64,000 nt of DNA from the NCBI GenBank assembly GCA_030041435.1, contig JASHNW010000058.1, forward strand, positions 1 to 64,000, written 5' to 3'. This DNA comes from Acidobacteriaceae bacterium (lineage in GTDB: Bacteria > Acidobacteriota > Terriglobia > Terriglobales > Acidobacteriaceae). A model generated the notes under the pieces. That model saw only the letters and a program-made list of their open reading frames with translations. It had not been told where the DNA came from and ran no database searches. The translations under genes and the position numbers were made by a program. How positions within the stretch are numbered: position 1 is the stretch's first letter; each line of letters starts with the position of its first letter. Positions 1 through 64,000 of the stretch are shown here, piece by piece.

Positions 1-945
<945 letters not shown>

Positions 946-973
946 ACGAGGGGCCAGCCCTGGCGCGAATTCG

Positions 974-2695
974 TTATTTCCAGCCCGGGCTTCCCTCAAT
1001 CAGCGTGATGTAGCGGTCGACCGGGAGCCCGGTGAAACGCTCTTTGCCTCCGCCGGGCTGCGGCCATTCGACTTCCACCCAATCGATCTGCTTGCGCGGG
1101 CCGAGACCCAGCACCATGCGGGGATCGTGCGAGGAAAGATAGCTGCCGCCGCCGACTTTGCTGCGGTGGCGCGTCAGATCGCCGCTCTGCCACGTGACTT
1201 TGGCTCCGATGGCGTCAATGTTCGATTTGGCGCCGACGAGCCTGAGTCCGAGCCAGTGATTTTCGTGGGCGGCACGGTTCTTCAGCAGCAGAGGCGCGCC
1301 GTTGTTGGTCGAAACCAGGACATCGACTGCGCCGTCGTTATCGAAATCGCCGAGCGCAAGGCCGCGGCCGGCGATCGGCTGCGCGAAGGCAGGGCCGGCC
1401 TGAGCGCTGACGTCGGTCCACTTTCCCTGGTTTTGTGCGAAGAGCAGCATGGGCTGCAGGTAGCGCAGCTCGGGGTGATGCGCCTGAATCTCGAGGTCGG
1501 GATGGCCGTTGGCGATGACCAGGTCCAGGTCGCCATCGTTGTTATAGTCGAAGAATTTCAGCCCCCATCCGCTCATCAGGCGCGTGATGTTGGCGATGGG
1601 GGTGCGCAGCGAGACGTCGTCGAAGCCGCCGTTGTGGTTGTTGTGGTACAGGGAATACATTTCGTGGTCCACGTTGGCGACGAAGAGATCGATCCAGCCG
1701 TCCTCGTCGTAGTCGGCGGCGTCGACGCCCATGCCGGAGCGGGCAACGCCAAAGGGATTGTAGGCGACACCGGCGAGTAAGCCATTGTCGACAAAGCGGC
1801 CCTTACCCTGATTGATAAAGAGGGGATTGGGGGCGGTGTCGCTGCCGACAAATAGGTCCATCCAGCCATCGTTGTTCAGGTCAGCTGCGACCACGCCCCA
1901 CGCTTTGGCGAGGGAAGCGGCGATGCCGGACTCGCGGCTCACATCGGTAAAGGTGCCGTTGCCCTTGTTGTGGAAGAGCCAGCTGGGCATTGGTTGGTAC
2001 ACGTTCGGCTTGCAGTAATAGCGCTCGCCCGGCCCGTGCCCCCCGCACCAGACGTTCTTTTCCTTGTCGAAGTCGGCGAAGCGGCAGACAAACAGATCGA
2101 GTAAACCATCGTTGTCGTAGTCAAACCAGACTGCGCTGGTGCCCCAGCCAGGCGCGCCGACTCCGGCTTTGGCGGTAACGTCGGTGAAGGTCCCATCGCC
2201 GTTGTTGTGGTAAAGAATGCTGTTTGGATACTGCGAAACGAAGAGATCGGGCAGGCCGTCACGGTCGTAGTCTGCCACGGCCACGCCCATGCCGTAGGCA
2301 TTGCCCGGCACGCCGGCCTTCGCGGTCACATCGGTGAAGGTGCCGTCGCGATTGTTCCTGTAGAGGGCATTGCGAAGGGGAACCGCTGGCTGATAAAAAT
2401 CGCAGGGCCCGCTGTTGACCAGGTAAATATCCATCCACCCGTCATTGTCGTAATCCAGGAAGGCGCAGCCTGCGCCAACCGTTTCGGGCAGGTACATCTG
2501 TGGAGAGAGCCCGGCCGTATGCGACCAGGCGATGCCGCTGCGCTCCGCGGCGATCGCCTCAAAATATGGCTGCGCCGAGGATGCCAGCGCCTGCGCAAAC
2601 CGCGACGAGCCCAGCCCGATCGCGGAGGCAGTGGCGGCGCCGAGAAACTGGCGGCGAGAAAGGAAACCGGGATATCGGGACATAGTCCGAGACAT
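974..2695 (-). CDS. Tat-exported FG-GAP/VCBS repeat protein with C-terminal ASPIC/UnbV domain
   Basis: Predicted 573-residue exported protein. The N-terminus carries a twin-arginine signal (SRRQFLG followed by an Ala-rich stretch), so it should fold before export. The body holds repeated Asp-rich, calcium-binding-like FG-GAP blades (DYDNDG, DYDRDG, DLNNDG, DFDNDG), suggesting a beta-propeller. The last 80 or so residues match the ASPIC/UnbV domain. Open frame continues upstream to 2926, but that extension is basic, lacks a signal and runs into the upstream TPR gene. I chose the ATG at 2695; an ATG at 2683 also keeps the Tat motif. It is the last gene of the TonB-receptor operon, 64 bases after the TPR gene. 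Such proteins are common in Acidobacteriota and Planctomycetota, but their biochemical role is not established. Confidence 0.88.
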   Translation of the reverse strand: MSRTMSRYPGFLSRRQFLGAATASAIGLGSSRFAQALASSAQPYFEAIAAERSGIAWSHTAGLSPQMYLPETVGAGCAFLDYDNDGWMDIYLVNSGPCDFYQPAVPLRNALYRNNRDGTFTDVTAKAGVPGNAYGMGVAVADYDRDGLPDLFVSQYPNSILYHNNGDGTFTDVTAKAGVGAPGWGTSAVWFDYDNDGLLDLFVCRFADFDKEKNVWCGGHGPGERYYCKPNVYQPMPSWLFHNKGNGTFTDVSRESGIAASLAKAWGVVAADLNNDGWMDLFVGSDTAPNPLFINQGKGRFVDNGLLAGVAYNPFGVARSGMGVDAADYDEDGWIDLFVANVDHEMYSLYHNNHNGGFDDVSLRTPIANITRLMSGWGLKFFDYNNDGDLDLVIANGHPDLEIQAHHPELRYLQPMLLFAQNQGKWTDVSAQAGPAFAQPIAGRGLALGDFDNDGAVDVLVSTNNGAPLLLKNRAAHENHWLGLRLVGAKSNIDAIGAKVTWQSGDLTRHRSKVGGGSYLSSHDPRMVLGLGPRKQIDWVEVEWPQPGGGKERFTGLPVDRYITLIEGSPGWK

Positions 2696-2759
2696 CAGCG
2701 CGCAGGTGCTCCCTGGGAAGAAGCCGGCGTGCGTGCGCGTTTGTGCTCCGCAAAATCTC

Positions 2760-3755
2760 TCATTGCTGAACGGCGTGTCCCTGCGTAGTGTCAGTCGACT
2801 TATTGCGGGCAGCGGCCTGTGCCTGAAGGGCCATCTCGCGCTGCGCCCCGGCCTGGTCGCCCGTGTGGGAGTAAGCCAGCGCCAGTTGGTAATGGCCTGC
2901 CGGATCATCCGGCTCCAGCTTGACATAGTGTTCGAGCGGCGGTTTTGCTGCAGCGTACTTTCCTGACGCTGTCAGCGACATGCCGAGGGCAAGATAAGCC
3001 TCAGAGAAACCGGCATCCAGTTCAGCGGCGCGCGAGAAATGCCGGATCGCTTCGTCCCAGTCGCCTTTGCGGCGTGCCAACTCGCCAAGAATGAACTCGG
3101 CGGAGGCGTTGGTCGGGTCGACCGCAACTTCCTCTTCGAATTCCTGCTTCGCTGCATCCATTGTGCCGGAGTCGCCGGCCAGAGCAAGATCGATCTGTCC
3201 CAGGCGGTAGTGGATGCCGGGAATCTTCGGATTCTCCTTGAGGATTTCCCGGTAAATCGCAGCAGCTTCGTCGTTCTTTCCCTGAGATTCCAGCCCCTCG
3301 GCCTGAAGCCTGCGCGCCTGATAGGAACCAGGAGCTTTCGCCTGCAGTTCCTGAGCCGCCCGCATCCCCATCTCGGAGAAGAGATGCGTTTCCACGTAGA
3401 GTGCTTCCGGATTGCCCGGCGACTCGCGCTCGAGCAGGAACAGAGTATCCGCGGCCGTCTGTTCCTGGTCGAGAGCCATAGCACAGCGCACAATCGCAAT
3501 CTCCGCCTGGTAGCGCAGGGTCTTCTCCGTCACGAGGGGCAGGCCCCGTTCGAGAAGCGGCAGTGCTTCCTTGCAGCGCCCTGTCTCGACGAGTTGCACT
3601 CCGTGCTGGACGGAGGCGACGGATTCTGCCGGCGAGGTCCGGGCCGGGGAGGTCCGGGCCCGTACGGTTTGGGCCGGCGCTGGCCCGGAAAACCCGTTCG
3701 CGAGTGCGACGCAAACGATGGGGAAAAGCCATTTTCCCGAACGCGATCCGATCAT
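2760..3755 (-). CDS. Exported tetratricopeptide repeat protein
   Basis: A 331-residue protein with a hydrophobic N-terminal signal (about residues 8-29, Ala-x-Ala-Gln end) and then TPR helices over roughly residues 45-315. Typical TPR signatures are visible, such as AEFILGELARRKGDWDEAI and AYLALGMSLTASGKYAAA. TPR domains are protein-binding scaffolds, so a periplasmic scaffold is the natural reading; no catalytic motif is seen. The gene starts 24 bases after the DUF5695-type gene and ends 64 bases before the ASPIC protein, so the three are probably co-transcribed with the TonB receptor. A TPR protein paired with an ASPIC/FG-GAP protein is a recurrent arrangement, which hints that they act together. 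The partner and cargo are unknown. Confidence 0.85.
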   Translation of the reverse strand: MIGSRSGKWLFPIVCVALANGFSGPAPAQTVRARTSPARTSPAESVASVQHGVQLVETGRCKEALPLLERGLPLVTEKTLRYQAEIAIVRCAMALDQEQTAADTLFLLERESPGNPEALYVETHLFSEMGMRAAQELQAKAPGSYQARRLQAEGLESQGKNDEAAAIYREILKENPKIPGIHYRLGQIDLALAGDSGTMDAAKQEFEEEVAVDPTNASAEFILGELARRKGDWDEAIRHFSRAAELDAGFSEAYLALGMSLTASGKYAAAKPPLEHYVKLEPDDPAGHYQLALAYSHTGDQAGAQREMALQAQAAARNKSTDTTQGHAVQQ

Positions 3756-3779
3756 GATGAGACCCCGAACGTCACGCGA

Positions 3780-6620
3780 TTACTGCAACGCAGCCTGACC
3801 CGAGCGCAACACAATTTCTGTCTGCTGCGATCGCAGGGGCACAACCCACGCGCCCCGCTCGAATTGCAGCGATCCCAGGGGACGATACGCGCCGACACCA
3901 GCGATTTTGGCCGGCTGTTCGATCCGTACGCGAGCCACCGAGGTGAACTCCGTCGCCGGCGCCAGAGTGAGGCGCACCACGCCAGTATGCCGGTCGAAGA
4001 CGGCCTGCTGGATGCGGCCGGCGTCGAGCGTAATCCAAAGGCCAATGGGAGCAAGATACAACCGGCTCCGGAAGGCATCCAGCGGCACGACGCGAACGAT
4101 ACTGCCCCTGCTATCGAGATTGCCGCCAAAGCACAGCCAGCCGAGTACAGGGTCCTGCACCACATAGGTAGCCGTGTTGACCGCAAAACCCCAGAATCCT
4201 GGACCATAATCTCCTGAATACGGATCGAAGGCCAGCATATCCGGGAAGGAATGAAAAGCCGCTGAGCCAAATCCGCTGCGGTCGATATTACTCAGTTCTC
4301 CCATGGTTCCGCCATATCCCACGCGCAGCAGGTAGAGATCGCCGGGCTTCTGGCGATACGCAGCCAGCAGCGGAATGGCGTTGATGCCGGAGCCGTAGTG
4401 ATGCAGCTGCCGCTCCAGCCGCCGAACCTTGCCGCCGTAGATGAAGTCCCAGTAACGGCGAGCGCTGCCGTTATAACCCCAGCTCGGAATCGTTGGGTCG
4501 TAGCCCAGAATGGCGTCGAGCGTGGTCTGCGCCTTCGCATCGAAGCCGAAGTATTTTGTCCAGGCATACACCTCTTCCTGCCCGGTCGAATCCCACGGCA
4601 TTTCACTGGCGAACGGATATTCTTCCGTGTTCCAATGATCGGCGCGCTTGCGCATAGCCGCTTCGAGCTGTGTTGCCTCAGCCGTCATGCCCTCACGCTG
4701 CAGATCCCGGAGGATGTAGACGAAGACGTCACCTTCCATCTGGCCGAACTGGGTGTAGTACGGTGCGAAGCGCACCATGGCCATACTTGTCTGGAACGCC
4801 TGGTTCAGATACCACTGCCACGGATGATCCGTGACCAATCCTGGATGATTGCGCGCCAGCCGATACAGGACCCAGTAAGCCGACGCAACATGCGGATAGT
4901 CGAAGGAGCGGTCCGCAGCCTCGGAAGCCTTCCTGTTCCAGCTGGTCCAGCTCCTCCAGTCGATGTCGCTGCCGTAGAAGCCGGCAGGGAACTGGTCGGG
5001 CTGGTAATAGAAGAGGCTCTTGCGGACCCCGTATTGTTCCGGCCCATCCTTATATTGCAGCTGCCCCCAGAGCACGCCGTCGATGAACTGCTCCAGCCTG
5101 GCGACTTCTTCCTGGTCGGGCTCGCCGAACTCTTTCATGGCCAGGGCCAGCCACGAACCGGCGCCTGCTTCATCGCTGAGGCCAGCGATCCAAACCCGGC
5201 TATCCTGCGTGACCTGCCGGTTCGCCTGGCGATCGTAGGTGATCGCCGACGGGCTGCGGTGGAAAGGATCGGTGGGATCGTTGAACCACTGCGCAGTGGT
5301 TAGGAAATGGCCCAGGTCGGCTATGGCCTCTGTCTCGGGCTTGATTACCCGGTAATCGATCGTCTGGACGAGGCCGTCGGCGTAGGTGATGGCAACGCGC
5401 GCCCGGCCCCATGTCCTTCCCTGGAGCGCATAGTCACGCCAGCCGCCGGGGGTCGCAGGCGCCTTGCGAATCGCAATGGCCCCCGCGGGGTCCACATTCA
5501 TCGACCGCACTGGCTGCCGGTATTGCAGAAAGAGGTGAGCCTCCATATCCATGGGCAGGATGTAACCGGGCACGCCGACCGCAACGGGCCGGCGGTTGGC
5601 AGCCAGGGTCTTTTCAATGTCGCGAACGGAATCGGACACCAGGAATCGCAGCGCGTAGACCCGCGACTGGCCGGGCTGCAGCGTGAAGGTCGTGGCTGGA
5701 TTCCATGGCTGCGCGTTCTTCCACTCATTTTGCTGGTAGGCGCCGCTGTGGACCATCCACTCGTAGAAGCCTTCGAAGGTGACGCCGCGCGGCGTGGGGT
5801 CGTGGGCCATCTCCAGATGGCCGCGCCACTCGCTGAGGATGGGGTTGTATGCCTCAAACGGCGTATGCCCGTCAGGAACCACCAGCAGCACCGGACCATG
5901 TCCGCTGAGACGTGTTACCTGGAGATAACCTGCGTCCTCCCCGATGTAAGGATCGTAAAAACTGCAGATGGCGTGAGCCTGTGCGAGAGTGCGGTTCGTC
6001 ATCACGTTGTCGAAGATCATCGGGATGCCGAGAGAACCGATCTCGACCGGCTGCTGCGTTTTGTTTGTCAGAGTGAATCGCAGAACCAGTTGGCCGCCCT
6101 CGAGCGCCCAGGTGCGAACAACCCGCAGAGGGATATCAGGCGGCAGCGTTGGCGCGAGATCGGCCGAGGCCAACTCGCTGCCGGAGACAGGGAGTACGGT
6201 AACCGGCTGGCGCGCCAGCGCCGTGGAGTAGCTTTGCCACGAACCGGAACCGCCGACCCGCAGCCGCAGGTCCAGGTCGCCCAGGTGGTAGTAGCCGTTG
6301 TGCGATCGCTCCGTCAGCAAATCGCCCGGGGTGAAGTCAAATCCGTTCGCGTCCTTCGGCAACAGCGCGGCGACCGTTTGCGATGAGCGCACCAGTTTTA
6401 GCGTGAACTGAGGGGTGTCCAGGCTGACGATACCCTCGCTGAGCATCGGCCCAGGAACAGGCGGAGTCTTCGCCGGTTGATCCTGGCTCCGGGCGAGGAG
6501 TCCTGAGCAGGCAGTGCAGGCGAGAATCAGCGGAAAGACCCATCCCAGAGATCGCCGGATTCCGCAGGTCAGAGGACGTTCGAACCGGAGGGTCTCCGGC
6601 TCCTGCCAACTCGTGCTCAA
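3780..6620 (-). CDS. DUF5695-type exported protein, probable glycan-active enzyme
   Basis: A 946-residue protein with a hydrophobic N-terminal export segment (about residues 25-45; two Cys there leave a lipoprotein possible). The sequence resembles the DUF5695 family of bacteria and fungi: an N-terminal all-beta part (about 60-400), a helical part rich in Trp, Tyr and His that looks like an alpha/alpha toroid (about 430-780), and a beta C-terminus. That layout is common in glycoside hydrolases, but I recognise no catalytic motif, so the activity is inferred only from fold style and neighbours. The start is TTG at 6620, with GAGGAG three to four bases upstream; no ATG lies near. It is the second gene of the TonB-receptor operon, 119 bases after the receptor. 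The family call comes from memory and should be confirmed by a profile search. Confidence 0.72.
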   Translation of the reverse strand: MSTSWQEPETLRFERPLTCGIRRSLGWVFPLILACTACSGLLARSQDQPAKTPPVPGPMLSEGIVSLDTPQFTLKLVRSSQTVAALLPKDANGFDFTPGDLLTERSHNGYYHLGDLDLRLRVGGSGSWQSYSTALARQPVTVLPVSGSELASADLAPTLPPDIPLRVVRTWALEGGQLVLRFTLTNKTQQPVEIGSLGIPMIFDNVMTNRTLAQAHAICSFYDPYIGEDAGYLQVTRLSGHGPVLLVVPDGHTPFEAYNPILSEWRGHLEMAHDPTPRGVTFEGFYEWMVHSGAYQQNEWKNAQPWNPATTFTLQPGQSRVYALRFLVSDSVRDIEKTLAANRRPVAVGVPGYILPMDMEAHLFLQYRQPVRSMNVDPAGAIAIRKAPATPGGWRDYALQGRTWGRARVAITYADGLVQTIDYRVIKPETEAIADLGHFLTTAQWFNDPTDPFHRSPSAITYDRQANRQVTQDSRVWIAGLSDEAGAGSWLALAMKEFGEPDQEEVARLEQFIDGVLWGQLQYKDGPEQYGVRKSLFYYQPDQFPAGFYGSDIDWRSWTSWNRKASEAADRSFDYPHVASAYWVLYRLARNHPGLVTDHPWQWYLNQAFQTSMAMVRFAPYYTQFGQMEGDVFVYILRDLQREGMTAEATQLEAAMRKRADHWNTEEYPFASEMPWDSTGQEEVYAWTKYFGFDAKAQTTLDAILGYDPTIPSWGYNGSARRYWDFIYGGKVRRLERQLHHYGSGINAIPLLAAYRQKPGDLYLLRVGYGGTMGELSNIDRSGFGSAAFHSFPDMLAFDPYSGDYGPGFWGFAVNTATYVVQDPVLGWLCFGGNLDSRGSIVRVVPLDAFRSRLYLAPIGLWITLDAGRIQQAVFDRHTGVVRLTLAPATEFTSVARVRIEQPAKIAGVGAYRPLGSLQFERGAWVVPLRSQQTEIVLRSGQAALQ

Positions 6621-6739
6621 AGTCTCCTCACGGGATCCTGGTGGTTTCCCCGGCGCCTGGGGACCCTGTCGATTCCCGGCAGCCTAAAAAAGGTGGCCGG
6701 ACGCTGGGTAGGAGCGCCCGGCACTGGAGGTTAGAACTC

Positions 6740-9700
6740 TTAGAACTGGAAGGTTCCACGAAGTTCGACGATTCGTCCAAAGCCGCCACCCTCATTGGTG
6801 GGAGCGCCCTCGCCGAAGCTGTAATCCTGAATTCCGGAATCGAATGAAGGGGCAGATGCGCCGGGCACATATGGCCCGAAGCCATCGGCATTTCCGAACA
6901 CCGGATGGTTCCAGAGATTGATGAAGGAAGCCTGAAGGTTAAAGTGCAGCGCCTCGTGGATGGGGAATCGCTTGGTCAACTCCATGTCCTGAAAGAACTG
7001 TCGTGGTCCATGGAGGTAAAGCGCTCGACCGAAAGTTCCAGGCGTTATGTTAGGCGTGATGTAGCTGGCGTTAGCACCACCGCCTCCTGGGCTGACCAGA
7101 TATTTTGGGTTGATCAGATTGGCGTACCCCTGGCCTGGAACCTGGTGAACACCGATGGCGCTCTGCAACTGACTCGGAGTAACTCCGTGCAGTTGGATGC
7201 CGCCGTCTCCGATGTCATTGAAGGTGTCGTACTCGCCGGCAACGTACGCCGGCGCTCCGCTCTGGTACGTCACAATCGTTCCCACGGTGAATCCGCCGAC
7301 GACCGCGTCCAGGACCTTGTTATGGTTGAGGAACTGGCGCCCCTCGCCGACCGGGAAATCGTACGTGCCGTTGGCATGTAAAACATTGCGGATGTCGAAC
7401 ATCGTGGGCCCGTAGCTCTGCCGGAGATTGCGCAGGGTGAAGGCGTTGTAGGAGCCGGTCCAAGAATTGCTGGCCGAAAGGCCGAGACTGTGGCTCCAGG
7501 TATAGTTCGTGTCGTATTGCAGACCGTGCCAGGCGCCCTGGCGGAGATCGACCTGCAGGCCGTTGTAATTGGAGTAGCCTGCGGAAACCAGCTCTCCGCT
7601 TGAAGAGCCGCCGCTGTAGGGATTGGACTGAAAGAAGTTAATCGGGTAGCCCGCACCCGAGCCTGTATAGCCGGCGTTCGTGGCGCAGGGCGAGAAGCCG
7701 GCGCCGACCAGATTGCAGAAGAACGGCACGTCGCCGTTGATGCCGGCGAGAACGCTGGCCATCGATCCCACTGCGCCGGTGTTCAGATAATTGATGAACT
7801 GCGTGTTCGTGTAATCCGAGGCATTTGGCCCGCCGAAGGCTGCATCAAGAATCGGCGTTGGATTGCCGTAACTGCTGGAGAAGGAATTGCCTCCCGATGC
7901 AGCCAGGTTCGCCTGAGCGTTTTTAAAGTCCTTCAGGAATCCGTTTTCGAAGACATTGATTTCGTCGGGATCGATGCCAATCCAGTTGTGGATGGTGCGA
8001 TTGCCGTTGTAGCGGACCTCCAGCGCCATAGAACGTCCGATGCCGCGCTGAATGCCGAAGTTCCAGGATTGAGAGTAGGGTTGGCGGAGGTTCGGCTCGA
8101 TGCCGTTTACCCCCGGTCCACCCGTATACGTGAACTCCGACTCAGGCGCCGACGCCTGGTACGTCGGGGGCGACAGAATGGGTGCGGGCAGCGTGTCGCC
8201 GATCGAGAGGCTGCCGGGAGCGAATGTTCCCGGCTGTCCGGTGGTGTTCGCGAGGAGGTTGAACTGCTGGTAATAGAACTGTCCATAATCGGTTGCATAG
8301 TCCCAGAAGTACTGATAGGCCTGGCTGAAACGGCGCAGAGCATAGCCGCCGCGGATCACCGTTTTATCGTCGCCGAGGATGCTCTTGAGGGCGCCCGAAG
8401 CGACGTGCGGATTCCAAGCAAATCCGAAGGCGGGCTGCGGCGTTACCCTAAAGGGTGCGTACGGCTGCGCGTGAACCGAAATAGCCGGATTCAGATCGCC
8501 CTTGAGCGAGCCGGGATCGAACAAATCGCCTACAGCAGTGGGGCCATAAATGGAAGCCTCATCCGCGGAATGATAGAAACCGGTGAGATCCGTCTCGGGA
8601 CTATATATATCCCAGCGCAGGCCGTAGTTGAGGGTTAGTGTCGGAGTCATCCGCCAGGAATCTTCTGCAAATAAGCTCCACGCCGAGGACGCCTCGTCCA
8701 GCGGGTATTCGCTCATCGTGCCAGTAGGGGCGTATTGCTTGGTCTTGATGTTATAGGAGTTTTCTCCGTTGACGCCACTGAGCCTGCCCGTCAGGATCGC
8801 ATACAACGCATCCGCCTTCTGCAGTTCGGCATTGGTGGCATCGGGCAGTGTCGGAGTGGCTCCTGAGTTCGTGAAGGCGTTGATCGCGGGATCGCCGCTC
8901 GCCAGGCCAAAGTTATAGTTATAAAAACCTCCCGGCGCATTCCAGTAGTGATCCTGTTCCTTGTACCAGGAAACACCGTACTGGAAGGTGTGCTTTCCAC
9001 GCTGCAAAGTCATTGCATCAGAAAAGTCCCAGACCGGGTAGTAGGTGTTGATCGGCAACTGATAGTTCTGGCCGGACATGGGGGTAGTTACGCCAGGATA
9101 GTTCCAGTTCACGGTGGGCTCAGTCACATAGAGCGGCGCCGCGTTGTATGCGTAGAGACCGACATCATAGAGAAAACCGGCCTTGAACTGGTTAATCAGC
9201 CTCGGCGAAAAGACGTAATCGAAACCATAGGAAGTAACAAAGTTCTTTGACTGGTTGCCGGCTTGCTGATCGGCAAAAGCGCTGCCGGGAAAGGTAGGTG
9301 CCGTAACGCCGGGCTGGTCGCTCTGCGTGTACATAAAGGAGAGATACATCCTGGCCTTCTGTGAGGCATTATAGTCAATGCGGCCTACCGGAAAGTAACT
9401 CGTTGTGGGCGAAGAATTGAGAAAGGCAACCTGGTTGTAGTTGGGATCGGACGTCGCCGCAAGTTTTCCGGAACCAACGGCGGAGTCGATCACCGCAAAC
9501 TGCTTGGCAACTTCCGCATTGACCGTGGACGGGAGGTTGTTGTTTTGCGCGATAGTCAGAAGGTTTGCGGTGTGGCTCGCGCCATCCGTTCCCGTGTAGG
9601 TGAAGGTGCCGGCCTGAGCGGCGCTGGTGAAGACATCGTTGGTAGCGGTAAAGCTGCCCGGCTGCTTACTCATGGCGAAGGTGCCGAAGAAGAACAGCTT

Positions 9701-10597
9701 GTCATGAAGGATGGGACCGCCGACGCTGCCGCCGAAGTCATTCAGGATAAGCTTGTTCTTGCGCTCTCCCACAGCATCGTTGTACCAGGTGTTGGCGTTC
9801 AGCCCGCTGTTGCGGAAGTCCTCATAGGCAGTCCCGTGGAACTGATTGTTGCCGCGTCGGCCCACGAAATTGACCTGGGTGGTGGCCTGCCCGAAGCCGG
9901 AATTCAGGCCCAGCTGGTCGGTCTGCACACTCATCTGCTCGATGTTTTCGAGACGGGGCGAAACGGCCGGCTCAATATTACTGTCGAACTTCATGCGCTG
10001 CGAGTTGCCGACCATGCCGTCGATATTGCTGCCCTGGTCCATGATGGGCAGGCCGTTGAACGTGCCCTGACCGTTCTGGCCGGTGTATCCGGGCACAATC
10101 GTCGCCAGAGCGGTGATGTCACGGCCATCGAGCGGCAGGTCCTGGATCTGCTTGACATCAATCACAGTGCCGATCTCGTTGGAGGTCGTCTGGAGCACGG
10201 GAGAGGTCAGGCCCGCAACCTCTATAGTCTGGGTCGTCCTGCCGACGGAAAGTTGCACCGTAAGATCGGTGACCTGGGACGCTTCGACGATGACCGTGGA
10301 ATAGACTTTGGTGGCATACCCGGAACGGCTGATGGTGAGCTCATAAACGCCGATGGGCAGGTTCACGAAGGTGTAGCCGCCGCTGCCGTTCGTGCTGGCG
10401 GCATAGGCGTCGTTGGTCTGATGCTCGACGAGCTTGAGGGCGGCACCGGGCACGACGGCTCCGGATGGGTCTTCCACCGTGATCTCGATTTTTCCCTGGG
10501 TACCGGCCTGGGCTGCGGCGGGGCGGCAGGTGAATGCCAGCGTGGCCGCCAGCACGGTGGCGGCGAGAAGAGTCCGCTGCAAGCTTGTGGTCTGCAT
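6740..10597 (-). CDS. TonB-dependent receptor-like outer-membrane protein with carboxypeptidase-regulatory-like domain
   Basis: A 1,285-residue outer-membrane protein of the oversized type abundant in Acidobacteriota. A signal peptide (about residues 1-30) is followed by a carboxypeptidase-regulatory-like beta-sandwich (about 35-120, starting KIEITVEDPSGA), a plug-like region with DLPLDGRD (about 165) and a long beta-barrel ending in phenylalanine, as outer-membrane barrels usually do. It probably imports or binds oligosaccharides with TonB/ExbBD energy. No SusD-like lipoprotein adjoins it. The start is ATG 10597, preceded by a near-perfect AGGAGG seven bases upstream; the longer frame to 10768 overlaps the promoter and is rejected. 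It is the first gene of a minus-strand operon that continues with the DUF5695, TPR and ASPIC genes. Confidence 0.92.
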   Translation of the reverse strand: MQTTSLQRTLLAATVLAATLAFTCRPAAAQAGTQGKIEITVEDPSGAVVPGAALKLVEHQTNDAYAASTNGSGGYTFVNLPIGVYELTISRSGYATKVYSTVIVEASQVTDLTVQLSVGRTTQTIEVAGLTSPVLQTTSNEIGTVIDVKQIQDLPLDGRDITALATIVPGYTGQNGQGTFNGLPIMDQGSNIDGMVGNSQRMKFDSNIEPAVSPRLENIEQMSVQTDQLGLNSGFGQATTQVNFVGRRGNNQFHGTAYEDFRNSGLNANTWYNDAVGERKNKLILNDFGGSVGGPILHDKLFFFGTFAMSKQPGSFTATNDVFTSAAQAGTFTYTGTDGASHTANLLTIAQNNNLPSTVNAEVAKQFAVIDSAVGSGKLAATSDPNYNQVAFLNSSPTTSYFPVGRIDYNASQKARMYLSFMYTQSDQPGVTAPTFPGSAFADQQAGNQSKNFVTSYGFDYVFSPRLINQFKAGFLYDVGLYAYNAAPLYVTEPTVNWNYPGVTTPMSGQNYQLPINTYYPVWDFSDAMTLQRGKHTFQYGVSWYKEQDHYWNAPGGFYNYNFGLASGDPAINAFTNSGATPTLPDATNAELQKADALYAILTGRLSGVNGENSYNIKTKQYAPTGTMSEYPLDEASSAWSLFAEDSWRMTPTLTLNYGLRWDIYSPETDLTGFYHSADEASIYGPTAVGDLFDPGSLKGDLNPAISVHAQPYAPFRVTPQPAFGFAWNPHVASGALKSILGDDKTVIRGGYALRRFSQAYQYFWDYATDYGQFYYQQFNLLANTTGQPGTFAPGSLSIGDTLPAPILSPPTYQASAPESEFTYTGGPGVNGIEPNLRQPYSQSWNFGIQRGIGRSMALEVRYNGNRTIHNWIGIDPDEINVFENGFLKDFKNAQANLAASGGNSFSSSYGNPTPILDAAFGGPNASDYTNTQFINYLNTGAVGSMASVLAGINGDVPFFCNLVGAGFSPCATNAGYTGSGAGYPINFFQSNPYSGGSSSGELVSAGYSNYNGLQVDLRQGAWHGLQYDTNYTWSHSLGLSASNSWTGSYNAFTLRNLRQSYGPTMFDIRNVLHANGTYDFPVGEGRQFLNHNKVLDAVVGGFTVGTIVTYQSGAPAYVAGEYDTFNDIGDGGIQLHGVTPSQLQSAIGVHQVPGQGYANLINPKYLVSPGGGGANASYITPNITPGTFGRALYLHGPRQFFQDMELTKRFPIHEALHFNLQASFINLWNHPVFGNADGFGPYVPGASAPSFDSGIQDYSFGEGAPTNEGGGFGRIVELRGTFQF

Positions 10598-10756
10598 GTT
10601 CTGTCCTCCTGAAGTCGAATAAAACGTTTTCCCGGCCAGGGCTACCGATGCTTTTGCATCTGGGGATGCGATTCCCTGCGCGCCGTACGAGCCCGGCAAT
10701 GTGTTGGTCGGACCCTGGAGCCTGGGGCAAGCGTCCGACATGCCATTGAGTTTCAA

Positions 10757-10785
10757 CTTGTATTGCAAATTGTATGCATTGTCAA
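10757..10785 (-). promoter_or_regulatory. Core promoter of the TonB-receptor operon with operator-like elements
   Basis: Read on the minus strand, TTGACA (10785-10780) is followed after exactly 17 bases by TACAAG (10762-10757), a good housekeeping-type promoter 160 bases before the receptor start. The spacer contains ATGCATACAA (10779-10770), and TTGCAATACAA (10768-10758) runs into the -10 element. Both carry the ATACAA half of the TTGTATACAA palindrome at 12063-12072. A protein bound there would block RNA polymerase. The site is predicted from sequence alone. Confidence 0.55.
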
Positions 10786-10890
10786 GCAGAAGGTGAGCGT
10801 CTCACCCGGTATTCGGTAATTTAGCTCTGGAAAACGGCGCCGCCGACTCCCCTGACCTCGCCGCCGGACGGGAACTTGCGAGAGAAGAAA

Positions 10891-12006
10891 TTACGGCTGG
10901 GCCTGGCCCGCCCCCGTTTTTTTCTCGGCAAGAATCCGCCCGATCTGCGCCCGCATCGCCCGCGCTTTCGCGCGCTCTCCCAGCACTTCGTACGCACTGG
11001 CCAGGTTTGCGTACACCGCGGGGTTTTCCGGCTCAAGACGGCGGCCGATCTCGAGATGGTCGACGGCATCCTGCGGGTGCCCCTCCATCAGATAGATCTT
11101 CCCCAGTGCAATCTGCGTCGCGGAGTAACCAGGGTTGTCCCTGGCCGACTCTTCCAGCGCCGCCTGTGCTTCGGCAAACTGCGGCTGTCCGGGCGCAGCA
11201 CCCTCGTGCAGCAGCACCGTGCCCAGCAGGGAGAGCATGCGATAGTCGCGATGGCCGGCTGCAATTGCCTGGTGCAGGACTTTGTCGGCTCGGGCCAGAT
11301 CGTCCTCGTACAGATCCTTTTGCACTTCGGCGAGATAGCCGATGTAGCTGCCGGGCGCCAGTTGCGCCGCTCGATCGAACTCCGGCTTGCCCTCGTCGAA
11401 ACGGCCGAGCCGGCCCAGAAAGACGGCCCGCTCGTAATGGAGACGCGCTGAGTCGGGCAGCTGCTGCAGACCGCGATCCACAATCTGCAGCCCGAGCGAG
11501 TAGTTCTGGTGATCCGTGCACGCATCGGCCATGTACGCATAGAGTTTCTCGTCTTTTGGCGTGGCCGCCGCGGCCTGAAGAAAAACCCGGAAAGCCTGCT
11601 GCGGCTGCGCGTCTCCCAGATACGCCTGGGCCAGCAGGTTATCCACAGTTGCTGTATGCGAACCGAGGTCCTGCAGGGGCCGAAGTTCGGCGATGGCCTG
11701 CTTGAACTGGCCGGTCCCGACATAGCAGATGGCGAGATCGATGCCCACGGCATAAGGGTCGAGGCCCGCCCTTTGCGCGGCGAGCAGGTGCGGAATTGCC
11801 TGCTGCAGGTCGCCTTGCCGCGTAAGATCTGCGCCGGTGCGGAATTCCTGCTGCGCATCGGAGGAGCTTGGCGATTGCTGCCCGGCTTGCGGAGGCGGAG
11901 AAGGCTGTGGAACCTGCTGCTGCGCCGGCGCAAACGAAGCGGTGACAAGCGCTCCGCAGAGAAGCGCCGCCACCCCGGCGATGCGAAACGTTCGCTGCGC
12001 GAGCAT
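10891..12006 (-). CDS. Exported tetratricopeptide repeat protein
   Basis: A 371-residue protein with an N-terminal signal (MLAQRTFRIAGVAALLCG, ending ASFAPAQQ), a Pro/Gln-rich linker to about residue 60 and TPR helices to the C-terminus. Visible repeats include YAMGIDL-type helices, then HYERAVFLGRLGRFDEG, and a final repeat near VYANLASAYEVLGERAKA. The frame stays open up to a TTG at 12072, but this extension crosses the palindrome and lacks a signal, so ATG 12006 is chosen. Its promoter region is shared with the divergent Tat-exported enzyme at 12147. A scaffold or assembly role in the periplasm is inferred; no enzyme motif is present. It is not the same protein as the TPR gene at 2760-3755. 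Confidence 0.84.
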   Translation of the reverse strand: MLAQRTFRIAGVAALLCGALVTASFAPAQQQVPQPSPPPQAGQQSPSSSDAQQEFRTGADLTRQGDLQQAIPHLLAAQRAGLDPYAVGIDLAICYVGTGQFKQAIAELRPLQDLGSHTATVDNLLAQAYLGDAQPQQAFRVFLQAAAATPKDEKLYAYMADACTDHQNYSLGLQIVDRGLQQLPDSARLHYERAVFLGRLGRFDEGKPEFDRAAQLAPGSYIGYLAEVQKDLYEDDLARADKVLHQAIAAGHRDYRMLSLLGTVLLHEGAAPGQPQFAEAQAALEESARDNPGYSATQIALGKIYLMEGHPQDAVDHLEIGRRLEPENPAVYANLASAYEVLGERAKARAMRAQIGRILAEKKTGAGQAQP

Positions 12007-12062
12007 GGCGTTATTGTAGCTACCGGGCAGGAGGGAAACCGCCCCGGGCAGAGCATACGAAG

Positions 12063-12091
12063 TTGTATACAATCGGTGCTTGCTGTATAAC
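12063..12091 (+). promoter_or_regulatory. Promoter with perfect TTGTATACAA palindrome over the -35 element
   Basis: A perfect 10-base palindrome TTGTATACAA (12063-12072) lies between divergent genes. Its first six bases serve as a -35 (TTGTAT), followed by a 17-base spacer and TATAAC (12086-12091) as -10, 56 bases before the ATG at 12147. The palindrome fits the TNGTNNACNA pattern typical of FadR-type GntR operators, and a GntR gene lies 4.5 kb away. This placement points to repression. Assignment to that regulator is inferred. Confidence 0.62.
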
Positions 12092-12146
12092 TCGGCGAAT
12101 AACGTATTCCCGAACGCAATGGCAGCGCGATGAACCGAGGTGGCGG

Positions 12147-14501
12147 ATGAACAGAAGACGTTTCCTGCAAAGCGTGGCGGCCAGCTCGGCAGCGCTGCAC
12201 AGCTTAGCGTCGCTTGGCGAGGAGCCGGGCAAACCCCCGATTTCGCGCTCCATGCTCGAGGGCGCGCGCACGGCCAGCGAAACCCCGGTGGACGGGCACA
12301 CCCTGCTGGAAACCTTTACGCACGACGGCGAAACCTGGAGGGTGTATGAGGATCTGCGCACGCGCGACGGGGGAATCACGTTCATTTCGTCGGCGGGGAG
12401 CGCGCGCGTAATGCCAAAGAGCGCGGAGGCGGTTTTTGCCGATGAGGGTCCGCAGTACCTGGGGCTGGAACTGAGCCAGATCGGCATGGCGGCTGCGGAT
12501 TTGCTGGCCGATAAGCTGCTGGCCGGCGGGGAGCCGGACGAAGACGAGGTGCGGCGCGCGGCGCCCCCGATGGATTCGGCGGAACGGGCCGGAAGAGGCT
12601 ATCGGCCGCGCTGGAACACCATCGTAGGTACGCGCGAATGCAGCGACACCATGCCGGTGTATCCGGCAGGCAACACGCGGACTTATCATCCCGGGCAGTA
12701 TTTTCGCGAACTGATCGCCGTGCCGAGCGGCAAGCGCTACGAGGGCCTGGTGGGCGGGTGGATGCCGGCAGTGCGCAAGGTCCTGCCTGGAGACAATGGC
12801 TCGTATTACGAGGTGATCGTCTTCGGCGACGTGCTGGCCCACGATCGCTTCATCGTGCAGACGTGGCACCGCACCGCGCACATCCTGGACGGAAAGATTC
12901 TGAAAGTTGTGTACGGCTACAGTTATCCGGCCTGCACGCGGCGGCGGCAGGATCCGGATGCAGCCGAGTTTTATCAGGGGCTGCTGGCCTTCGCCGAATA
13001 CTGGGACCGGCTGATGCACGAGATGATACCCATCACTCTGCCCGACAGCACCTGGAGCAACATGGCGCGCTACGCCTTCGTGAAAGAGCAGGTGGTGCGG
13101 CCGGGCGGCGTCTATCCGAAGTACGGAGCGGTGGACCGGGACTATTACGGGCCGGAGTACGACGGCTTCCAGGACATCTTCACGATGTCGCTGTACGCGA
13201 ATCTGGAGTGCGGACGATTCAGCGAAGCTCACGATGTGTTCGACAACTACTTCACGAGCTTTGTCGACGCGAAGGGGATGATCAACATGCGCGGCCCGGA
13301 GACGGCGCAGTTCGGGCTGACGCTCTCACTGATCGCGCGCTACTACAACTACACGAGCGACCGGTCGCTGCTGCTGAAGCATCGCGGGAAGATCGAGGCC
13401 ACGGTGGCGCTGCTCACGGAGCTGCACGATGAGGCGCTCCAGCTGCCGGCGACGGATCCGGGCTACGGACTGATTCACGGCTGGTCGGAATCGGATTCGT
13501 GCCTGACGCTCGATCCCTCGGTGTGGTGGAAGCCGTATTTCTCGAACAGCGCGTTTACGGTGCGCGGGTGGCGCGACATTGCGAAGACATGGCGGGCGCT
13601 GAACCTGAGCGGCGGAGAGACGGCGGCAGCAGAATGGGCGCGGCGCAGCGAGCAACTGCGGGACACGCTGGTGAAGAGCATCGATGCCAATACCATGCGG
13701 GACAAGCAGCCGCCCTACATCGGGCCGCTGCCCGGTGCGAAGCTGACGTTCCGCGAATCGCTGGAGCAGGAGCACCCCAGCGAGCAGGGATGGGTCCACC
13801 GCTGTTACGCGGAGCTGCTGCAGCCGGGGGTGCTGACAGATGAGCAGACCAACACGGTGATCGACTGTATGCGGGCCTATGGAGCGACGACGCTGGGCGT
13901 GGTTGCGAACGTGGAGCGTCCGCACCCTGCGGGCCGCGACATCCTCGGATTCATCTCCTACGGATACGCTCATGCGCTGCTGCGGATGGATCGCATCGAG
14001 GAATATTTGCTGTTTCTGTACGCGCACCGGTATCACGACCACTCGCGCGGCAGCTGGACGGCCGGCGAGGTGTCGGGGATTACGGGCGACGGAGCGCTTT
14101 TCTGCATCCCGGCGCAGCTGACGATTCCCCTGCTGGTGCGGTGGATGCTGGTGTTTGAAGATCCGGACGCGGAGCGGCTTTACTTTGGGCGGGCACTGCC
14201 GCAGAAGTGGGTCGCCGCCGGGAAACCAATCGCCATCGAAAAGGCGCCCACGCGATGGGGCCGCGTCGACTACCGGCTGGAACCGCGCGGGGACAAGGAG
14301 CTGGTGGCGACGATTGCGCTGCCGGAAAAGGGCCCTCTGCCGCAGGAGCTGCAGGCGACCTTTCGCAGGCCGGCGGGTCGATCCCTTGCAGGGCTGAGCG
14401 TGAACGGAAAGACAGTTGCGCCGGCTGGGCGCGAGCAGGATACTGCGGTGTTTGCCACCGCCGGCGCGCGCCGGTTCACGGTGGTGGCGACGATGAGCTA
14501 A
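12147..14501 (+). CDS. Tat-exported protein of unassigned family, probable alpha/alpha-barrel glycosidase
   Basis: A 784-residue protein starting at ATG 12147, with GAGGTG upstream and a twin-arginine signal (NRRRFLQSVAASSAA). I cannot name its family with confidence. About residues 150-270 look like a beta-sandwich, and residues 280-690 are helical and rich in Trp, Tyr, His and acidic residues (HGWSESDSCL, RGPETAQFGL, HDHSRGSWTAGE), as in alpha/alpha-toroid glycosidases such as rhamnosidases. A short beta domain closes the protein. It follows the operator-bearing promoter and precedes a GH127 gene, so a role in plant or microbial glycan breakdown fits. The catalytic acid/base pair cannot be assigned by eye. 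A 2.4-kb gene with high codon-position GC bias and a Tat signal is certainly real. Confidence 0.8.
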   Translation: MNRRRFLQSVAASSAALHSLASLGEEPGKPPISRSMLEGARTASETPVDGHTLLETFTHDGETWRVYEDLRTRDGGITFISSAGSARVMPKSAEAVFADEGPQYLGLELSQIGMAAADLLADKLLAGGEPDEDEVRRAAPPMDSAERAGRGYRPRWNTIVGTRECSDTMPVYPAGNTRTYHPGQYFRELIAVPSGKRYEGLVGGWMPAVRKVLPGDNGSYYEVIVFGDVLAHDRFIVQTWHRTAHILDGKILKVVYGYSYPACTRRRQDPDAAEFYQGLLAFAEYWDRLMHEMIPITLPDSTWSNMARYAFVKEQVVRPGGVYPKYGAVDRDYYGPEYDGFQDIFTMSLYANLECGRFSEAHDVFDNYFTSFVDAKGMINMRGPETAQFGLTLSLIARYYNYTSDRSLLLKHRGKIEATVALLTELHDEALQLPATDPGYGLIHGWSESDSCLTLDPSVWWKPYFSNSAFTVRGWRDIAKTWRALNLSGGETAAAEWARRSEQLRDTLVKSIDANTMRDKQPPYIGPLPGAKLTFRESLEQEHPSEQGWVHRCYAELLQPGVLTDEQTNTVIDCMRAYGATTLGVVANVERPHPAGRDILGFISYGYAHALLRMDRIEEYLLFLYAHRYHDHSRGSWTAGEVSGITGDGALFCIPAQLTIPLLVRWMLVFEDPDAERLYFGRALPQKWVAAGKPIAIEKAPTRWGRVDYRLEPRGDKELVATIALPEKGPLPQELQATFRRPAGRSLAGLSVNGKTVAPAGREQDTAVFATAGARRFTVVATMS

Positions 14502-14528
14502 AGTTTGCGAGCTGCAGCTGAGTGGCTG

Positions 14529-14550
14529 TTGTACGCAATATTGTATTTAT
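14529..14550 (+). promoter_or_regulatory. Degenerate operator-like elements upstream of the GH127 gene
   Basis: TTGTACGCAA (14529-14538) and TTGTATTTAT (14541-14550) lie in the 109-base gap before the GH127 gene and share the TTGTA half-site with the palindrome at 12063-12072. A clear -35/-10 pair is not obvious; TATCAT at 14548 is a possible -10. The match is weaker than at the other two sites and could be chance. Confidence 0.35.
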
Positions 14551-14610
14551 CATGGTGACAGGACAGGTTGGCTCGGCGCACCAGAGAGTTGTTCAGATGA
14601 GGGGGAGACG

Positions 14611-16623
14611 ATGAACAGCAGTTTGAGTCGGAGAAAGTTCCTGGGCGGTGCGGCATGCGCGGGAGCGGCAGCAATGCTCCCGTCCGGAGCCGCGGCGCTG
14701 AACGGCAACGATGCGAAGAAGGCGGCTGCGAGCGCCGCCGGGGAAGACACAGCCAACCAGGCACTGGTGAACGCGGCGGTGGAGAAGGCAGCCTGGAAGG
14801 CGAAGCCGTTTCCCATGCCGGACGTGCGGCTGCTGCCCAGCTTCTGGAAAGACACGATGGAGCTGAACCGCAGCTTTCTCTATTCACTGCCCAACGATCG
14901 TCTCGCGTATAACTTTCGCGTCACGGCGGGCATTCCCACAGACGCCGATCCGCTGGGCGGATGGGAAGCTCCGGACTGCGAACTGCGCGGCCACTATGTG
15001 GGCCACTATCTTTCTTCCTGCGCCCTGATGCACGCCAGCACCGGCGATCCGTTCATCAGGATGAAGGCCGATGAGCTGGTGACTATGCTGGCAGAGTGCC
15101 AGACGAAAGACGGGTATCTCGGCGCGTATCCCACGACGTTCTACGACCGCCTGCGTGCGCACCAGCGAGTATGGGCGCCTTTCTACACCTATCACAAGAT
15201 CATGGCCGGCCTCATCGACATGTACCAGCACACGGGCAACAAGCAGGCGCTGGATATGGCGGAGCGGATGGCGGACTGGGCCGACGTATACGCGCGCAGT
15301 TTCGCGGACGATGACTGGCAAAAGGTATTGCTCGTGGAACAGGGCGGAATGAACGAGGCGTCGTTCAACCTGTACGCAATCACCGGGAATGCAAAATATC
15401 GGGACCTGGGCTACCGGTTCGAGCACCACAAGATCTTCGATCCGCTGGCCGCCAACCAGGACATGCTGGATCACAACCACGCCAACACGAATATCCCCAA
15501 GGTGATTGGCGCGGCGCGCGGATACGAACTGACCGGGGACACGCGCTATCGGGACATCAGCGAGAACTTCTACCGCATGGTCACCCAGCACCACATCTAC
15601 TGCACGGGCGGCACCAGCAACGGCGAGTTCTGGCATGCGCCGGATGCCATTGCCAGCCAGCTGGGGCCCGCGGCCGAGGAATGCTGCTGCTCCTACAACA
15701 TGATGAAGCTGACGCGCCATCTCTACGGCCAGCAGCCGGATGCAAGCTTCTTTGACTACTACGAGCGGACGATGATCAACGTGCGCTACGGCACGCAGGA
15801 TCGCAACGGCATGCTGATGTACTACGTGCCGCTGGAGCCGGGCATGTACAAGACTTTCGGCACGCCGTTTGACGCGTTCTGGTGCTGCACCGGAACCGGG
15901 TCGGAGGAGTATTCGAAGCTGACGGATTCGATTTACTTTCACGACGACGACAACGTGTACGTGAACCTGTTCATCCCGTCGACGCTGGACTGGAAGGAGC
16001 GGGGCCTGAAGCTGAGCCAGACGACGAAGTTTCCCGAAGACGACCGCATCACGCTGACGATCGACAACGCGCCAGGGTCGGCAACCGCGCTGAAGATCCG
16101 CGTCCCGTACTGGGCGACGGCGGGCGCGGTGTACAGCATCAACGGAGAACAGCAAAACGTGACGGCGACGCCCTCGACTTACGTGACGCTCGACCATAGC
16201 TGGAAGACGGGCGACGTGATCACGATCGAGATGCCGCTGACGCTGCACATTTCCACCACACCGGACGATAAGCAGGTGCAGGCGGCGATGTATGGCCCGC
16301 TGGTGCTGGCGGCGGCGCTGGGAACGGAAGGGCTGACGACCGGAATGATCTACGGCGATCCCGGCCCGCGCGGCTATGGCGACGACGGCTATCCGATGCC
16401 GACGGTGGATCTGCGCCAGCATATGCGGCGGGGGCCCGACGGCAAGCCAGTGGAGCCGCCGCCCGTGGATCCGAATACGATCTGGTTCGAGCGGGCGGAA
16501 GCGTCCCGGGAATTCCCACTGCTGTTCCAGACGAAGGGACGCGGCCCCACGCATACGCTGGTGCCGATCAACCAGATCATGGACCAGCGCTACTCGGTGT
16601 ATCTGCGGAACATCACGACTTAG
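14611..16623 (+). CDS. GH127 family (DUF1680) beta-L-arabinofuranosidase, Tat-exported
   Basis: A 670-residue enzyme of glycoside hydrolase family 127, which releases beta-L-arabinofuranose from plant arabinans and glycoproteins. The N-terminus has a Tat signal (SRRKFLGGAAC). The alpha/alpha-barrel shows family signatures: GHYVGHYLSS near residue 130, YTYHKIMAGL near 193, a Glu-Glu-Cys-Cys-Cys cluster at 356-360 and WCCTGTGSE around 424-432. In characterised members a Glu and three Cys bind zinc, and one Cys of the second cluster is the nucleophile; the right residue types are present here. A beta-sandwich forms the C-terminus. AGGGGGAG precedes the ATG. The stop lies three bases from that of the convergent GntR gene. 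Substrate specificity beyond the family is unproven. Confidence 0.9.
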   Translation: MNSSLSRRKFLGGAACAGAAAMLPSGAAALNGNDAKKAAASAAGEDTANQALVNAAVEKAAWKAKPFPMPDVRLLPSFWKDTMELNRSFLYSLPNDRLAYNFRVTAGIPTDADPLGGWEAPDCELRGHYVGHYLSSCALMHASTGDPFIRMKADELVTMLAECQTKDGYLGAYPTTFYDRLRAHQRVWAPFYTYHKIMAGLIDMYQHTGNKQALDMAERMADWADVYARSFADDDWQKVLLVEQGGMNEASFNLYAITGNAKYRDLGYRFEHHKIFDPLAANQDMLDHNHANTNIPKVIGAARGYELTGDTRYRDISENFYRMVTQHHIYCTGGTSNGEFWHAPDAIASQLGPAAEECCCSYNMMKLTRHLYGQQPDASFFDYYERTMINVRYGTQDRNGMLMYYVPLEPGMYKTFGTPFDAFWCCTGTGSEEYSKLTDSIYFHDDDNVYVNLFIPSTLDWKERGLKLSQTTKFPEDDRITLTIDNAPGSATALKIRVPYWATAGAVYSINGEQQNVTATPSTYVTLDHSWKTGDVITIEMPLTLHISTTPDDKQVQAAMYGPLVLAAALGTEGLTTGMIYGDPGPRGYGDDGYPMPTVDLRQHMRRGPDGKPVEPPPVDPNTIWFERAEASREFPLLFQTKGRGPTHTLVPINQIMDQRYSVYLRNITT

Positions 16624-16626
16624 GGA

Positions 16627-17361
16627 CTACCAGCTGCCGCGCTCGCCAAAGACGTCGATCACATTGCCGAGACGCTCGCAGCCATTCTCCCAGTTGACCT
16701 GCAGGCCACGCTCGGTGCGATCGGCGTCGCCGGCGATCAGGGCCGTGATGATCTCGTTGTGTTCGTCGATGGAAAGCTGCAGATTGCCGATGATGGAGCT
16801 GGCATACAGGCGCCAGTAGCGCTCTACCTGCGGTTCGATCGTCTTGTGGAAAGCCTTCAGCCGCGGCCCGGCGCCGGACTCGACGATCAGCCGGTGGAAA
16901 TCGCGATCGATATCGAAGATCTTCCCCTGTTCGCCGGGGTTGCTTTGAATCTGAGTCAGTTCCTGGTTCAGGCTCTTCAGCTTCTGTGCAATCGCCAGCC
17001 GTTCGGCTTTGGGCAGCGAGGCGGTGATCCGCGCCGCCAGGCCTTCCAGCCGGCCGATCATCGCGTAAAGTTCGTTGGCGTCTTCCTTGGTGAGGGGGCT
17101 GACGATCATCCGCGATTTGTTCGCGGTGCGGTGTACCCGCACATAGCCTTCCTGCTGCAGCCACTGCAGAGCGGCGCGCGCGGGGGTGCGGCTCAGATGC
17201 AGGCGCTTGGCCAGCTCGCCCTCAACGATCCAGGTTCCGGGCGCGAGCTTGCCCTGAACAATCAGTTCACGAACCTGATGAAGAGCCGTCAGCACGCTCG
17301 TGCCGTGCTCGCGTTTGGGCCCGCCGACGTTCGCCAGCCGCCTCGACTTTGCCACCGTCAT
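16627..17361 (-). CDS. GntR-family regulator, FadR/FCD type
   Basis: A 244-residue transcription factor. Residues about 20-85 form the winged helix (ELAKRLHLSRTPARAALQWL is the recognition region), and about 95-235 form an all-helical FCD effector domain with the metal-binding style Asp/His residues (DIDRDFHRLI, DEHNEII). FCD regulators usually repress sugar-acid, sugar or organic-acid catabolism and release DNA on binding a small acid or sugar ligand. ATG 17361 with GGGGATGAG upstream is preferred to the frame extension to 17430. It converges on the GH127 gene. A TNGTNNACNA site in its own promoter and palindromes in neighbouring promoters suggest that it autoregulates and controls the glycan genes. 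That link is inferred. Confidence 0.9.
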   Translation of the reverse strand: MTVAKSRRLANVGGPKREHGTSVLTALHQVRELIVQGKLAPGTWIVEGELAKRLHLSRTPARAALQWLQQEGYVRVHRTANKSRMIVSPLTKEDANELYAMIGRLEGLAARITASLPKAERLAIAQKLKSLNQELTQIQSNPGEQGKIFDIDRDFHRLIVESGAGPRLKAFHKTIEPQVERYWRLYASSIIGNLQLSIDEHNEIITALIAGDADRTERGLQVNWENGCERLGNVIDVFGERGSW

Positions 17362-17450
17362 CTCATCCCCAGTCGGAATCGGATTGTTTCCGATTGTACG
17401 ATTGCAGCCGCACCGGCTGCGGACAGGCATGCGAATGCCTTCCAGTATCC

Positions 17451-17464
17451 ATAATAGTCGACAA
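17451..17464 (-). promoter_or_regulatory. Possible GntR autoregulatory site
   Basis: The 10-mer at 17455-17464 (TAGTCGACAA on plus, TTGTCGACTA on minus) fits TNGTNNACNA and overlaps TATTAT on the minus strand (17456-17451), a candidate -10 about 90 bases before the GntR start. The -35 is not clear. The match is short, so its value is mainly its position beside the regulator gene. Confidence 0.35.
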
Positions 17465-17610
17465 TCAAAGTACCTCGAAACGGTAGAGTATCCTTCGTGC
17501 CAGGTTTGGCAGGCTGCGACGTAAGCACTGCGGTAAGGAGTGGCGGATAGAACTGAACATCGTGCGAGCAGTCGGCCCGCAAAACGATCCGGCAGGCCCC
17601 AGCACAGCCG

Positions 17611-19197
17611 TCATGCGCGGCGCGCAAAGCGCGTCATAACCTGGCCGGGCAGCGACGATCCGGTGACGCGCAGAGCGACAGCGGAGATGCCCAGCCAGAC
17701 CAGTGCGGCTACACTCAGCAGGCCCAGTTCCCACAGGCGGCTGGTGGTGTGCACCATGTGACGGATCGCAAGCAGCGCAGCCAGGGAGAGTGTTCCGGCG
17801 AGCACGGCCCGGCCGATTTCCGCGTATTCCAGACCGGCAAGTGAAACCATGCCCCGCCGGTGGAGCAGCACGGCCAGAGTCGCGGTCTGCAGCAGAATGC
17901 CGGCGTCGGACGCAATTGCCAGGCCCGCCGGTCCCATGGTCCGGTAGAGAACGGCGTAGACGGGGATCGAGACGGCGGTCACGATGGTGCCGGCCACCAT
18001 GGGCGTGACCGTGTTGCCCGCTGCATAGAATGCGCGCGCATAGAGCGTCTGTGCTGACCACAGGCAAAGAGAAATGGAGAAGATGGCGAAGTAAACCGCC
18101 ATGGTGGCCGAGTCAGCGCGATGAAAGGCGCCGCCACGCAGCAGCACGTCTACCAGCGGCAATGCCATCGCGATCATGAATGCGGAAAGCAGCAGGGAAA
18201 ACGCAATGATGCGGGAAACCGCGGAGTTGACGCTGCGGGCAAAGGGAGTGCGATCGACCTTTGCGTACAGCGAGGCAAGAAAGGGGAGCGAAGCGGCGCC
18301 GGCTGCCTGGCCCAGAGCTGCGGGCGCCGTGAAGAGCTGTTTCGCATAGGCGAGCAGCGTAATGGCGCCGCCCACCTGCGAGGCGAAGTGGTTGATGATC
18401 CAGTTGTCTGCCGTCACCAGAGAGACGCCCAGCATGAGAGGGACCGACATGCGGATCCACTCGCGCAGGCCGGGATTGGACCATTCCAGAATCGGCCGGT
18501 AGCGCATGCCCACGCGATGAGCGCCGATTGCGTTCAGGAGAAACGGTCCGCAAATGGCGCCCGCCACGGTGCCGATGGCCAGTGATGAGACGCCGAAGGC
18601 GTGTGCGAGCAGAACGCCGCCGAAAATGGTCCCCAGGTTGTAGATGAGGGGAGCGATGGCCTGCGCGGAGAAGACCTTATGTGCCAGAAGCACGGCGCCG
18701 AACACGCCGCCGGCAAAGAAACACAGCTGGATGGGGAGCAGGATGCGCGTGAGATGGACGCACAGCGCGGCCTTCACTGGGGGAAATCCGTTGAACCACC
18801 AGTGAATGTACTGGGGAGCGGCGAATTCCGCGAGGAGAATGGCGCCTCCCAGCACCAGCGCCATCGTGGTGAGAATGACCGACATGGCATGCTCGCCCTC
18901 GGCCTCGCGTCCCGACTCCCGATAGCGAGTGAGCATGGTAACAAAGGTGATGGAGGCCGCTCCTCCAACAAGGAAGTACGCAACCATATCGGGAAGCTGG
19001 AAGGCGGCATTGAAAGCATCGGCGGCGGCACTCCGTCCCAGCAGCCACGCGATGTATTTCACGCGCACCAGTCCCAGCACCCGCGAGAGCATCACGGAAG
19101 CCATCAGCAGGATCGTCGCGGAGAACGGCGAGTGGCGATGCGAGGGGTGCAGGACGGCGAGTGTTCGCCGCCAAAAGGGAACAGGCGGAGAGGACAT
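17611..19197 (-). CDS. murJ: MurJ/MviN-type lipid flippase
   Basis: A 528-residue integral membrane protein with about 14 hydrophobic segments, the usual size and topology of MurJ, the flippase moving lipid II across the inner membrane for peptidoglycan synthesis. MOP-superfamily features are visible: LSRVLGLVRVKYIAWLLG near residue 38, DAFNAAFQLPD near 61, YFLVGGAASITFVTML near 75 and TLYARAFYAAGNTVTPM near 390. Some MurJ-like proteins in polysaccharide loci move other lipid-linked sugars, and the locus starting at 21.7 kb has its own flippase. I read this one as MurJ, but a paralogue cannot be excluded. The ATG at 19197 has no strong ribosome-binding site. It lies 96 bases after the TauE/SafE gene on the same strand. 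Confidence 0.85.
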   Translation of the reverse strand: MSSPPVPFWRRTLAVLHPSHRHSPFSATILLMASVMLSRVLGLVRVKYIAWLLGRSAAADAFNAAFQLPDMVAYFLVGGAASITFVTMLTRYRESGREAEGEHAMSVILTTMALVLGGAILLAEFAAPQYIHWWFNGFPPVKAALCVHLTRILLPIQLCFFAGGVFGAVLLAHKVFSAQAIAPLIYNLGTIFGGVLLAHAFGVSSLAIGTVAGAICGPFLLNAIGAHRVGMRYRPILEWSNPGLREWIRMSVPLMLGVSLVTADNWIINHFASQVGGAITLLAYAKQLFTAPAALGQAAGAASLPFLASLYAKVDRTPFARSVNSAVSRIIAFSLLLSAFMIAMALPLVDVLLRGGAFHRADSATMAVYFAIFSISLCLWSAQTLYARAFYAAGNTVTPMVAGTIVTAVSIPVYAVLYRTMGPAGLAIASDAGILLQTATLAVLLHRRGMVSLAGLEYAEIGRAVLAGTLSLAALLAIRHMVHTTSRLWELGLLSVAALVWLGISAVALRVTGSSLPGQVMTRFARRA

Positions 19198-19293
19198 TGC
19201 TGGGGTCGATTCTAAACGGCGGCTCTCAGGAAGGCAGGACCGGTTGTTGAATCTGAGCGAGGTGCAGAATCAGGGTTGCCATCCAGCACGGCA

Positions 19294-20046
19294 TCAGAGA
19301 TGTGCGGCGCGCAGACAGAACTCCACGCCCAGCATCAGGAGCCAGGCAGAGAGGGCAAATCGCAGTTGGCGGCTGGGCACGCGGGGCGCAACGCCGCTGC
19401 CCACGATGGCGCCACCGATTCCCCCGATGATCATCTTCGTCAGCAGCGCAGCGTCGTACATACCGCCAAGGATATGAATACCGCTCCCGACCACGGCGAC
19501 GCCGAGACCGAACACCAGGTCCGTGCCCACTACCTGAGTGGCGGGCAGGGAAGTGAGGCCCATGAGTGCTACCGTGCCCAGAGCGCCGGCGCCGGAGGAG
19601 GAAAAACCGACTTCGGCGCCGATGGGAAACATGAGTCCGGCAATCCAGCGCAGGCGGTCCTTCGGGGCGCGCCCGGCCGATGCGGGAAAGAAATACCGGT
19701 AGATGTGCCAGGAGGACGAAAAGATAACGATACCCCCCAGCACCCAATAGAGTGCAGCCCAGTTTCCGTGATGCGCGACGCGGCGGAAGAACAGCGATCC
19801 AAATACCACTCCGGGAAGGCCGCCCACCAGCATGAAGGCGAGAACGCGATAGTTCACCTGACGGCGAAAAATCTGTACGGGAGCCACAATCAGCTTCACC
19901 ACCGCTGAATACGCCAGGGCCGTGCCGACGGCCACTCCTGCCGGTATATGCAGGAAAAGGATCAGCAGCGGCGCCGTGATGGTGCCCGCCCCCACACCGG
20001 TGAGTGCGATAATCACGGCGATCACAAAGCCTGCTGCGTACTCCAT
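19294..20046 (-). CDS. TauE/SafE family membrane permease
   Basis: A 250-residue inner-membrane protein of the TauE/SafE family, generally linked to export of sulfite, sulfoacetate or other organic anions. Seven to eight hydrophobic helices are visible, with the family's glycine-rich signatures near the start (ALTGVGAGTITAPLL) and again mid-protein (GAEVGFSSSGAGALGT). ATG 20046 follows GGAGGGTGG at proper spacing; the TTG one codon earlier is less likely. No sulfonate-degradation gene adjoins it, so the substrate is open. It may share a transcript with the MurJ-type gene downstream. Confidence 0.85.
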   Translation of the reverse strand: MEYAAGFVIAVIIALTGVGAGTITAPLLILFLHIPAGVAVGTALAYSAVVKLIVAPVQIFRRQVNYRVLAFMLVGGLPGVVFGSLFFRRVAHHGNWAALYWVLGGIVIFSSSWHIYRYFFPASAGRAPKDRLRWIAGLMFPIGAEVGFSSSGAGALGTVALMGLTSLPATQVVGTDLVFGLGVAVVGSGIHILGGMYDAALLTKMIIGGIGGAIVGSGVAPRVPSRQLRFALSAWLLMLGVEFCLRAAHL

Positions 20047-20459
20047 CAAAAACCACCCTCCGAGAAAACCGGAAAACTCACGCGGTCGACAGCAGAGACA
20101 ACAGGCGGGGCACGGCAGACGAGGTGCTCCACGTTTTGCCGCGCGTGAGCGGCCAGTCAGTAGATTCTATATGCTTTTGGCAGTTTCCCTATCTGTTTTA
20201 TAGGGTATCTAAGTTTTCCCTGTGCAAAGGACCCTCTGCTGCTATCCGGCTGATTGGGCCCGAATCCGTATGGCTGACGCGTTGCGGGGGAAGGCGATCG
20301 CCAGCGATCCGCTCGGTGCCTCGTTCTGAGGCTTGTGAAGGTGGTCGCTTGCGGCGGCTCCGGAGGGTCATCACCGGGCAGATCGCGCCCACGGTCATCC
20401 TCGCAAGACGCTGAAATGATTAATGGTTAGCCAGTTTTCTGCGTCGCTGTCAATTTTCC

Positions 20460-20487
20460 TTGACCATCCAGACCATGCTGATATAGT
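20460..20487 (+). promoter_or_regulatory. Sigma-70-type promoter with no gene assigned
   Basis: TTGACC (20460-20465), a 16-base spacer and TATAGT (20482-20487) form one of the better housekeeping-type promoters in the window. Transcription would start near 20494, about 20 bases before the perfect hairpin. The next sure gene, TetR, begins 330 bases downstream, so either that gene has a long leader or a small RNA or peptide is made here. Confidence 0.5.
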
Positions 20488-20513
20488 AGCGGTATTCAAA
20501 AAACAAATCGGAT

Positions 20514-20537
20514 GCATGAAAGCAACTGCTTTCATGC
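20514..20537 (+). other. Perfect 10-bp hairpin with 4-base loop
   Basis: GCATGAAAGC (20514-20523), loop AACT and GCTTTCATGC (20528-20537) pair without mismatch. No U-run follows, so it is not a standard terminator. It sits just after the predicted start of transcription at about 20494, which fits a 5' stabilising stem, an attenuator element or the head of a small RNA. Confidence 0.6.
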
Positions 20538-20824
20538 GCTTGTCGATCCTCGAACCCACCCTGAACCTCTGTCTGGCGAACAAGTTCTGTGGAAATCACC
20601 GCAGCCAGGTGAGGATGGCGAAGCCTTGCCCGGATTCGCTCTGCTCCCCCGATATTCTCTCCGGTCTGCCTCCCGGCGTGGCCGGCCAGCCAGCTGACAG
20701 GATCTGGAATCTTGTCTTCCTGTTGATCTTCAGCATCTATTCATTTTTCCGACGCTTACTCTGATCCGATCCCGTACAGCCTTCTGCAGCGCCCCGGTGC
20801 GGCACAAATTACGTCAGTTGCGAT

Positions 20825-21460
20825 ATGCAAATTTCTGACAATCACGGGAAACTCGCGACGGAAGACCGCATTCTTGCGGCCGCCGCGGCGCTTTTCGGCA
20901 GACTCGGTTACAACGGCGTCAGCACGCGCGATATCGCCACGGCTGCTGAAGTCAATGAGGTGACCATCTACCGGCACTATCCGCGCAAGCGCGACCTCTA
21001 CGTGGCGGTGCTGGCAGCGGAACTGGGACGTGTGAGCCTGCGCGGAGATTTGCTGGGTGAAATTGCGCAGGCAGCGGATGCGCGAACCGCGCTCAGCTGC
21101 GCGTTTGAGATCATCTCCGCGACGGTCATGCGCGAGCCGGAGTTGCTTCGTCTCGTGCTGTACAGTTCGCTGGAGCTCAGCGCGGATCTGGACGTGCTGC
21201 TGAGGAGGCATCTGGGAGAGCTGGTTGAGGTGATTTCCCGATATCTTGAGCCGTGGATTCTTCGTGGCGATCTGCGCTGCGCCAGCGCGAGAGGTCTGAT
21301 TCTGGCTCTGATTTCGATCGTGGTGTTTCACCGGCCGCTCTATCGGGCGTTTTTCGCGGAGCCGGCGAACCCGGACCTCGCATTCGAAGCCTTTGCCGAA
21401 CTCTGCCTGAGCAGGAACGACCCTCCCAGGCCGAACGGGTCAGCCGGGACGGCTGGCTGA
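20825..21460 (+). CDS. TetR-family transcriptional regulator
   Basis: A 211-residue regulator with an N-terminal TetR helix-turn-helix at about residues 13-60 (ILAAAAALFGRLGYNGVST, then ATAAEVNEVTIYRHYPRKRDLY), followed by an all-helical ligand-binding domain of usual length. TetR proteins commonly repress nearby transport or modification genes and are released by a small hydrophobic ligand. No partner gene is evident: the polysaccharide locus begins 244 bases downstream on the same strand, and the TauE/SafE gene is divergent. The C-terminus (after about residue 195) is Pro/Gly-rich and probably disordered. The start at ATG 20825 lacks a strong ribosome-binding site. Confidence 0.88.
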   Translation: MQISDNHGKLATEDRILAAAAALFGRLGYNGVSTRDIATAAEVNEVTIYRHYPRKRDLYVAVLAAELGRVSLRGDLLGEIAQAADARTALSCAFEIISATVMREPELLRLVLYSSLELSADLDVLLRRHLGELVEVISRYLEPWILRGDLRCASARGLILALISIVVFHRPLYRAFFAEPANPDLAFEAFAELCLSRNDPPRPNGSAGTAG

Positions 21461-21704
21461 GGAGAATCCACGAAACTCGCGTAAACTTCACGGGGTTCTC
21501 AGCATCGCGGCCAAAGTGAATGCATCTCTCCAGCCGACAGCGGTGTAGGCTGGGCAGTGCTGAAAATCGCACTGGCTGATGCGTTTCCGCATACAGATGA
21601 ATTGAAACCGGCCGGATCGGTGGCGGCAGACTCGTCCACTCACACCCGGTACAGCCGCCGGCAGCCTGTGTTAATCGCCGCCTGAAGGAGACAACACCGC
21701 GTCC

Positions 21705-22505
21705 ATGAGCGCCAAACAGGAACAGGTTCCGGTATTCATTCTGTGCGGGGGGTTGGGCACACGGCTCAGGGAGCAGACGGAATTTCGGCCCAAGCCGATG
21801 GTGCAGGTGGGCAACCACCCCATCGTCTGGCATATCATGCGCACCTACAGCGCACACGGGTTTAAGCGGTTCATTCTGTGCACGGGCTATCGCAGCGAAG
21901 TCATCAAATCGTACTTCCTCAATTACTCATCGATGAATTCCGATTTCACCGTGAATCTGAAAAAGAACGATGTGAAGATTCACTCGGTCGATCATGACGA
22001 CGACTGGGAAGTCACCGTAGCCTACACCGGCGAGGAGACGATGACCGGGGGGCGGATCGCGAAGGCGACCGCCCGATATCTGGGCGACGCTGAGAACTTT
22101 GCGGTGACCTACGGCGACGGGCTCACCGACGCAAATCTGGGAGACGAACTGAACTTTCATTTGTCCCACGGTGCAATTGGAACAGTGCTCGGTGTGAATC
22201 CCCCATCGCGCTTCGGAGAATTCAAGCTGGACGGCGCGAAAGTGATGGAATTCGCGGAAAAGCCGGAGTTCAAAGAGAACTGGATCAATGGCGGCTACTT
22301 TTTCTTCCGCAAAGACTTCTACCGCTATCTGCAGGACGATGTCCGCTGCGTTCTGGAGCAGGAGCCGCTCTCGCGTCTCGCGCAGGATCATCAGTTGCAC
22401 GTATACCAGCACAGCGGATTCTGGCAGTGCATGGATACGCAGCGCGACTGCGACTATCTGAACGAATTATGGAAGAGTCAAAAGGCTCCATGGGTGTGCG
22501 CCTGA
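21705..22505 (+). CDS. rfbF: Glucose-1-phosphate cytidylyltransferase-like sugar nucleotidyltransferase
   Basis: A 266-residue nucleotidyltransferase that probably joins CTP and a hexose 1-phosphate to give a CDP-sugar, the first step towards CDP-linked deoxysugars. The Rossmann-type N-terminus shows the nucleotide loop LCGGLGTRL at about residues 13-21 and the RPKPM lysine motif near 28-32, with the RfbF-like MVQVGNHPIVWHIM following. The metal-binding region YGDGLTD is near residue 145, and the long tail HSGFWQCMDTQRD matches RfbF. It opens the polysaccharide locus and is followed by an SDR enzyme, an RfbC-like epimerase and another SDR enzyme. The usual next enzyme, CDP-glucose 4,6-dehydratase, is not obvious, so the final sugar is unknown. 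Confidence 0.85.
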   Translation: MSAKQEQVPVFILCGGLGTRLREQTEFRPKPMVQVGNHPIVWHIMRTYSAHGFKRFILCTGYRSEVIKSYFLNYSSMNSDFTVNLKKNDVKIHSVDHDDDWEVTVAYTGEETMTGGRIAKATARYLGDAENFAVTYGDGLTDANLGDELNFHLSHGAIGTVLGVNPPSRFGEFKLDGAKVMEFAEKPEFKENWINGGYFFFRKDFYRYLQDDVRCVLEQEPLSRLAQDHQLHVYQHSGFWQCMDTQRDCDYLNELWKSQKAPWVCA

Positions 22506-22608
22506 GCCGAGTCCGGCGGCTGATGGTTGCGGTTGCACGCCGCGATCGGCATGCCGGAATGGAGCAGGAAGAACTGCCGCAAATCTCGATGAATGGACAG
22601 GAGAAACC

Positions 22609-23625
22609 GTGCGCGTACTAGTGACTGGCAGCCGTGGGTATATCGGGGTTCATCTGGTGGAAATCCTGAAGGCCGAGGGCCATTCTGTAACCGGTGTGGA
22701 TCTGGATCTGTTCGAGGGGTGCGAGTTCGATCCCTTCGTAACGGCCGATAACGAAATCCGGCAGGACATTCGCACTCTGACTGCGAAGCAGCTTGAGGGC
22801 CACGACTGCGTCATGCATCTGGCGGCCATCTCCAACGACCCGATGGGCGACCTGGACGCCTCGATCACGTATTCGATCAATCGCGAGGGCTCGATCGCAC
22901 TGGCGAAGCTCGCGAAACAAGCCGGGGTGCCGCGGTTTCTCTTTGCCGGCTCCTGCTCCATCTATGGGAAAGGAGAGAAGCTCGATCTGACCGAGCAGGA
23001 TGCGACGAATCCCGTATCAGCCTACGCGGAATCCAAAATCGATGCGGAGAAGGGAATTGGCCTTCTGGCGGACAGCAACTTCATTGTTGGATTCCTGCGC
23101 AACTCTACGGCGTATGGTTATTCGCCCATGCTGCGCATCGATCTGGTCGTAAACAATCTGCTCGGCTGTGCGCTGTCCCGTGGTGATATTCGCATCATGA
23201 GCGACGGCACGCCCTGGCGCCCGCTGATTCATTGCCGCGATATCGCGCGCGCGTTCGTGGCGTTCGCCAAAGCTCCATCGGAAAAGATCCAGAACCTGCC
23301 TCTCAACGTGGGCGGCAATGCGGAAAATTATCAGGTTCGCCAGATCGGGGACTACGTGCAGCGGCTGGTGCCGAATGCCTCGATCGTCTACACGGGCGAA
23401 GTCGGCAACGATCCCCGGAATTATCGCGTGTCTTTTAATCTGCTGGGACGCCAGATTCCGGACTTTTCGCTCAGCTACACACTGGAGAGCGGCATGGAGG
23501 AACTGTATCGGAGAATGGTGGATCGCAAATTCTCGCTCGACGACTTCAACGGCGATCGCTACGTGCGCCTGCGCACGCTCAGGCATCGGATGGATCGCCT
23601 GAGTGAGGAAGCGGTCAGCCACTAA
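22609..23625 (+). CDS. NAD-dependent epimerase/dehydratase (extended SDR)
   Basis: A 338-residue extended short-chain dehydrogenase acting on a nucleotide sugar. The NAD-binding TGSRGYIG motif is at residues 6-13, the catalytic Ser in AGSCSIYG near 123 and the Tyr-x-x-x-Lys in AYAESK near 142. Tail features (PLNVGG, a FSL/YTLESGMEEL-like end) suit UDP-glucose-4-epimerase-like enzymes. The start is GTG 22609, supported by CAGGAGAAACC just upstream. It lies between the RfbF-like transferase and the RfbC-like epimerase and could act as the 4,6-dehydratase of that branch, a C4 epimerase or a reductase; sequence reading does not settle which. Confidence 0.85.
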   Translation: MRVLVTGSRGYIGVHLVEILKAEGHSVTGVDLDLFEGCEFDPFVTADNEIRQDIRTLTAKQLEGHDCVMHLAAISNDPMGDLDASITYSINREGSIALAKLAKQAGVPRFLFAGSCSIYGKGEKLDLTEQDATNPVSAYAESKIDAEKGIGLLADSNFIVGFLRNSTAYGYSPMLRIDLVVNNLLGCALSRGDIRIMSDGTPWRPLIHCRDIARAFVAFAKAPSEKIQNLPLNVGGNAENYQVRQIGDYVQRLVPNASIVYTGEVGNDPRNYRVSFNLLGRQIPDFSLSYTLESGMEELYRRMVDRKFSLDDFNGDRYVRLRTLRHRMDRLSEEAVSH

Positions 23626-23703
23626 GAAAGCGCTGCCGGCGCCTGCCTGAACCTTCGCGCCGGCCGCGAATCCGCCTGCCAGGCATTCACTGGAGAAGAC
23701 CTG

Positions 23704-24273
23704 ATGAAGTTTACCGAGACACCGCTCAAGGGCGCCTGGCTCATCGATCTGGAAAAGCGCGGGGACGAGCGCGGTTTTTTTGCCCGCTTTTACTGCGAAC
23801 GGGAATTCGCCGAACACGGGCTGATGAGCCGGTTCGTGCAGATCAACAATTCGCTGAGCGCGCAGCGAGGGACCCTGCGCGGCATGCATTATCAGCTGCC
23901 GCATGCAGGCGAAGTGAAAGTTGTGCGCTGCGTGCGGGGTTCGCTGCTCGACGTAATCGTCGATCTGCGCCCCAAATCTCCCACTTACCGCAAGTGGTTT
24001 GGCGCCGAGCTGACTGCGGAGAATCGCACGATGATGTACGTGCCGGTGGGATTCGCACACGGCCTCCTGACGACTTCGGATGATGCCGAAGCTCTGTACC
24101 TGGTGAGCGCATTCTATGCACCGAGCGAGGAACGGGGCGTGCGCTACAACGATCCCGCGATTGGAATCGAATGGCCCTTCGAGCCGACGGTCATTTCGCC
24201 GAAGGATGCCGCGCATCCGGACTTCTCTGAGGACTACCATCTGAACGCCGCTCTCAGAGAGATGGAAGCATGA
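23704..24273 (+). CDS. rfbC: dTDP-4-dehydrorhamnose 3,5-epimerase-like cupin
   Basis: A 189-residue cupin of the RmlC family, which epimerises C3 and/or C5 of 4-keto-6-deoxy nucleotide sugars. The catalytic base histidine is visible in RGMHYQ (His62), preceded by the substrate-binding NNS and DERGFFARF motifs. The candidate general-acid Tyr is Tyr132, in ALYLVSA. Length is typical. No RmlA, RmlB or RmlD neighbours accompany it; the partners are an RfbF-like cytidylyltransferase and two SDR enzymes, so it may work on a CDP-sugar and perform only one of the two epimerisations. GGAGAAG precedes the ATG, and the stop overlaps the next start (ATGA), which indicates tight co-translation. Confidence 0.87.
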   Translation: MKFTETPLKGAWLIDLEKRGDERGFFARFYCEREFAEHGLMSRFVQINNSLSAQRGTLRGMHYQLPHAGEVKVVRCVRGSLLDVIVDLRPKSPTYRKWFGAELTAENRTMMYVPVGFAHGLLTTSDDAEALYLVSAFYAPSEERGVRYNDPAIGIEWPFEPTVISPKDAAHPDFSEDYHLNAALREMEA

Positions 24274-25220
24274 AGATTCTCCTGACCGGTGCAAGCTCGT
24301 TCACCGGATTCTGGTTTGCGAAGACTTTAGCCGGGCGCGGACATCGTGTCTACGCAACCTTCCAGGGATGCGAGGAGTCGTACGAAGCCGCTCGCCGCCG
24401 CCGCATCGACGCGCTGCCGCCTCAGGTGGAACGTCTGTGGGAGACGCCGGCGCAATCCTCGCGGCTGCTGGATTTCGCCGCTGCTGAGGACGGCTGGGAC
24501 CTGCTGTGCCTGCATGCCGCATATGTGACCAATTACCGCAGTCCTGACTTCGATGTGGTGCAGGCGGTGCGCAACAATACGGAAGGGTTGGCCGCGCTGC
24601 TGGAGAAAATGTCCGCGCGGGGCCTCCGGCGCGTGGTGGCCACCGGCACTTTCTTCGAGGCCGACGAGGGAGCCGGAGAGGAACCGCTGCGCGCCTTCTC
24701 GCCATATGGCCTCTCGAAAGCGCTCACCTGGAAGGTGGAGCAGTATCGCGCGCAGATGGCTGGATTGCGGCTCGATAAGTTCGTTATACCGCATCCGTTC
24801 GGTCCATTCGAGGAGCCGCGCTTCACTGCTTACCTGATGAAGACCTGGTATGCCGGGAAGACAGCTGAGGTGCGAACGCCGGCTTACGTTCGCGATAACA
24901 TCCATGTCTCGCGGCTGGCGGTGCACTATGCCAACTTTGCCGAACAAGCCGGCGCTGGGCGCAGCTCGGCAAAATGCGCACCCATGGGTTATGTCGAATC
25001 GCAGGGAGATTTCACGCTGCGGTTTGCCGCGGAGATGCGCAAGCGGCTGGGATTGGCGTGCGACGTGACTCTGGGACAGCAAACCGATTTCAGCGAGCCC
25101 CTGGTGCGCGTGAACACGCAAGCCCTCCCGTTGCCGCCGGAGCAGTGGAGCGAGACGTCTGCCTGGGACGAATTGGCGTCCTGGTATCAGGCTGAGTTTG
25201 CCCCGCCCGTCCGGGCATAG
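24270..25220 (+). CDS. NAD-dependent epimerase/dehydratase family protein
   Basis: A 316-residue SDR enzyme with the NAD-binding TGASSFTGFWFAK at residues 6-18, a Thr-rich active-site strand VVATGTFFE near 132 and Tyr-x-x-x-Lys in SPYGLSK near 149. Its start overlaps the RfbC-like gene's stop by four bases. It is likely the last step of the deoxysugar branch, as a 4-reductase or epimerase. The relation to the SDR at 22609 is distant; the two are not duplicates. A Cys-containing segment near residue 235 is unusual but not diagnostic. Substrate is inferred only from position. Confidence 0.82.
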   Translation: MKILLTGASSFTGFWFAKTLAGRGHRVYATFQGCEESYEAARRRRIDALPPQVERLWETPAQSSRLLDFAAAEDGWDLLCLHAAYVTNYRSPDFDVVQAVRNNTEGLAALLEKMSARGLRRVVATGTFFEADEGAGEEPLRAFSPYGLSKALTWKVEQYRAQMAGLRLDKFVIPHPFGPFEEPRFTAYLMKTWYAGKTAEVRTPAYVRDNIHVSRLAVHYANFAEQAGAGRSSAKCAPMGYVESQGDFTLRFAAEMRKRLGLACDVTLGQQTDFSEPLVRVNTQALPLPPEQWSETSAWDELASWYQAEFAPPVRA

Positions 25221-25247
25221 ATAAGTACCGGAAATTCGGAGGAAGAC

Positions 25248-26441
25248 GTGAAAGTCGCTGTGATCGGCGGCGGAATTGTAGGGCTGGCGACGGCGCATCA
25301 GCTTTTGTGCCGGCTTCCTTCGACGGAGTTACTCCTTCTTGAGAAAGAAGAGGGGCCGGGGCGGCACCAGAGCGGCAACAACAGCGGTGTGCTGCACTGC
25401 GGCCTGTATTACAAGCCTGGTTCGGCCAAAGCGCGCCTGGCCGTGACGGGGATCCGGAGCATGGTGGATTTCTGCCAGAAGAATCATGTCGCCTACGATC
25501 TCTGCGGAAAAATCGTTGTAGCCACGGAAGCGGAAGAGATTCCGCGCCTCCATTCCCTGCTGGAACGCGGTACGGCTAACGGCCTGCTGGGGCTGCAACT
25601 GCTCAAAGGCGAACAGATTCGCGAGATCGAGCCGCATGCCGCGGGCCTCGAAGCGATCCGGGTTCCCCAGGAAGGAATCGTCGACTATCCCGCTGTGAGC
25701 CAGGCAATGGTCGCAGCCATCCGCGCGCGCGGCGGAGAGGTAAGGTTCTGTTCGGAAGTTACCGGATTCCGGCAGGGCCCGCGCTGGGTCATCCACACGC
25801 ACAGTGCAGACTATGAGGCGGACTTTCTTATCAATTGCACCGGACTGCACTGCGACCGAGTGAGCCGCATGGCCGGCAATCATGACCCGGCTAAGATCGT
25901 TCCTTTTCGTGGCGAATATTACAAGCTGAAGCCGGAACGGCAATATCTGGTGAAGAACCTCATCTATCCGGTGCCCGATCCGAAGTTTCCGTTCCTCGGC
26001 GTACACTTCACTCGCCTGATTCACGGCGGCGTCGAGGCCGGCCCAAATGCAGTGCTGGCTCTGGCCAGAGAAGGCTATCGCAAAACGGATTTCTCGCTGC
26101 GCGATACCGTGGAAAGTCTGACCTATCGCGGATTCTGGAAGTTTTTCCTGCGCTATCCGTCGATGTGCTGGCAGGAACTGAAGCGCTCCATGAGCAAGGA
26201 GTTGTTCTGCCGGTCGCTGCAGCGCCTTGTCCCGGATCTTCGCGTCGACGATCTGGCGCAGGGTGGCGCTGGTGTGCGCGCTCAGGCCATGTCTCCAAAC
26301 GGAGACCTGGTGCAGGATTTCTACTTTGTGCGCCAGACGCGTGCCCTGCACGTGCTGAACGCGCCTAGTCCCGCAGCTACAGCCAGTCTTGCCATAGCCG
26401 ACGAGATACTGGATACAGCAAGGGAAGCGCTGGCTGGATAA
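25248..26441 (+). CDS. lhgO: L-2-hydroxyglutarate oxidase-like FAD enzyme (LhgO/YgaF family)
   Basis: A 397-residue FAD-dependent oxidoreductase of the DAO fold. The FAD-binding loop AVIGGGIVGLATA is at residues 3-15, HQSGNNSGVLHCGLYY (about 42-57) is the LhgO family signature, and the C-terminus has the second FAD contact. Characterised members oxidise L-2-hydroxyglutarate to 2-oxoglutarate and feed electrons to quinone. It is transcribed within the nucleotide-sugar block of a polysaccharide locus, where LhgO-like genes recur, so a 2-hydroxyacid or sugar-derived substrate is possible. The start is GTG 25248 with GGAGGAAG upstream. Confidence 0.88.
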   Translation: MKVAVIGGGIVGLATAHQLLCRLPSTELLLLEKEEGPGRHQSGNNSGVLHCGLYYKPGSAKARLAVTGIRSMVDFCQKNHVAYDLCGKIVVATEAEEIPRLHSLLERGTANGLLGLQLLKGEQIREIEPHAAGLEAIRVPQEGIVDYPAVSQAMVAAIRARGGEVRFCSEVTGFRQGPRWVIHTHSADYEADFLINCTGLHCDRVSRMAGNHDPAKIVPFRGEYYKLKPERQYLVKNLIYPVPDPKFPFLGVHFTRLIHGGVEAGPNAVLALAREGYRKTDFSLRDTVESLTYRGFWKFFLRYPSMCWQELKRSMSKELFCRSLQRLVPDLRVDDLAQGGAGVRAQAMSPNGDLVQDFYFVRQTRALHVLNAPSPAATASLAIADEILDTAREALAG

Positions 26442-26484
26442 GCGAAGCATGCTCACCGACCCACCTGCCGCAGAGGAGCGACGG

Positions 26485-27561
26485 ATGCAGACTTCAGGGG
26501 CCGCGCAGAAGGACGTGTCGATTCCCAAAGTGAACAACTTCGACATCCTCCGGCTGGTGCTTGCCTGGATGGTCGTTTTTTACCATGCCGCTCTCCTCAG
26601 CAAGGCGGCGCAGCTGGCCTGGGTCCCGACGTGGAGCGATGGAACGGTCGCGGTCGAGGGGTTCTTCGCTATCAGCGGCTGCCTTATAACGATGAGTTAC
26701 GACCGCAACAGCAATCTGAAAGATTATCTGATTCGGCGAGCTGAGCGCATTCTACCGGCCTATTATGCGGCGACCGTATTTGTTCTCGTGCTGGGCGTTT
26801 TATTGACGAACCTGTCGTTAGTCAAACTCCTGACCTCGCGGCGCACTCTCTCTTTTCTCGCGGCAAATGTCGTATTTCTCGGGCACATCCACCCTAACTT
26901 GCCCGGTGTCTACATGGGCAATCCGCTGACCTCCGCGGTTAATGGAGCGCTGTGGACCATTAAGGTGGAGGTGCTGTTCTACCTGTTTGTTCCAGTATTC
27001 TTCTACCTCTGCCGCCGCCTCGGGAAACCATGGGTAATTCTTGGCCTGTGCATAGGATCGGTTATCTACCAGGCCGTGCTCACAAGATTGGGTATGGTGG
27101 AGTATGCTAGGCAGCTGCCCGGACAATTATCTTTTTTCATGATCGGCGCCGCGGTCTATTTCTACTACCCCATTTTCAGGAAATATTCCGCCTGGATGTG
27201 GGGAATCTGCGTGGCCAGTATTCTCATCTATTTCGCGATTCACATCTTCGTCTTTCGCATCGTGGGCGTGTCTCTCGCGACGCTCTGCGTGGGTCTCCTC
27301 CTCCCGGTCTTTAAGGGACCCACTCGCTACGGGGATTTTTCCTATGGCACCTATGTACTGCATTATCCGCTCATCCAGGCCTTCGTCGCTTTGGGGTTGT
27401 TCACCGCATCGGCCTGGGCAGGTATGACTGCCTGCGCTGTCGCAGTTCTTATACTCTCGGTATTGTCCTGGAACCTGGTGGAAAAGAAATTCCTGAGGCG
27501 GCAGCGCGTCAGGCGTCTGACGCTGGAACCCATTCCCATAACATCGCAGGACGCTGCATAG
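26485..27561 (+). CDS. Acyltransferase family 3 membrane protein (OafA-like)
   Basis: A 358-residue polytopic membrane protein of acyltransferase family 3, which moves acetyl or other acyl groups onto sugars of surface polysaccharides. Typical landmarks are the N-terminal NNFDILRLVLAWMVVFYH with the family's conserved His, FFAISGCLITMSY, and the RRAERILPAYYAA arginine pair. About ten hydrophobic segments follow. ATG 26485 with GAGGAG upstream is preferred over ATG 26449, which lacks a ribosome-binding site; using the latter adds 12 residues. It probably O-acylates the glycan made by this locus. Confidence 0.85.
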   Translation: MQTSGAAQKDVSIPKVNNFDILRLVLAWMVVFYHAALLSKAAQLAWVPTWSDGTVAVEGFFAISGCLITMSYDRNSNLKDYLIRRAERILPAYYAATVFVLVLGVLLTNLSLVKLLTSRRTLSFLAANVVFLGHIHPNLPGVYMGNPLTSAVNGALWTIKVEVLFYLFVPVFFYLCRRLGKPWVILGLCIGSVIYQAVLTRLGMVEYARQLPGQLSFFMIGAAVYFYYPIFRKYSAWMWGICVASILIYFAIHIFVFRIVGVSLATLCVGLLLPVFKGPTRYGDFSYGTYVLHYPLIQAFVALGLFTASAWAGMTACAVAVLILSVLSWNLVEKKFLRRQRVRRLTLEPIPITSQDAA

Positions 27562-27734
27562 GGCAGTAATGCTCTTCTCTCCGGATTTGCGCCTGCCCTG
27601 TTGGCGGTCCTGGGTTCCTCGAGAAGCACGGCATTCGGTCGGCATCGATCGCCGAGCGACTTAACGGGCGTCGATGAAGAGATCGGCAGAGTGCAAATCA
27701 GGCCGGCAGGGCAAGAGATGCGAAGCAGGAGAAA

Positions 27735-28757
27735 GTGCGCGCCATGACAATGCAGACCGCATCGAAGGACCTGTCTCGGGTTGCGGTGATTCTCACCACG
27801 TGGAATTCGGAGCGCTATTTCGATCGGTTTCCCGGGCCGCTCCTTCAGCAGGGCATCAGACCCGATCAGGTTTTGATTGTCGATTCGGAATCAAAGGACC
27901 GGACGGTGGAGCGCGCCCGAGCTTTTGGATTTCGCGTGCATGTTATTCCCCGGCTCGAATTCAACCATGGCGGGTCGCGTGCGCTTGCCTCTGCTTTGGT
28001 GCCCTGGGCCGAGATCCTCATCTACACCACGCCCGATGCCATCATGGCCTCACCGGACACGATTGCAACTCTGATAACAGCTTTCGACAGCCCCGATATC
28101 GGAGCGGCCTATGGCCGGCAACTGCCCCACGCCGACGCCGATCCCTTCGCCCGCCATCATTGTTCATTCAACTATCCTCCCATCTCGCGAGTTCGCGATT
28201 TCGAAATGCGCAGAGTGCTTGGATATAAGACGGTCTACTTTTCCGATAACCTCGGTGCTTACCGGCGTACGGCACTCGATGCGGCAGGGGGATTTCCGGC
28301 AAGGATCATCAACTCCGAGGACTTTTATGTCTCGGCCAGGATGATGCTGCTGGGCTGGAAGACTGCCTACGTCGCTGAGGCCGCCGTCTATCACTCGCAT
28401 AACCAGACTCTGCTGCAGGTTTTTCGAAGGTATTTCGACGTTGGCGTGATGCATTCCGAACAGTCCTGGATCCTCAGGAAGTACGGCCAGGCTTCCGGAG
28501 AGGGCATGCGGTTTCTGCGCTCCGAAATCGCCTTTGCGCGAGCGGAAAATCCGCTGCTGGTCTGGCAAAGCCTGCTGCGGACTGGCGCGAAGTATCTTGG
28601 CTACCAGATCGGACGGCGGCAGGCTTTCCTCCCGATTGCGGTCAAGCGACGCATAGGTGGCTTTCACGAGTATTGGATGGCTCCGCAGAGAACAGGGTCC
28701 ATGGGCGCTGCAGGAATCGATGCGGACAAAAAAAGGGTTAAGTTGGGAATTGAATGA
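27735..28757 (+). CDS. Glycosyltransferase family 2, rhamnosyltransferase-like
   Basis: A 340-residue GT-A-fold glycosyltransferase. VAVILTTWNSERYF opens the nucleotide-binding domain, and VDSESKDRT and YTTPDA give the nucleotide/metal-contact region, replacing a strict DxD. EDFYVSARMMLLGWKTAYVAEAAVYHSH-type features match rhamnosyltransferase-like GT2 enzymes. The C-terminal 60 residues are basic and may sit on the membrane. GTG 27735 follows AGGAG very closely; ATG 27744 is an alternative start. It presumably adds one residue of the repeat unit on the cytoplasmic face. Confidence 0.83.
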   Translation: MRAMTMQTASKDLSRVAVILTTWNSERYFDRFPGPLLQQGIRPDQVLIVDSESKDRTVERARAFGFRVHVIPRLEFNHGGSRALASALVPWAEILIYTTPDAIMASPDTIATLITAFDSPDIGAAYGRQLPHADADPFARHHCSFNYPPISRVRDFEMRRVLGYKTVYFSDNLGAYRRTALDAAGGFPARIINSEDFYVSARMMLLGWKTAYVAEAAVYHSHNQTLLQVFRRYFDVGVMHSEQSWILRKYGQASGEGMRFLRSEIAFARAENPLLVWQSLLRTGAKYLGYQIGRRQAFLPIAVKRRIGGFHEYWMAPQRTGSMGAAGIDADKKRVKLGIE

Positions 28758-28848
28758 GGTGAGCGCAGGGAAATTCGCTGGTTGCACTTACCGGTTCATC
28801 GTCAAATCGACGATGGTGCGCATGGCAGTCAGCGAGAGGGGTCCCTGG

Positions 28849-29838
28849 ATGGCGAGACGGATTGGGCTGACAAATAACTGCTTTGTTCCCAGGCAGAGCT
28901 GCAATGAGCCTGCGCCGAAGCAAGGGAGATTTCGGGTGGAATGCGTCGCGTGCCTTGGGAATACCGGCCGGGAACACAATCTTCGCGAGATGATGTTCGG
29001 CACGCATAAGGAGTTTGTGTATTGGGAATGTTCCGGGTGCGGCTGCCTGCAAATTGCAACTATCCCGGAGCATATGGGGGAGTATTATCCTCCGGGCTAC
29101 TACAGTTTCTCCATGCAGTCGCCGGCCTGGAAGAAATGGTACTATCGCGCCCATTTTGCGGCTCCCCGGCTCATGAAAGTGCTGCGGCGCAGCAGCCCGG
29201 ACATCGCCTCAGTAATCGCAGCACGGCCAAAACCCGGAGCGCGAATTCTGGATGTGGGATGCGGAGGGGGAAAGCTCGTTAACATCCTTCGAAGCCTGGG
29301 ATTCGACGCCCACGGGATCGACCCGTTCATCGAGGCCGAAACTGCTTATGTGCGTCGTGCCTCGATCGAGGATGTGCAGGGCGGCTGGGATCTGATTATG
29401 TTTCATCATTCGCTGGAACATATGCCGAATCACATAAAGGTACTTGGGTGCGTTCGAAGCAAGCTGGGCGTTGGCGGCATGTGTCTTGTAAGAATCCCGG
29501 TTGCCACCTGGGCCTGGCGGCATTACGGGAGAGACTGGGCGCAGTTGGATGCCCCACGGCATCTTGTCATTCATACGCCACGGAGTTTTCAGCTGACAGC
29601 CAACGCGGCGGGCCTGGAACTTGCCCGGACTATCTTCGACTCCTACGAGTTCCAGTTTTGGGCAAGCGAGGGATACCGGCGCGGGCTTCGTGGCAGGAAA
29701 CGAATGGAGTCGTTCTCGCGAAAGGAGCTCCAGGAGTTTCGCGCTCAGGCAGATAATCTGAATCGCCAACAACTTGGCGATTCTGCTGCCTTCTTCCTGG
29801 TAGTTCAGAATTCAAAAATGAGCAATGAAGACAGCTGA
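28849..29838 (+). CDS. SAM-dependent methyltransferase with N-terminal zinc-ribbon-like cysteines
   Basis: A 329-residue class I methyltransferase. Two CxxC pairs (Cys32/Cys35 and Cys61/Cys64) resemble a small zinc ribbon, as in methyltransferases of sugar C-methylation clusters. The SAM loop ILDVGCGGGK lies at about residues 133-142, and HHSLEHMP near 200 is the post-motif region. The open frame extends back to 28657, overlapping the glycosyltransferase, but a purine-rich GAGAGGGG precedes ATG 28849, so that start is used; ATG 28813 or 28822 are alternatives. It may methylate the polysaccharide or a sugar nucleotide; the acceptor is unknown. Confidence 0.78.
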   Translation: MARRIGLTNNCFVPRQSCNEPAPKQGRFRVECVACLGNTGREHNLREMMFGTHKEFVYWECSGCGCLQIATIPEHMGEYYPPGYYSFSMQSPAWKKWYYRAHFAAPRLMKVLRRSSPDIASVIAARPKPGARILDVGCGGGKLVNILRSLGFDAHGIDPFIEAETAYVRRASIEDVQGGWDLIMFHHSLEHMPNHIKVLGCVRSKLGVGGMCLVRIPVATWAWRHYGRDWAQLDAPRHLVIHTPRSFQLTANAAGLELARTIFDSYEFQFWASEGYRRGLRGRKRMESFSRKELQEFRAQADNLNRQQLGDSAAFFLVVQNSKMSNEDS

Positions 29839-29976
29839 CACGCTGTCGTATTCAGCGGAGCAGATTGCAGCGTCACCCATCTGCTACGAGATTGCCGCCG
29901 GAAGGAGCTTCGTGAGTCTCGCGAGACGGTTCTCGACTGCATATGGAAAGTGGTGGATGCTGCTAAGGTGAGCCAG

Positions 29977-30747
29977 ATGACGACAATCGTCCCACAATTT
30001 CGCGGGACTGCAGAACAGGGACCGCGGCTCGATGATGCCGCTAATTTTCCTGGATGGTCAAAGGCACAGGCTCTCCTCAAAATGGAAATCTCGGCCCGCA
30101 ACCTGAAGGAGGTCTGCGACATCGGCGGAGGCGCAAATCCGCTTCTCAATGCCGCGTTCATCCGGAGCAATGCGATTGACTACGCGGTCCTGGATATCTC
30201 TCAATCGGAGCTGGATAAGGCTCCGGACGAGTACAACAAAATCCAGGTGGATGTGGGTGCGCCTCTCAACGAATTCTGTGCTCGCGTCGGCAAGGCAAGA
30301 TTCGACCTGGTCTTTACCCATATGTTTCTCGAACATGTTGAGGATCCAATCTGCGTGCATCAGAACATCCACGCAGCGCTCAGGCCGGGCGGACTGGCCA
30401 TACATTTTTATCCGTCGCCAGGGAACCTTCCGCTCGTCGTCAATCGTCTGTTGCCGGACACGATTACGCGTCCGCTGTTGAGGATGGCCCAGCCCAAACG
30501 CGACATGGAAGGGCGCCAGGTGAAGTTTCCCGTTTTCTACGCTATGTGTGGCGGCCCTTCACCGGCTTTGCACGCGAAATTCGGAAAGATCGGGTACGAC
30601 GTTCTTCGCCACACGGGATATATCGGTCACTGGTATTACGACCGGTTTTCTGTCACGCGGAAGCTGGAACGCGCAGCAAGGGTTTTACTGCTCAAAGCCA
30701 GAATTCCTCTGATCTCATATTGTCTTCTTATCCTCCGGAAGCGGTAA
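29977..30747 (+). CDS. SAM-dependent methyltransferase-like protein
   Basis: A 256-residue Rossmann-fold methyltransferase-like protein. The weak SAM loop VCDIGGGANPLLN is near residue 43, and FDLVFTHMFLEHVEDP near 100 is the common acidic/His region. The C-terminus has a basic, hydrophobic stretch that could be membrane-associated. ATG 29977 follows AAGGTGAG, so it is preferred to the frame extension to 29950. It lies 138 bases after another methyltransferase, and a TylF-like one is found at 45535, so the locus carries three non-identical methyltransferases. The substrate is unassigned. Confidence 0.78.
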   Translation: MTTIVPQFRGTAEQGPRLDDAANFPGWSKAQALLKMEISARNLKEVCDIGGGANPLLNAAFIRSNAIDYAVLDISQSELDKAPDEYNKIQVDVGAPLNEFCARVGKARFDLVFTHMFLEHVEDPICVHQNIHAALRPGGLAIHFYPSPGNLPLVVNRLLPDTITRPLLRMAQPKRDMEGRQVKFPVFYAMCGGPSPALHAKFGKIGYDVLRHTGYIGHWYYDRFSVTRKLERAARVLLLKARIPLISYCLLILRKR

Positions 30748-30902
30748 CCTGGGGGTTCGATTCCGATGGAACGCGTAGTTATCGGCAGCGAACCTGCCGC
30801 ATTCGGGGATATACCGGTCTGCAATTATTCGTGTCCCTGATTCCCGGAAAATAAGGTCGTCGAAGCGGCGCCGATTATGGACCCAATGAATCAGGCACTT
30901 CT

Positions 30903-32252
30903 ATGATTCCCCTGCTCAAGTCAATTCGCAGGAACGGCCTCGCGTCGCCCTATGGTCCGGTATTGGTCGCCTGCCTGGGGTTTCTGGTCGCATGGCTCTT
31001 TCCGCCCCGGCCGTACACCTATTATATGAATGAACCGGACCGGATGTTTCTGGACCTGCTCACGTTCATTTACTTTTTTGCATGCGTCGCGGCATTCCTT
31101 CTGGGTCTCAGAGTCAACCGCATGGCTAATCCCGCGGCGTGGCGAGCGGTTCTGCCAAAGGCTTACTCTCCTTCTCCCATTCTTTATCTCGCCATTCCGT
31201 ACACGGCCGCCATGGTCTTTTGTGCGCTTGCCTTGCGGATAATTGGATCTCATGTGAATTTCCTGATGATTCTGGCGGCTCATCAGGGAGAAGAATTGAA
31301 GAACATGGGCAAAGAGGGGGCAAGGCTGAGTTCAGGCGAATGGGTTCAGGCCCCGATGCTGCTGATTGGTGTTTTATGGTGGATGCAGTTACGCGTGCAA
31401 CAGCTCAGGCTCAGTCGCGGAACCAGGGTAGTCTTCATGCTTGTCTGGTTTCTTGGCGTCCTGCTCGCGATCGCCACCACAGTCGCGACCGTGAACCGCA
31501 GCGATCTGATGTCCCTGCTTGCCGGCTGCGGACTTATTTGGATTTTCGGCAAGGAAGCCAGAGGAGTGCTTCGTGTAGGACGCGGACTGCTGTACGGGGC
31601 AGCCGGGTTCGTTTCCCTGGTAGCTGTCTTCATGTCAATTTCGTTTCTGCGCGGTGCGTCAGCTGCGAATCTGCTGATTTCCAATCTGCTCGGCTATTCC
31701 ATTGCCTGTTACAACCGCCTCGCATCGCTTCTGCATGGCAGTATGACCCTTTTCTTTGGTGGGCGCGGCATCTACTTATTCATCTATCTTCAGGATGCCG
31801 ACAGGCTGAACAAGATCTTTCATTTTCAGGAGGCTCTGCATTGGCCGCCATTTTATCTGCGCTGGGGCGCCGAATTCTCGTCCGTCGCGCTTGCCGGGCT
31901 GAACGTCAGCTATAACTGGGTGAGCGTATTCGGCTTCTTATACGCTGACATCGGATGGGGCGCGATCATTTATGTCTTCGGCGCAGGCATTCTGGCCGGT
32001 ATGGCATGGTCCAATTTCAGAAGGGGATCCGCTTTGGCGGCAACGGTCTATCCCTGGATTGCGGTTTGGATACTTATCTGGTCCGGTCCAAACGTCCTCT
32101 TCGACGCAGCATTTGTGCACCTGGTTCTGGTCGGCCTTTTGCTGGCCGGGTGGGACAAGCTTCTTATGGTGAACAGGCTCGATTCGGAGCCCTCGTCAGC
32201 CGCGATGGAAACTCGCGACACCGGAGGTCGCGCTCTCCCTGTCGGAGTCTGA
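30903..32252 (+). CDS. O-antigen/exopolysaccharide polymerase-like membrane protein (Wzy-type)
   Basis: A 449-residue integral membrane protein with about 10-12 hydrophobic segments and a long central hydrophilic stretch (around residues 255-340), the pattern of oligosaccharide-repeat polymerases. Polymerases of this kind vary so widely that sequence identity is low; the call rests on topology, size and position between glycosyltransferases and the Wzc/Wza genes. A possible catalytic-loop feature is LLGYSIACYNRLASLLHGS. If correct, it joins lipid-linked repeat units in the periplasm. No other gene in the locus looks like a polymerase. Confidence 0.7.
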   Translation: MIPLLKSIRRNGLASPYGPVLVACLGFLVAWLFPPRPYTYYMNEPDRMFLDLLTFIYFFACVAAFLLGLRVNRMANPAAWRAVLPKAYSPSPILYLAIPYTAAMVFCALALRIIGSHVNFLMILAAHQGEELKNMGKEGARLSSGEWVQAPMLLIGVLWWMQLRVQQLRLSRGTRVVFMLVWFLGVLLAIATTVATVNRSDLMSLLAGCGLIWIFGKEARGVLRVGRGLLYGAAGFVSLVAVFMSISFLRGASAANLLISNLLGYSIACYNRLASLLHGSMTLFFGGRGIYLFIYLQDADRLNKIFHFQEALHWPPFYLRWGAEFSSVALAGLNVSYNWVSVFGFLYADIGWGAIIYVFGAGILAGMAWSNFRRGSALAATVYPWIAVWILIWSGPNVLFDAAFVHLVLVGLLLAGWDKLLMVNRLDSEPSSAAMETRDTGGRALPVGV

Positions 32253-32769
32253 GGCTGTCGGTCTGACGGTCAGTGTTCGATTGCGGCCGGGTGCCGGCGT
32301 CGCATCTTCGATGCGGGGAAGGCCGCGATTTTCGCCTTTTCGCCGCATCACGATGAGAAAAGCATTCTGTTTTTCGATCGAGTTCGCGTCGGCAGGACCT
32401 GCGTTGACGGCCTGTTCGGGGGCCGATTTGGAAAGGCCCCGAAAGTGGTCAGCGCTTTTCCCGGAGCTGAGGAATTCCATCATCCATGTCGCTCAATCGC
32501 GCTCATGAACCGCCTTCCGCAGTCGCTCGCTCGCGCGTATCGAGATCGCGGCGGCGATCCTGCATCGCTTTGTGAGAGCGCATGTTATCGCCATCGTTCC
32601 AGTGAATGAAAGCAGCGCCTTTTGCTTGACCGGTGAGGTTTGCAAATGAAACAATCCGGAATAACCCTCCCGCATCGACGATGCAACCTGTAGTTGACGC
32701 CAGGCCATCCGCGCCTCAGCCTGCCCCTTCGTTTTGCATGAACAGCCAACCTCCTGGAGCCCGAACCGA
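32253..32769. other. 517-base intergenic region before the export genes
   Basis: No gene is supported here; the open frames on both strands lack ribosome-binding sites and family features. Two imperfectly spaced copies of GCATC-N3-GATGC occur (32302-32314 and 32672-32684). The first extends to a six-base stem with a three-base loop (32301-32315). Its position suggests a regulatory leader for the wzc-wza transcript. No convincing -35/-10 pair was found. Confidence 0.5.
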
Positions 32770-35025
32770 GTGAATAACCCATCAGCCAGCGAATTTTCGC
32801 TCAAAGATATCGTGAGGATTCTCGACCGCAGGCGGCGAATCCTGGTGACAACTGCGGGCGTGGTTTTTCTGCTCGCGGTTTTGGCCTGCATCTTTATGAC
32901 TCGACGCTACAAAGCGGTGGGGGTATTTGAACTTCAGAAATCCAGCTCCGATTCTCTGGATCTCGAGGACATGATGGGAGAGTCTGTCGGCGGCGCCTCA
33001 GACTCGCTGTCGCTGAACACCGATCTCGACACCTTGTCGTCGATTCTGCAGTCGGATTCGCTCGCGCTTCAGGTAATCGGAGAGCTGAATCTGGAGCAGA
33101 ACAAGGATTTTCAGCCAGGCTTCAATCCGGTAGAAGTGATTGCCGGCTGGATTACGCCGGAGGGGCCTCAGGACCCCAGCGGGGCCAGCCTCGCAAATTC
33201 CCCGCATCGCCGCGAAAAAGCGCTCAAGATTTTCAGCAAACAGTTAAAGGTAACAGTGAACGCCGGCACTCGCCTGATTGAGGTTGACTACAGCAACCGC
33301 GACCCAAAGGTTGCCGCGGCTGTAGTCAACCATCTCATCCAGGCCCTGATCGACTATACGTTCCAGACCAAGTACATTGCGACCAGTCAGGTATCGACTT
33401 GGCTGGAGGGCCAGTTGGGCGATCTGCGCAAAGAGGATGAAGACCTGCAGGCCAAGGTTATAGCGCTGCAACAGGCGTCGGGCATCTACGGAGTGGGCGG
33501 TACCGACCTTCAGGGTAAACCCGTCGTATATAGTCCGACTCTCGACCGTCTGCAGGAATCGTCCGCCCTGCTCACCCAGGCGGAAATCAACGCTGTCATC
33601 AAAGGATCGATTTTCCAGGTTACTAAGACCGGCGATGCCGAACTGATATCTCAACTCGCCGGTACTACCCTGATGAGTACCACGGGCCAGGGTGTCGGGG
33701 ACTCGTTGTCGTTGATTCAGACTTTGAGATCGCAGGAAGCAACTCTTAAGGCGCAGATTGGCCAGGACGCTTCTCAGTTCGGCCCGCGGTATCCCAAACT
33801 GATTGAAGATCGCGCCTCGCTTCAAGGTGTCGAAGGCCAGCTGGACCAGGAAATCCAGCGCATTTCGGCACGCGCGAAGAATGACTATGAAATCGCACAG
33901 GGTACGTTAAAGGGCGCGAGGGCTACATACGACGCAGACCAGCAGGCGGCTGAGAAGCTGAACGACAAGACGATCGAATATATGATCCTTTCCAAGGAAG
34001 CGGAGGAGGCCGACGACCTGTATCAGGATCTCGTCAAAAGGCTCAAGGAGGCTGGAATTCTGGAAGGTCTCCAATCCACTGACATCACCAGTGTGGACAA
34101 GGCGTTGCCGCCAGCCAAGCCCGATAGCCCAAATGTTCCCCTCTACCTTGCACTGGGAGTAGGCCTGGGAATGTTCATGGGCGGCGGCGCCGCGCTGCTC
34201 GCCGACGCCCTCGACAATAAAATCCGGGGCACGGATGAAATTGAAAGCATGGGAATCCCACTCCTTGGCATCGTGCCTCAGGTCAGCTCCACGGAAATGG
34301 CTGGTAAGATCGTGCAGTTGGATTCCCGCGCTTCGGAGTTTGGAGAAGCGATTCGTCGCTTGCGCTCCGCTCTTTTAATAGCCCGCAGCGGGCATCCGCC
34401 CCAGGTTCTTCTGATTGCCAGCGGAAATCCAGGAGAGGGCAAGTCGACTCTTGCTTTGAATCTCGCTGTTGCTCTTGCCCAATACAATAAGAAAGTGCTT
34501 TTGATCGAAGCCGATCTCAGGCGCCCCGTGCTCCAGCGGCGCCTGCATCTGAAGGTCACGAGCGGGCTGAGCGAGCTTCTGGCGAATCAATCTGTCACAG
34601 AGGAGCCCGAGGCATTGGCAGACTTTCCCAACTTATACGTCCTTCCGGCAGGAGCGCCGCCGCCCTATCCCTCCGAGTTGCTCGGGGCAACGCCGTTACA
34701 GGCGCTTTTCGATCGATGGCGGCAGATGTATGACTTCGTAGTTATCGACTCTCCCCCCGTTCTTCCGGTAACCGATGTGCAGCTGTTGATCGCGCAGGCT
34801 GACGCTACGGTTCTCGTAGTGCGAGCCGGCAAGACGACTCGCGTCGGATTATCGCGCGCCTATCGGCTTCTCGTTCCGCATGTCAAGGATCCCGTTCAGC
34901 CTGCGATCGGTGCCCTGCTGAACGGCATTTCTACCCGGTCTGCCGCGTATTACGGCTACTACGGAACATATGGGTATAAGCGCTACTATTATCGGGATAA
35001 TGGAGATACAAATGATCAGGCTTAG
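32770..35025 (+). CDS. wzc: Polysaccharide co-polymerase / BY-tyrosine autokinase (Wzc type)
   Basis: A 751-residue inner-membrane protein fusing a Wzz chain-length domain to a bacterial tyrosine kinase. A membrane segment at about residues 24-43, a periplasmic coiled-coil-rich part (about 180-430) and a second membrane segment near 460 precede the kinase. Walker A SGNPGEGKST has Lys558, VLLIEADLRRP is the Walker A' strand and VVIDSPP has Asp660. The tail holds nine tyrosines in 15 residues (727-741), the autophosphorylation cluster that controls oligomerisation. GTG 32770 preceded by GGAG is preferred to TTG 32734. It works with the Wza-type protein directly downstream, whose start lies within this gene's tail. 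Confidence 0.92.
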   Translation: MNNPSASEFSLKDIVRILDRRRRILVTTAGVVFLLAVLACIFMTRRYKAVGVFELQKSSSDSLDLEDMMGESVGGASDSLSLNTDLDTLSSILQSDSLALQVIGELNLEQNKDFQPGFNPVEVIAGWITPEGPQDPSGASLANSPHRREKALKIFSKQLKVTVNAGTRLIEVDYSNRDPKVAAAVVNHLIQALIDYTFQTKYIATSQVSTWLEGQLGDLRKEDEDLQAKVIALQQASGIYGVGGTDLQGKPVVYSPTLDRLQESSALLTQAEINAVIKGSIFQVTKTGDAELISQLAGTTLMSTTGQGVGDSLSLIQTLRSQEATLKAQIGQDASQFGPRYPKLIEDRASLQGVEGQLDQEIQRISARAKNDYEIAQGTLKGARATYDADQQAAEKLNDKTIEYMILSKEAEEADDLYQDLVKRLKEAGILEGLQSTDITSVDKALPPAKPDSPNVPLYLALGVGLGMFMGGGAALLADALDNKIRGTDEIESMGIPLLGIVPQVSSTEMAGKIVQLDSRASEFGEAIRRLRSALLIARSGHPPQVLLIASGNPGEGKSTLALNLAVALAQYNKKVLLIEADLRRPVLQRRLHLKVTSGLSELLANQSVTEEPEALADFPNLYVLPAGAPPPYPSELLGATPLQALFDRWRQMYDFVVIDSPPVLPVTDVQLLIAQADATVLVVRAGKTTRVGLSRAYRLLVPHVKDPVQPAIGALLNGISTRSAAYYGYYGTYGYKRYYYRDNGDTNDQA

Positions 35026-35896
35026 AATCGCAACGGCGTTGATCCTTTGTGGGGCCTGCGCCTTCGCATGGGCGCAAAAAGAGAGTTTACTCATCGGTTC
35101 CGGCGATCTGGTCACCATCCAGGTTCTCGAGGCTCCCGAGCTAACACAACACGTTCGAGTCACCGACGCCGGCTATATCAATCTGTTAGTTGGCGGCGAT
35201 GTCAAGTTAGCCGGATTGACCCCGGAAGAGGCTGCCGCATCTGTAAAACAGGCGCTGATCGACGGACATTACCTGCTCACTCCGCATGTCGTAGTCACTG
35301 ACGATCAGCAAGTCACCCAAAACGTTACCGTCTTGGGACAGGTAAGGAACCCCGGGGCTTTCCCGATTGAAACCCCTCGAACTGTGCTCGACGTACTGGC
35401 GCTGGCTGGCGGCGTCACCGATGTGGCGGACAGGAGAATCACGATCCAGCGTCATGATAGCGGAGAAAAGATTGAATATTTCCTCTCCAATAAGTCGTCG
35501 ACAGCCCTCAATGAAAGCGTGAAAGTGGATCCAGGTGACACGATTCTCGTTCCTAAGATCGACGTTGTTTACATTATGGGCGATGTTGCCAGGCCCGGAG
35601 GATACCCGATGGCGACCAATGACGGCAAACTGTCCCTCCTCCAGGCTGTGGCCATGGCCGGTTCAACGCAGACCAGCGCGGTACCCAACGCCACTCGCCT
35701 GATCCGCAAGCAATCCGATGGCACCTTTGTGGAGATGAAAGTAGCACTGTCCAGGATGGCAAAAGGCAAGCAGGCGGACATTGCCCTTCGCCCGGACGAT
35801 ATTGTATATGTTCCGTTTAGCTATCTTAGAAACATGGCCACAAATCTCACTGGCCTGGTAGCAGCCGCCAGCACAGCGGTTATCTATCGGTATTAG
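35012..35896 (+). CDS. wza: Polysaccharide export outer-membrane protein (Wza type)
   Basis: A 294-residue protein with an N-terminal signal (cleavage probable after AWA near residue 21), a poly-export domain (about 25-105, with IGSGDLVTIQV) and two SLBB-like ligand-binding beta-grasp domains (about 110-260). It forms the outer-membrane outlet of the Wzc-Wza machine. No clear lipobox is seen, so it may not be lipidated, unlike E. coli Wza. The ATG at 35012 is preceded by GGAGATACAA and overlaps the end of wzc by 14 bases, which couples the two products. The C-terminal hydrophobic segment (NLTGLVAAASTAVIY) may insert in the outer membrane. Confidence 0.88.
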   Translation: MIRLRIATALILCGACAFAWAQKESLLIGSGDLVTIQVLEAPELTQHVRVTDAGYINLLVGGDVKLAGLTPEEAAASVKQALIDGHYLLTPHVVVTDDQQVTQNVTVLGQVRNPGAFPIETPRTVLDVLALAGGVTDVADRRITIQRHDSGEKIEYFLSNKSSTALNESVKVDPGDTILVPKIDVVYIMGDVARPGGYPMATNDGKLSLLQAVAMAGSTQTSAVPNATRLIRKQSDGTFVEMKVALSRMAKGKQADIALRPDDIVYVPFSYLRNMATNLTGLVAAASTAVIYRY

Positions 35897-36184
35897 CCGT
35901 TCACCGATCGGCCGCAGCGAGCGCCGGACGATCAGTGGCGTGTCGAAAGATAAGATTGCATTTCCTGCTTCTGGTTCCGCTGGAGCGGTGGCGCCCGATC
36001 TGCGGCCGGAAATCCGATGGGCCGCATTGCATGTGATAGCGACTCTTTGCATATTGGCGGAAATCTTGCATGTCGATTGAGTGCGGGTCCGCAGATCGAA
36101 TTCCACCGGGATCGAGGTTCCTTCACCGTTTTCCCGGAGTTCAGTTCATTTATCGATCGGCACAGAACTTGTTTGCGAGGCTCC

Positions 36185-37786
36185 GTGTCTTTTCCGGCTG
36201 ATTCAGAACAACAGCTCATTAGCTCGATGTCGTCCCCAGGCGTTCTGGCGCGGAATGCTGTGGCGAACCTCGTGCAGCCGGGGATCGCCTGGATCGTTGT
36301 ATTAGCCCTTCCTCCCCTCCTCGTTCGGACGCTCGACAAGTCGAGTTATGCGACCTGGATGCTGCTTCTGCAGATCAGTGCGTATATTACGCTGCTGAAT
36401 GCCAGCGTGCAGACCGTAATTATGCATTTCGTGGCGCGTGCGAGGAGCCTGCGTGACGACGAGTATATGGCTCGCATGCTCAGTAGCTCGGGGCTGGTTC
36501 TGCTCGTTACTGCGGCGATAGCCGTCGTTTTTATCGGAATTACTTCCTCGTACCTGCCGGTCTTGTTTCGCAGCATTCCACCGGCGGTGGTTCGCGAGGC
36601 AAGTCTTGCCATTTTGCTGATCGGATGCTCACTGGCGGTGGGTCACCCTTTCTCCGTTCTTGCCGGTGTATTCGGCGGCTACCAAAGGAGCGAGATTCCG
36701 GCAGTCGCGTCCGCAATTGGGAGGTTCAGCGGCGCCATTGGTGTGGGCTGGGCTGCGTATCATCGTCAGGGTCTGATACCTATGGCCATCTGGACTGCCG
36801 CGGGTAATCTACTTCTCCCGGCAGCCTATGTGGCGTTTTGGCTAAGATGGGGTAAACAGAAACTGTTTCGCATTTCGCGAATAACCGGCGCCGCTGTGCG
36901 CGAGTTTCTGGCCTTCTGGTCCGGGCTGCTGGTTTCTCAATTCTGTGGACTCCTCATAAGCGGACTGGACCTCCCAATCGTCGCCGCATTTGATTTCCCC
37001 GCGGCTGCCTACTACGCGGTTGCGTCTACGCTCGCCAACATTTTGGTGGTGCCTCAGTCCGCGATCATGGCCGCGATTCTTCCGGTCATATCCAGTCTGA
37101 GCGCTCATGCGTCGCCGCAGCGCCTTGGATTGGCGCTTGTTAAGGTCACCCGGTACGGAACTGCAATTCTCATCCTTCTCTCCCTGCCTCTCCTTTTTGG
37201 GATGAGCATCTTTCTGCATTTGTGGGTGGGCTCTAACTATGAGGTTCACGCCCTGCCGTTTGGGATTGTACTGGTCCTCGCTGTCCTCCTGCGGGCGTCC
37301 ATGCGTCCTTATTCGCAGGCATGTCTGAGTGCAGGACAGCAACAACGGGCGTTGATTTCGCCGATCGTAGAGGCCGCCGTGAACGTAGGTCTCAGTCTAT
37401 GGCTTGTGCACCGAATCGGAGCCCTGGGGGTAGCGCTCGGCACGCTGATAGGAGCCGTTGTTGGGGTCGTCGTGCACCTGACGGTTAGCATGCATTTTAC
37501 CAGCGCCATTCGAGTAGACCGAGTCGTGTTGGTTTCAAAGGGTATGCTGCGACCGCTGCTCTGTGCAGTTCCCGCCGTTCTGTTTCTGGTGGCGGTGCAG
37601 AGAAGGAATCCGCCGGCGCTTGTCCATGCCATCGCTATCGTCCTTGGCGAAATAATGGCTGCGGTGGCCCTGCTGCTGGGGAATTTCGATTCGCAGGAAA
37701 GGGTTCGATTTTTCGAGTTGGCGCGCCAATTCCCGAAGGCGATTGCCGGCGGTTCTGCTTCGGCGATTCGGGACGGCGCGTCCTGA
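36185..37786 (+). CDS. Polysaccharide flippase-like membrane protein (MOP/Wzx type)
   Basis: A 533-residue polytopic protein with about 12-14 helices and MOP-superfamily appearance (NAVANLVQPGIAWIVVLALP near the start; SGLDLPIVAAFDFPAAAYYAVAS mid-protein). It probably flips the lipid-linked repeat unit to the periplasm. The open frame begins at 36017, but the extension is unlike a flippase. GTG 36185 has GAGG four bases upstream, while ATG 36227 starts closer to the domain but has no ribosome-binding site; the first is chosen with low certainty. It is not a duplicate of the MurJ-type gene at 17611. A 288-base gap separates it from wza. Confidence 0.8.
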   Translation: MSFPADSEQQLISSMSSPGVLARNAVANLVQPGIAWIVVLALPPLLVRTLDKSSYATWMLLLQISAYITLLNASVQTVIMHFVARARSLRDDEYMARMLSSSGLVLLVTAAIAVVFIGITSSYLPVLFRSIPPAVVREASLAILLIGCSLAVGHPFSVLAGVFGGYQRSEIPAVASAIGRFSGAIGVGWAAYHRQGLIPMAIWTAAGNLLLPAAYVAFWLRWGKQKLFRISRITGAAVREFLAFWSGLLVSQFCGLLISGLDLPIVAAFDFPAAAYYAVASTLANILVVPQSAIMAAILPVISSLSAHASPQRLGLALVKVTRYGTAILILLSLPLLFGMSIFLHLWVGSNYEVHALPFGIVLVLAVLLRASMRPYSQACLSAGQQQRALISPIVEAAVNVGLSLWLVHRIGALGVALGTLIGAVVGVVVHLTVSMHFTSAIRVDRVVLVSKGMLRPLLCAVPAVLFLVAVQRRNPPALVHAIAIVLGEIMAAVALLLGNFDSQERVRFFELARQFPKAIAGGSASAIRDGAS

Positions 37787-37981
37787 CCGGATGTCGTGCT
37801 GCAATTTCGTCTGTCGGTTGACGATCCTGGCCGCACCGCAAGGCAAAATGTGTCCATGCCGGAGATTGGCGCCGGTTTGCGAATTCAGCCGAATGCGCTT
37901 AATTCGCAGCGACTCGCTCGTCCCGGCTGCTGTTTTTGCAGGACAATCTGAGCCATTGGACAGTGCTCTACAAGATATTCT

Positions 37982-38893
37982 ATGAACGACCGGACTTTGA
38001 TTTGGCCAACTTTTTATATCGTGGGAGCGGTGAAGTGCGGCACTACGTCTCTCTGGGCGCATCTAAAGAAACATCCGCAGGTGTTCCTGCCGGAGTTGAA
38101 AGAGCCACACTATTTTCTCGGGCCCCAACCCCCTTTGCAGGATGGCGACGAAGTGGTACGGGATCACTGCGCCGGCAACCTGGAGCGGTATCAGTCCCTG
38201 TATCGGCCGGCTGACGGCTATCCGGCCATTGGAGACGCGAGCCCTTCCTATTTATGGGAAGAAACCTCTGCGCGCAGCATTTATGCAGCGTGCCCAAAAG
38301 CGAGAATTATCATCAGTCTGCGTGACCCTGTGATGCGAGCTCATTCTCGATACCTTATGAACGTGACAGAACTGGGCACAGAGTCTCTGCCGTTCCACGA
38401 GGCGCTGCTGAAGGACCGAGAGCGCGCGAGGAAAGGATGGTGGACCTCACGCCTCTATGTCGAGTGTGGCCTGTACTACGCTCAGGTGCGTCGCTACCTG
38501 GAGACGTTTGGGAGAGAACAGGTATTAGTCATTCTGTTCGACGAATTGGCAAAGAGTCCGGAGGCATTTTATCTCAAAGTCACTCGTCACATCGGGATCG
38601 GTCCCTTGCAGGCCGATGCAACGGACCTTTCGTTGGCGAGAAACCAGTATCGCAAAGCGCGGCTTCCTTCCGTTCAGGGGTTCGTCAGGAAAGTAACGAC
38701 TGAGAAACTGCGGCAGAAACTGGCGCCCGCTCCCCTGAGGCAGCTGCTGGATCCGTTGCGTTTCGAACGAAAGAAGCCTGAGATAGACGAAGAGTCCCGA
38801 CGCTACCTCCAGCAGATATTCGAACCGGACATCGCACAACTGGAGGACCTTCTGGGGCGGAAGCTGCCTGAATTGAGAAAATCCTGGATCTAG
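37982..38893 (+). CDS. PAPS-dependent carbohydrate sulfotransferase
   Basis: A 303-residue sulfotransferase of the heparan N-sulfotransferase-like family, which moves sulfate from PAPS to a sugar hydroxyl or amine. The 5'-phosphosulfate-binding loop GAVKCGTTSL is at residues 15-24, and the 3'-phosphate-binding region SLRDPVMRAHSRY at 112-124, with the conserved Arg and Ser. PELKEPHYF near 37-45 matches the substrate-side signature. The ATG lies only 67 bases before cysD, which with the CysN-CysC fusion should make its cofactor PAPS. Cytoplasmic location is predicted, as no signal peptide is seen, so sulfate would be added before flipping. The acceptor sugar is unknown. Confidence 0.9.
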   Translation: MNDRTLIWPTFYIVGAVKCGTTSLWAHLKKHPQVFLPELKEPHYFLGPQPPLQDGDEVVRDHCAGNLERYQSLYRPADGYPAIGDASPSYLWEETSARSIYAACPKARIIISLRDPVMRAHSRYLMNVTELGTESLPFHEALLKDRERARKGWWTSRLYVECGLYYAQVRRYLETFGREQVLVILFDELAKSPEAFYLKVTRHIGIGPLQADATDLSLARNQYRKARLPSVQGFVRKVTTEKLRQKLAPAPLRQLLDPLRFERKKPEIDEESRRYLQQIFEPDIAQLEDLLGRKLPELRKSWI

Positions 38894-38960
38894 ATCAGTG
38901 TCTGGATTTGTGATTAACGTGTTCGTCGTTTCGTCTAACTCTTCACTTAGGAAAGGTTGA

Positions 38961-39857
38961 ATGAGCGGATACCTGGCAAGCCTTGAAGCGGAGTCCATCG
39001 AAATAATCCGGGAAGCAGTTGCTCTGGCCCAGAAGCCTGTGATGATGTACTCCATCGGCAAAGACTCCTCAGTGATGCTGCATCTTGCACGCAAGGCGTT
39101 TTGGCCGGCGCCGCCGCCCTTCCCTTTGCTGCACATCGACACAACCTGGAAGTTCCGCGAGATGATTGCTTTCCGCAACCGGATTGCAGCGGAGTCCGGG
39201 ATGAAGCTGCTGGTGCATACAAATCATCAGAGGATTGCCGAAGGAGTCAACCCGTTCACCTACGACTCCGATCGATATACCACGATGATGAAAACCGAGG
39301 CGCTGAAGCAGGCGCTCGATGCCGGCGCCTTCGATCTTATACTTGGCGGGGCGAGGCGCGATGAGGAGAAATCCCGCGCCAAGGAGCGCATCTTCTCGTT
39401 TCGCTCCGCAGGTCACCGGTGGGACCCCAAGCTCCAGCGCCCGGAGCTTTGGAATATATATAACGCTCGCATTCAACCCGGAGAGTCGGTTCGCGTCTTT
39501 CCTCTTTCTAACTGGACCGAGGCGGATATCTGGCAGTACATAGCCGACGAGAATATACCGATCGTGCAGTTATATTACGCGGCTCCGCGACCTGTTGTGA
39601 GGCGCTCCGGACAATGGATTATGGTCGACGACGACAGATTTCCACTCAATCCGGGAGAAACCCCCGAAATACGTGTCGTCCGCTTCAGAACCCTCGGCTG
39701 CTATCCTCTGACAGCTGCCGTTGAGAGCACGGCAACGACGATTGCCGAGATCGTACAGGAGACGCAGGCGGCACGAACGTCCGAGCGCCAGGGGCGGCTG
39801 ATCGACCACGACCAGGCGGCGTCAATGGAGAAGAAAAAACAGGAAGGATATTTCTGA
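38961..39857 (+). CDS. cysD: Sulfate adenylyltransferase subunit 2 (ATP sulfurylase, CysD)
   Basis: A 298-residue PP-loop ATPase subunit that makes APS from ATP and sulfate with its GTPase partner CysN. The PP-loop [10 protein letters not shown] is at residues 31-40, and the catalytic region [20 protein letters not shown] (about 130-150) and [15 protein letters not shown] (about 175-190) are intact. AGGAAAGG precedes the ATG. The stop and the next gene's start share bases (TGATG), so the subunits are made together. No CysH, CysI or CysJ reductase lies nearby, so the APS/PAPS made here is more likely for sulfation than for cysteine synthesis. Confidence 0.95.
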
Positions 39858-41710
39858 TGAAGGATACGCTTCGGTTTATCACCTGCGGCAGTGTCGACGA
39901 TGGCAAGTCAACGCTGATCGGAAGATTGCTGTGGGAGTCGAAGCAGGTTTTCGAGGACCACCTGTCAGCCCTGCAGAAGGACTCTACACGGTATGGGACT
40001 CAGGGCGAGGCGATCGATCTGGCGCTGCTTGTCGACGGCCTGCAGGCGGAAAGAGAGCAGAGCATTACCATCGACGTTGCTTATCGCTTCTTCGCAACAC
40101 CGCAAAGACGTTTCGTAGTGGCTGACACGCCAGGGCATGAACAATATACGCGCAACATGGCGACTGGCGCGTCAACGTCCGAGCTGGCCGTGTTGGTTGT
40201 GAACGCAAGCAAGGGTCTTCAGACGCAAACTCATCGGCATGCCAGAATTGTGGCAATGCTTGGCATCCGTCATCTTGTGATGGCAGTGAACAAAATGGAT
40301 CTCGTTGGCTGGGACGAGGCGATGTTCGGGCAGATCGTAAGGGAGTTCCAGCCACTGGTGAGTGAACTCCGGTTCGAGTCTTTTCAACCCATTCCGGTTT
40401 CCGCGCTGAATGGCGATAACATTACCGACCGCAGCGCTGCCACTCCGTGGTATAGCGGGCCAACGCTTTTGGAGTGTCTGGAAAAGGTTGATGTCACCCC
40501 TCGAGCGGATAGTCTGAAGTTTCGCATGGCAGTGCAGTGGGTCAACAGGCCGACTCAGGACTTTCGCGGCTATTGCGGCCGCATCGCATCCGGAGAGGTG
40601 AAAGTGGGCGACCGGGTACGCGTCGTTCCAGGCGGTATGGAAACGAAAATTCGGTCGATCGTTGGGTGGCAGACTGAACTCCCTGCGGCCGCTGCCGGCG
40701 ACTCGATCACAGTGTGTCTCGAGAACGAGGTTGACATCACACGCGGCAGCGTGATCGCGGCTGCTTCCGATCCTGCGGAGCTGAGTGATCAGTTTGAGTC
40801 AAGAGTGCTTTGCCTCTCCGATCACCCGCTGGTCGCTGGCCGCTCCTACCTGATGAACCTCCACACCTGCCAGGCGGTTGCCACAATCACATCGATTAAG
40901 TATCAGATTGACGCAAAAACCGGCAATCACCTGGCTGCCCGTTCCCTCGGCATGAATGATATCGGCGTGGTAAACATATCGACTGATCGTCCCGTACCGT
41001 TTGAACCCTACGACCGGTGCAGGCGACTGGGCAGCTTCATCCTGGTTGACCGGCTCACAAATAACACAGTCGGCGCAGGCATGATCGATTTCTCTCTGCG
41101 CCGGGCAGCGAATATCCACTGGCAGGCGGTGGATGTGAATAAGTCAGCCCGCTCCAGACAGAAGCTTCAGAAGCCAGTGTGTCTCTGGTTTACAGGCCTT
41201 TCGGCGTCGGGTAAGTCCACTGTTGCCAATCTGCTGGAAAAGCGTCTGTTCACCGCGGGAAAGCACACCTATATGCTCGATGGCGACAACGTGCGCCATG
41301 GCCTGAACAGAGATCTCGGCTTTTCAGAAGCCGATCGGGTCGAGAATATTCGTCGCGTAACTGAAGTTGCCAGATTGTTGGTCGATGCGGGTTTGGTAGT
41401 TCTTGTATCCTTCATTAGCCCCTATCGGGCGGAGCGCGAACTCGCGCGGTCGCGCTTCGAGTTAGGCGAGTTCGTCGAGGTGTTCGTTGATACTCCGCTG
41501 GAGGTATGCGAACGGCGCGACCCCAAGGGACTATATGCCAAGGCCCGGCGCGGTGAACTGATAAACTTCACCGGTATCGACAGTGACTACGAGCCGCCTG
41601 TTTCGCCCGAAATCCGACTCGATACTGTAAATGAAAGCGTAGACAAGTGCGTAGATCGCATTCTCTATGCCCTGGAACACGGATTGGCGACCAATATCTC
41701 AGAGAAGTAG
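39857..41710 (+). CDS. cysNC: CysN-CysC fusion: sulfate adenylyltransferase GTPase subunit plus APS kinase
   Basis: A 617-residue bifunctional protein like NodQ. Residues 1-420 are an EF-Tu-like GTPase driving ATP sulfurylase: G1 GSVDDGKS at 11-18, ADTPGHEQY (G3) near 90 and NKMD (G4) near 147. Residues about 430-617 are APS kinase, which phosphorylates APS to PAPS: P-loop GLSASGKS at 447-454, [15 protein letters not shown] near 476 and the FISPYR active-site serine segment near 520. With CysD it turns sulfate into PAPS in two steps. The fusion and its place right after a sulfotransferase argue for a dedicated sulfation pathway. Confidence 0.95.
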
Positions 41711-41803
41711 ACTTGTCTTACATAGAACTTATATCTGCAAGTATTTGTCCCGCAGTCTCCAGTCGTCCGAGAGGCAATACGGGGCAGAGAACTCGAAAGC
41801 GCA

Positions 41804-42832
41804 ATGCAAAACTATATCGTGATCGTGAATTGGAACGGATGGGAGGATACAATCGAGTGCCTGGAGTCGGTCTTACGCCTGAGAGATGCCGAATTTCGGA
41901 TCGTTCTCTGCGATAACGGGTCCGAAGATGGATCTTTGGACCGGATCAGAGAGTGGGCAGCTGGCACTTTGGCCGCGGAGCCTGCGAATCCAACTCTGTC
42001 GTCGCTGATTTCCCCGCCGTTTCCGAAACCGGTCCCATATCGTGAAATCTCCCGCCAGGAGGCAGAACTCGATGCGCCGATGGGAGATGAGAAGCTCATT
42101 CTGATCCGGGTCGGTGCAGACCTGATGTACGCCGGGGGTAACAATGTGGGGTTGTGCTACGCGCTTCGCGATCCCGCTGCGCGCTATTTCTGGATTCTGA
42201 ATAACGATACAGTTGTCGAGCCGGCGGCGCTGGCGGCAATGGTCGATTTCATGAAAGTCAGCCCCGATGTGGGAATGTGCGGCTGCCTGAATCTGTCCTA
42301 TTACAACCCCAACGAGGTGCAGGCTCAGGGGGGCAGGCGTTACAACCGCTGGATGGGGCGCCCGATTTTGCAATCGTGCAGCCGCAGCGAGCTCAACGGC
42401 CGCACTGAGACGCTGGATTACGTCCTCGGATGTTCTATGCTGGTAACCCGCGAGTTCGTCGAGCAGATCGGATTGATCGACGAATCCTACTTCATCTATT
42501 TCGAAGAACTTGACTGGGCTGAGCGTGCCAAAGGGAAATTCACGCTTGGCTACGCCCCGAACAGCGTCATCTATCACAAAGAGGGAGCGTCCATCGGCAC
42601 GAATGCCAGCCGTGAGAAGCGCAGTCTTACCTCGGAGAAGTACCAGTCGCGCAACCGGGTGGTCTTCGCGAAGAGATACTGTCCCTGGACGCTGCCGACC
42701 GTGCTCATGACGGTATGCGCCACGGCTGTTCACCGCTTGTGCCTGGGAGACAGGGTGCGCGCAGCAGCGATTCTTGCTTGGGCGCTCAAGGGCATGGCAG
42801 CCGGACGAGTTGCGGACCTAGAATCGACATAA
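41804..42832 (+). CDS. Glycosyltransferase family 2
   Basis: A 342-residue GT2 enzyme. YIVIVNWNGWEDTIECLES starts the GT-A domain, CDNGSEDGS gives the nucleotide-binding loop, and WILNNDTVVEP near 131 is the metal-binding region of the rhamnosyltransferase subgroup. GCSMLVTREFVEQIGLIDESYFIYFEE follows in separate motif blocks, with the ED-type catalytic acid replaced by EELDW. Family length is typical. It sits 93 bases after the sulfate-activation genes. The acceptor and donor are not deducible; rhamnose or heptose are plausible. Confidence 0.85.
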   Translation: MQNYIVIVNWNGWEDTIECLESVLRLRDAEFRIVLCDNGSEDGSLDRIREWAAGTLAAEPANPTLSSLISPPFPKPVPYREISRQEAELDAPMGDEKLILIRVGADLMYAGGNNVGLCYALRDPAARYFWILNNDTVVEPAALAAMVDFMKVSPDVGMCGCLNLSYYNPNEVQAQGGRRYNRWMGRPILQSCSRSELNGRTETLDYVLGCSMLVTREFVEQIGLIDESYFIYFEELDWAERAKGKFTLGYAPNSVIYHKEGASIGTNASREKRSLTSEKYQSRNRVVFAKRYCPWTLPTVLMTVCATAVHRLCLGDRVRAAAILAWALKGMAAGRVADLEST

Positions 42833-43050
42833 CCCCGTGGTTATGCACCGTGTACGGGAGTGTTGGCGCCGCCAGGAGATGTGCAGGAAGGTTTTTTCGA
42901 CCTTTTCCCATGGTTCGCTGATGCAGCGTTTCCCGAAAAGGCCAATGCCTTACAAGATACGGCCGCTATCTCCTCATGGTGGGGGCGCATCGCGCTCTGA
43001 AGCTGCAGACAGCCAACTTATTACTTGGATATAGCTGAAAGATACCCGAT

Positions 43051-44085
43051 ATGAAGATTCGCTCGCGAGCGCCGTTGCGTCTCGGTTTGGCTGGTGGCGG
43101 AACCGACGTATCCCCCTACTGCGACGAATTCGGCGGGGCCATTCTGAACGCCACCATCGGCCATTACGCCTACGCCTCGATCGAACCGCTCGAGAGCGGC
43201 GGGGTGGAATTCGCCTCTTCGGATCAGCAGCAAACGGTGCGCTACGCCGAGGCAGACCGATTCGCGCCCGACGGCAGCCTCGATCTGCTGAAGCATGTTC
43301 ACAACTATGCCGTGGAGCATTTCGCCGAAGGCAAACCTCTGAGCCTGCGTATGACCACGCGTGTGGACGTGCCTTCCGGTTCGGGGCTGGGCGGATCTTC
43401 GACTCTGGTGGTGGCCGTCCTGAAGGCATATGCGGAGTGGCTCAGTTATCCCGTCGACGACTATGAGCTGGCAAACGCGGCGTATGTTGTGGAGCGCGAA
43501 CATGCGGGGCTGAAAGGCGGACGCCAGGATCAATATGCCGCCGCCTTCGGTGGATTCAACTTCATGGAATTCGGCCGCGATGGGCGCGTGCTCGTGAATC
43601 CGCTGCGCATCGCGCCTGGCGTCGTCTCGGAGTTGGAGGCCTCGCTCCTGCTCTTCTACACGGGCGCTTCGAGAGCATCCGCGGCCATCATCGAAGAGCA
43701 GGCCCGCAATGTGGAAACCGGGAATTCGCAGGCGGTGGAGGCTATGCACCAGATCAAGCAGGAAGCCCTGCGCATGAAGGAATCCCTCCTGCGCGGCGAC
43801 TTCGGACAGTTGCACGAGGTTCTGCGCGCAAGCTGGGATGCCAAGCGTCGCATGGCCAGCGGCATCGTCAATGACCGTATTGAAACGCTCTACAACCGCG
43901 CCCTGGAGGCTGGAGCATACTGCGCCCGGATTTCCGGCGCCGGCGGCGGCGGGTTCATGATGTTTCTCACCGATCCCATGCGCCAACTGCGCGTAGCGGA
44001 GTCGCTGCGCAGCAGCGAGAATTTGGGCATCGTCTACGGGTGCCACTTTACGCACACCGGGGCGCAGGCATGGAGGGTTCGATGA
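43051..44085 (+). CDS. hddA: D-glycero-alpha-D-manno-heptose-7-phosphate kinase (GHMP family)
   Basis: A 344-residue GHMP kinase that phosphorylates D-glycero-D-manno-heptose 7-phosphate at C1 in the GDP-heptose pathway. The N-terminus RSRAPLRLGLAGGGTDV is the HddA hallmark, the ATP loop VPSGSGLGGSST is at residues 107-118, and the third GHMP motif CARISGAGGGGFMMF is near 295. The stop overlaps the gmhA start (ATGA). Together with GmhA and HddC it marks GDP-D,D-heptose synthesis rather than the ADP-heptose branch used for lipopolysaccharide cores. Confidence 0.93.
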   Translation: MKIRSRAPLRLGLAGGGTDVSPYCDEFGGAILNATIGHYAYASIEPLESGGVEFASSDQQQTVRYAEADRFAPDGSLDLLKHVHNYAVEHFAEGKPLSLRMTTRVDVPSGSGLGGSSTLVVAVLKAYAEWLSYPVDDYELANAAYVVEREHAGLKGGRQDQYAAAFGGFNFMEFGRDGRVLVNPLRIAPGVVSELEASLLLFYTGASRASAAIIEEQARNVETGNSQAVEAMHQIKQEALRMKESLLRGDFGQLHEVLRASWDAKRRMASGIVNDRIETLYNRALEAGAYCARISGAGGGGFMMFLTDPMRQLRVAESLRSSENLGIVYGCHFTHTGAQAWRVR

Positions 44086-44678
44086 AGGAATTCGTTCGCC
44101 GGCAGATACAGAATTCGGTGGATACTCTGAGTCTCGTCCTCTCTGACGACGCTATTCACGCCTGTCTGGCCGCCGAAGCGGAGCGCATCGCCTCAGCCCT
44201 GCGGAATGGGCGAAAACTGATGATCGCCGGAAACGGCGGAAGCGCAGCGGACGCCCAGCACCTCGCGGCGGAGTTTGTCAGCCGGCTTACCATCGACCGC
44301 CCCGCGCTCCACGCCGTCGCGCTCACTACCGATACCTCGATCCTTACCGCGGTGGCCAACGACTACGGCTACGACCGCGTTTTCATGCGCCAGATCGAAG
44401 CCATCGGACAGCCGGGCGACATCTTCCTCGGCATTTCCACTTCGGGGAACTCGCCCAACATCCTGTGTGCGCTTCAGCAGTGCCGGAATATGCGCATCCG
44501 CGCTCTCGGCCTGACTGGCGGCGCCGGCGGCAAAATGACAGATCTCTGCGATGCCCTGCTCGTCGTGCCGTCCCGGATCACGCAGAATATCCAGGAAGCG
44601 CACTTGATGTTGGAGCATATCCTTTGTGGTCTGGTAGAGCGTCATTACTTCGGAAAAGAGCGCTTTCCCGAAGGTTAG
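44082..44678 (+). CDS. gmhA: Sedoheptulose-7-phosphate isomerase
   Basis: A 198-residue SIS-fold isomerase that converts sedoheptulose 7-phosphate to D-glycero-D-manno-heptose 7-phosphate, the first heptose step. The sugar-phosphate loop GNGGSAADAQH is at residues 50-60 and GISTSGNSPN is near 118; the C-terminal HLMLEHILC helix carries the catalytic His/Glu region. ATG 44082 with GGAGGG upstream overlaps hddA and is chosen over the longer frame starting at 44040. It precedes the nucleotidyltransferase by 25 bases. Confidence 0.94.
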   Translation: MKEFVRRQIQNSVDTLSLVLSDDAIHACLAAEAERIASALRNGRKLMIAGNGGSAADAQHLAAEFVSRLTIDRPALHAVALTTDTSILTAVANDYGYDRVFMRQIEAIGQPGDIFLGISTSGNSPNILCALQQCRNMRIRALGLTGGAGGKMTDLCDALLVVPSRITQNIQEAHLMLEHILCGLVERHYFGKERFPEG

Positions 44679-44703
44679 AGAGTCACCGAGAGAGGTTCCG
44701 GTT

Positions 44704-45426
44704 TTGGAAGCAATCGTTCTGGCGGGAGGCCTGGGCACCAGGCTTCGCTCGAGACTCAGCGGCGTCCCCAAGCCTATGGCGCCGGTGGGCGGCCGGCCGT
44801 TCCTGGAAATTCTCCTCGACCGGCTTGTCGAAGCTGGCTTTCGCCGGACGCTGCTGTCCGTCGGCTATCTGGGTAACGTAATTGCCGATCACTTCGGCAG
44901 CAGCTGGCGCGGTATGGGGCTCGATTATGTCGTGGAAGACAGCCCTCTCGGAACCGGCGGAGCCATCCGCCGGGTGCTGCCGCTCGTCGAAGAAACATCG
45001 GCATTCGTTCTCAACGGAGATACCTGGCTCGACGCGGATTATCGCGCGATGGACGATCTGCATCGATCGTCGCCGGTGGATCTGACCCTCGCGCTCAGTC
45101 GCGTCCCAGATATGGCGCGTTATGGGGGGATAGAGCTGAATGGAGACAGGGTCGCCGGCTTCATCGAAAAAGGCCGCACGGGAGCGGGCTGGATCAACGC
45201 GGGCGTCTACATCATGTCACGGGATTTTCCCTGGCCGGCGAATCTCGCGGAGAAGTTCTCCTTTGAGACCGACGTTCTCTTTCCCCTGCTGCCGGCGCTC
45301 AGGCACGCGGTCTTCCTGAGTCATGGTTACTTTCTCGATATCGGCGTCCCCGAAGACCTCGATCGGGCGCAGACGGAGCTGGGGAACCTGAAGCGCGCCC
45401 CGTCTGCTGAAGCCGGAAGCCACTGA
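44704..45426 (+). CDS. hddC: D-glycero-alpha-D-manno-heptose 1-phosphate guanylyltransferase-like nucleotidyltransferase
   Basis: A 240-residue nucleotidyltransferase that probably makes GDP-D-glycero-alpha-D-manno-heptose. LAGGLGTRL at residues 6-14 is the nucleotide loop, with VPKPMAPV at 21-28 and a metal-binding LNGDTW near 100. TTG is the start codon, with GAGAGAGG upstream. Position after hddA and gmhA makes the HddC assignment likely, though the family alone would also allow other hexose-1-phosphate transferases. The expected 1,7-bisphosphate phosphatase (GmhB) is not needed in this route if HddA gives a 1,7-bisphosphate that is then dephosphorylated elsewhere; no such phosphatase was recognised in the window. 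Confidence 0.85.
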   Translation: MEAIVLAGGLGTRLRSRLSGVPKPMAPVGGRPFLEILLDRLVEAGFRRTLLSVGYLGNVIADHFGSSWRGMGLDYVVEDSPLGTGGAIRRVLPLVEETSAFVLNGDTWLDADYRAMDDLHRSSPVDLTLALSRVPDMARYGGIELNGDRVAGFIEKGRTGAGWINAGVYIMSRDFPWPANLAEKFSFETDVLFPLLPALRHAVFLSHGYFLDIGVPEDLDRAQTELGNLKRAPSAEAGSH

Positions 45427-45534
45427 CATGGCGGCCACAATGAATATCATCTTTGCAGCCGGTCGTCTGCTTGCCTCGCGCGCGCGGCATGCCGTTCAAA
45501 TATTTGGCTGTTCGGCAACTAACAGGAGAGAACT

Positions 45535-46224
45535 GTGATCCTGGCATCCATGAAGAGAAGCCTTGCTCCCCTGAAGGGCCGGGTCAGAACTGAAACCCGG
45601 AGGCTGGTGCCATTTGTTCGTCGCCCCATGCGCTTTCCCACTTATGCGCCTGCAGTCCGCGAGCGCGTCGAAGCTCTTTCCGACGACATACGTTATGCCA
45701 TGCTTGCTCTTGCAATTCAGCGTCTCGAAGCGGAAGGAATCGAGGGCGCATTCGCAGAGCTTGGTGTCTACAGAGGAGTCACGAGCAGGTTCATTCATTT
45801 GCAGGCGCCGGACCGTCGACTGTATTTATTCGATACGTTTCAGGGCTTTCCCGAGGCGGATCTCGGATCTGTCAGGGATTACCGTTTCAAAGACACGTCG
45901 CAGGATGAAGTGGCTCAACGCATCGGCGATACAAAGAACGTAATTTTCCGCGCCGGATATTTCCCTGTGACTGCCACCGGCCTGGAACAGGAGCGCTTCG
46001 CGCTCGTGATGCTTGATTTCGATCTGTATCAGCCGGCTCTGGAAGCCTTCCGGTTCTTTTATCCGCGCCTGGTCTCGGGCGGCTATTTCTTTATGCACGA
46101 CTTCAACAGCCCGGAATCGGATCATGCGATCTCCCGGGCTGCGTCCGAATTCCTGAGCGACAAGCCTGAATTCCTGATCGAGATGCCCGATGAGTGGGGA
46201 TCGGCAGTGTTTCGCAAGGCCTGA
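45535..46224 (+). CDS. TylF/MycF-family O-methyltransferase
   Basis: A 229-residue SAM-dependent methyltransferase of the TylF (macrocin O-methyltransferase) family, which methylates hydroxyls of deoxysugars. The SAM-binding FAELGVYRGVTS is near residue 69; LFDTFQGFPEAD near 98 and MLDFDLYQP near 158 are typical, the acidic residues binding metal. GTG 45535 follows AACAGGAG. Unlike the two earlier methyltransferases it sits next to the heptose genes, so methylation of a heptose or deoxyhexose of the repeat unit is possible but inferred. Confidence 0.87.
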   Translation: MILASMKRSLAPLKGRVRTETRRLVPFVRRPMRFPTYAPAVRERVEALSDDIRYAMLALAIQRLEAEGIEGAFAELGVYRGVTSRFIHLQAPDRRLYLFDTFQGFPEADLGSVRDYRFKDTSQDEVAQRIGDTKNVIFRAGYFPVTATGLEQERFALVMLDFDLYQPALEAFRFFYPRLVSGGYFFMHDFNSPESDHAISRAASEFLSDKPEFLIEMPDEWGSAVFRKA

Positions 46225-46302
46225 GAATAGTCAGAGCGCGCTCGGCATCGATCGGTTCCGAATACACCGGATGCGCAGGGATTGCGCCACGAGGAAATCG
46301 GA

Positions 46303-47508
46303 ATGGAAATCTTGTTCGCGGCTGGTCATTTGCCTGCCTGCTGTGGGCGGCAGGCTGGGCAAAAGACCAGTTATCACATCTGCGAATTCCTGGCGCGGCG
46401 CCACCAGCTGCATTTTCTCGGCTTCATTCCCGCCGATGAAATCGCGGAGCTCAACCAAGCTGACATGGAAATGTTCGCTTCATGGGAACTCACTCCGGTG
46501 ACGAGCCGAGTTCGCGTGATTGGCGCTCTTTCCGCCCCGCTGCTTCCGCTGTCCATTGCCGCGAGGCACTCGCATGGCTTCCGAAGAAGGCTGCAGAAAA
46601 TTGTGCGGGAGCGGCAGCCCGACGTCGTCATCTTCGACCACACTGCGATGTTCCAGTACGCGGCCGGCGTACCCGCATCCGTGGTTACCGTCGGCAGCGC
46701 GCACGACATGATGACTCAGTCGTGGCAGCGGAAGAAATCGCAGTCGGCGAATCCGGTCTCCAGGCTGCTCCTCAGTGCCGAATTCCGCCGCATGGAGCGT
46801 TGGGAGAAAACGGCTTGGGCGCGACTCGATCTTGTTGTAGCCCACAACGGCAAGGATAAACAGCTGGTTGAAACCCTGGAACCGCGCGCGCGTGTGATAG
46901 CGATCGATGCGTGGATGTCGCCGCCTGCATGCTATCCGGCGTCGCATCGCGAACCCGGAGCCATGATCTTCTGGGGCGCCATGGATCGCCCGGAGAACGT
47001 AGATGCAGCACGCTGGGCGGCGAGGGAAATTGTGCCCTCCATCCGGCGCTCCGTGCCCCGCGCAAAACTGTACATTGCCGGCAGCCGCGGCGAACAACTG
47101 GCGCCGGAGTTCGCCGGCAGAGACGACATTGTAGTTACCGGCTTTGTTGAGGATGTCGGAGCTCTTATGTCCCGCATGGAAATCGCGTTGTTGCCGCTGC
47201 GCCTCGGCGCCGGCATCAAGATCAAAACGCTGGAGTGCATGGCGGCCGGCCTCCCAGTCGTGACTACCTCCGTCGGAGCGGAAGGGGTCAACGGCATACA
47301 CGGAACTCACTATCAGGTGGCCGATGCTGCGGAGAAAATCGCCGCGCACGCGATCGAGTTCCTGAGCGACCCATCGGCTGCGCGCGAGATGGGTGCGCGC
47401 GCAAAGCAGTTCATCGCCGAAAGCCGCGACTTCGCCGCCCGCATGAGTAGCTTCGAAGAGGTTTTGGTGGATGTTGTCGCCGAGCGGCGAAATGGACAGA
47501 AGCGGTAA
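46303..47508 (+). CDS. Glycosyltransferase, GT-B fold (GT1/GT4 type)
   Basis: A 401-residue GT-B glycosyltransferase. The C-terminal half has the nucleotide-sugar binding region with IFWGAMDRPENV and VTGFVEDVGALMSRMEIALLPLR motif blocks and KTLECMAAGLPVVTT with the family's Glu. The N-terminal half holds the acceptor domain. ATG 46303 with GAGGAA upstream is used; the longer frame back to 46282 starts at TTG. This is the third glycosyltransferase in the locus and the only one of GT-B type. Donor and acceptor are not known. Confidence 0.83.
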   Translation: MEILFAAGHLPACCGRQAGQKTSYHICEFLARRHQLHFLGFIPADEIAELNQADMEMFASWELTPVTSRVRVIGALSAPLLPLSIAARHSHGFRRRLQKIVRERQPDVVIFDHTAMFQYAAGVPASVVTVGSAHDMMTQSWQRKKSQSANPVSRLLLSAEFRRMERWEKTAWARLDLVVAHNGKDKQLVETLEPRARVIAIDAWMSPPACYPASHREPGAMIFWGAMDRPENVDAARWAAREIVPSIRRSVPRAKLYIAGSRGEQLAPEFAGRDDIVVTGFVEDVGALMSRMEIALLPLRLGAGIKIKTLECMAAGLPVVTTSVGAEGVNGIHGTHYQVADAAEKIAAHAIEFLSDPSAAREMGARAKQFIAESRDFAARMSSFEEVLVDVVAERRNGQKR

Positions 47509-47686
47509 TGGCGACCGCTCCTTGTTCAAAATCTTAGGATGCAAATGGCTAACCAGACAGGGCGCGACTTTGCTGACGGGGTATCGGCTGCTGCGGAAGG
47601 CGCCTTTGCGCCGAGATGCACATAGCCCGCCTTCTGTTATTCCTGAAGCAGGGTATGGATCTCTGAGTCGTGCAGCCGAGGAGTGA

Positions 47687-48496
47687 ATGATCGATATTGA
47701 GTCGGAGAGCTGGTTGGGAGATCTTCTCCCGAACGTCGTTGCTGTAGCTCGCGAAGCGGGCGAGGCAATTATGAAAGTGTATGGTGACCTGAATCCGGCC
47801 ATAGAGTATAAGCGGGACAACTCGCCCCTGACTCAGGCTGACCTTGCGTCTCACCATATCATCCTCAATCGGCTAAGTCAGTTATCCCCGCAGTGGTCTG
47901 TGCTGTCCGAGGAATCTCAGGAGATCCCCTTCGAACGGCGCAGCGCATGGGAGCATTTCTGGCTGGTGGATCCTCTGGATGGGACGAAAGAGTTTCTCCG
48001 GCGTAATGGAGAATTCACGGTGAATATCGCTCTGGTGGAAAGGAATGTTCCGATTCTCGGCGTTGTGTATGCTCCTGCGATCGATAAGCTGTACTATGCG
48101 GCCAAACGTACAGGCGCATGGAAATCGGAGAAGGGCTCCAGTGCACGCCTGAAAGTCACCCGGGCGGTGAACGGTACAACTCGTGTGGTGGTGAGCCGCT
48201 CGCATGGCTCCGGTGAAGAAAATCTTGACCGCTTTACGGGAGGAGGACAGAACTGCGAATTCGTGTCGATGGGCTCTTCGCTTAAGTTCTGTCTCATTGC
48301 CGAAGGCGCGGCCGATATCTATCCGCGCACCGGTCCAACGATGGAGTGGGATACGGCTGCTGCCCATTGCATCGTGGAAGAGGCCGGGGGGACAGTTACC
48401 GATCTGGAAGGAAAACCGTTGACCTATAACAAGCCGGTCCTGTTGAACCCGGGGTTCGTCGTCAACGGTGCACAGCGAGTATCTCCGCCGCGGTGA
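47687..48496 (+). CDS. cysQ: 3'(2'),5'-bisphosphate nucleotidase (CysQ)
   Basis: A 269-residue inositol-monophosphatase-fold enzyme that hydrolyses PAP, the product left after PAPS-dependent sulfation, preventing inhibition of the sulfotransferase. Metal-binding motifs are intact: SEES near residue 75, VDPLDGTKEF at 94-103 and EWDTAAAH near 224. CGAGGAG precedes the ATG. It is in the same orientation as the sulfotransferase-cysD-cysNC group, 6 kb downstream, and completes the sulfation cycle. CysQ also occurs in cysteine metabolism, but no other sulfate-assimilation genes are present. Confidence 0.93.
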   Translation: MIDIESESWLGDLLPNVVAVAREAGEAIMKVYGDLNPAIEYKRDNSPLTQADLASHHIILNRLSQLSPQWSVLSEESQEIPFERRSAWEHFWLVDPLDGTKEFLRRNGEFTVNIALVERNVPILGVVYAPAIDKLYYAAKRTGAWKSEKGSSARLKVTRAVNGTTRVVVSRSHGSGEENLDRFTGGGQNCEFVSMGSSLKFCLIAEGAADIYPRTGPTMEWDTAAAHCIVEEAGGTVTDLEGKPLTYNKPVLLNPGFVVNGAQRVSPPR

Positions 48497-48530
48497 GTCA
48501 GGTATGGCGCGATGAACAGTTGCACCGTGG

Positions 48531-48579
48531 GTAATTCGTCTTTCGCTCCCGGTCTGTCCGGACCCGAAGAACGAATTAC
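48531..48579. terminator. Long inverted repeat between convergent genes, probable bidirectional terminator
   Basis: Bases 48531-48545 pair with 48565-48579 except for two adjacent mismatches, and an inner GGTC/GACC stem lies in the loop. It sits between the stops of cysQ (+) and the beta-helix gene (-). No clean U-run follows on either strand, so efficiency is uncertain. Confidence 0.55.
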
Positions 48580-48611
48580 TCTGCAGACCGGAAAAGTTCC
48601 CGGGGCGCGTC

Positions 48612-49922
48612 TTACTGCGGAGTCTCGGACTGGCTGCGAGGCGGGAAAATAACATTGGTCGAGCGATCGACGTTGGGACTGACGCGGCGCTCGCCATGCA
48701 CCAGGTTATCCCCGAGGACGTTGTTCCGTCCCCGTCCGGGGTTAAAGACCAGTGCCGGGAATTGCGGGTCCTCCTGATCGCAGACGTTATTTTCAAAGAT
48801 CACATTGTCGCTCTTACTCGCTGCAGTCGTTTCCCAGACCGCGCAGGGCAGGGATTCATCGTCCGGAGTGCGGATGTCGTGCGCCCACCACCTGGTGGCG
48901 TCGCCCGTGTATGCCGCGTGATTGTTGACGACGACTGCGCCGTCGACCTGGTTGAGCCAGATATCGCGACGGAAATTATCCTCCGTAGTGTTGCCGACAA
49001 TGATGAGATGGCCCACGTAGTTCGACGAGGGGTTAGGCACGCCCAAAACCCCCTGATCGATTCCCTCGTTGCGATTGTGCCGGACAACGTTGTAGGAAAT
49101 GATGTTGCCGTTGGAAACGGAGTGATTCCCCCCCGTGTAGATGCCGCTCTGGCCGTTGTCCTCGACTGTGTTTCCGTCAATGACGCTGTCGGTAAGCCCT
49201 TCAGCCATGATTCCATCCCAATACGCGGATTGATTGGTCCACAGCCGCGGTGCGGGCGATTCGCTCCAGTGATTGGAGATATAGTTGCCGCGAGCCAGTT
49301 GGTGGCTGCCTCCGAGAAAGATCCCGACGCGGTTATATTCAATGTCGCTGTTCAGTACTGAATTGTAGTTTCCGTGAACGGCGATGCCGCGGTGCCACAT
49401 CTGACTTACCGCAACATTGTCGACCAACCCGTGATTGGAGATCATCTGAATCCCGATCACGATGCATTTCTGTGCTCGGTGCGAGGTGATGCCCAGGTCG
49501 CGAACGACTTCCTCCGGCTGGGCGAGCCTGACGACGCTGTCCGTTGCAATCACATCGGCGTCGCACGGTCCTGTGTAGTCGAGGATCGAGGCCCTTGCCC
49601 CCGCGCCGATCAGAGCCTGCATCGGCCGATTGAGAACGATTTTGTCGTAATCGCTGATGATGTAATTGCCGGGTGGAACGTAGACCGAATTCCCCGAGGC
49701 AACCGCCTGCGCGAATGCCTGGGTTGAGTCCCTGCTCCCGGTCGGATCCGCGCCATACGCGGCCACGCTCACCACGCCGCCGCCGTTCGAGCCACCCGGA
49801 GTCTGGGCAGCTGCAGTCACGGCCCCAGGTCCGCACAGACTCGCGGCCGATACGATCGCCGCTGCCGCATACGCCGCCCTCAGCAGATGTTTGGAAGTGG
49901 CCCCGAACAGCGCAGTTCCCAC
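48612..49922 (-). CDS. Exported right-handed parallel beta-helix protein
   Basis: A 436-residue secreted protein. A GTG at 49922 follows AAAGGAG at ideal spacing and starts directly at a signal peptide (about residues 6-38, ending TAAAQ), so it is preferred to the ATG at 49976. Residues about 45-80 match the pectate-lyase_3-like N-terminal capping segment (AAYGADPTGSRDSTQAF). After that, short repeats rich in Asn and Gly (NYNSVLNSDIEYNRVGIFLGG and similar) form a parallel beta-helix of polysaccharide lyase or C5-epimerase type. No catalytic triad is assigned. It converges on cysQ, next to the polysaccharide locus, so it may edit or degrade the exported glycan. Confidence 0.83.
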   Translation of the reverse strand: MGTALFGATSKHLLRAAYAAAAIVSAASLCGPGAVTAAAQTPGGSNGGGVVSVAAYGADPTGSRDSTQAFAQAVASGNSVYVPPGNYIISDYDKIVLNRPMQALIGAGARASILDYTGPCDADVIATDSVVRLAQPEEVVRDLGITSHRAQKCIVIGIQMISNHGLVDNVAVSQMWHRGIAVHGNYNSVLNSDIEYNRVGIFLGGSHQLARGNYISNHWSESPAPRLWTNQSAYWDGIMAEGLTDSVIDGNTVEDNGQSGIYTGGNHSVSNGNIISYNVVRHNRNEGIDQGVLGVPNPSSNYVGHLIIVGNTTEDNFRRDIWLNQVDGAVVVNNHAAYTGDATRWWAHDIRTPDDESLPCAVWETTAASKSDNVIFENNVCDQEDPQFPALVFNPGRGRNNVLGDNLVHGERRVSPNVDRSTNVIFPPRSQSETPQ

Positions 49923-50081
49923 AGGATATCTCCTTTCGACAGGACCCGGGATTGCCGGTGACGTGAGCTGTGACATGGGCTCATCTGTCGAATCGCCGGC
50001 GCCCGGAGCGAGCTGCCTCCGCGCAGACCGGCGGCCTGCAGGAATGAAAACAGTTCCGCTAATCCCTGCAATCGATCCAGC

Positions 50082-50654
50082 CTAGGCCGCAAGCAGGTCC
50101 AGATCGCTCCCGTCCACCTCGACAGCGATGCTCTGCATCAGCAGCTCCAGCGTCAGCACGACACGCAGGCCACTCTTCAGCCGCACCACAAATCCCTCCA
50201 TACCCGCCAGCGCCCCGCAGCGAATGCGCGCCTTCTGCCCAACTCTGAGCAGCGGATGAGGCTCCATACGGCGCTGTCCAATCCCCGAACGAAGCGCCTC
50301 AATATCCGACTCGTGCAGCGGCGCCGGCTCGCGGCCTGTGCCCGCGACGAGGGAAAGAACCCCCGGCACCTCCAGCACGCGAACGCGCTCCCTCTTTCCA
50401 ATTTTTACGAAAAGGTACCCCGGGAACAGCGGCAATTCCAGATCAACCCTGGAACCATCGTTCCAGCGCCGCTGCGCGTGGTAGAGGGGCAGGAAGCATT
50501 CCACCTGGCGTATTCCAAAATGCTGGGCTACCCGCTTCTCATGTCGGGGCGTGGTCGACACCGCAAACCACTGCGGGATAACCGCGGATCCGGATCGAAA
50601 TGCAGCGGCTGAATAATCTCTGGAGTTGACTATCGGGTAAACACGTTCAAGCAA
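50082..50654 (-). CDS. NusG-like specialised transcription antiterminator (UpxY/RfaH type)
   Basis: A 190-residue NusG paralogue. The NGN domain is at about residues 28-130 (PQWFAVSTTPRHEKRVAQHF, then ECFLPLYHAQRRWNDG and LPLFPGYLFVKI), and a KOW-like beta-barrel at about 145-185 (VGQKARIRCGALAGMEG). Housekeeping NusG is found elsewhere with secE/rplK; a free-standing copy next to a capsule locus is typical of UpxY/RfaH factors that let RNA polymerase read long polysaccharide operons. It is transcribed away from the locus, upstream of the beta-helix gene (159-base gap). No ops-type element was identified. Confidence 0.86.
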   Translation of the reverse strand: MLERVYPIVNSRDYSAAAFRSGSAVIPQWFAVSTTPRHEKRVAQHFGIRQVECFLPLYHAQRRWNDGSRVDLELPLFPGYLFVKIGKRERVRVLEVPGVLSLVAGTGREPAPLHESDIEALRSGIGQRRMEPHPLLRVGQKARIRCGALAGMEGFVVRLKSGLRVVLTLELLMQSIAVEVDGSDLDLLAA

Positions 50655-50900
50655 GGCTGGCTCATCCTTCCCGCAGAGGGGCGTTCTGATACAAGGGCGC
50701 CGTCTGGAACGAAATCAGGGCGCTAGCACAAAATTACTCTGCGTGTGCAAGCAAGCACTTTCGACCCATGCATGCCATTCAGCTCATGGATGCGTCGTGA
50801 ACCACAATATATAGCAGCATCCTCCTGCAAGCAACCGCCTGTGCCGTTCGGCGGCCGTCGCCTGCGCAGACTCAGCAGTGTCGGCCTGAGGGTCAGGCGA

Positions 50901-52175
50901 TCAACAATCCAGGTGGCTGCGCGTCAGGCGCAACCCGTCGAGCCGGCCCAGCAGGGTGACTGCCACGCGATCCGGCTGGAACAGATGTGTTGACATCGCC
51001 ATTACCTGGTCCTCGGTCACGCTTTCCACTCGGTCGAGAATCTCCTCCAGCCCAAAGAAGCGCTCGAAATACATCTGTTGCCGCGCCAGGTTCGACATCC
51101 GCGACATGGAGCTCTCCAGCGAAAGCAGCAGGTTGCCCTTCAGTTGATCCTTCGCGCGCCGCAGCTCCCCAGGCTGCAGGGGCTCGTTCTTCAGGCGCCG
51201 AAACTCCTCCATAATCAGATCGATCACCTGCAATGCGCGGTCCGCCGAGGTTCCTGCGTAAACGCAGAGCGACCCGGTGTCGCGGTAAGGATTGAGATCG
51301 CTGTAAATGGCGTAGACTAGTCCACGCTCCTCACGCACCGTCTGGAAGAGCCGCGAGCTCATGCCCCCGCCCAGGATGGTATTCAGCAGCAGGGTCGTGT
51401 AGCGCGACTCGTCGGCAATGGGCGGAGCCGGCACACCCAGACAGAGCTGGACCTGCTCCAGTGACTTCTTATTGCGCAGGTTAATCCGCGGCGTGACGTT
51501 GGGCGCAAGACCGTCGCCGGAAACGCTGCCCGGCGCCAGGGAGCTGAAGTGCTTGGCCACCAGATCCACGAAGCTGTCGTGCTCCAGATTGCCGGCAGCG
51601 GAAAATACCATATTGCCCGCCAGGAACCGCTGCTCGAAGAACCGGAGCAGCGTGTTCTGCTCGAAGCTGCGCACCGTTTCGCGCGTGCCCAGAATGGGCT
51701 TGCCCAGCGGGTGATCCTTCCAGAAACTCTGTGTGAAAATCTCGTGGACCAGGGTGTCCGGGTTGTCCTCGTCCATCTTGATCTCTTCGAGGATGACGCC
51801 TCGCTCCCGCGCAATCTCCTCGCTGGCGAAGACGGGGTTCAGCACCAGGTCGGAAAGCACGTCCAGTGCCGTGGGCACGTGCTCGTCCAGCACCTTGACG
51901 TTGAAGCAGACGGTTTCCTTCCCGGTGAATGCGTCGAGATTGCCGCCGATGGCGTCCACCTCGCGAGCGATGCGCTGGGCGGATCGCGATTTCGTTCCCT
52001 TGAACACCATGTGCTCCACGAAGTGGGAGATGCCGTTTAATTCCGGAACTTCATGGCGTGAACCCGCGCGCATCCATACGCCCATGGCGACCGAGCGGAC
52101 GTACTCCATCCGTTCGGTGAGGACGATCAGGCCGGAGGGAAGCACCGTCCGGCGGATATTTCGTTCGTTGTTCAT
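50901..52175 (-). CDS. M16 family zinc metallopeptidase (mitochondrial processing peptidase-like)
   Basis: A 424-residue M16 peptidase. The inverted zinc motif HFVEH (His51, Glu54, His55) is intact, and the downstream Glu is in the ERGVILEEIKMDED segment. The second M16 domain with VYAGTSADRA and related strands forms the C-terminal half. ATG 52175 is used; frame continues to 52241 but overlaps the divergent rlmN start. M16 proteins of this length cut small peptides in the cytoplasm or periplasm; no signal peptide is seen. The divergent rlmN gene shares its promoter region. Confidence 0.9.
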   Translation of the reverse strand: MNNERNIRRTVLPSGLIVLTERMEYVRSVAMGVWMRAGSRHEVPELNGISHFVEHMVFKGTKSRSAQRIAREVDAIGGNLDAFTGKETVCFNVKVLDEHVPTALDVLSDLVLNPVFASEEIARERGVILEEIKMDEDNPDTLVHEIFTQSFWKDHPLGKPILGTRETVRSFEQNTLLRFFEQRFLAGNMVFSAAGNLEHDSFVDLVAKHFSSLAPGSVSGDGLAPNVTPRINLRNKKSLEQVQLCLGVPAPPIADESRYTTLLLNTILGGGMSSRLFQTVREERGLVYAIYSDLNPYRDTGSLCVYAGTSADRALQVIDLIMEEFRRLKNEPLQPGELRRAKDQLKGNLLLSLESSMSRMSNLARQQMYFERFFGLEEILDRVESVTEDQVMAMSTHLFQPDRVAVTLLGRLDGLRLTRSHLDC

Positions 52176-52228
52176 ACGTTCGTGAGGCAGAAGGGGCCAG
52201 CCGGTACTTAGATGCGCTATGCTCGGAC

Positions 52229-53431
52229 GTGAAAATGACAACCGGCGAGAAACTGCTTGCCTCCATCTTAGACGCTCCTGGAGCCTCCGGCGGTAGAAGA
52301 CTTTTCGGCCTTCTGAATCAGGAACTTACGGTCGTGCTAGGCGAGTTTTCTCTGCCCCCGTACCGCATCCGGCAGCTGGAATCCGCCCTTTACCGTCAAC
52401 GGGTTACCGGCCTCGAAGCGGTCTCCGCCTGGCCGAAGGACCTCCGCGAGAAGGTCGCCGCGGCAGGTTTTGAGGTCGGTCAGCCGCGCATTGTCGAAAC
52501 CTTCCGCTCCGTCGATGGAACGGAGCGCTACCTGATCGCGGGGGACGACGGACAGACGGTCGAAACCGTGTGGATGCCGGAAGGCGATGGGGGAGACGAT
52601 GACGATCTCTCCGAACCTGGGCCCTCCGGCTACCCCGGACAGCGCGGCTGGTCCCGGGGAACCATCTGCGTTTCCAGCCAGATTGGCTGCGCGGTCAACT
52701 GTCAGTTCTGCCTGACGGCGCGCCTCGGCATCATCCGCAATCTGTCGGTCGGCGAAATCGCCGGCCAAGTGGCCGCCGTGCTCAATCGGCAGCAGGCCGA
52801 GCCCGGCCGCGACCGCATCAATCTGGTCTTTATGGGGATGGGCGAGCCATTCCTGAACTATGACGCTTTCATGGGCGCGGTCCGGCTGCTGGCCGGCGCA
52901 ATGGGCATACCCGAGTCGCGCATGACCGTCTCGACTTCGGGCATTGTGCCGGGCATCCTGCGCTTCGCCGAGGAGCCAGTGCGTCCCCGGCTGGCCATCT
53001 CGCTGAACGCTTCCAACGATGCCGTGCGCGAAACGATCATGCCCATCACGCGCAAGTGGAATATCGCGGAAGTGATCGACGCCGTACGCAAAGTACCCTT
53101 GCGGGCCCGCGAGCGGGTGACCTTCGAATACGTCCTGCTGGGCGGCGTCAACGATCGGATTGGGCACGCGGATGAAGTGGTGCGGCTGGTGCGCCGCGCC
53201 AACTTCCCCGCGAAAGTGAATCTGATCGCCTGGAATCCGGGCCCCGACGTCCCGTTCACCACACCCGGCGAAGAAGACGTAGCCCGCTTCCAGCAGCGGC
53301 TGCGCCAACAGGGCATCCCTGCCTTTGTGCGTCGCCCGCGCGGACGCGACATCTACGCAGCGTGCGGGCAGCTCAGGAAGACGGTCGCCCCCGCCGCCGG
53401 TCCGGATCTCGCAGCCATCCGAAAAATCTGA
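52229..53431 (+). CDS. rlmN: 23S rRNA/tRNA adenine-C2 methyltransferase (RlmN)
   Basis: A 400-residue radical-SAM enzyme that makes m2A in 23S rRNA (A2503) and some tRNAs. The cluster-binding cysteines are C154, C158 and C161 (GCAVNCQFC), followed by FMGMGEPFLNYD and SLNASND motifs, and the second catalytic cysteine is Cys379 (AACGQL). Between VWMPEG and RGTICVS there is an acidic, glycine-rich insertion of about 25 residues (around residues 117-142) not typical of RlmN. The start is GTG 52229; ATG 52235 is an alternative. It overlaps no neighbour. Confidence 0.94.
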   Translation: MKMTTGEKLLASILDAPGASGGRRLFGLLNQELTVVLGEFSLPPYRIRQLESALYRQRVTGLEAVSAWPKDLREKVAAAGFEVGQPRIVETFRSVDGTERYLIAGDDGQTVETVWMPEGDGGDDDDLSEPGPSGYPGQRGWSRGTICVSSQIGCAVNCQFCLTARLGIIRNLSVGEIAGQVAAVLNRQQAEPGRDRINLVFMGMGEPFLNYDAFMGAVRLLAGAMGIPESRMTVSTSGIVPGILRFAEEPVRPRLAISLNASNDAVRETIMPITRKWNIAEVIDAVRKVPLRARERVTFEYVLLGGVNDRIGHADEVVRLVRRANFPAKVNLIAWNPGPDVPFTTPGEEDVARFQQRLRQQGIPAFVRRPRGRDIYAACGQLRKTVAPAAGPDLAAIRKI

Positions 53432-53713
53432 TAAGCTCATTTCACTCTCTTCCACGAGAGCACCCTACCGGGAGGAAGCGCACTATGATCGGCCAGTCAT
53501 CGCCCAGCGATTTCAGGATGCGGCGCGCGGTCATCCGTCCCGGCACCCCTCGAGCGTAGCTCCCGAGTTGCCGTAAATTGCAGGACCCGGGGCCAGTTCC
53601 AGGCCCGTCCCCCTGCATTTTCAGTGCAGCCGCTGCTCTTCATTCGCAAAATCTCTTTCCGAGCCCGGACCCTGGGTCCGCTGCTCTTTCCCGTTGGAGT
53701 CGCCGGGGGATTT

Positions 53714-55597
53714 ATGAATCGAACTCCCAGTCGCAACGCTGTAGGTGAAGTTCTCCATTTCCTGCTCCGTCATTGGCGGCGCGAATTCTGGAGCGTCGCC
53801 GCGGTCGCCGCCAGCATGATCGCCGCCACGACCGCGGACCTCATGCTGCCGATGTACTCCGGACGCCTCGTCGATGCGGTTGCCAGGCCCGGTGTCGCAC
53901 GCCTGGCTGTCCGCTATGCAGCCCTGCACGCCGCCGTCATGGCCATCGTCGCCATGGCGGTGCTCGGATTTGTCCTGATGGCAGCGCGGTATCTGGCGCT
54001 GGTGGCCATCATCCAGCTCACTCTGCGCCTGATGACGCGCATGGCGGCCGATGCCTTTTGGCGTGTGCAGCGCTTCTCGACCGACTGGCACGCGAACAAT
54101 TTCGCCGGCTCCATTGTGCGCCGCATCACGCGTGGCATGTGGGCCGTCGATCTGCTGGACGACACACTGCTGCTGGCTTTACTGCCGGCAGTGCTGGTGC
54201 TGGTGGGGGCTCCGCTGCTTCTCGGCCTGCGCTGGCCGGCCATGGGCCTGGTGATCGCCCTGGGTGCGGTGGCCTATGTTGCCATTTCCGTGGCCATGTC
54301 ACTCGGCTACGTCGCGCCGGCGGCGCGGCTCTCGAACGGGCAGGACACCCGGGTGGGCGGCGCTCTGGCTGACGCCATCACCTGCAATACCGTGGTGAAA
54401 TCCTTCGGCGCCGAGACCTGCGAGGACGCGCGTCTGAGCCGTGTGCTGACGAAATGGCGAGGCCGCACCGAGCGGACCTGGGTCTTTGCCACCCGCAGCA
54501 ACGCCGCGCAGCTTATCGTCCTGCTGGTGCTGCGCACCGCCGTGGTCGGCTTTGCCGTGTGGCTGTGGTGGCGCGGCCGGGCCACGCCCGGCGACCTGAC
54601 ATTTGTTCTCACCACCTACTTCATCGTCCATGGTTACCTGCGCGACGTGGGGCAGCACATCGCCAACCTGCAGCGCTCCGTCAACGAAATGGAGGAGATG
54701 GTCGAGTTTCAGTCGCTGCCCCTCGGCGTAGCCGATGCCCCTGGCGCCCGGCCCATCCGCGTCGCGGCCGGCGAGATTGTCTTCGATCGCGTCACCTTCC
54801 GCTACGGTATGCGCGCAGACCCGCTCTTTCGCAACTTCTCCCTGCGCATTCAGCCGGGAGAGCGCGTGGGACTGGTCGGCCATTCCGGGTCGGGCAAATC
54901 CTCGTTCGTGAAGCTGCTGCACCGTCTGTATGACGTGTCCGGAGGCAGGATTCTTGTCGACGGCCAGGACATCGCCCTGGTCACCCAGGAGTCGCTGCGC
55001 GCGCAACTGGCCCTGGTGCCCCAGGAGCCGATTCTCTTCCATCGCTCGCTGGCGGAGAATATCGCCTACGGCCGCCCGCACGCGACCCAGCGCGAAATTG
55101 AAGAAGCGGCGCGCCTCGCAAATGCGCACGACTTCATTCGCACCCAGCCGAAAGGCTACGCGACCCTGGTTGGCGAGCGCGGCGTCAAGCTCTCCGGCGG
55201 CGAACGCCAGAGAGTGGCGCTGGCCCGCGCCTTTCTGGCGAATTCGCCGGTGCTGGTGCTCGATGAGGCCACCTCCAGCCTCGACTCAGAATCGGAGGCG
55301 CTGATCCAGGAGGCGATGCAGCGGCTGATCGCCGGTCGCACGGCGATTGTGATCGCGCATCGTCTCTCGACCGTGCGCATGCTCGATCGCATTCTGGTCT
55401 TCGAGGCAGGTGAAGTGGTGGAGGAAGGAAAACACGAAGAGCTGGTCCGAATTCCGGGAGGCATCTACCGGCGCCTGTTCGAGCGCCAGGCTTTGGGACT
55501 GCTCGCGGACGGCGAGGCCGGCTTCGCAGATGCCAACCCGGATAATCTGGATGACGAACTGGACGACGGAGTGACCGCCTCCTGGCAGCAGCGGTGA
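53714..55597 (+). CDS. ABC transporter, fused permease and ATP-binding subunit
   Basis: A 627-residue exporter half-transporter: about six transmembrane helices (residues 20-300) and a nucleotide-binding domain. Walker A GHSGSGKSS has Lys395, the Q-loop is VPQEPIL, the signature is LSGGERQRVALARA and Walker B VLVLDEATSSLD is followed by the H-loop. A long acidic tail (ADANPDNLDDELDD) is unusual. ATG 53714 with GGGGGA upstream is used instead of the frame extension to 53624. The cargo may be a lipid, drug or peptide; MsbA-type lipid export is possible but not shown. The 282 bases before it hold nothing convincing. Confidence 0.9.
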   Translation: MNRTPSRNAVGEVLHFLLRHWRREFWSVAAVAASMIAATTADLMLPMYSGRLVDAVARPGVARLAVRYAALHAAVMAIVAMAVLGFVLMAARYLALVAIIQLTLRLMTRMAADAFWRVQRFSTDWHANNFAGSIVRRITRGMWAVDLLDDTLLLALLPAVLVLVGAPLLLGLRWPAMGLVIALGAVAYVAISVAMSLGYVAPAARLSNGQDTRVGGALADAITCNTVVKSFGAETCEDARLSRVLTKWRGRTERTWVFATRSNAAQLIVLLVLRTAVVGFAVWLWWRGRATPGDLTFVLTTYFIVHGYLRDVGQHIANLQRSVNEMEEMVEFQSLPLGVADAPGARPIRVAAGEIVFDRVTFRYGMRADPLFRNFSLRIQPGERVGLVGHSGSGKSSFVKLLHRLYDVSGGRILVDGQDIALVTQESLRAQLALVPQEPILFHRSLAENIAYGRPHATQREIEEAARLANAHDFIRTQPKGYATLVGERGVKLSGGERQRVALARAFLANSPVLVLDEATSSLDSESEALIQEAMQRLIAGRTAIVIAHRLSTVRMLDRILVFEAGEVVEEGKHEELVRIPGGIYRRLFERQALGLLADGEAGFADANPDNLDDELDDGVTASWQQR

Positions 55598-55670
55598 AAA
55601 GCCGATCCCGGGGCAGGCTGCGGACCTCGGGATGAACAGAACGTAAGCGCCGCTGCGGCTGCCCGGGCTG

Positions 55671-56720
55671 TCAGCGGGCGCCCGCGGCCACGGCCGTGCG
55701 CATCGGCAGCGCGAGCACCGCATCGGACACTCGATCCGCTGCGTGCCGCAGGACATCGCCCTCCTCCGCGAAGTTGCCCGTCACGCACTGGATTCCCATC
55801 GCCTCGATGCGTGCCACGTCCGCGATGGTGGCTTCCGCGCCCTGGGCAGCATAGCGCTTGCGCAGTTCCGCGGAAACCGGCGCCGTATTGACGACAGCAA
55901 AATCGAAGACTGGCCGTCCCGCATGCTCGTAGATCCGCTCGATATGCTGCGCCGCGGTCAGGTGCAGGCTCTCGTTCGCCTGGGTCATCAGGTTGCAGAT
56001 ATAGACCCGCGTCCCTGGCGCATCCCCCAGCGCTTCAGGAATACCCTTGACCAGCAGATTGGTCACGATGCTCGTGTACAGCGACCCGGGACCCACCGTG
56101 ATGAGATCTGCCGCGGCAATCGCAGCCAGAGTCTCTGGTGGCGGCGGCGGGTCCGGCGGATCCAGCATCAGCTCGACGATATGCAGGTGGCTGGCCGTGA
56201 TGTTTGTCTCTCCCCGCACGATCGAGCCGTCCTCCATGCGGGCGGCCAGGGTGACATTCGTCTGCGTTGCCGGGTAAATGTGTCCGCGCGTGGCAAGAAT
56301 CTCTGCCGCCAGCTTGATCGCCTGGCCAAAGTCCCCCGTCATTTCCGTGAGCGCAGCGATGAACAGGTTGCCGAAATTGTGCCCGCCCAGTTCGCCTCCC
56401 TTCCTGAAGCGATGGCGAAACAGCTGCGAGATCAGGCGTTCGTCTTCCGACAGAGCCACCATGCAGTTGCGCAGGTCGCCTGGCGGCAGCATGTTGAAGT
56501 CGCGGCGCAGCCGTCCGCTTGAACCGCCGTCATCGGTTACGGTGACGACCGCGGAGAGATCGGCGATCAACGGTGCGCGAGCCGGAACGGTGAGCAGGCC
56601 GGAAGCGTGCGGAACGCGCTGCTTGAGGCCGCGCAGCAGAGTGGAGAGGCCCGTACCTCCGCCGATGGCGACCACGCGCAGCCCTGGGGGAGGGGTACTT
56701 ATCACGGCTGTTGGTTTCAC
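55671..56720 (-). CDS. yvcK: YvcK/CofD-type UDP-sugar-binding regulator of cell-wall metabolism
   Basis: A 349-residue protein of the YvcK (gluconeogenesis factor) family. VVAIGGGTGLSTLLRGLK at about 16-33 is the nucleotide-sugar loop, DDGGSSGRLRR near 62 is the hallmark segment and GGHNFGNLFIAAL near 112 and VGPGSLYTSI near 208 complete the family. In Firmicutes YvcK links carbon source to cell-wall synthesis and binds UDP-sugars. It starts 56 bases after the TPR gene on the same strand and is probably co-transcribed with it. It ends 73 bases from the ABC transporter stop, in opposite orientation. Confidence 0.92.
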   Translation of the reverse strand: MKPTAVISTPPPGLRVVAIGGGTGLSTLLRGLKQRVPHASGLLTVPARAPLIADLSAVVTVTDDGGSSGRLRRDFNMLPPGDLRNCMVALSEDERLISQLFRHRFRKGGELGGHNFGNLFIAALTEMTGDFGQAIKLAAEILATRGHIYPATQTNVTLAARMEDGSIVRGETNITASHLHIVELMLDPPDPPPPPETLAAIAAADLITVGPGSLYTSIVTNLLVKGIPEALGDAPGTRVYICNLMTQANESLHLTAAQHIERIYEHAGRPVFDFAVVNTAPVSAELRKRYAAQGAEATIADVARIEAMGIQCVTGNFAEEGDVLRHAADRVSDAVLALPMRTAVAAGAR

Positions 56721-56776
56721 AAATCCAGCATTCGACTCCCGTTTATCAGTCTAACCCGAGAGATCGCGCGAATTTT

Positions 56777-57346
56777 TCAGGCCATCTCCGGGTACAAAAG
56801 TTCTGTGAAGCGCGGATCGTCGGCCATGTCGATGAAATCCGGATCGCTGCGCGCCTGGATGCGGTTCGCCGGATTGATTTCGATGGCGCGCGCCAGATGA
56901 TCCAGCGCTTCTTCCGCCTGTCCGGTGATGCTGCTCAGCAGCGCCATCCCGTAGTGGGCGAAGTCCGCCCGCGGCGACTTGGACAGGATGGCCTCGAACT
57001 GGTCGCGCGCATCCTCGTAGGACCCGTTGTTCAGCAGCGAAACAGCGTAGTCGTATTGCTCCTCAGGGCTGTTGAAGGTCAGTGCCGCGGCCCGGCTGTG
57101 CCGCTCGCAGACCACCAGATAGACCCGCGCCCGCTCCAGAATTTCCGCCGGAGCGTCAGGCACAATCTTCTCGAGGAGGACCCGCGCCTTTTCAAATTTG
57201 CCTTCCTGCATCAGCTGCAGTGCGTTCTGGTATTCCTGGAGGAGACGGTGCTGTGCTCCACTGGTAGCGGAGCGCGAGCTTGCTGCTCCCGGACGGGCCG
57301 CCCGGCGTGCGCCGGATGAGTCTCGACTTTCCTGCATACGAGCCAT
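56777..57346 (-). CDS. Tetratricopeptide repeat protein
   Basis: A 189-residue soluble protein with three to four TPR-like helical hairpins (YQNALQLMQEGKFEKARVLL, QYDYAVSLLNNGSYEDA and HYGMALLSSITGQAEEAL). There is no signal peptide, and the first 30 residues are basic and Ser/Ala-rich, so it is likely cytoplasmic. The final segment contains a DPDF-DMADDPRF element often seen at the end of bacterial TPR proteins. It precedes yvcK by 56 bases, probably in one transcript. A partner is not known. ATG 57346 has no clear ribosome-binding site; ATG 57337 is possible. Confidence 0.8.
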   Translation of the reverse strand: MARMQESRDSSGARRAARPGAASSRSATSGAQHRLLQEYQNALQLMQEGKFEKARVLLEKIVPDAPAEILERARVYLVVCERHSRAAALTFNSPEEQYDYAVSLLNNGSYEDARDQFEAILSKSPRADFAHYGMALLSSITGQAEEALDHLARAIEINPANRIQARSDPDFIDMADDPRFTELLYPEMA

Positions 57347-57511
57347 ATTGGTTTTCTGCCCCGGACGGGTCCGTCGTTGGAAACCGGCAATCCGGATGTA
57401 ACCCTTCGATCAACGTTTTATACGCACAATGCCGCGCCGCGTCAAATCATCAGGCGGATTCTTCGATTTGCTCCGCGGGCGAACTGTGCAGAGAATGGGA
57501 TCTGGGACCCG

Positions 57512-58768
57512 ATGAAGCGCGCCTCGGTGCTAACGGCAGCTGGGTTGGTGGTGGCAGTAGGGTGCGGGCCCGTCTCCCGCGCCCGCGCCGAGAATCGCGC
57601 GCCTCAGACCCCTGCGGAACCGCAGCCCGCGCTGCGCATCCCCGTGGCGCCACTCGGCTACGCTCCTCCCAGCGCCTTCTATCTCACCTATCGCCTGTCC
57701 TCGGCATCCCTCGGGTTCTTCGACGACGATCGCCTGATGTTCACGTTTCGTGTGGGCGGCTTGCTGAGAAGACTGCCCAGCGATCGCGATGGCGACGATG
57801 ACCAGCAGATCCGCGCTGTCGTCCTCGACGCGCGCACCGGCAATGTCGTGCGCCAGACGGAGTGGCGCATGCACGATCGCGGCCAGTACCTGTGGCCCCT
57901 TGCGGATGGGAAATTCCTCGTCCGGGTGCGCGACGCGCTGTACCTGACCGACGAGTCCCTCACCCTCGAACACTATCTTTCCTTCGATACGGCGCTGCGC
58001 GGTGTTGAGGTCGCACCCGATCGCAGCAGGCTCGTCATTCAGAGGGACGATCCGCCCAAACTCGCTTTGTCGTCGGACCGCCAGGACGAAGAAGCGGACC
58101 ACAACCCGGTCAAGGTTGAAATTGTCCCCGCTGGTTCCCGTCAGGCCCTTGTGCTGGAGGATGCGCAATCCGTCGTGCGCGTGCCGCTGACTGGTGACGG
58201 CGTCCTGGATGTTCTCGAAGGCAGGGATCTGGGTTCCTTTGCGATTCGCAGTGTGCCGTTTCAGGGCAAGCCCAAAATCCTCGCCGAGGTAAAGTCCAAC
58301 TGCCAGCCCACCGTGCAGACGGTCAGCTCCACCGTGGCGCTCGTCCTCGGATGCTATATGGGGGGGGACGATCGTCCGGTCGTTGCCCTTTCTACCGCCA
58401 CAGGCAGTCAGTTATGGTCCACCCGCTGGGAGAATAAGTATGTCTGGGGTTGGTTTACCTCGGCCGAGAACGGCAGCCGTTTTGCCTATGAATCTGTCGA
58501 GGTTGCCCGGCCCATGAGCGTATTCGACACGCTCGACGAGGAGGATATCTCGGCGCAAATGGTGGGCGTCTACGACACCGACTCGGGCAAACTGGTCCTT
58601 GTGAGGGATGCGACGCCGGTTCTGACCGCCGGCCAGAATGTCGCGCTCTCGCCCGATGGCAAACGCTTCGCCGTGCTGCGCCACGACGCAATCGAGATTT
58701 ACGACCTTCCGCCGGTTACCCAGCCTCCCGCTGCCGATAACGGCCGTCCCGCGCCGAAGAAGAAGTAG
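57512..58768 (+). CDS. Exported protein of unknown function, probable beta-propeller
   Basis: A 418-residue protein with an N-terminal signal (about residues 1-26, ending ARAEN) and a Cys in it that may allow lipid attachment. The rest is beta-rich with repeating strands such as VVLDARTGNVV, VALSTATGSQLWS and VGVYDTDSGKLVLV, spaced about 40-60 residues, which suggests a seven- or six-bladed propeller of WD40/PQQ type. A Pro/Lys-rich tail ends the protein. I do not recognise a family or catalytic residue. Frame extends upstream to 57377 but crosses the divergent promoter region; ATG 57512 is chosen. Confidence 0.7.
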   Translation: MKRASVLTAAGLVVAVGCGPVSRARAENRAPQTPAEPQPALRIPVAPLGYAPPSAFYLTYRLSSASLGFFDDDRLMFTFRVGGLLRRLPSDRDGDDDQQIRAVVLDARTGNVVRQTEWRMHDRGQYLWPLADGKFLVRVRDALYLTDESLTLEHYLSFDTALRGVEVAPDRSRLVIQRDDPPKLALSSDRQDEEADHNPVKVEIVPAGSRQALVLEDAQSVVRVPLTGDGVLDVLEGRDLGSFAIRSVPFQGKPKILAEVKSNCQPTVQTVSSTVALVLGCYMGGDDRPVVALSTATGSQLWSTRWENKYVWGWFTSAENGSRFAYESVEVARPMSVFDTLDEEDISAQMVGVYDTDSGKLVLVRDATPVLTAGQNVALSPDGKRFAVLRHDAIEIYDLPPVTQPPAADNGRPAPKKK

Positions 58769-58870
58769 CTCCTGCGCAGACAGGCGGGTTTGTACCCCCG
58801 CTTCATTCTGGCGTTGACATTTCTGGCCGCCGGGTGAAATTCTCATACGTTTTGCCGGGGGTTGTTTTCC

Positions 58871-59644
58871 ATGAATCCAGTTGCCGGTGCCGAGCTTCCT
58901 GCCAGGGGCAGGGAACTGACCGTCGCTCAGCCGTATCTTATCCAGCAGCAATGGGATGCCTACACTGAAGAGCAGCACGCGGTGTGGGCCGAACTGGTCC
59001 GCCGCCGCATGCCGCAGCTGCGCGAGCACGCCGCCCAGGAGTATCTCGACGGCTTCCACCAGATCGGCCTCCGCGAAGACACCATTCCGAACCTGAGCGA
59101 GGTCAACCGCCGCCTGTCCCCGCGGACCGGCTGGAACGCCACACCTGTCAGCGGATTTCTCCCTCCGGACGCCTTTTTCGAGATGCTGGCCGCCCGCCAG
59201 TTTCCCACCACCACGTACATCCGTGGCCGCGAATCCATGGAGTACACCCCGGAGCCGGATATCTTTCACGACGTCTTCGGCCACGTGCCCATGCACGCGC
59301 ACCCGGTCTTCGCCGATTTCCTCCAGCACTACGGTCGCGTGTGCGCCCGCCTGATGCACGACAAGGAAAAGCTCGAGAAGATGGGCCGCCTGTTCTGGTT
59401 CACAGTCGAGTTTGGCGTCATCCGCCAGCACGGCAAGGTCAGGCTTTACGGCAGCGGCCTCATCTCCTCTCACGGCGAGGGGACGCACGTGATCGAAGGG
59501 AAGCCCGAGATTCGCGACTTCAATCTCGATCTTGTCCTCGAGCAGAAGTTCCTCGTCTCTGAGGAGCAGAAGGTCCTCTACGCTGTCGAGTCGTTCGACC
59601 AGATCTACGAGGCCGCGCAGGAGGCTGAAAGGCGTCTCGCCTGA
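58871..59644 (+). CDS. phhA: Phenylalanine 4-monooxygenase
   Basis: A 257-residue bacterial phenylalanine hydroxylase, which uses tetrahydropterin, O2 and non-heme iron to make tyrosine. The iron ligands are His133 and His138 in PDIFHDVFGHVP and Glu180 in FTVEFG. The chain has the usual bacterial length, without the regulatory ACT domain of animal enzymes. The frame could begin at TTG 58862, but ATG 58871 fits better. A TTGACA at 58814-58819 upstream is a candidate -35, with a poor -10. The pterin-recycling dehydratase (PhhB) is not adjacent. Confidence 0.95.
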   Translation: MNPVAGAELPARGRELTVAQPYLIQQQWDAYTEEQHAVWAELVRRRMPQLREHAAQEYLDGFHQIGLREDTIPNLSEVNRRLSPRTGWNATPVSGFLPPDAFFEMLAARQFPTTTYIRGRESMEYTPEPDIFHDVFGHVPMHAHPVFADFLQHYGRVCARLMHDKEKLEKMGRLFWFTVEFGVIRQHGKVRLYGSGLISSHGEGTHVIEGKPEIRDFNLDLVLEQKFLVSEEQKVLYAVESFDQIYEAAQEAERRLA

Positions 59645-59829
59645 CGCTCTGTGGCTGCTCACCTTCCCCGGCCTCCCGCCGTCGAAACGCAGGGCGCGAC
59701 TCACGGGAGTAACGGAAGCGGCGCGAAATTTGCATCTCTTTTATATGCGCCGTTGCACAATACAAAGATTGGCTCGTGTTGTGAGCCATTCTCGTTGCAT
59801 CGCCGGTCGTTGACGCGCAGGAGGGGAAC

Positions 59830-60501
59830 GTGCCGCGGATCCATTTTCATTTGCAGCTGGCCGAGCTGAAAGACAAGCTGCTCGCCATGGCGGCGCTCTC
59901 CCAGCAGGCGGTCGAGTCGGCCGTGGATGCGTGGCTCCAGCGCGACGCCGGTTTGTGCCAGTACGTCCGCGAAAACGAGACCGCCATCAACACCGCGCAG
60001 CGCGAAGTGGACGAAATGGCCTACGAGCTGCTTTCCCGCGAGCAGCCCATGGCCATCGATCTGCGTTTCATTCTGGCCGTCATCAAGATCAACGGCGACC
60101 TGGAGCGTATCGGCGACATGGCGGTCAGCATCGCCGTGCGTACGCTCGACCTGCTCGACCAGGACCCGATCGATCTGCCTGTGGACATCGCCGGAATGGG
60201 CGACTTTGCCGGGCGGATGATCCGCACCGCCGTCCAGGCGCTGCTCGACGGCGATGCCCTGGTGGCTGAGTCCGTCCGCGACATGGACGACGAGATCGAT
60301 CGCATGAATCGCGTCGCGATTACCGAGCTGACTCACGTCATTCAGGAGCATCCGGAGACTGCCGACCACGCGCTGCCGGCAATCCTGGTCTCTCGGAACC
60401 TGGAGCGCATCGCCGACCACGCAACCAACATCGCGACGGACGTTATTTTCTGGGTGCGCGGCGCCGACCTGCGTCACCAGCTATCCATGGCCGTCGATTA
60501 G
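59830..60501 (+). CDS. phoU: PhoU-family phosphate transport regulator
   Basis: A 223-residue all-helical protein with two three-helix bundles, each carrying the family's metal-binding acidic signature (RENETAINTAQREVDE near 46 and VRDMDDEIDRMNR near 150). PhoU down-regulates the PstSCAB phosphate transporter and PhoR signalling. GTG 59830 has CAGGAGGGG upstream. The pst and phoBR genes are not in the window, so it may be a separated copy. Confidence 0.93.
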   Translation: MPRIHFHLQLAELKDKLLAMAALSQQAVESAVDAWLQRDAGLCQYVRENETAINTAQREVDEMAYELLSREQPMAIDLRFILAVIKINGDLERIGDMAVSIAVRTLDLLDQDPIDLPVDIAGMGDFAGRMIRTAVQALLDGDALVAESVRDMDDEIDRMNRVAITELTHVIQEHPETADHALPAILVSRNLERIADHATNIATDVIFWVRGADLRHQLSMAVD

Positions 60502-60602
60502 GCTGAATCGATTACGAGCCGTCGAGCATGCCCTCTCAGAAACAAGCGTCCGTCATCCTGAACGGAGCGCCGTAATCTGCAATCTGCAGCCTGTCATCCG
60601 GT

Positions 60603-61721
60603 TTATTCCCGCGCCTTCTCGAGCACCCATCGCGCGGCGTTCTCCATCTCTTCGTCCGTCACATCCTCCACGACCACTGCGTCGCCAATCCCCTTGGGCA
60701 GCACAAAACGCCGCCTGCCGGCGCGGTTCTTCTTGTCGTGCCCGGCCGCCTCGAGCAGTTTGTCAGCCGTCGCCCGAAACAACGGCAGCGGTCCGTACGC
60801 CAGAATCGTCCGTTCGATGCGTTCGGCTTGGTCGGGGCCTGCCGTTTCACGTGCGAGCGCAATCTGCAACGCCGCCAGCATGCCCCACGCTATGGCCTCT
60901 CCGTGCAAAAGACGCCTGTATCCCGTAGCTGCCTCGATCGCATGGCCAAAGGTATGTCCAAAGTTGAGAATCATCCGCAGCCCTGACTCGCGCTCGTCGA
61001 TTCCCACCACGCCCGCCTTCATCCGGATCGATGCCGTGATCACCCGCTCCAGCGCTGCCGCGTCGCGCGCCAGGATCGTCTCTGAGTTGTGCTCCATGAA
61101 GCGAAACAGCATCGCATCGCGGATAATTCCCGCCTTGATGCTCTCAAACAGTCCCGCGCGCAACTCTCTTTCCGGCAGCGTCTGCAGAGTGTCGATGTCG
61201 GCGAACACCGCGCTCGGATGATGAAAGCTGCCTATGAGATTCTTCCCGGCGGTCAGATTCACTCCGGTCTTCCCACCCACCGACGAGTCCACCTGGGCCA
61301 GTAACGTCGTCGGAACCTGAATGTACTCGATACCGCGCATGTAGATTGCGGCAAGAAATCCGCCCAAATCGCCGACAATCCCACCGCCGAAAGCAATCAG
61401 CAGCGAGGACCGGTCAGCGCCGGCCGCAACCAGCTCTCCAGCCAGCCGCTCCACCTGCGCAAGACGCTTGAACCGCTCGCCCACAGGCAGAAACAGAACC
61501 GCAGGCGCGTCTGGAAACGCCGCCGCAAACTGCTCCCCCCACAGCGCCCAAATCTCCGGCGATGTGAGAACGAAGACTCTCCTGCCGGACCTCGTCAGCC
61601 TGGTGCGGCGCGGTATCTCAGCGAACAAACCGCGCCCCACATAGACGGGATAATGCGCCGAGGCGGTCTTGACGGGAATGGTGCGAATTGAAGTTTTCAA
61701 GGTGAGATCAGAGTAAAACAC
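60603..61721 (-). CDS. aroB: 3-dehydroquinate synthase
   Basis: A 372-residue NAD- and metal-dependent enzyme of the shikimate pathway that converts DAHP to 3-dehydroquinate. [19 protein letters not shown] near 128 and [19 protein letters not shown] near 152 are the classic motifs; metal ligands lie in FESIKAGII and [11 protein letters not shown] near 265. The open frame reaches 61862, but a GTG at 61721, with GGAG upstream, yields the usual length. It converges on phoU with 101 bases between them, which hold no clear terminator. Confidence 0.94.
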
Positions 61722-61904
61722 CGCCGCTCCAGGAGCCGAACGAAGGCAGGCTGCGACCAGCCAGCGCAACAAATCGCCGGGACAACGGGTTTCTTCGTGC
61801 AACCGGGCCGCTGACGGGTCGGTCCATCCAGAGTTAAACCGGCGGAGATATATTTCGTCCAATCCGAATAACGTCCGCCCGGACTTCGATCATCGGAGAT
61901 CAAC

Positions 61905-62534
61905 ATGCGAACGCAACGAATGCATACGGCTTTCTTTCTGACTTTGCTGGCTTTGCTGGGAGGCGCTGCAGCCAGCGCGCAAACCGATGTGGCAGCCAGT
62001 GTTTATGGCGCCTTCACCGGAACCACCACCGGCAACAACACAGTTCAGAGCCCCTCGAACTCCGCCGGCGCGCTGATTGAATTGCGCCATATTGCCAATC
62101 CCATCCTCGGCTTTGAGGGGACCTATTCGTACAACCGCGCGGATGAGTCCTACAGCTATACAGGCTTTGCCTGCCCGGTAGGCATTGTGCCATGTACCCC
62201 GCTTCCCGTCTCCGTCCCGGCCAACGCGCACGAGTTCACTGCCGACTGGATCCCCTCCGTTCACATCGCGAACCTGCGTCCCTTTGGCGTTCTGGGCATC
62301 GGCGCGCTGCTCAACCAGCCATCCAGCAGCTCGAGCGGCACCACGCAGTCCCAGACCAAAGCGGTCTACGTCTATGGCGCCGGCCTCGACTGGGGCCTGC
62401 TGCCGCACATCGGACTGCGCGTGCAGTATCGCGGCAACCTGTACAAAGCGCCCGACCTGACCACACTCTACTCCTCGACTAACGCCTTCACGCACACCGC
62501 GGAGCCGATGGTCGGCGTGTACTTCCGTCTGTAG
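61905..62534 (+). CDS. Outer-membrane beta-barrel protein
   Basis: A 209-residue protein with a signal peptide (about 1-26, ending ASAQ) and alternating hydrophobic/polar strands with aromatic girdle residues, ending in YFRL, as small OMPs do. The layout resembles eight-stranded OmpW/OmpA-like barrels. ATG 61905 is preceded by GGAGATCAAC. It may serve as a small channel or a structural protein; no ligand site is seen. It is divergent from aroB and separated by about 180 bases. Confidence 0.82.
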   Translation: MRTQRMHTAFFLTLLALLGGAAASAQTDVAASVYGAFTGTTTGNNTVQSPSNSAGALIELRHIANPILGFEGTYSYNRADESYSYTGFACPVGIVPCTPLPVSVPANAHEFTADWIPSVHIANLRPFGVLGIGALLNQPSSSSSGTTQSQTKAVYVYGAGLDWGLLPHIGLRVQYRGNLYKAPDLTTLYSSTNAFTHTAEPMVGVYFRL

Positions 62535-62634
62535 CCGCTGCAATCGCGACCTCTCCGGCTCGACATTGTTCGCACCCTGCGGGCCTGCGCCCAGGTGTGC
62601 CGTCGTTTGCCAAAATGCTATAGCCTGAAAGTTT

Positions 62635-64000
62635 ATGGCTGCGGTGCAGGAAACGGAGTACGTCATCGTAGGCGCGGGAATCGCGGGCCTGCGCGCTGCG
62701 ATTGGTCTGGCTGCGGACGGCGCCCGCGTCCTCGTGGTCACCAAAGAAGCGCTGGGTGAATCGAACACCTACTATGCTCAGGGCGGCATCGCCGTCGCGA
62801 TGAGCGGCGAAGAAGACGTTGCGCTGCATCTCGATGACACGGTGAATGCCGGCGACGGCCTGGTCAACCGGGAAGCCGCGGCTGTCCTCGTGCAGGAAGG
62901 CCCGCTCCGCGTGGAAGAGCTGCTGCGCTGGGGCACCGACTTCGACCGCGAGGACGGCAAGCTGATGCTCACGCGCGAGGGCGCGCACAGTCGCAACCGC
63001 ATCCTGCACGCGCACGGCGACGCCACCGGCGCCGAAATCGGCCGCTCGCTGCTGCGCCACGCACGCGCCATCGAGAACATAACGCTGCTGGAGTGGACGA
63101 CAACTTCCGCTCTGCTGCTCGACGACGGCGCGATCTGCGGAGTCCGCCTCCTCGCTCGCGACAACAGCGCCATCGACGTCCGCGCGCGTGCGGTGTTGTT
63201 AGCCAGCGGCGGGGCCGGCCAGGTCTACAGCGACACGACCAATCCGGCTGTGGCCACCGGCGACGGCATCGCCATGGCCTGGCGTGCCGGAGCCAGGATT
63301 GCCGACATGGAGTTCTACCAGTTCCATCCCACCGCGCTCAGCCTGCCCGGCGTGCAGCGATTCCTGCTTTCGGAAGCGCTGCGTGGCGAGGGCGCCTGGC
63401 TGCGCAACGCGCGTGGCGAGCGCTTCATGGAACGTTACCATCCCCTCCTGGAACTCGCTCCCCGCGACGTGGTGGCCCGTGCGATCACACGCGAGGGCAT
63501 GGGCCGGGACGGCGAGACCCTCCCCGTGTACCTCGACATGCGCCACGTTACGCAAATCGATCCCACCACGCGCTTCCCGGGAATTTCGAAGTTTCTTGCC
63601 GGACACGGCCTTGATTTGCGCCGCGACCTGGTCACCGTACGTCCCGCCGCCCATTACCTGATGGGCGGCATCCGGACCGATGTTCACGGCCGCGCCTCGC
63701 TGAACCGTCTCTACGCCGCCGGAGAAGCCGCCTGCACCGGCGTGCACGGAGCCAACCGGCTCGCCAGTAACTCTCTGCTGGAGGGCCTCGTCTTCGGCGC
63801 CCGTGCGGCTGAAGCGATGCAGGAGCAACCTGCGCTGCCGCGATCCAAAACGGCGCCGTTGCCGCAGACCCCTCCCGCCGAAGCCGATTTGCAGTCCCTC
63901 GCAGAGAGCCTGCGGCGCATCATGTGGGAAAAAGCCGGGCTGCTGCGTGATGCTGAAAAGCTGCGTGAAGCACAGGGTGAGCTGGCCGCGATCGGACGCC
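62635..64000 (+). CDS. nadB: L-aspartate oxidase, 3' truncated by window end
   Basis: The first 455 residues of a roughly 530-residue FAD enzyme that makes iminoaspartate from L-aspartate, the first step of NAD synthesis. The FAD loop VGAGIAGLRAA is at about residues 12-22, SNTYYAQGGIAVA near 42-54 and HAHGDATG near 124 are conserved, and the active-site HPTAL (near 231), LRGEGA (near 248) and APRDVVARAI (near 278) are intact. The frame stays open to base 64000, so the C-terminal helical region lies beyond the window. ATG 62635 has a weak ribosome-binding site. Confidence 0.95.
   Translation, partial: MAAVQETEYVIVGAGIAGLRAAIGLAADGARVLVVTKEALGESNTYYAQGGIAVAMSGEEDVALHLDDTVNAGDGLVNREAAAVLVQEGPLRVEELLRWGTDFDREDGKLMLTREGAHSRNRILHAHGDATGAEIGRSLLRHARAIENITLLEWTTTSALLLDDGAICGVRLLARDNSAIDVRARAVLLASGGAGQVYSDTTNPAVATGDGIAMAWRAGARIADMEFYQFHPTALSLPGVQRFLLSEALRGEGAWLRNARGERFMERYHPLLELAPRDVVARAITREGMGRDGETLPVYLDMRHVTQIDPTTRFPGISKFLAGHGLDLRRDLVTVRPAAHYLMGGIRTDVHGRASLNRLYAAGEAACTGVHGANRLASNSLLEGLVFGARAAEAMQEQPALPRSKTAPLPQTPPAEADLQSLAESLRRIMWEKAGLLRDAEKLREAQGELAAIGR

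Follow-up and report, generated by a model that had tools for sequence, protein, structure and literature searches.

Within a 64,000-nucleotide stretch of Acidobacteriaceae DNA (contig JASHNW010000058.1; hereafter the window), we identified what is likely a locus for a sulfated exopolysaccharide (EPS) with the cell's general sulfate-activation genes built into it. A sulfotransferase, CysD, a CysN-CysC fusion and CysQ all lie on the forward strand as uninterrupted open reading frames (ORFs) inside the EPS locus, an arrangement proposed in the initial annotation and borne out by the ORF list, Pfam and NCBIfam. The locus is real and probably functional for sulfated EPS, and its genes probably attach sulfate to a surface polysaccharide. 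The features are as follows:

21705..30747, + strand: upstream EPS part with nucleotidyltransferase, epimerases, RmlC-type epimerase, FAD oxidoreductase, acyltransferase, GT2 and two methyltransferases (Pfam)
30903..32252, + strand: probable Wzy polymerase (position and 7 hydrophobic segments only)
32734..35025, + strand: Wzc-like chain-length/tyrosine-kinase protein (Pfam AAA_31 51.2, cut-off 27; 1.9e-13)
34970..35896, + strand: Wza-like export protein with Poly_export and SLBB (Pfam; Poly_export 1.2e-17)
36017..37786, + strand: probable Wzx flippase, MOP fold (11 hydrophobic segments; low-confidence fold)
37982..38893, + strand: PAPS-dependent sulfotransferase, 303 aa (Pfam Sulfotransfer_3 49.7 bits, cut-off 27; Sulfotransfer_1 34.6, cut-off 22)
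38961..39857, + strand: CysD, ATP sulfurylase small subunit (NCBIfam CysD models 504.9, cut-off 413, and 485.8, cut-off 396.6)
39857..41710, + strand: CysN-CysC fusion, ATP sulfurylase large subunit and APS kinase (PRK05506 936.7, cut-off 715; apsK 257.0, cut-off 138.7)
41804..42832, + strand: glycosyltransferase family 2, the first gene between cysNC and cysQ (Pfam)
43051..44085, + strand: GHMP kinase like HddA, heptose-7-phosphate kinase (Pfam; NCBIfam HddA 388.6 bits, under the cut-off of 600)
44040..44678, + strand: SIS-domain isomerase like GmhA, sedoheptulose-7-phosphate isomerase (Pfam; NCBIfam gmhA 192.3, under the cut-off of 209.45)
44704..45426, + strand: nucleotidyltransferase like HddC (Pfam; NCBIfam HddC 179.6, under the cut-off of 300)
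45535..46224, + strand: TylF-type methyltransferase (Pfam)
46282..47508, + strand: glycosyltransferase group 1 (Pfam)
47687..48496, + strand: CysQ, PAP phosphatase (Pfam; TIGR01331 304.4, cut-off 228.8)

The sulfotransferase gene is separated from the Wzx-like gene by 195 bp and from cysD by 67 bp, cysD and cysNC overlap by 1 bp, and six sugar genes stand between cysNC and cysQ. Sulfotransferase, glycan assembly and export genes and PAPS genes are found at one locus, as in the capsule clusters of Cobetia and Vibrio discussed below. The initial annotation had named Wzc, Wza, Wzx and Wzy here. The first two were recognized by Pfam (AAA_31 and Poly_export above cut-off), providing the partners of a Wzx/Wzy-dependent pathway, and the Wzc-like protein additionally came slightly under the Pfam cut-offs for Wzz (24.7 versus 25.5) and GNVR (26.8 versus 27.7). 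Wzx and Wzy are assigned by position and hydrophobicity and, for Wzx, by a low-confidence structural model (pLDDT 60.4), which matched MATE transporters with Z up to 25.3 and WzxE with Z of 20.4-21.6. The Wzx-like protein had no Pfam family above cut-off, a weak match to NCBIfam matE (21.3 versus 147.4) and nothing among PHROGs; the Wzy candidate matched no family in Pfam, NCBIfam or PHROG, and no priming glycosyltransferase was recognized by Pfam among the scanned locus proteins.

The initial annotation had also described intact PAPS-binding motifs in the sulfotransferase. Alignment confirmed them: residues K18, G20 and T21, together with E41, do not vary among the 10 aligned sequences, of which the window's is one. 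The predicted structure (pLDDT 80.6) is closest to 3RNL (VIA Z 30.0), followed by the heparan-sulfate enzymes NDST1 and 3-OST (Z 22.5-24.7), with all remaining folds at or below 16.3. The lysine and the glutamate (E41) align with Lys162 and Glu184 of 3-OST-3 (numbering worked out by hand), which are named as key residues in the available text on that enzyme (PMC8341778); Arg166 and Asp189, also required there, lack a counterpart in the alignment. Pfam model, PAPS-binding lysine loop and fold all point to a PAPS-dependent sulfotransferase, and the fold together with the catalytic glutamate to the NDST/3-OST type; on the predicted model, the fold is carbohydrate-sulfotransferase-like. No hydrophobic segment emerged from a simple hydropathy scan of the protein, and the initial annotation had noted the absence of a signal peptide. 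The enzyme is thus probably soluble, and sulfation would take place at the cytoplasmic side, prior to flipping.

For the CysD/CysNC complex, both subunits score above curated NCBIfam cut-offs with intact frames. CysQ did not reach a second model, PRK10931 (275.1 versus 379); it is 66-69% identical to the CysQ of two other genomes (G149 and G033). These family matches support the chemistry that had been expected. More specifically, CysD and the CysN part would convert sulfate and ATP to APS, which the CysC part would phosphorylate to PAPS. The sulfotransferase would then pass the sulfuryl group on to a sugar, at a hydroxyl or an amino group; most likely this happens while the repeat unit is lipid-linked and has yet to be flipped by the Wzx-like protein. 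CysQ would clear the product PAP.

Gene order in other genomes bears on whether the cys genes belong to the polysaccharide at all. The separation of cysQ from cysNC in the window contrasts with the order in G033, G149 and G008 (of these, two belong to the same genus as the window and one to another), where cysD-cysNC-cysQ form a single compact operon with no relative of the window sulfotransferase beside it within the 17-20 kb fetched. In two sister species, sulfotransferase relatives occur in glycan-type neighbourhoods on a different contig from cysDNC. By identity, the closest relatives of the sulfotransferase outside the genus are from Acidithiobacillus, where they adjoin RlpA-, YkuD- and peptidase-type genes instead of EPS genes (two loci, some neighbours scanned), and the acceptor therefore need not be EPS. 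The settings in the sister species and in Acidithiobacillus would fit an alternative in which the cys genes are an ordinary assimilation operon around which EPS genes came to lie by rearrangement or transfer, the sulfotransferase acting on something else, such as a lipid or a component of the cell wall, and the polysaccharide being unsulfated. We regard this as unlikely. Against it stand the short distances from the sulfotransferase gene to cysD and to the Wzx-like gene, the sugar genes placed between cysNC and cysQ, and a fold nearest to 3RNL and then to glycan sulfotransferases.

The distribution of the sulfotransferase family also speaks against an unsulfated polysaccharide. A search of genome contigs with the sulfotransferase sequence alone gave no confirmed relative; an alignment-based scan confirmed at least 570 stretches, of which the best 80 were kept. 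Among these best 80 of at least 570 loci, 15 have an APS kinase within the fetched flanks, a count that includes one weak match (L213, 28% identity) and for which many flanks were shorter than 10 kb, while 0.33 would be expected by chance assuming one APS kinase per 4 Mb. Several of the loci come from related Bacillota, so they are not independent. Within the best 80 of at least 570, the family is thus found near APS kinase far above expectation and in several phyla. By hand count, a strong APS kinase match is present in 17 of the 19 sulfotransferase-positive genomes of the family versus 62 of 181, after setting aside eight genomes (G002, G017, G035, G058, G079, G091, G104 and G133) whose sole APS kinase match had an E-value of 2e-5 or weaker; the two positive genomes with no APS kinase match, G130 and G186, count against the favored reading. 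In a tree of 27 hand-picked rows, the branch uniting the window with its genus-mates had support of 94/92, slightly short of the tool's star.

We return to the favored reading, a sulfated-EPS locus containing the general sulfate-activation genes. Searches of the organism's own genome (99.7% complete, 134 contigs) returned a single CysD (PF01507) and a single APS kinase, that of CysNC (PF01583), and found no Sat-type ATP sulfurylase. At 99.7% completeness in 134 contigs, a second copy is unlikely to have been overlooked. As the sole sulfate-activating copies found, the cys genes probably feed ordinary sulfur metabolism too. The initial annotation had reported no CysH, CysI or CysJ, which holds for the window as scanned but fails for the genome, where CysH and two sulfite/nitrite reductase family genes are present on contigs other than the window's. 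Its claim that the PAPS is not for cysteine synthesis drew on the window alone, and this conclusion may nevertheless hold by another route, through a CysH that resembles an APS reductase.

This CysH carries CC and ECGIH motifs, and a C-x-x-C (GCAPC) was spotted by eye; the CC and C-x-x-C...ECGIH cysteine motifs are the mark of an Fe-S APS reductase, the Fe-S cluster reportedly setting APS users apart from PAPS users. It is 72% identical to the CysH of G097, a genome listed as 100% complete that has no APS kinase match, so the G097 enzyme should function without PAPS. NCBIfam does not settle the choice between APS and PAPS. PRK02090 (phosphoadenylyl-sulfate reductase; 245.4 versus 154) and TIGR00434 (189.1 versus 165.1) both pass; of the two specific models, both under cut-off, the APS model TIGR02055 (195.6 versus 235.3) outscores the PAPS model TIGR02057 (159.1 versus 254.2). 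The two passing models would fit a scheme, like that of E. coli, in which a sulfated polysaccharide goes together with a PAPS-using CysH, so that the pathways part at PAPS and everything CysDNC makes is shared; in view of the Fe-S-type motifs, the G097 relative and the ranking of the specific models, we consider this improbable. CysH is apparently an APS reductase, and cysteine synthesis would then branch at APS, upstream of PAPS. APS would probably be shared between the two uses, with CysDN serving both, whereas PAPS from the CysC domain would go to the window sulfotransferase and probably to the five further sulfotransferase-family genes elsewhere in the genome, which could use the same PAPS.

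Least probable is the dedicated, self-contained module of the initial annotation, with PAPS for the polysaccharide only: gene set and order suit it, and an APS kinase would be dispensable for cysteine if CysH reduces APS, but we reject it on copy number (the further ATP sulfurylase expected of such a module was not found in the 99.7%-complete assembly, cysD and cysNC being the sole assimilation copies found, an outcome that the annotation itself had named as weakening the dedicated role, with CysH on another contig), and the other sulfotransferase-family genes and the compact operons of the relatives count against it as well.

Tentatively, the EPS locus may have taken over the sole sulfate-activation operon, with the cys genes split by sugar genes, matching that locus in its lower G+C and co-transcribed with it, such that EPS expression would govern the supply of both APS (for cysteine) and PAPS (for sulfation); we hold this to be doubtful. 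Promoter-like sites over positions 35800-48700 were about as many as in shuffled sequence (5 versus a mean of 4.6), and the only one on the + strand (45423-45450) falls where the HddC-like gene ends. Terminator-like sites somewhat exceeded the shuffles (17 versus a mean of 10.3, sd 3.7), with none of the + strand sites within the intergenic gaps of the block; neither kind of site entered into our reading. Rfam gave nothing above gathering score in the window or in loci L132, L133 and L138. An 'empty site', sought in the own genome through the genes flanking cysDNCQ in the sister species, was not found; relatives of the radical SAM and porin-like flanking genes lie on separate contigs (C87 and C131), so that a simple insertion or excision could not be shown.

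PAPS genes inside sulfated-capsule clusters are already known from Cobetia and Vibrio, whose sulfated structures have been determined and whose gene sets, as described in the available text, resemble the window's (PMC11766843, PMC11641403). The Cobetia marina KMM 1449 cluster shares the cysN/cysC fusion, cysD, cysQ, a sulfotransferase and dTDP-sugar genes (PMC11766843). It belongs to a gammaproteobacterium, includes a sulfate permease and uses an ABC transporter in place of a Wzx-like protein. The Vibrio sp. KMM 8419 cluster holds cysC, cysN, cysD and sulfotransferases, a combination its authors call a hallmark of sulfated polysaccharide synthesis (PMC11641403). Unlike the window's, the Vibrio cys genes are second copies; export is by an ABC transporter, and cysQ goes without mention in the main text as available. 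The synechan xss cluster of Synechocystis PCC 6803 is likewise a Wzx/Wzy-type EPS cluster with sulfotransferases; it is cyanobacterial, its sulfate has been measured, and PAPS or PAPS genes are not mentioned in the available part of the report (PMC8205485). An uncharacterized Planctomycetota locus (L206, JACPHJ010000093.1) combines Wzz-type, nucleotidyltransferase, Wzx, Wzy, glycosyltransferase and two sulfotransferase genes in one run, with a protein of the inositol-monophosphatase family that shares 48% identity with the window CysQ and a Wzx of weak sequence similarity to the window's. Its PAPS would come from a Sat-CysC fusion, which takes the place of CysD and CysNC. For the shared use of one CysDNC, the parallel is Mycobacterium tuberculosis, where it feeds an APS reductase and, via APS kinase, sulfotransferases, and CysQ degrades PAP; the acceptors there are bacterial metabolites, and the available text describes no polysaccharide locus (PMC3141025).

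Two papers, in their available parts, treat bacterial sulfated polysaccharides as restricted to cyanobacteria, and a review, likewise seen in part, counts six producer genera; the marine capsules of Cobetia and Vibrio contradict the cyanobacteria-only view (PMC11766843, PMC11641403). A locus in an acidobacterium that carries a full set of sulfation genes would extend the list of producers, as would the occurrence of this sulfotransferase family close to APS kinase in several phyla. The single-copy cysDNC further raises the question of how cysteine supply and polymer sulfation are kept in balance in these cells.

The initial annotation had described a dedicated sulfation module in which a sulfotransferase, CysD, CysNC and CysQ lie together in an exopolysaccharide (EPS) locus. 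All four genes are indeed present as intact plus-strand open reading frames where it had placed them, and their families are called above curated cut-offs. They are listed here with the neighboring features:

19294-20046, minus strand: TauE/SafE membrane protein of the sulfite exporter family, shortly before the EPS locus
21705-48496: EPS locus
37982-38893, plus strand: sulfotransferase
38961-39857, plus strand: cysD
39857-41710, plus strand: cysNC
43051-45426: heptose-type block (HddA-, GmhA- and HddC-like)
47687-48496, plus strand: cysQ
48612-49976, minus strand: right-handed beta-helix/pectate-lyase-like protein, adjoining cysQ
50082-50504, minus strand: protein with a NusG-type N-terminal domain, close to the EPS locus end
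58871-59644: biopterin-dependent aromatic amino acid hydroxylase

The sulfotransferase follows a Wzx-like gene after 195 bp and is separated by 67 bp from cysD, which overlaps cysNC by 1 bp. Upstream on the same strand are Wzc-like and Wza-like proteins and hydrophobic proteins at the Wzx and Wzy positions, and further sugar-nucleotide, glycosyltransferase, acyltransferase and methyltransferase genes occupy the locus from 21705 on. cysQ stands 5,976 bp beyond cysNC, with six genes in between (GT2, HddA-like kinase, GmhA-like isomerase, HddC-like nucleotidyltransferase, TylF-type methyltransferase and GT1). Because the HddA-, GmhA- and HddC-like proteins all score under NCBIfam cut-offs, we treat GDP-heptose in this locus as a lead and not as a result. 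The heptose-type block has a G+C content of 61.0-62.5%, versus 53.9-57.2% in the cys, wz and sulfotransferase genes, and may be a separate insertion; the GT1 gene beyond it is likewise G+C-rich (61.3%). Among the flanking genes, the TauE/SafE protein could, judging from its family, move sulfur compounds, and the beta-helix protein is possibly an enzyme acting on polysaccharide. Specialised relatives of NusG are antiterminators for long polysaccharide operons.

The dedicated role fared less well than the gene list. In a search of the organism's assembly, which comprises 5.77 Mb in 134 contigs and is 99.7% complete, we found a single APS kinase match (PF01583), the CysNC of the window, and two PF01507 matches, namely the CysD of the window and a CysH on contig C129. 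Sat (PF01747) had no match in this genome, and elsewhere in it the CysN part of the joined query met just stretches of 25-30% identity. The locus thus holds the only sulfate-activating genes found in the genome, which is the situation that the initial annotation had itself named as weakening a dedicated role. The genome also carries five additional sulfotransferase-family genes (contigs C131, C117, C124, C68 and C34) and two sulfite/nitrite reductase-family genes. One of the latter, on C10, passes NirA-family and CobG NCBIfam models and the other, on C129, passes none; neither is called a sulfite reductase above NCBIfam cut-off.

The sulfotransferase itself retains K18, G20, T21 and E41, which are kept in 10/10 aligned sequences including its own. 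In an alignment with 3-OST-3, a heparan-sulfate sulfotransferase, K18 and E41 correspond to Lys162 and Glu184 (numbering offset worked out by hand); Glu184 is described as the catalytic base, and mutants of either residue have <1% activity (PMC8341778). Arg166 and Asp189, listed with these two residues in that source, have no counterpart in that alignment. An AlphaFold2 model (pLDDT 80.6) is closest to 3RNL, an Alicyclobacillus sulfotransferase (Z 30.0, 2.0 A over 243 residues), followed by NDST1 and 3-OST enzymes at Z 22.5-24.7; two polyketide-pathway domains fall to Z 16.3 and 15.4, and protein and small-molecule sulfotransferases reach Z <=14.9. Foldseek agrees, placing the heparan-sulfate enzymes second to 3RNL. 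The predicted common fold with heparan-sulfate enzymes is no proof of a sugar acceptor.

Genomic context was compared across relatives of the sulfotransferase. At least 570 stretches in genome_contigs encode such relatives, and the best 80 were kept. Of these best 80, 15 have an APS kinase in their flanks (0.33 genes expected by chance, presuming one APS kinase per 4 Mb) and 4 have CysQ; neither CysD nor CysN turned up in any of them (E 1e-6). The closest parallel found among the 80 is a planctomycetal locus (L206), which has two sulfotransferases and glycosyltransferases alongside Wzz, Wzx and Wzy, a nucleotidyltransferase, Sat-CysC and a CysQ relative. Two Acidithiobacillus loci (L152 and L154, about 46% identity), among the closest of the 80 by identity, oppose the EPS reading, because their scanned neighbors (six and four genes, respectively) include RlpA-type and peptidase genes, with a YkuD-type gene in L152, and no EPS genes. 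For these loci a link to cell-wall or envelope sulfation is possible.

Within the family, 19 of the 200 sampled genomes (own genome included) have a sulfotransferase match. A strong APS kinase match occurs in 17 of these 19, compared with 62 of the 181 sulfotransferase-negative genomes (Fisher p 3e-6; hand counts); in the remaining two, G130 and G186, APS kinase was not found. The sulfotransferase and APS kinase genes lie <=10 kb apart in 3/19 genomes (the window's own, G161 and G196), many of the assemblies being fragmented. In G161, the sulfotransferase shares about 9 kb with an APS kinase ORF of 590 aa (Sat/CysC length), a Wzx-type protein and a CysQ relative (34%). The tree places the window's sulfotransferase with copies from genus-mates (94/92). 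One genus-mate, G033, has two adjacent copies (L054, 13987-16157), with an FkbM methyltransferase and a GT1 nearby; its cys operon is on a different contig.

The combination of cys and sulfotransferase genes in a polysaccharide cluster is already published. As described in the source texts, the Cobetia marina cluster for a sulfated capsule whose structure has been determined contains a sulfotransferase and a permease together with cysN/C, cysD and cysQ (PMC11766843), and Vibrio KMM 8419 carries cysC, cysN and cysD as second copies alongside sulfotransferases (PMC11641403). Wzx/Wzy-type clusters with sulfotransferases are known in Synechocystis (PMC8205485) and proposed in Actinoplanes (PMC13390465); sulfated exopolymers are reported from Pontiella (PMC7356697), and a review counts six producing genera (PMC11625862). 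A search of titles and abstract openings, mostly outside subscription journals, returned no report of a sulfated acidobacterial polysaccharide. The window's locus differs from the published clusters in its lineage, its Wzx-like gene instead of ABC export, its single-copy cys genes and the sugar genes that split them.

In genus-mates G033 and G149, and likewise in G008 from a different genus, cysD, cysNC and cysQ form one uninterrupted run; in G181, cysD adjoins cysNC and the contig then ends. G033 and G149 share an upstream radical SAM gene and a nearby porin-like gene (a sub-threshold Pfam match). No EPS export genes were found among the cys-flanking genes scanned (three, three and two in G033, G149 and G008); one gene near the G008 cysQ has a weak, sub-threshold GT2 match. 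With identities to genus-mates of 88-89% (CysD), 80-82% (CysNC) and 66-69% (CysQ), the window's proteins fall into the same group as these contiguous cys genes. Of 12 genomes of the genus, CysNC including the APS kinase part occurs in four, a CysD or CysD-CysN type lacking that part occurs in three (truncated by a contig end in one case), and neither type was found in five (E 1e-8). The EPS region has 57.5% G+C, versus 62.1% in the remainder of the window; seven other stretches of the genome have 60.0-63.5%. GC3 of the window's cys genes is 0.615-0.676, versus 0.82-0.85 in G033 and G149; that of the G008 cysNC is 0.73. The cys genes therefore resemble the EPS locus in composition, which fits either arrival together with it or long residence inside it. 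The best relatives of three EPS proteins in other genomes of the genus are distant (Wza <=49%, HddA-like <=34%, GT1 <=29% identity), so the locus does not look conserved across the genus.

The CysH on C129 bears on where the cysteine and sulfation routes part. It has the CC...ECGIH cysteine pattern, which we take to be a mark of Fe-S reductases, and is 72% identical to the CysH of genus-mate G097, a genome listed as 100% complete and with no APS kinase match, where CysH should therefore reduce APS. Counting against this reading for the window's organism, its CysH passes two generic PAPS-reductase NCBIfam models; it also scores under the cut-off of the APS-specific model. In genus-mates G167 and G195, both listed as >90% complete, PF01507 gave no match, and hence no CysD or CysH. 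The same branch point at APS is described for M. tuberculosis (PMC3141025), and C. glutamicum, without an APS kinase, uses CysH as an APS reductase (PMC1266029). In the window's organism, APS is probably common to the cysteine and sulfation routes, and PAPS probably goes to the sulfotransferases.
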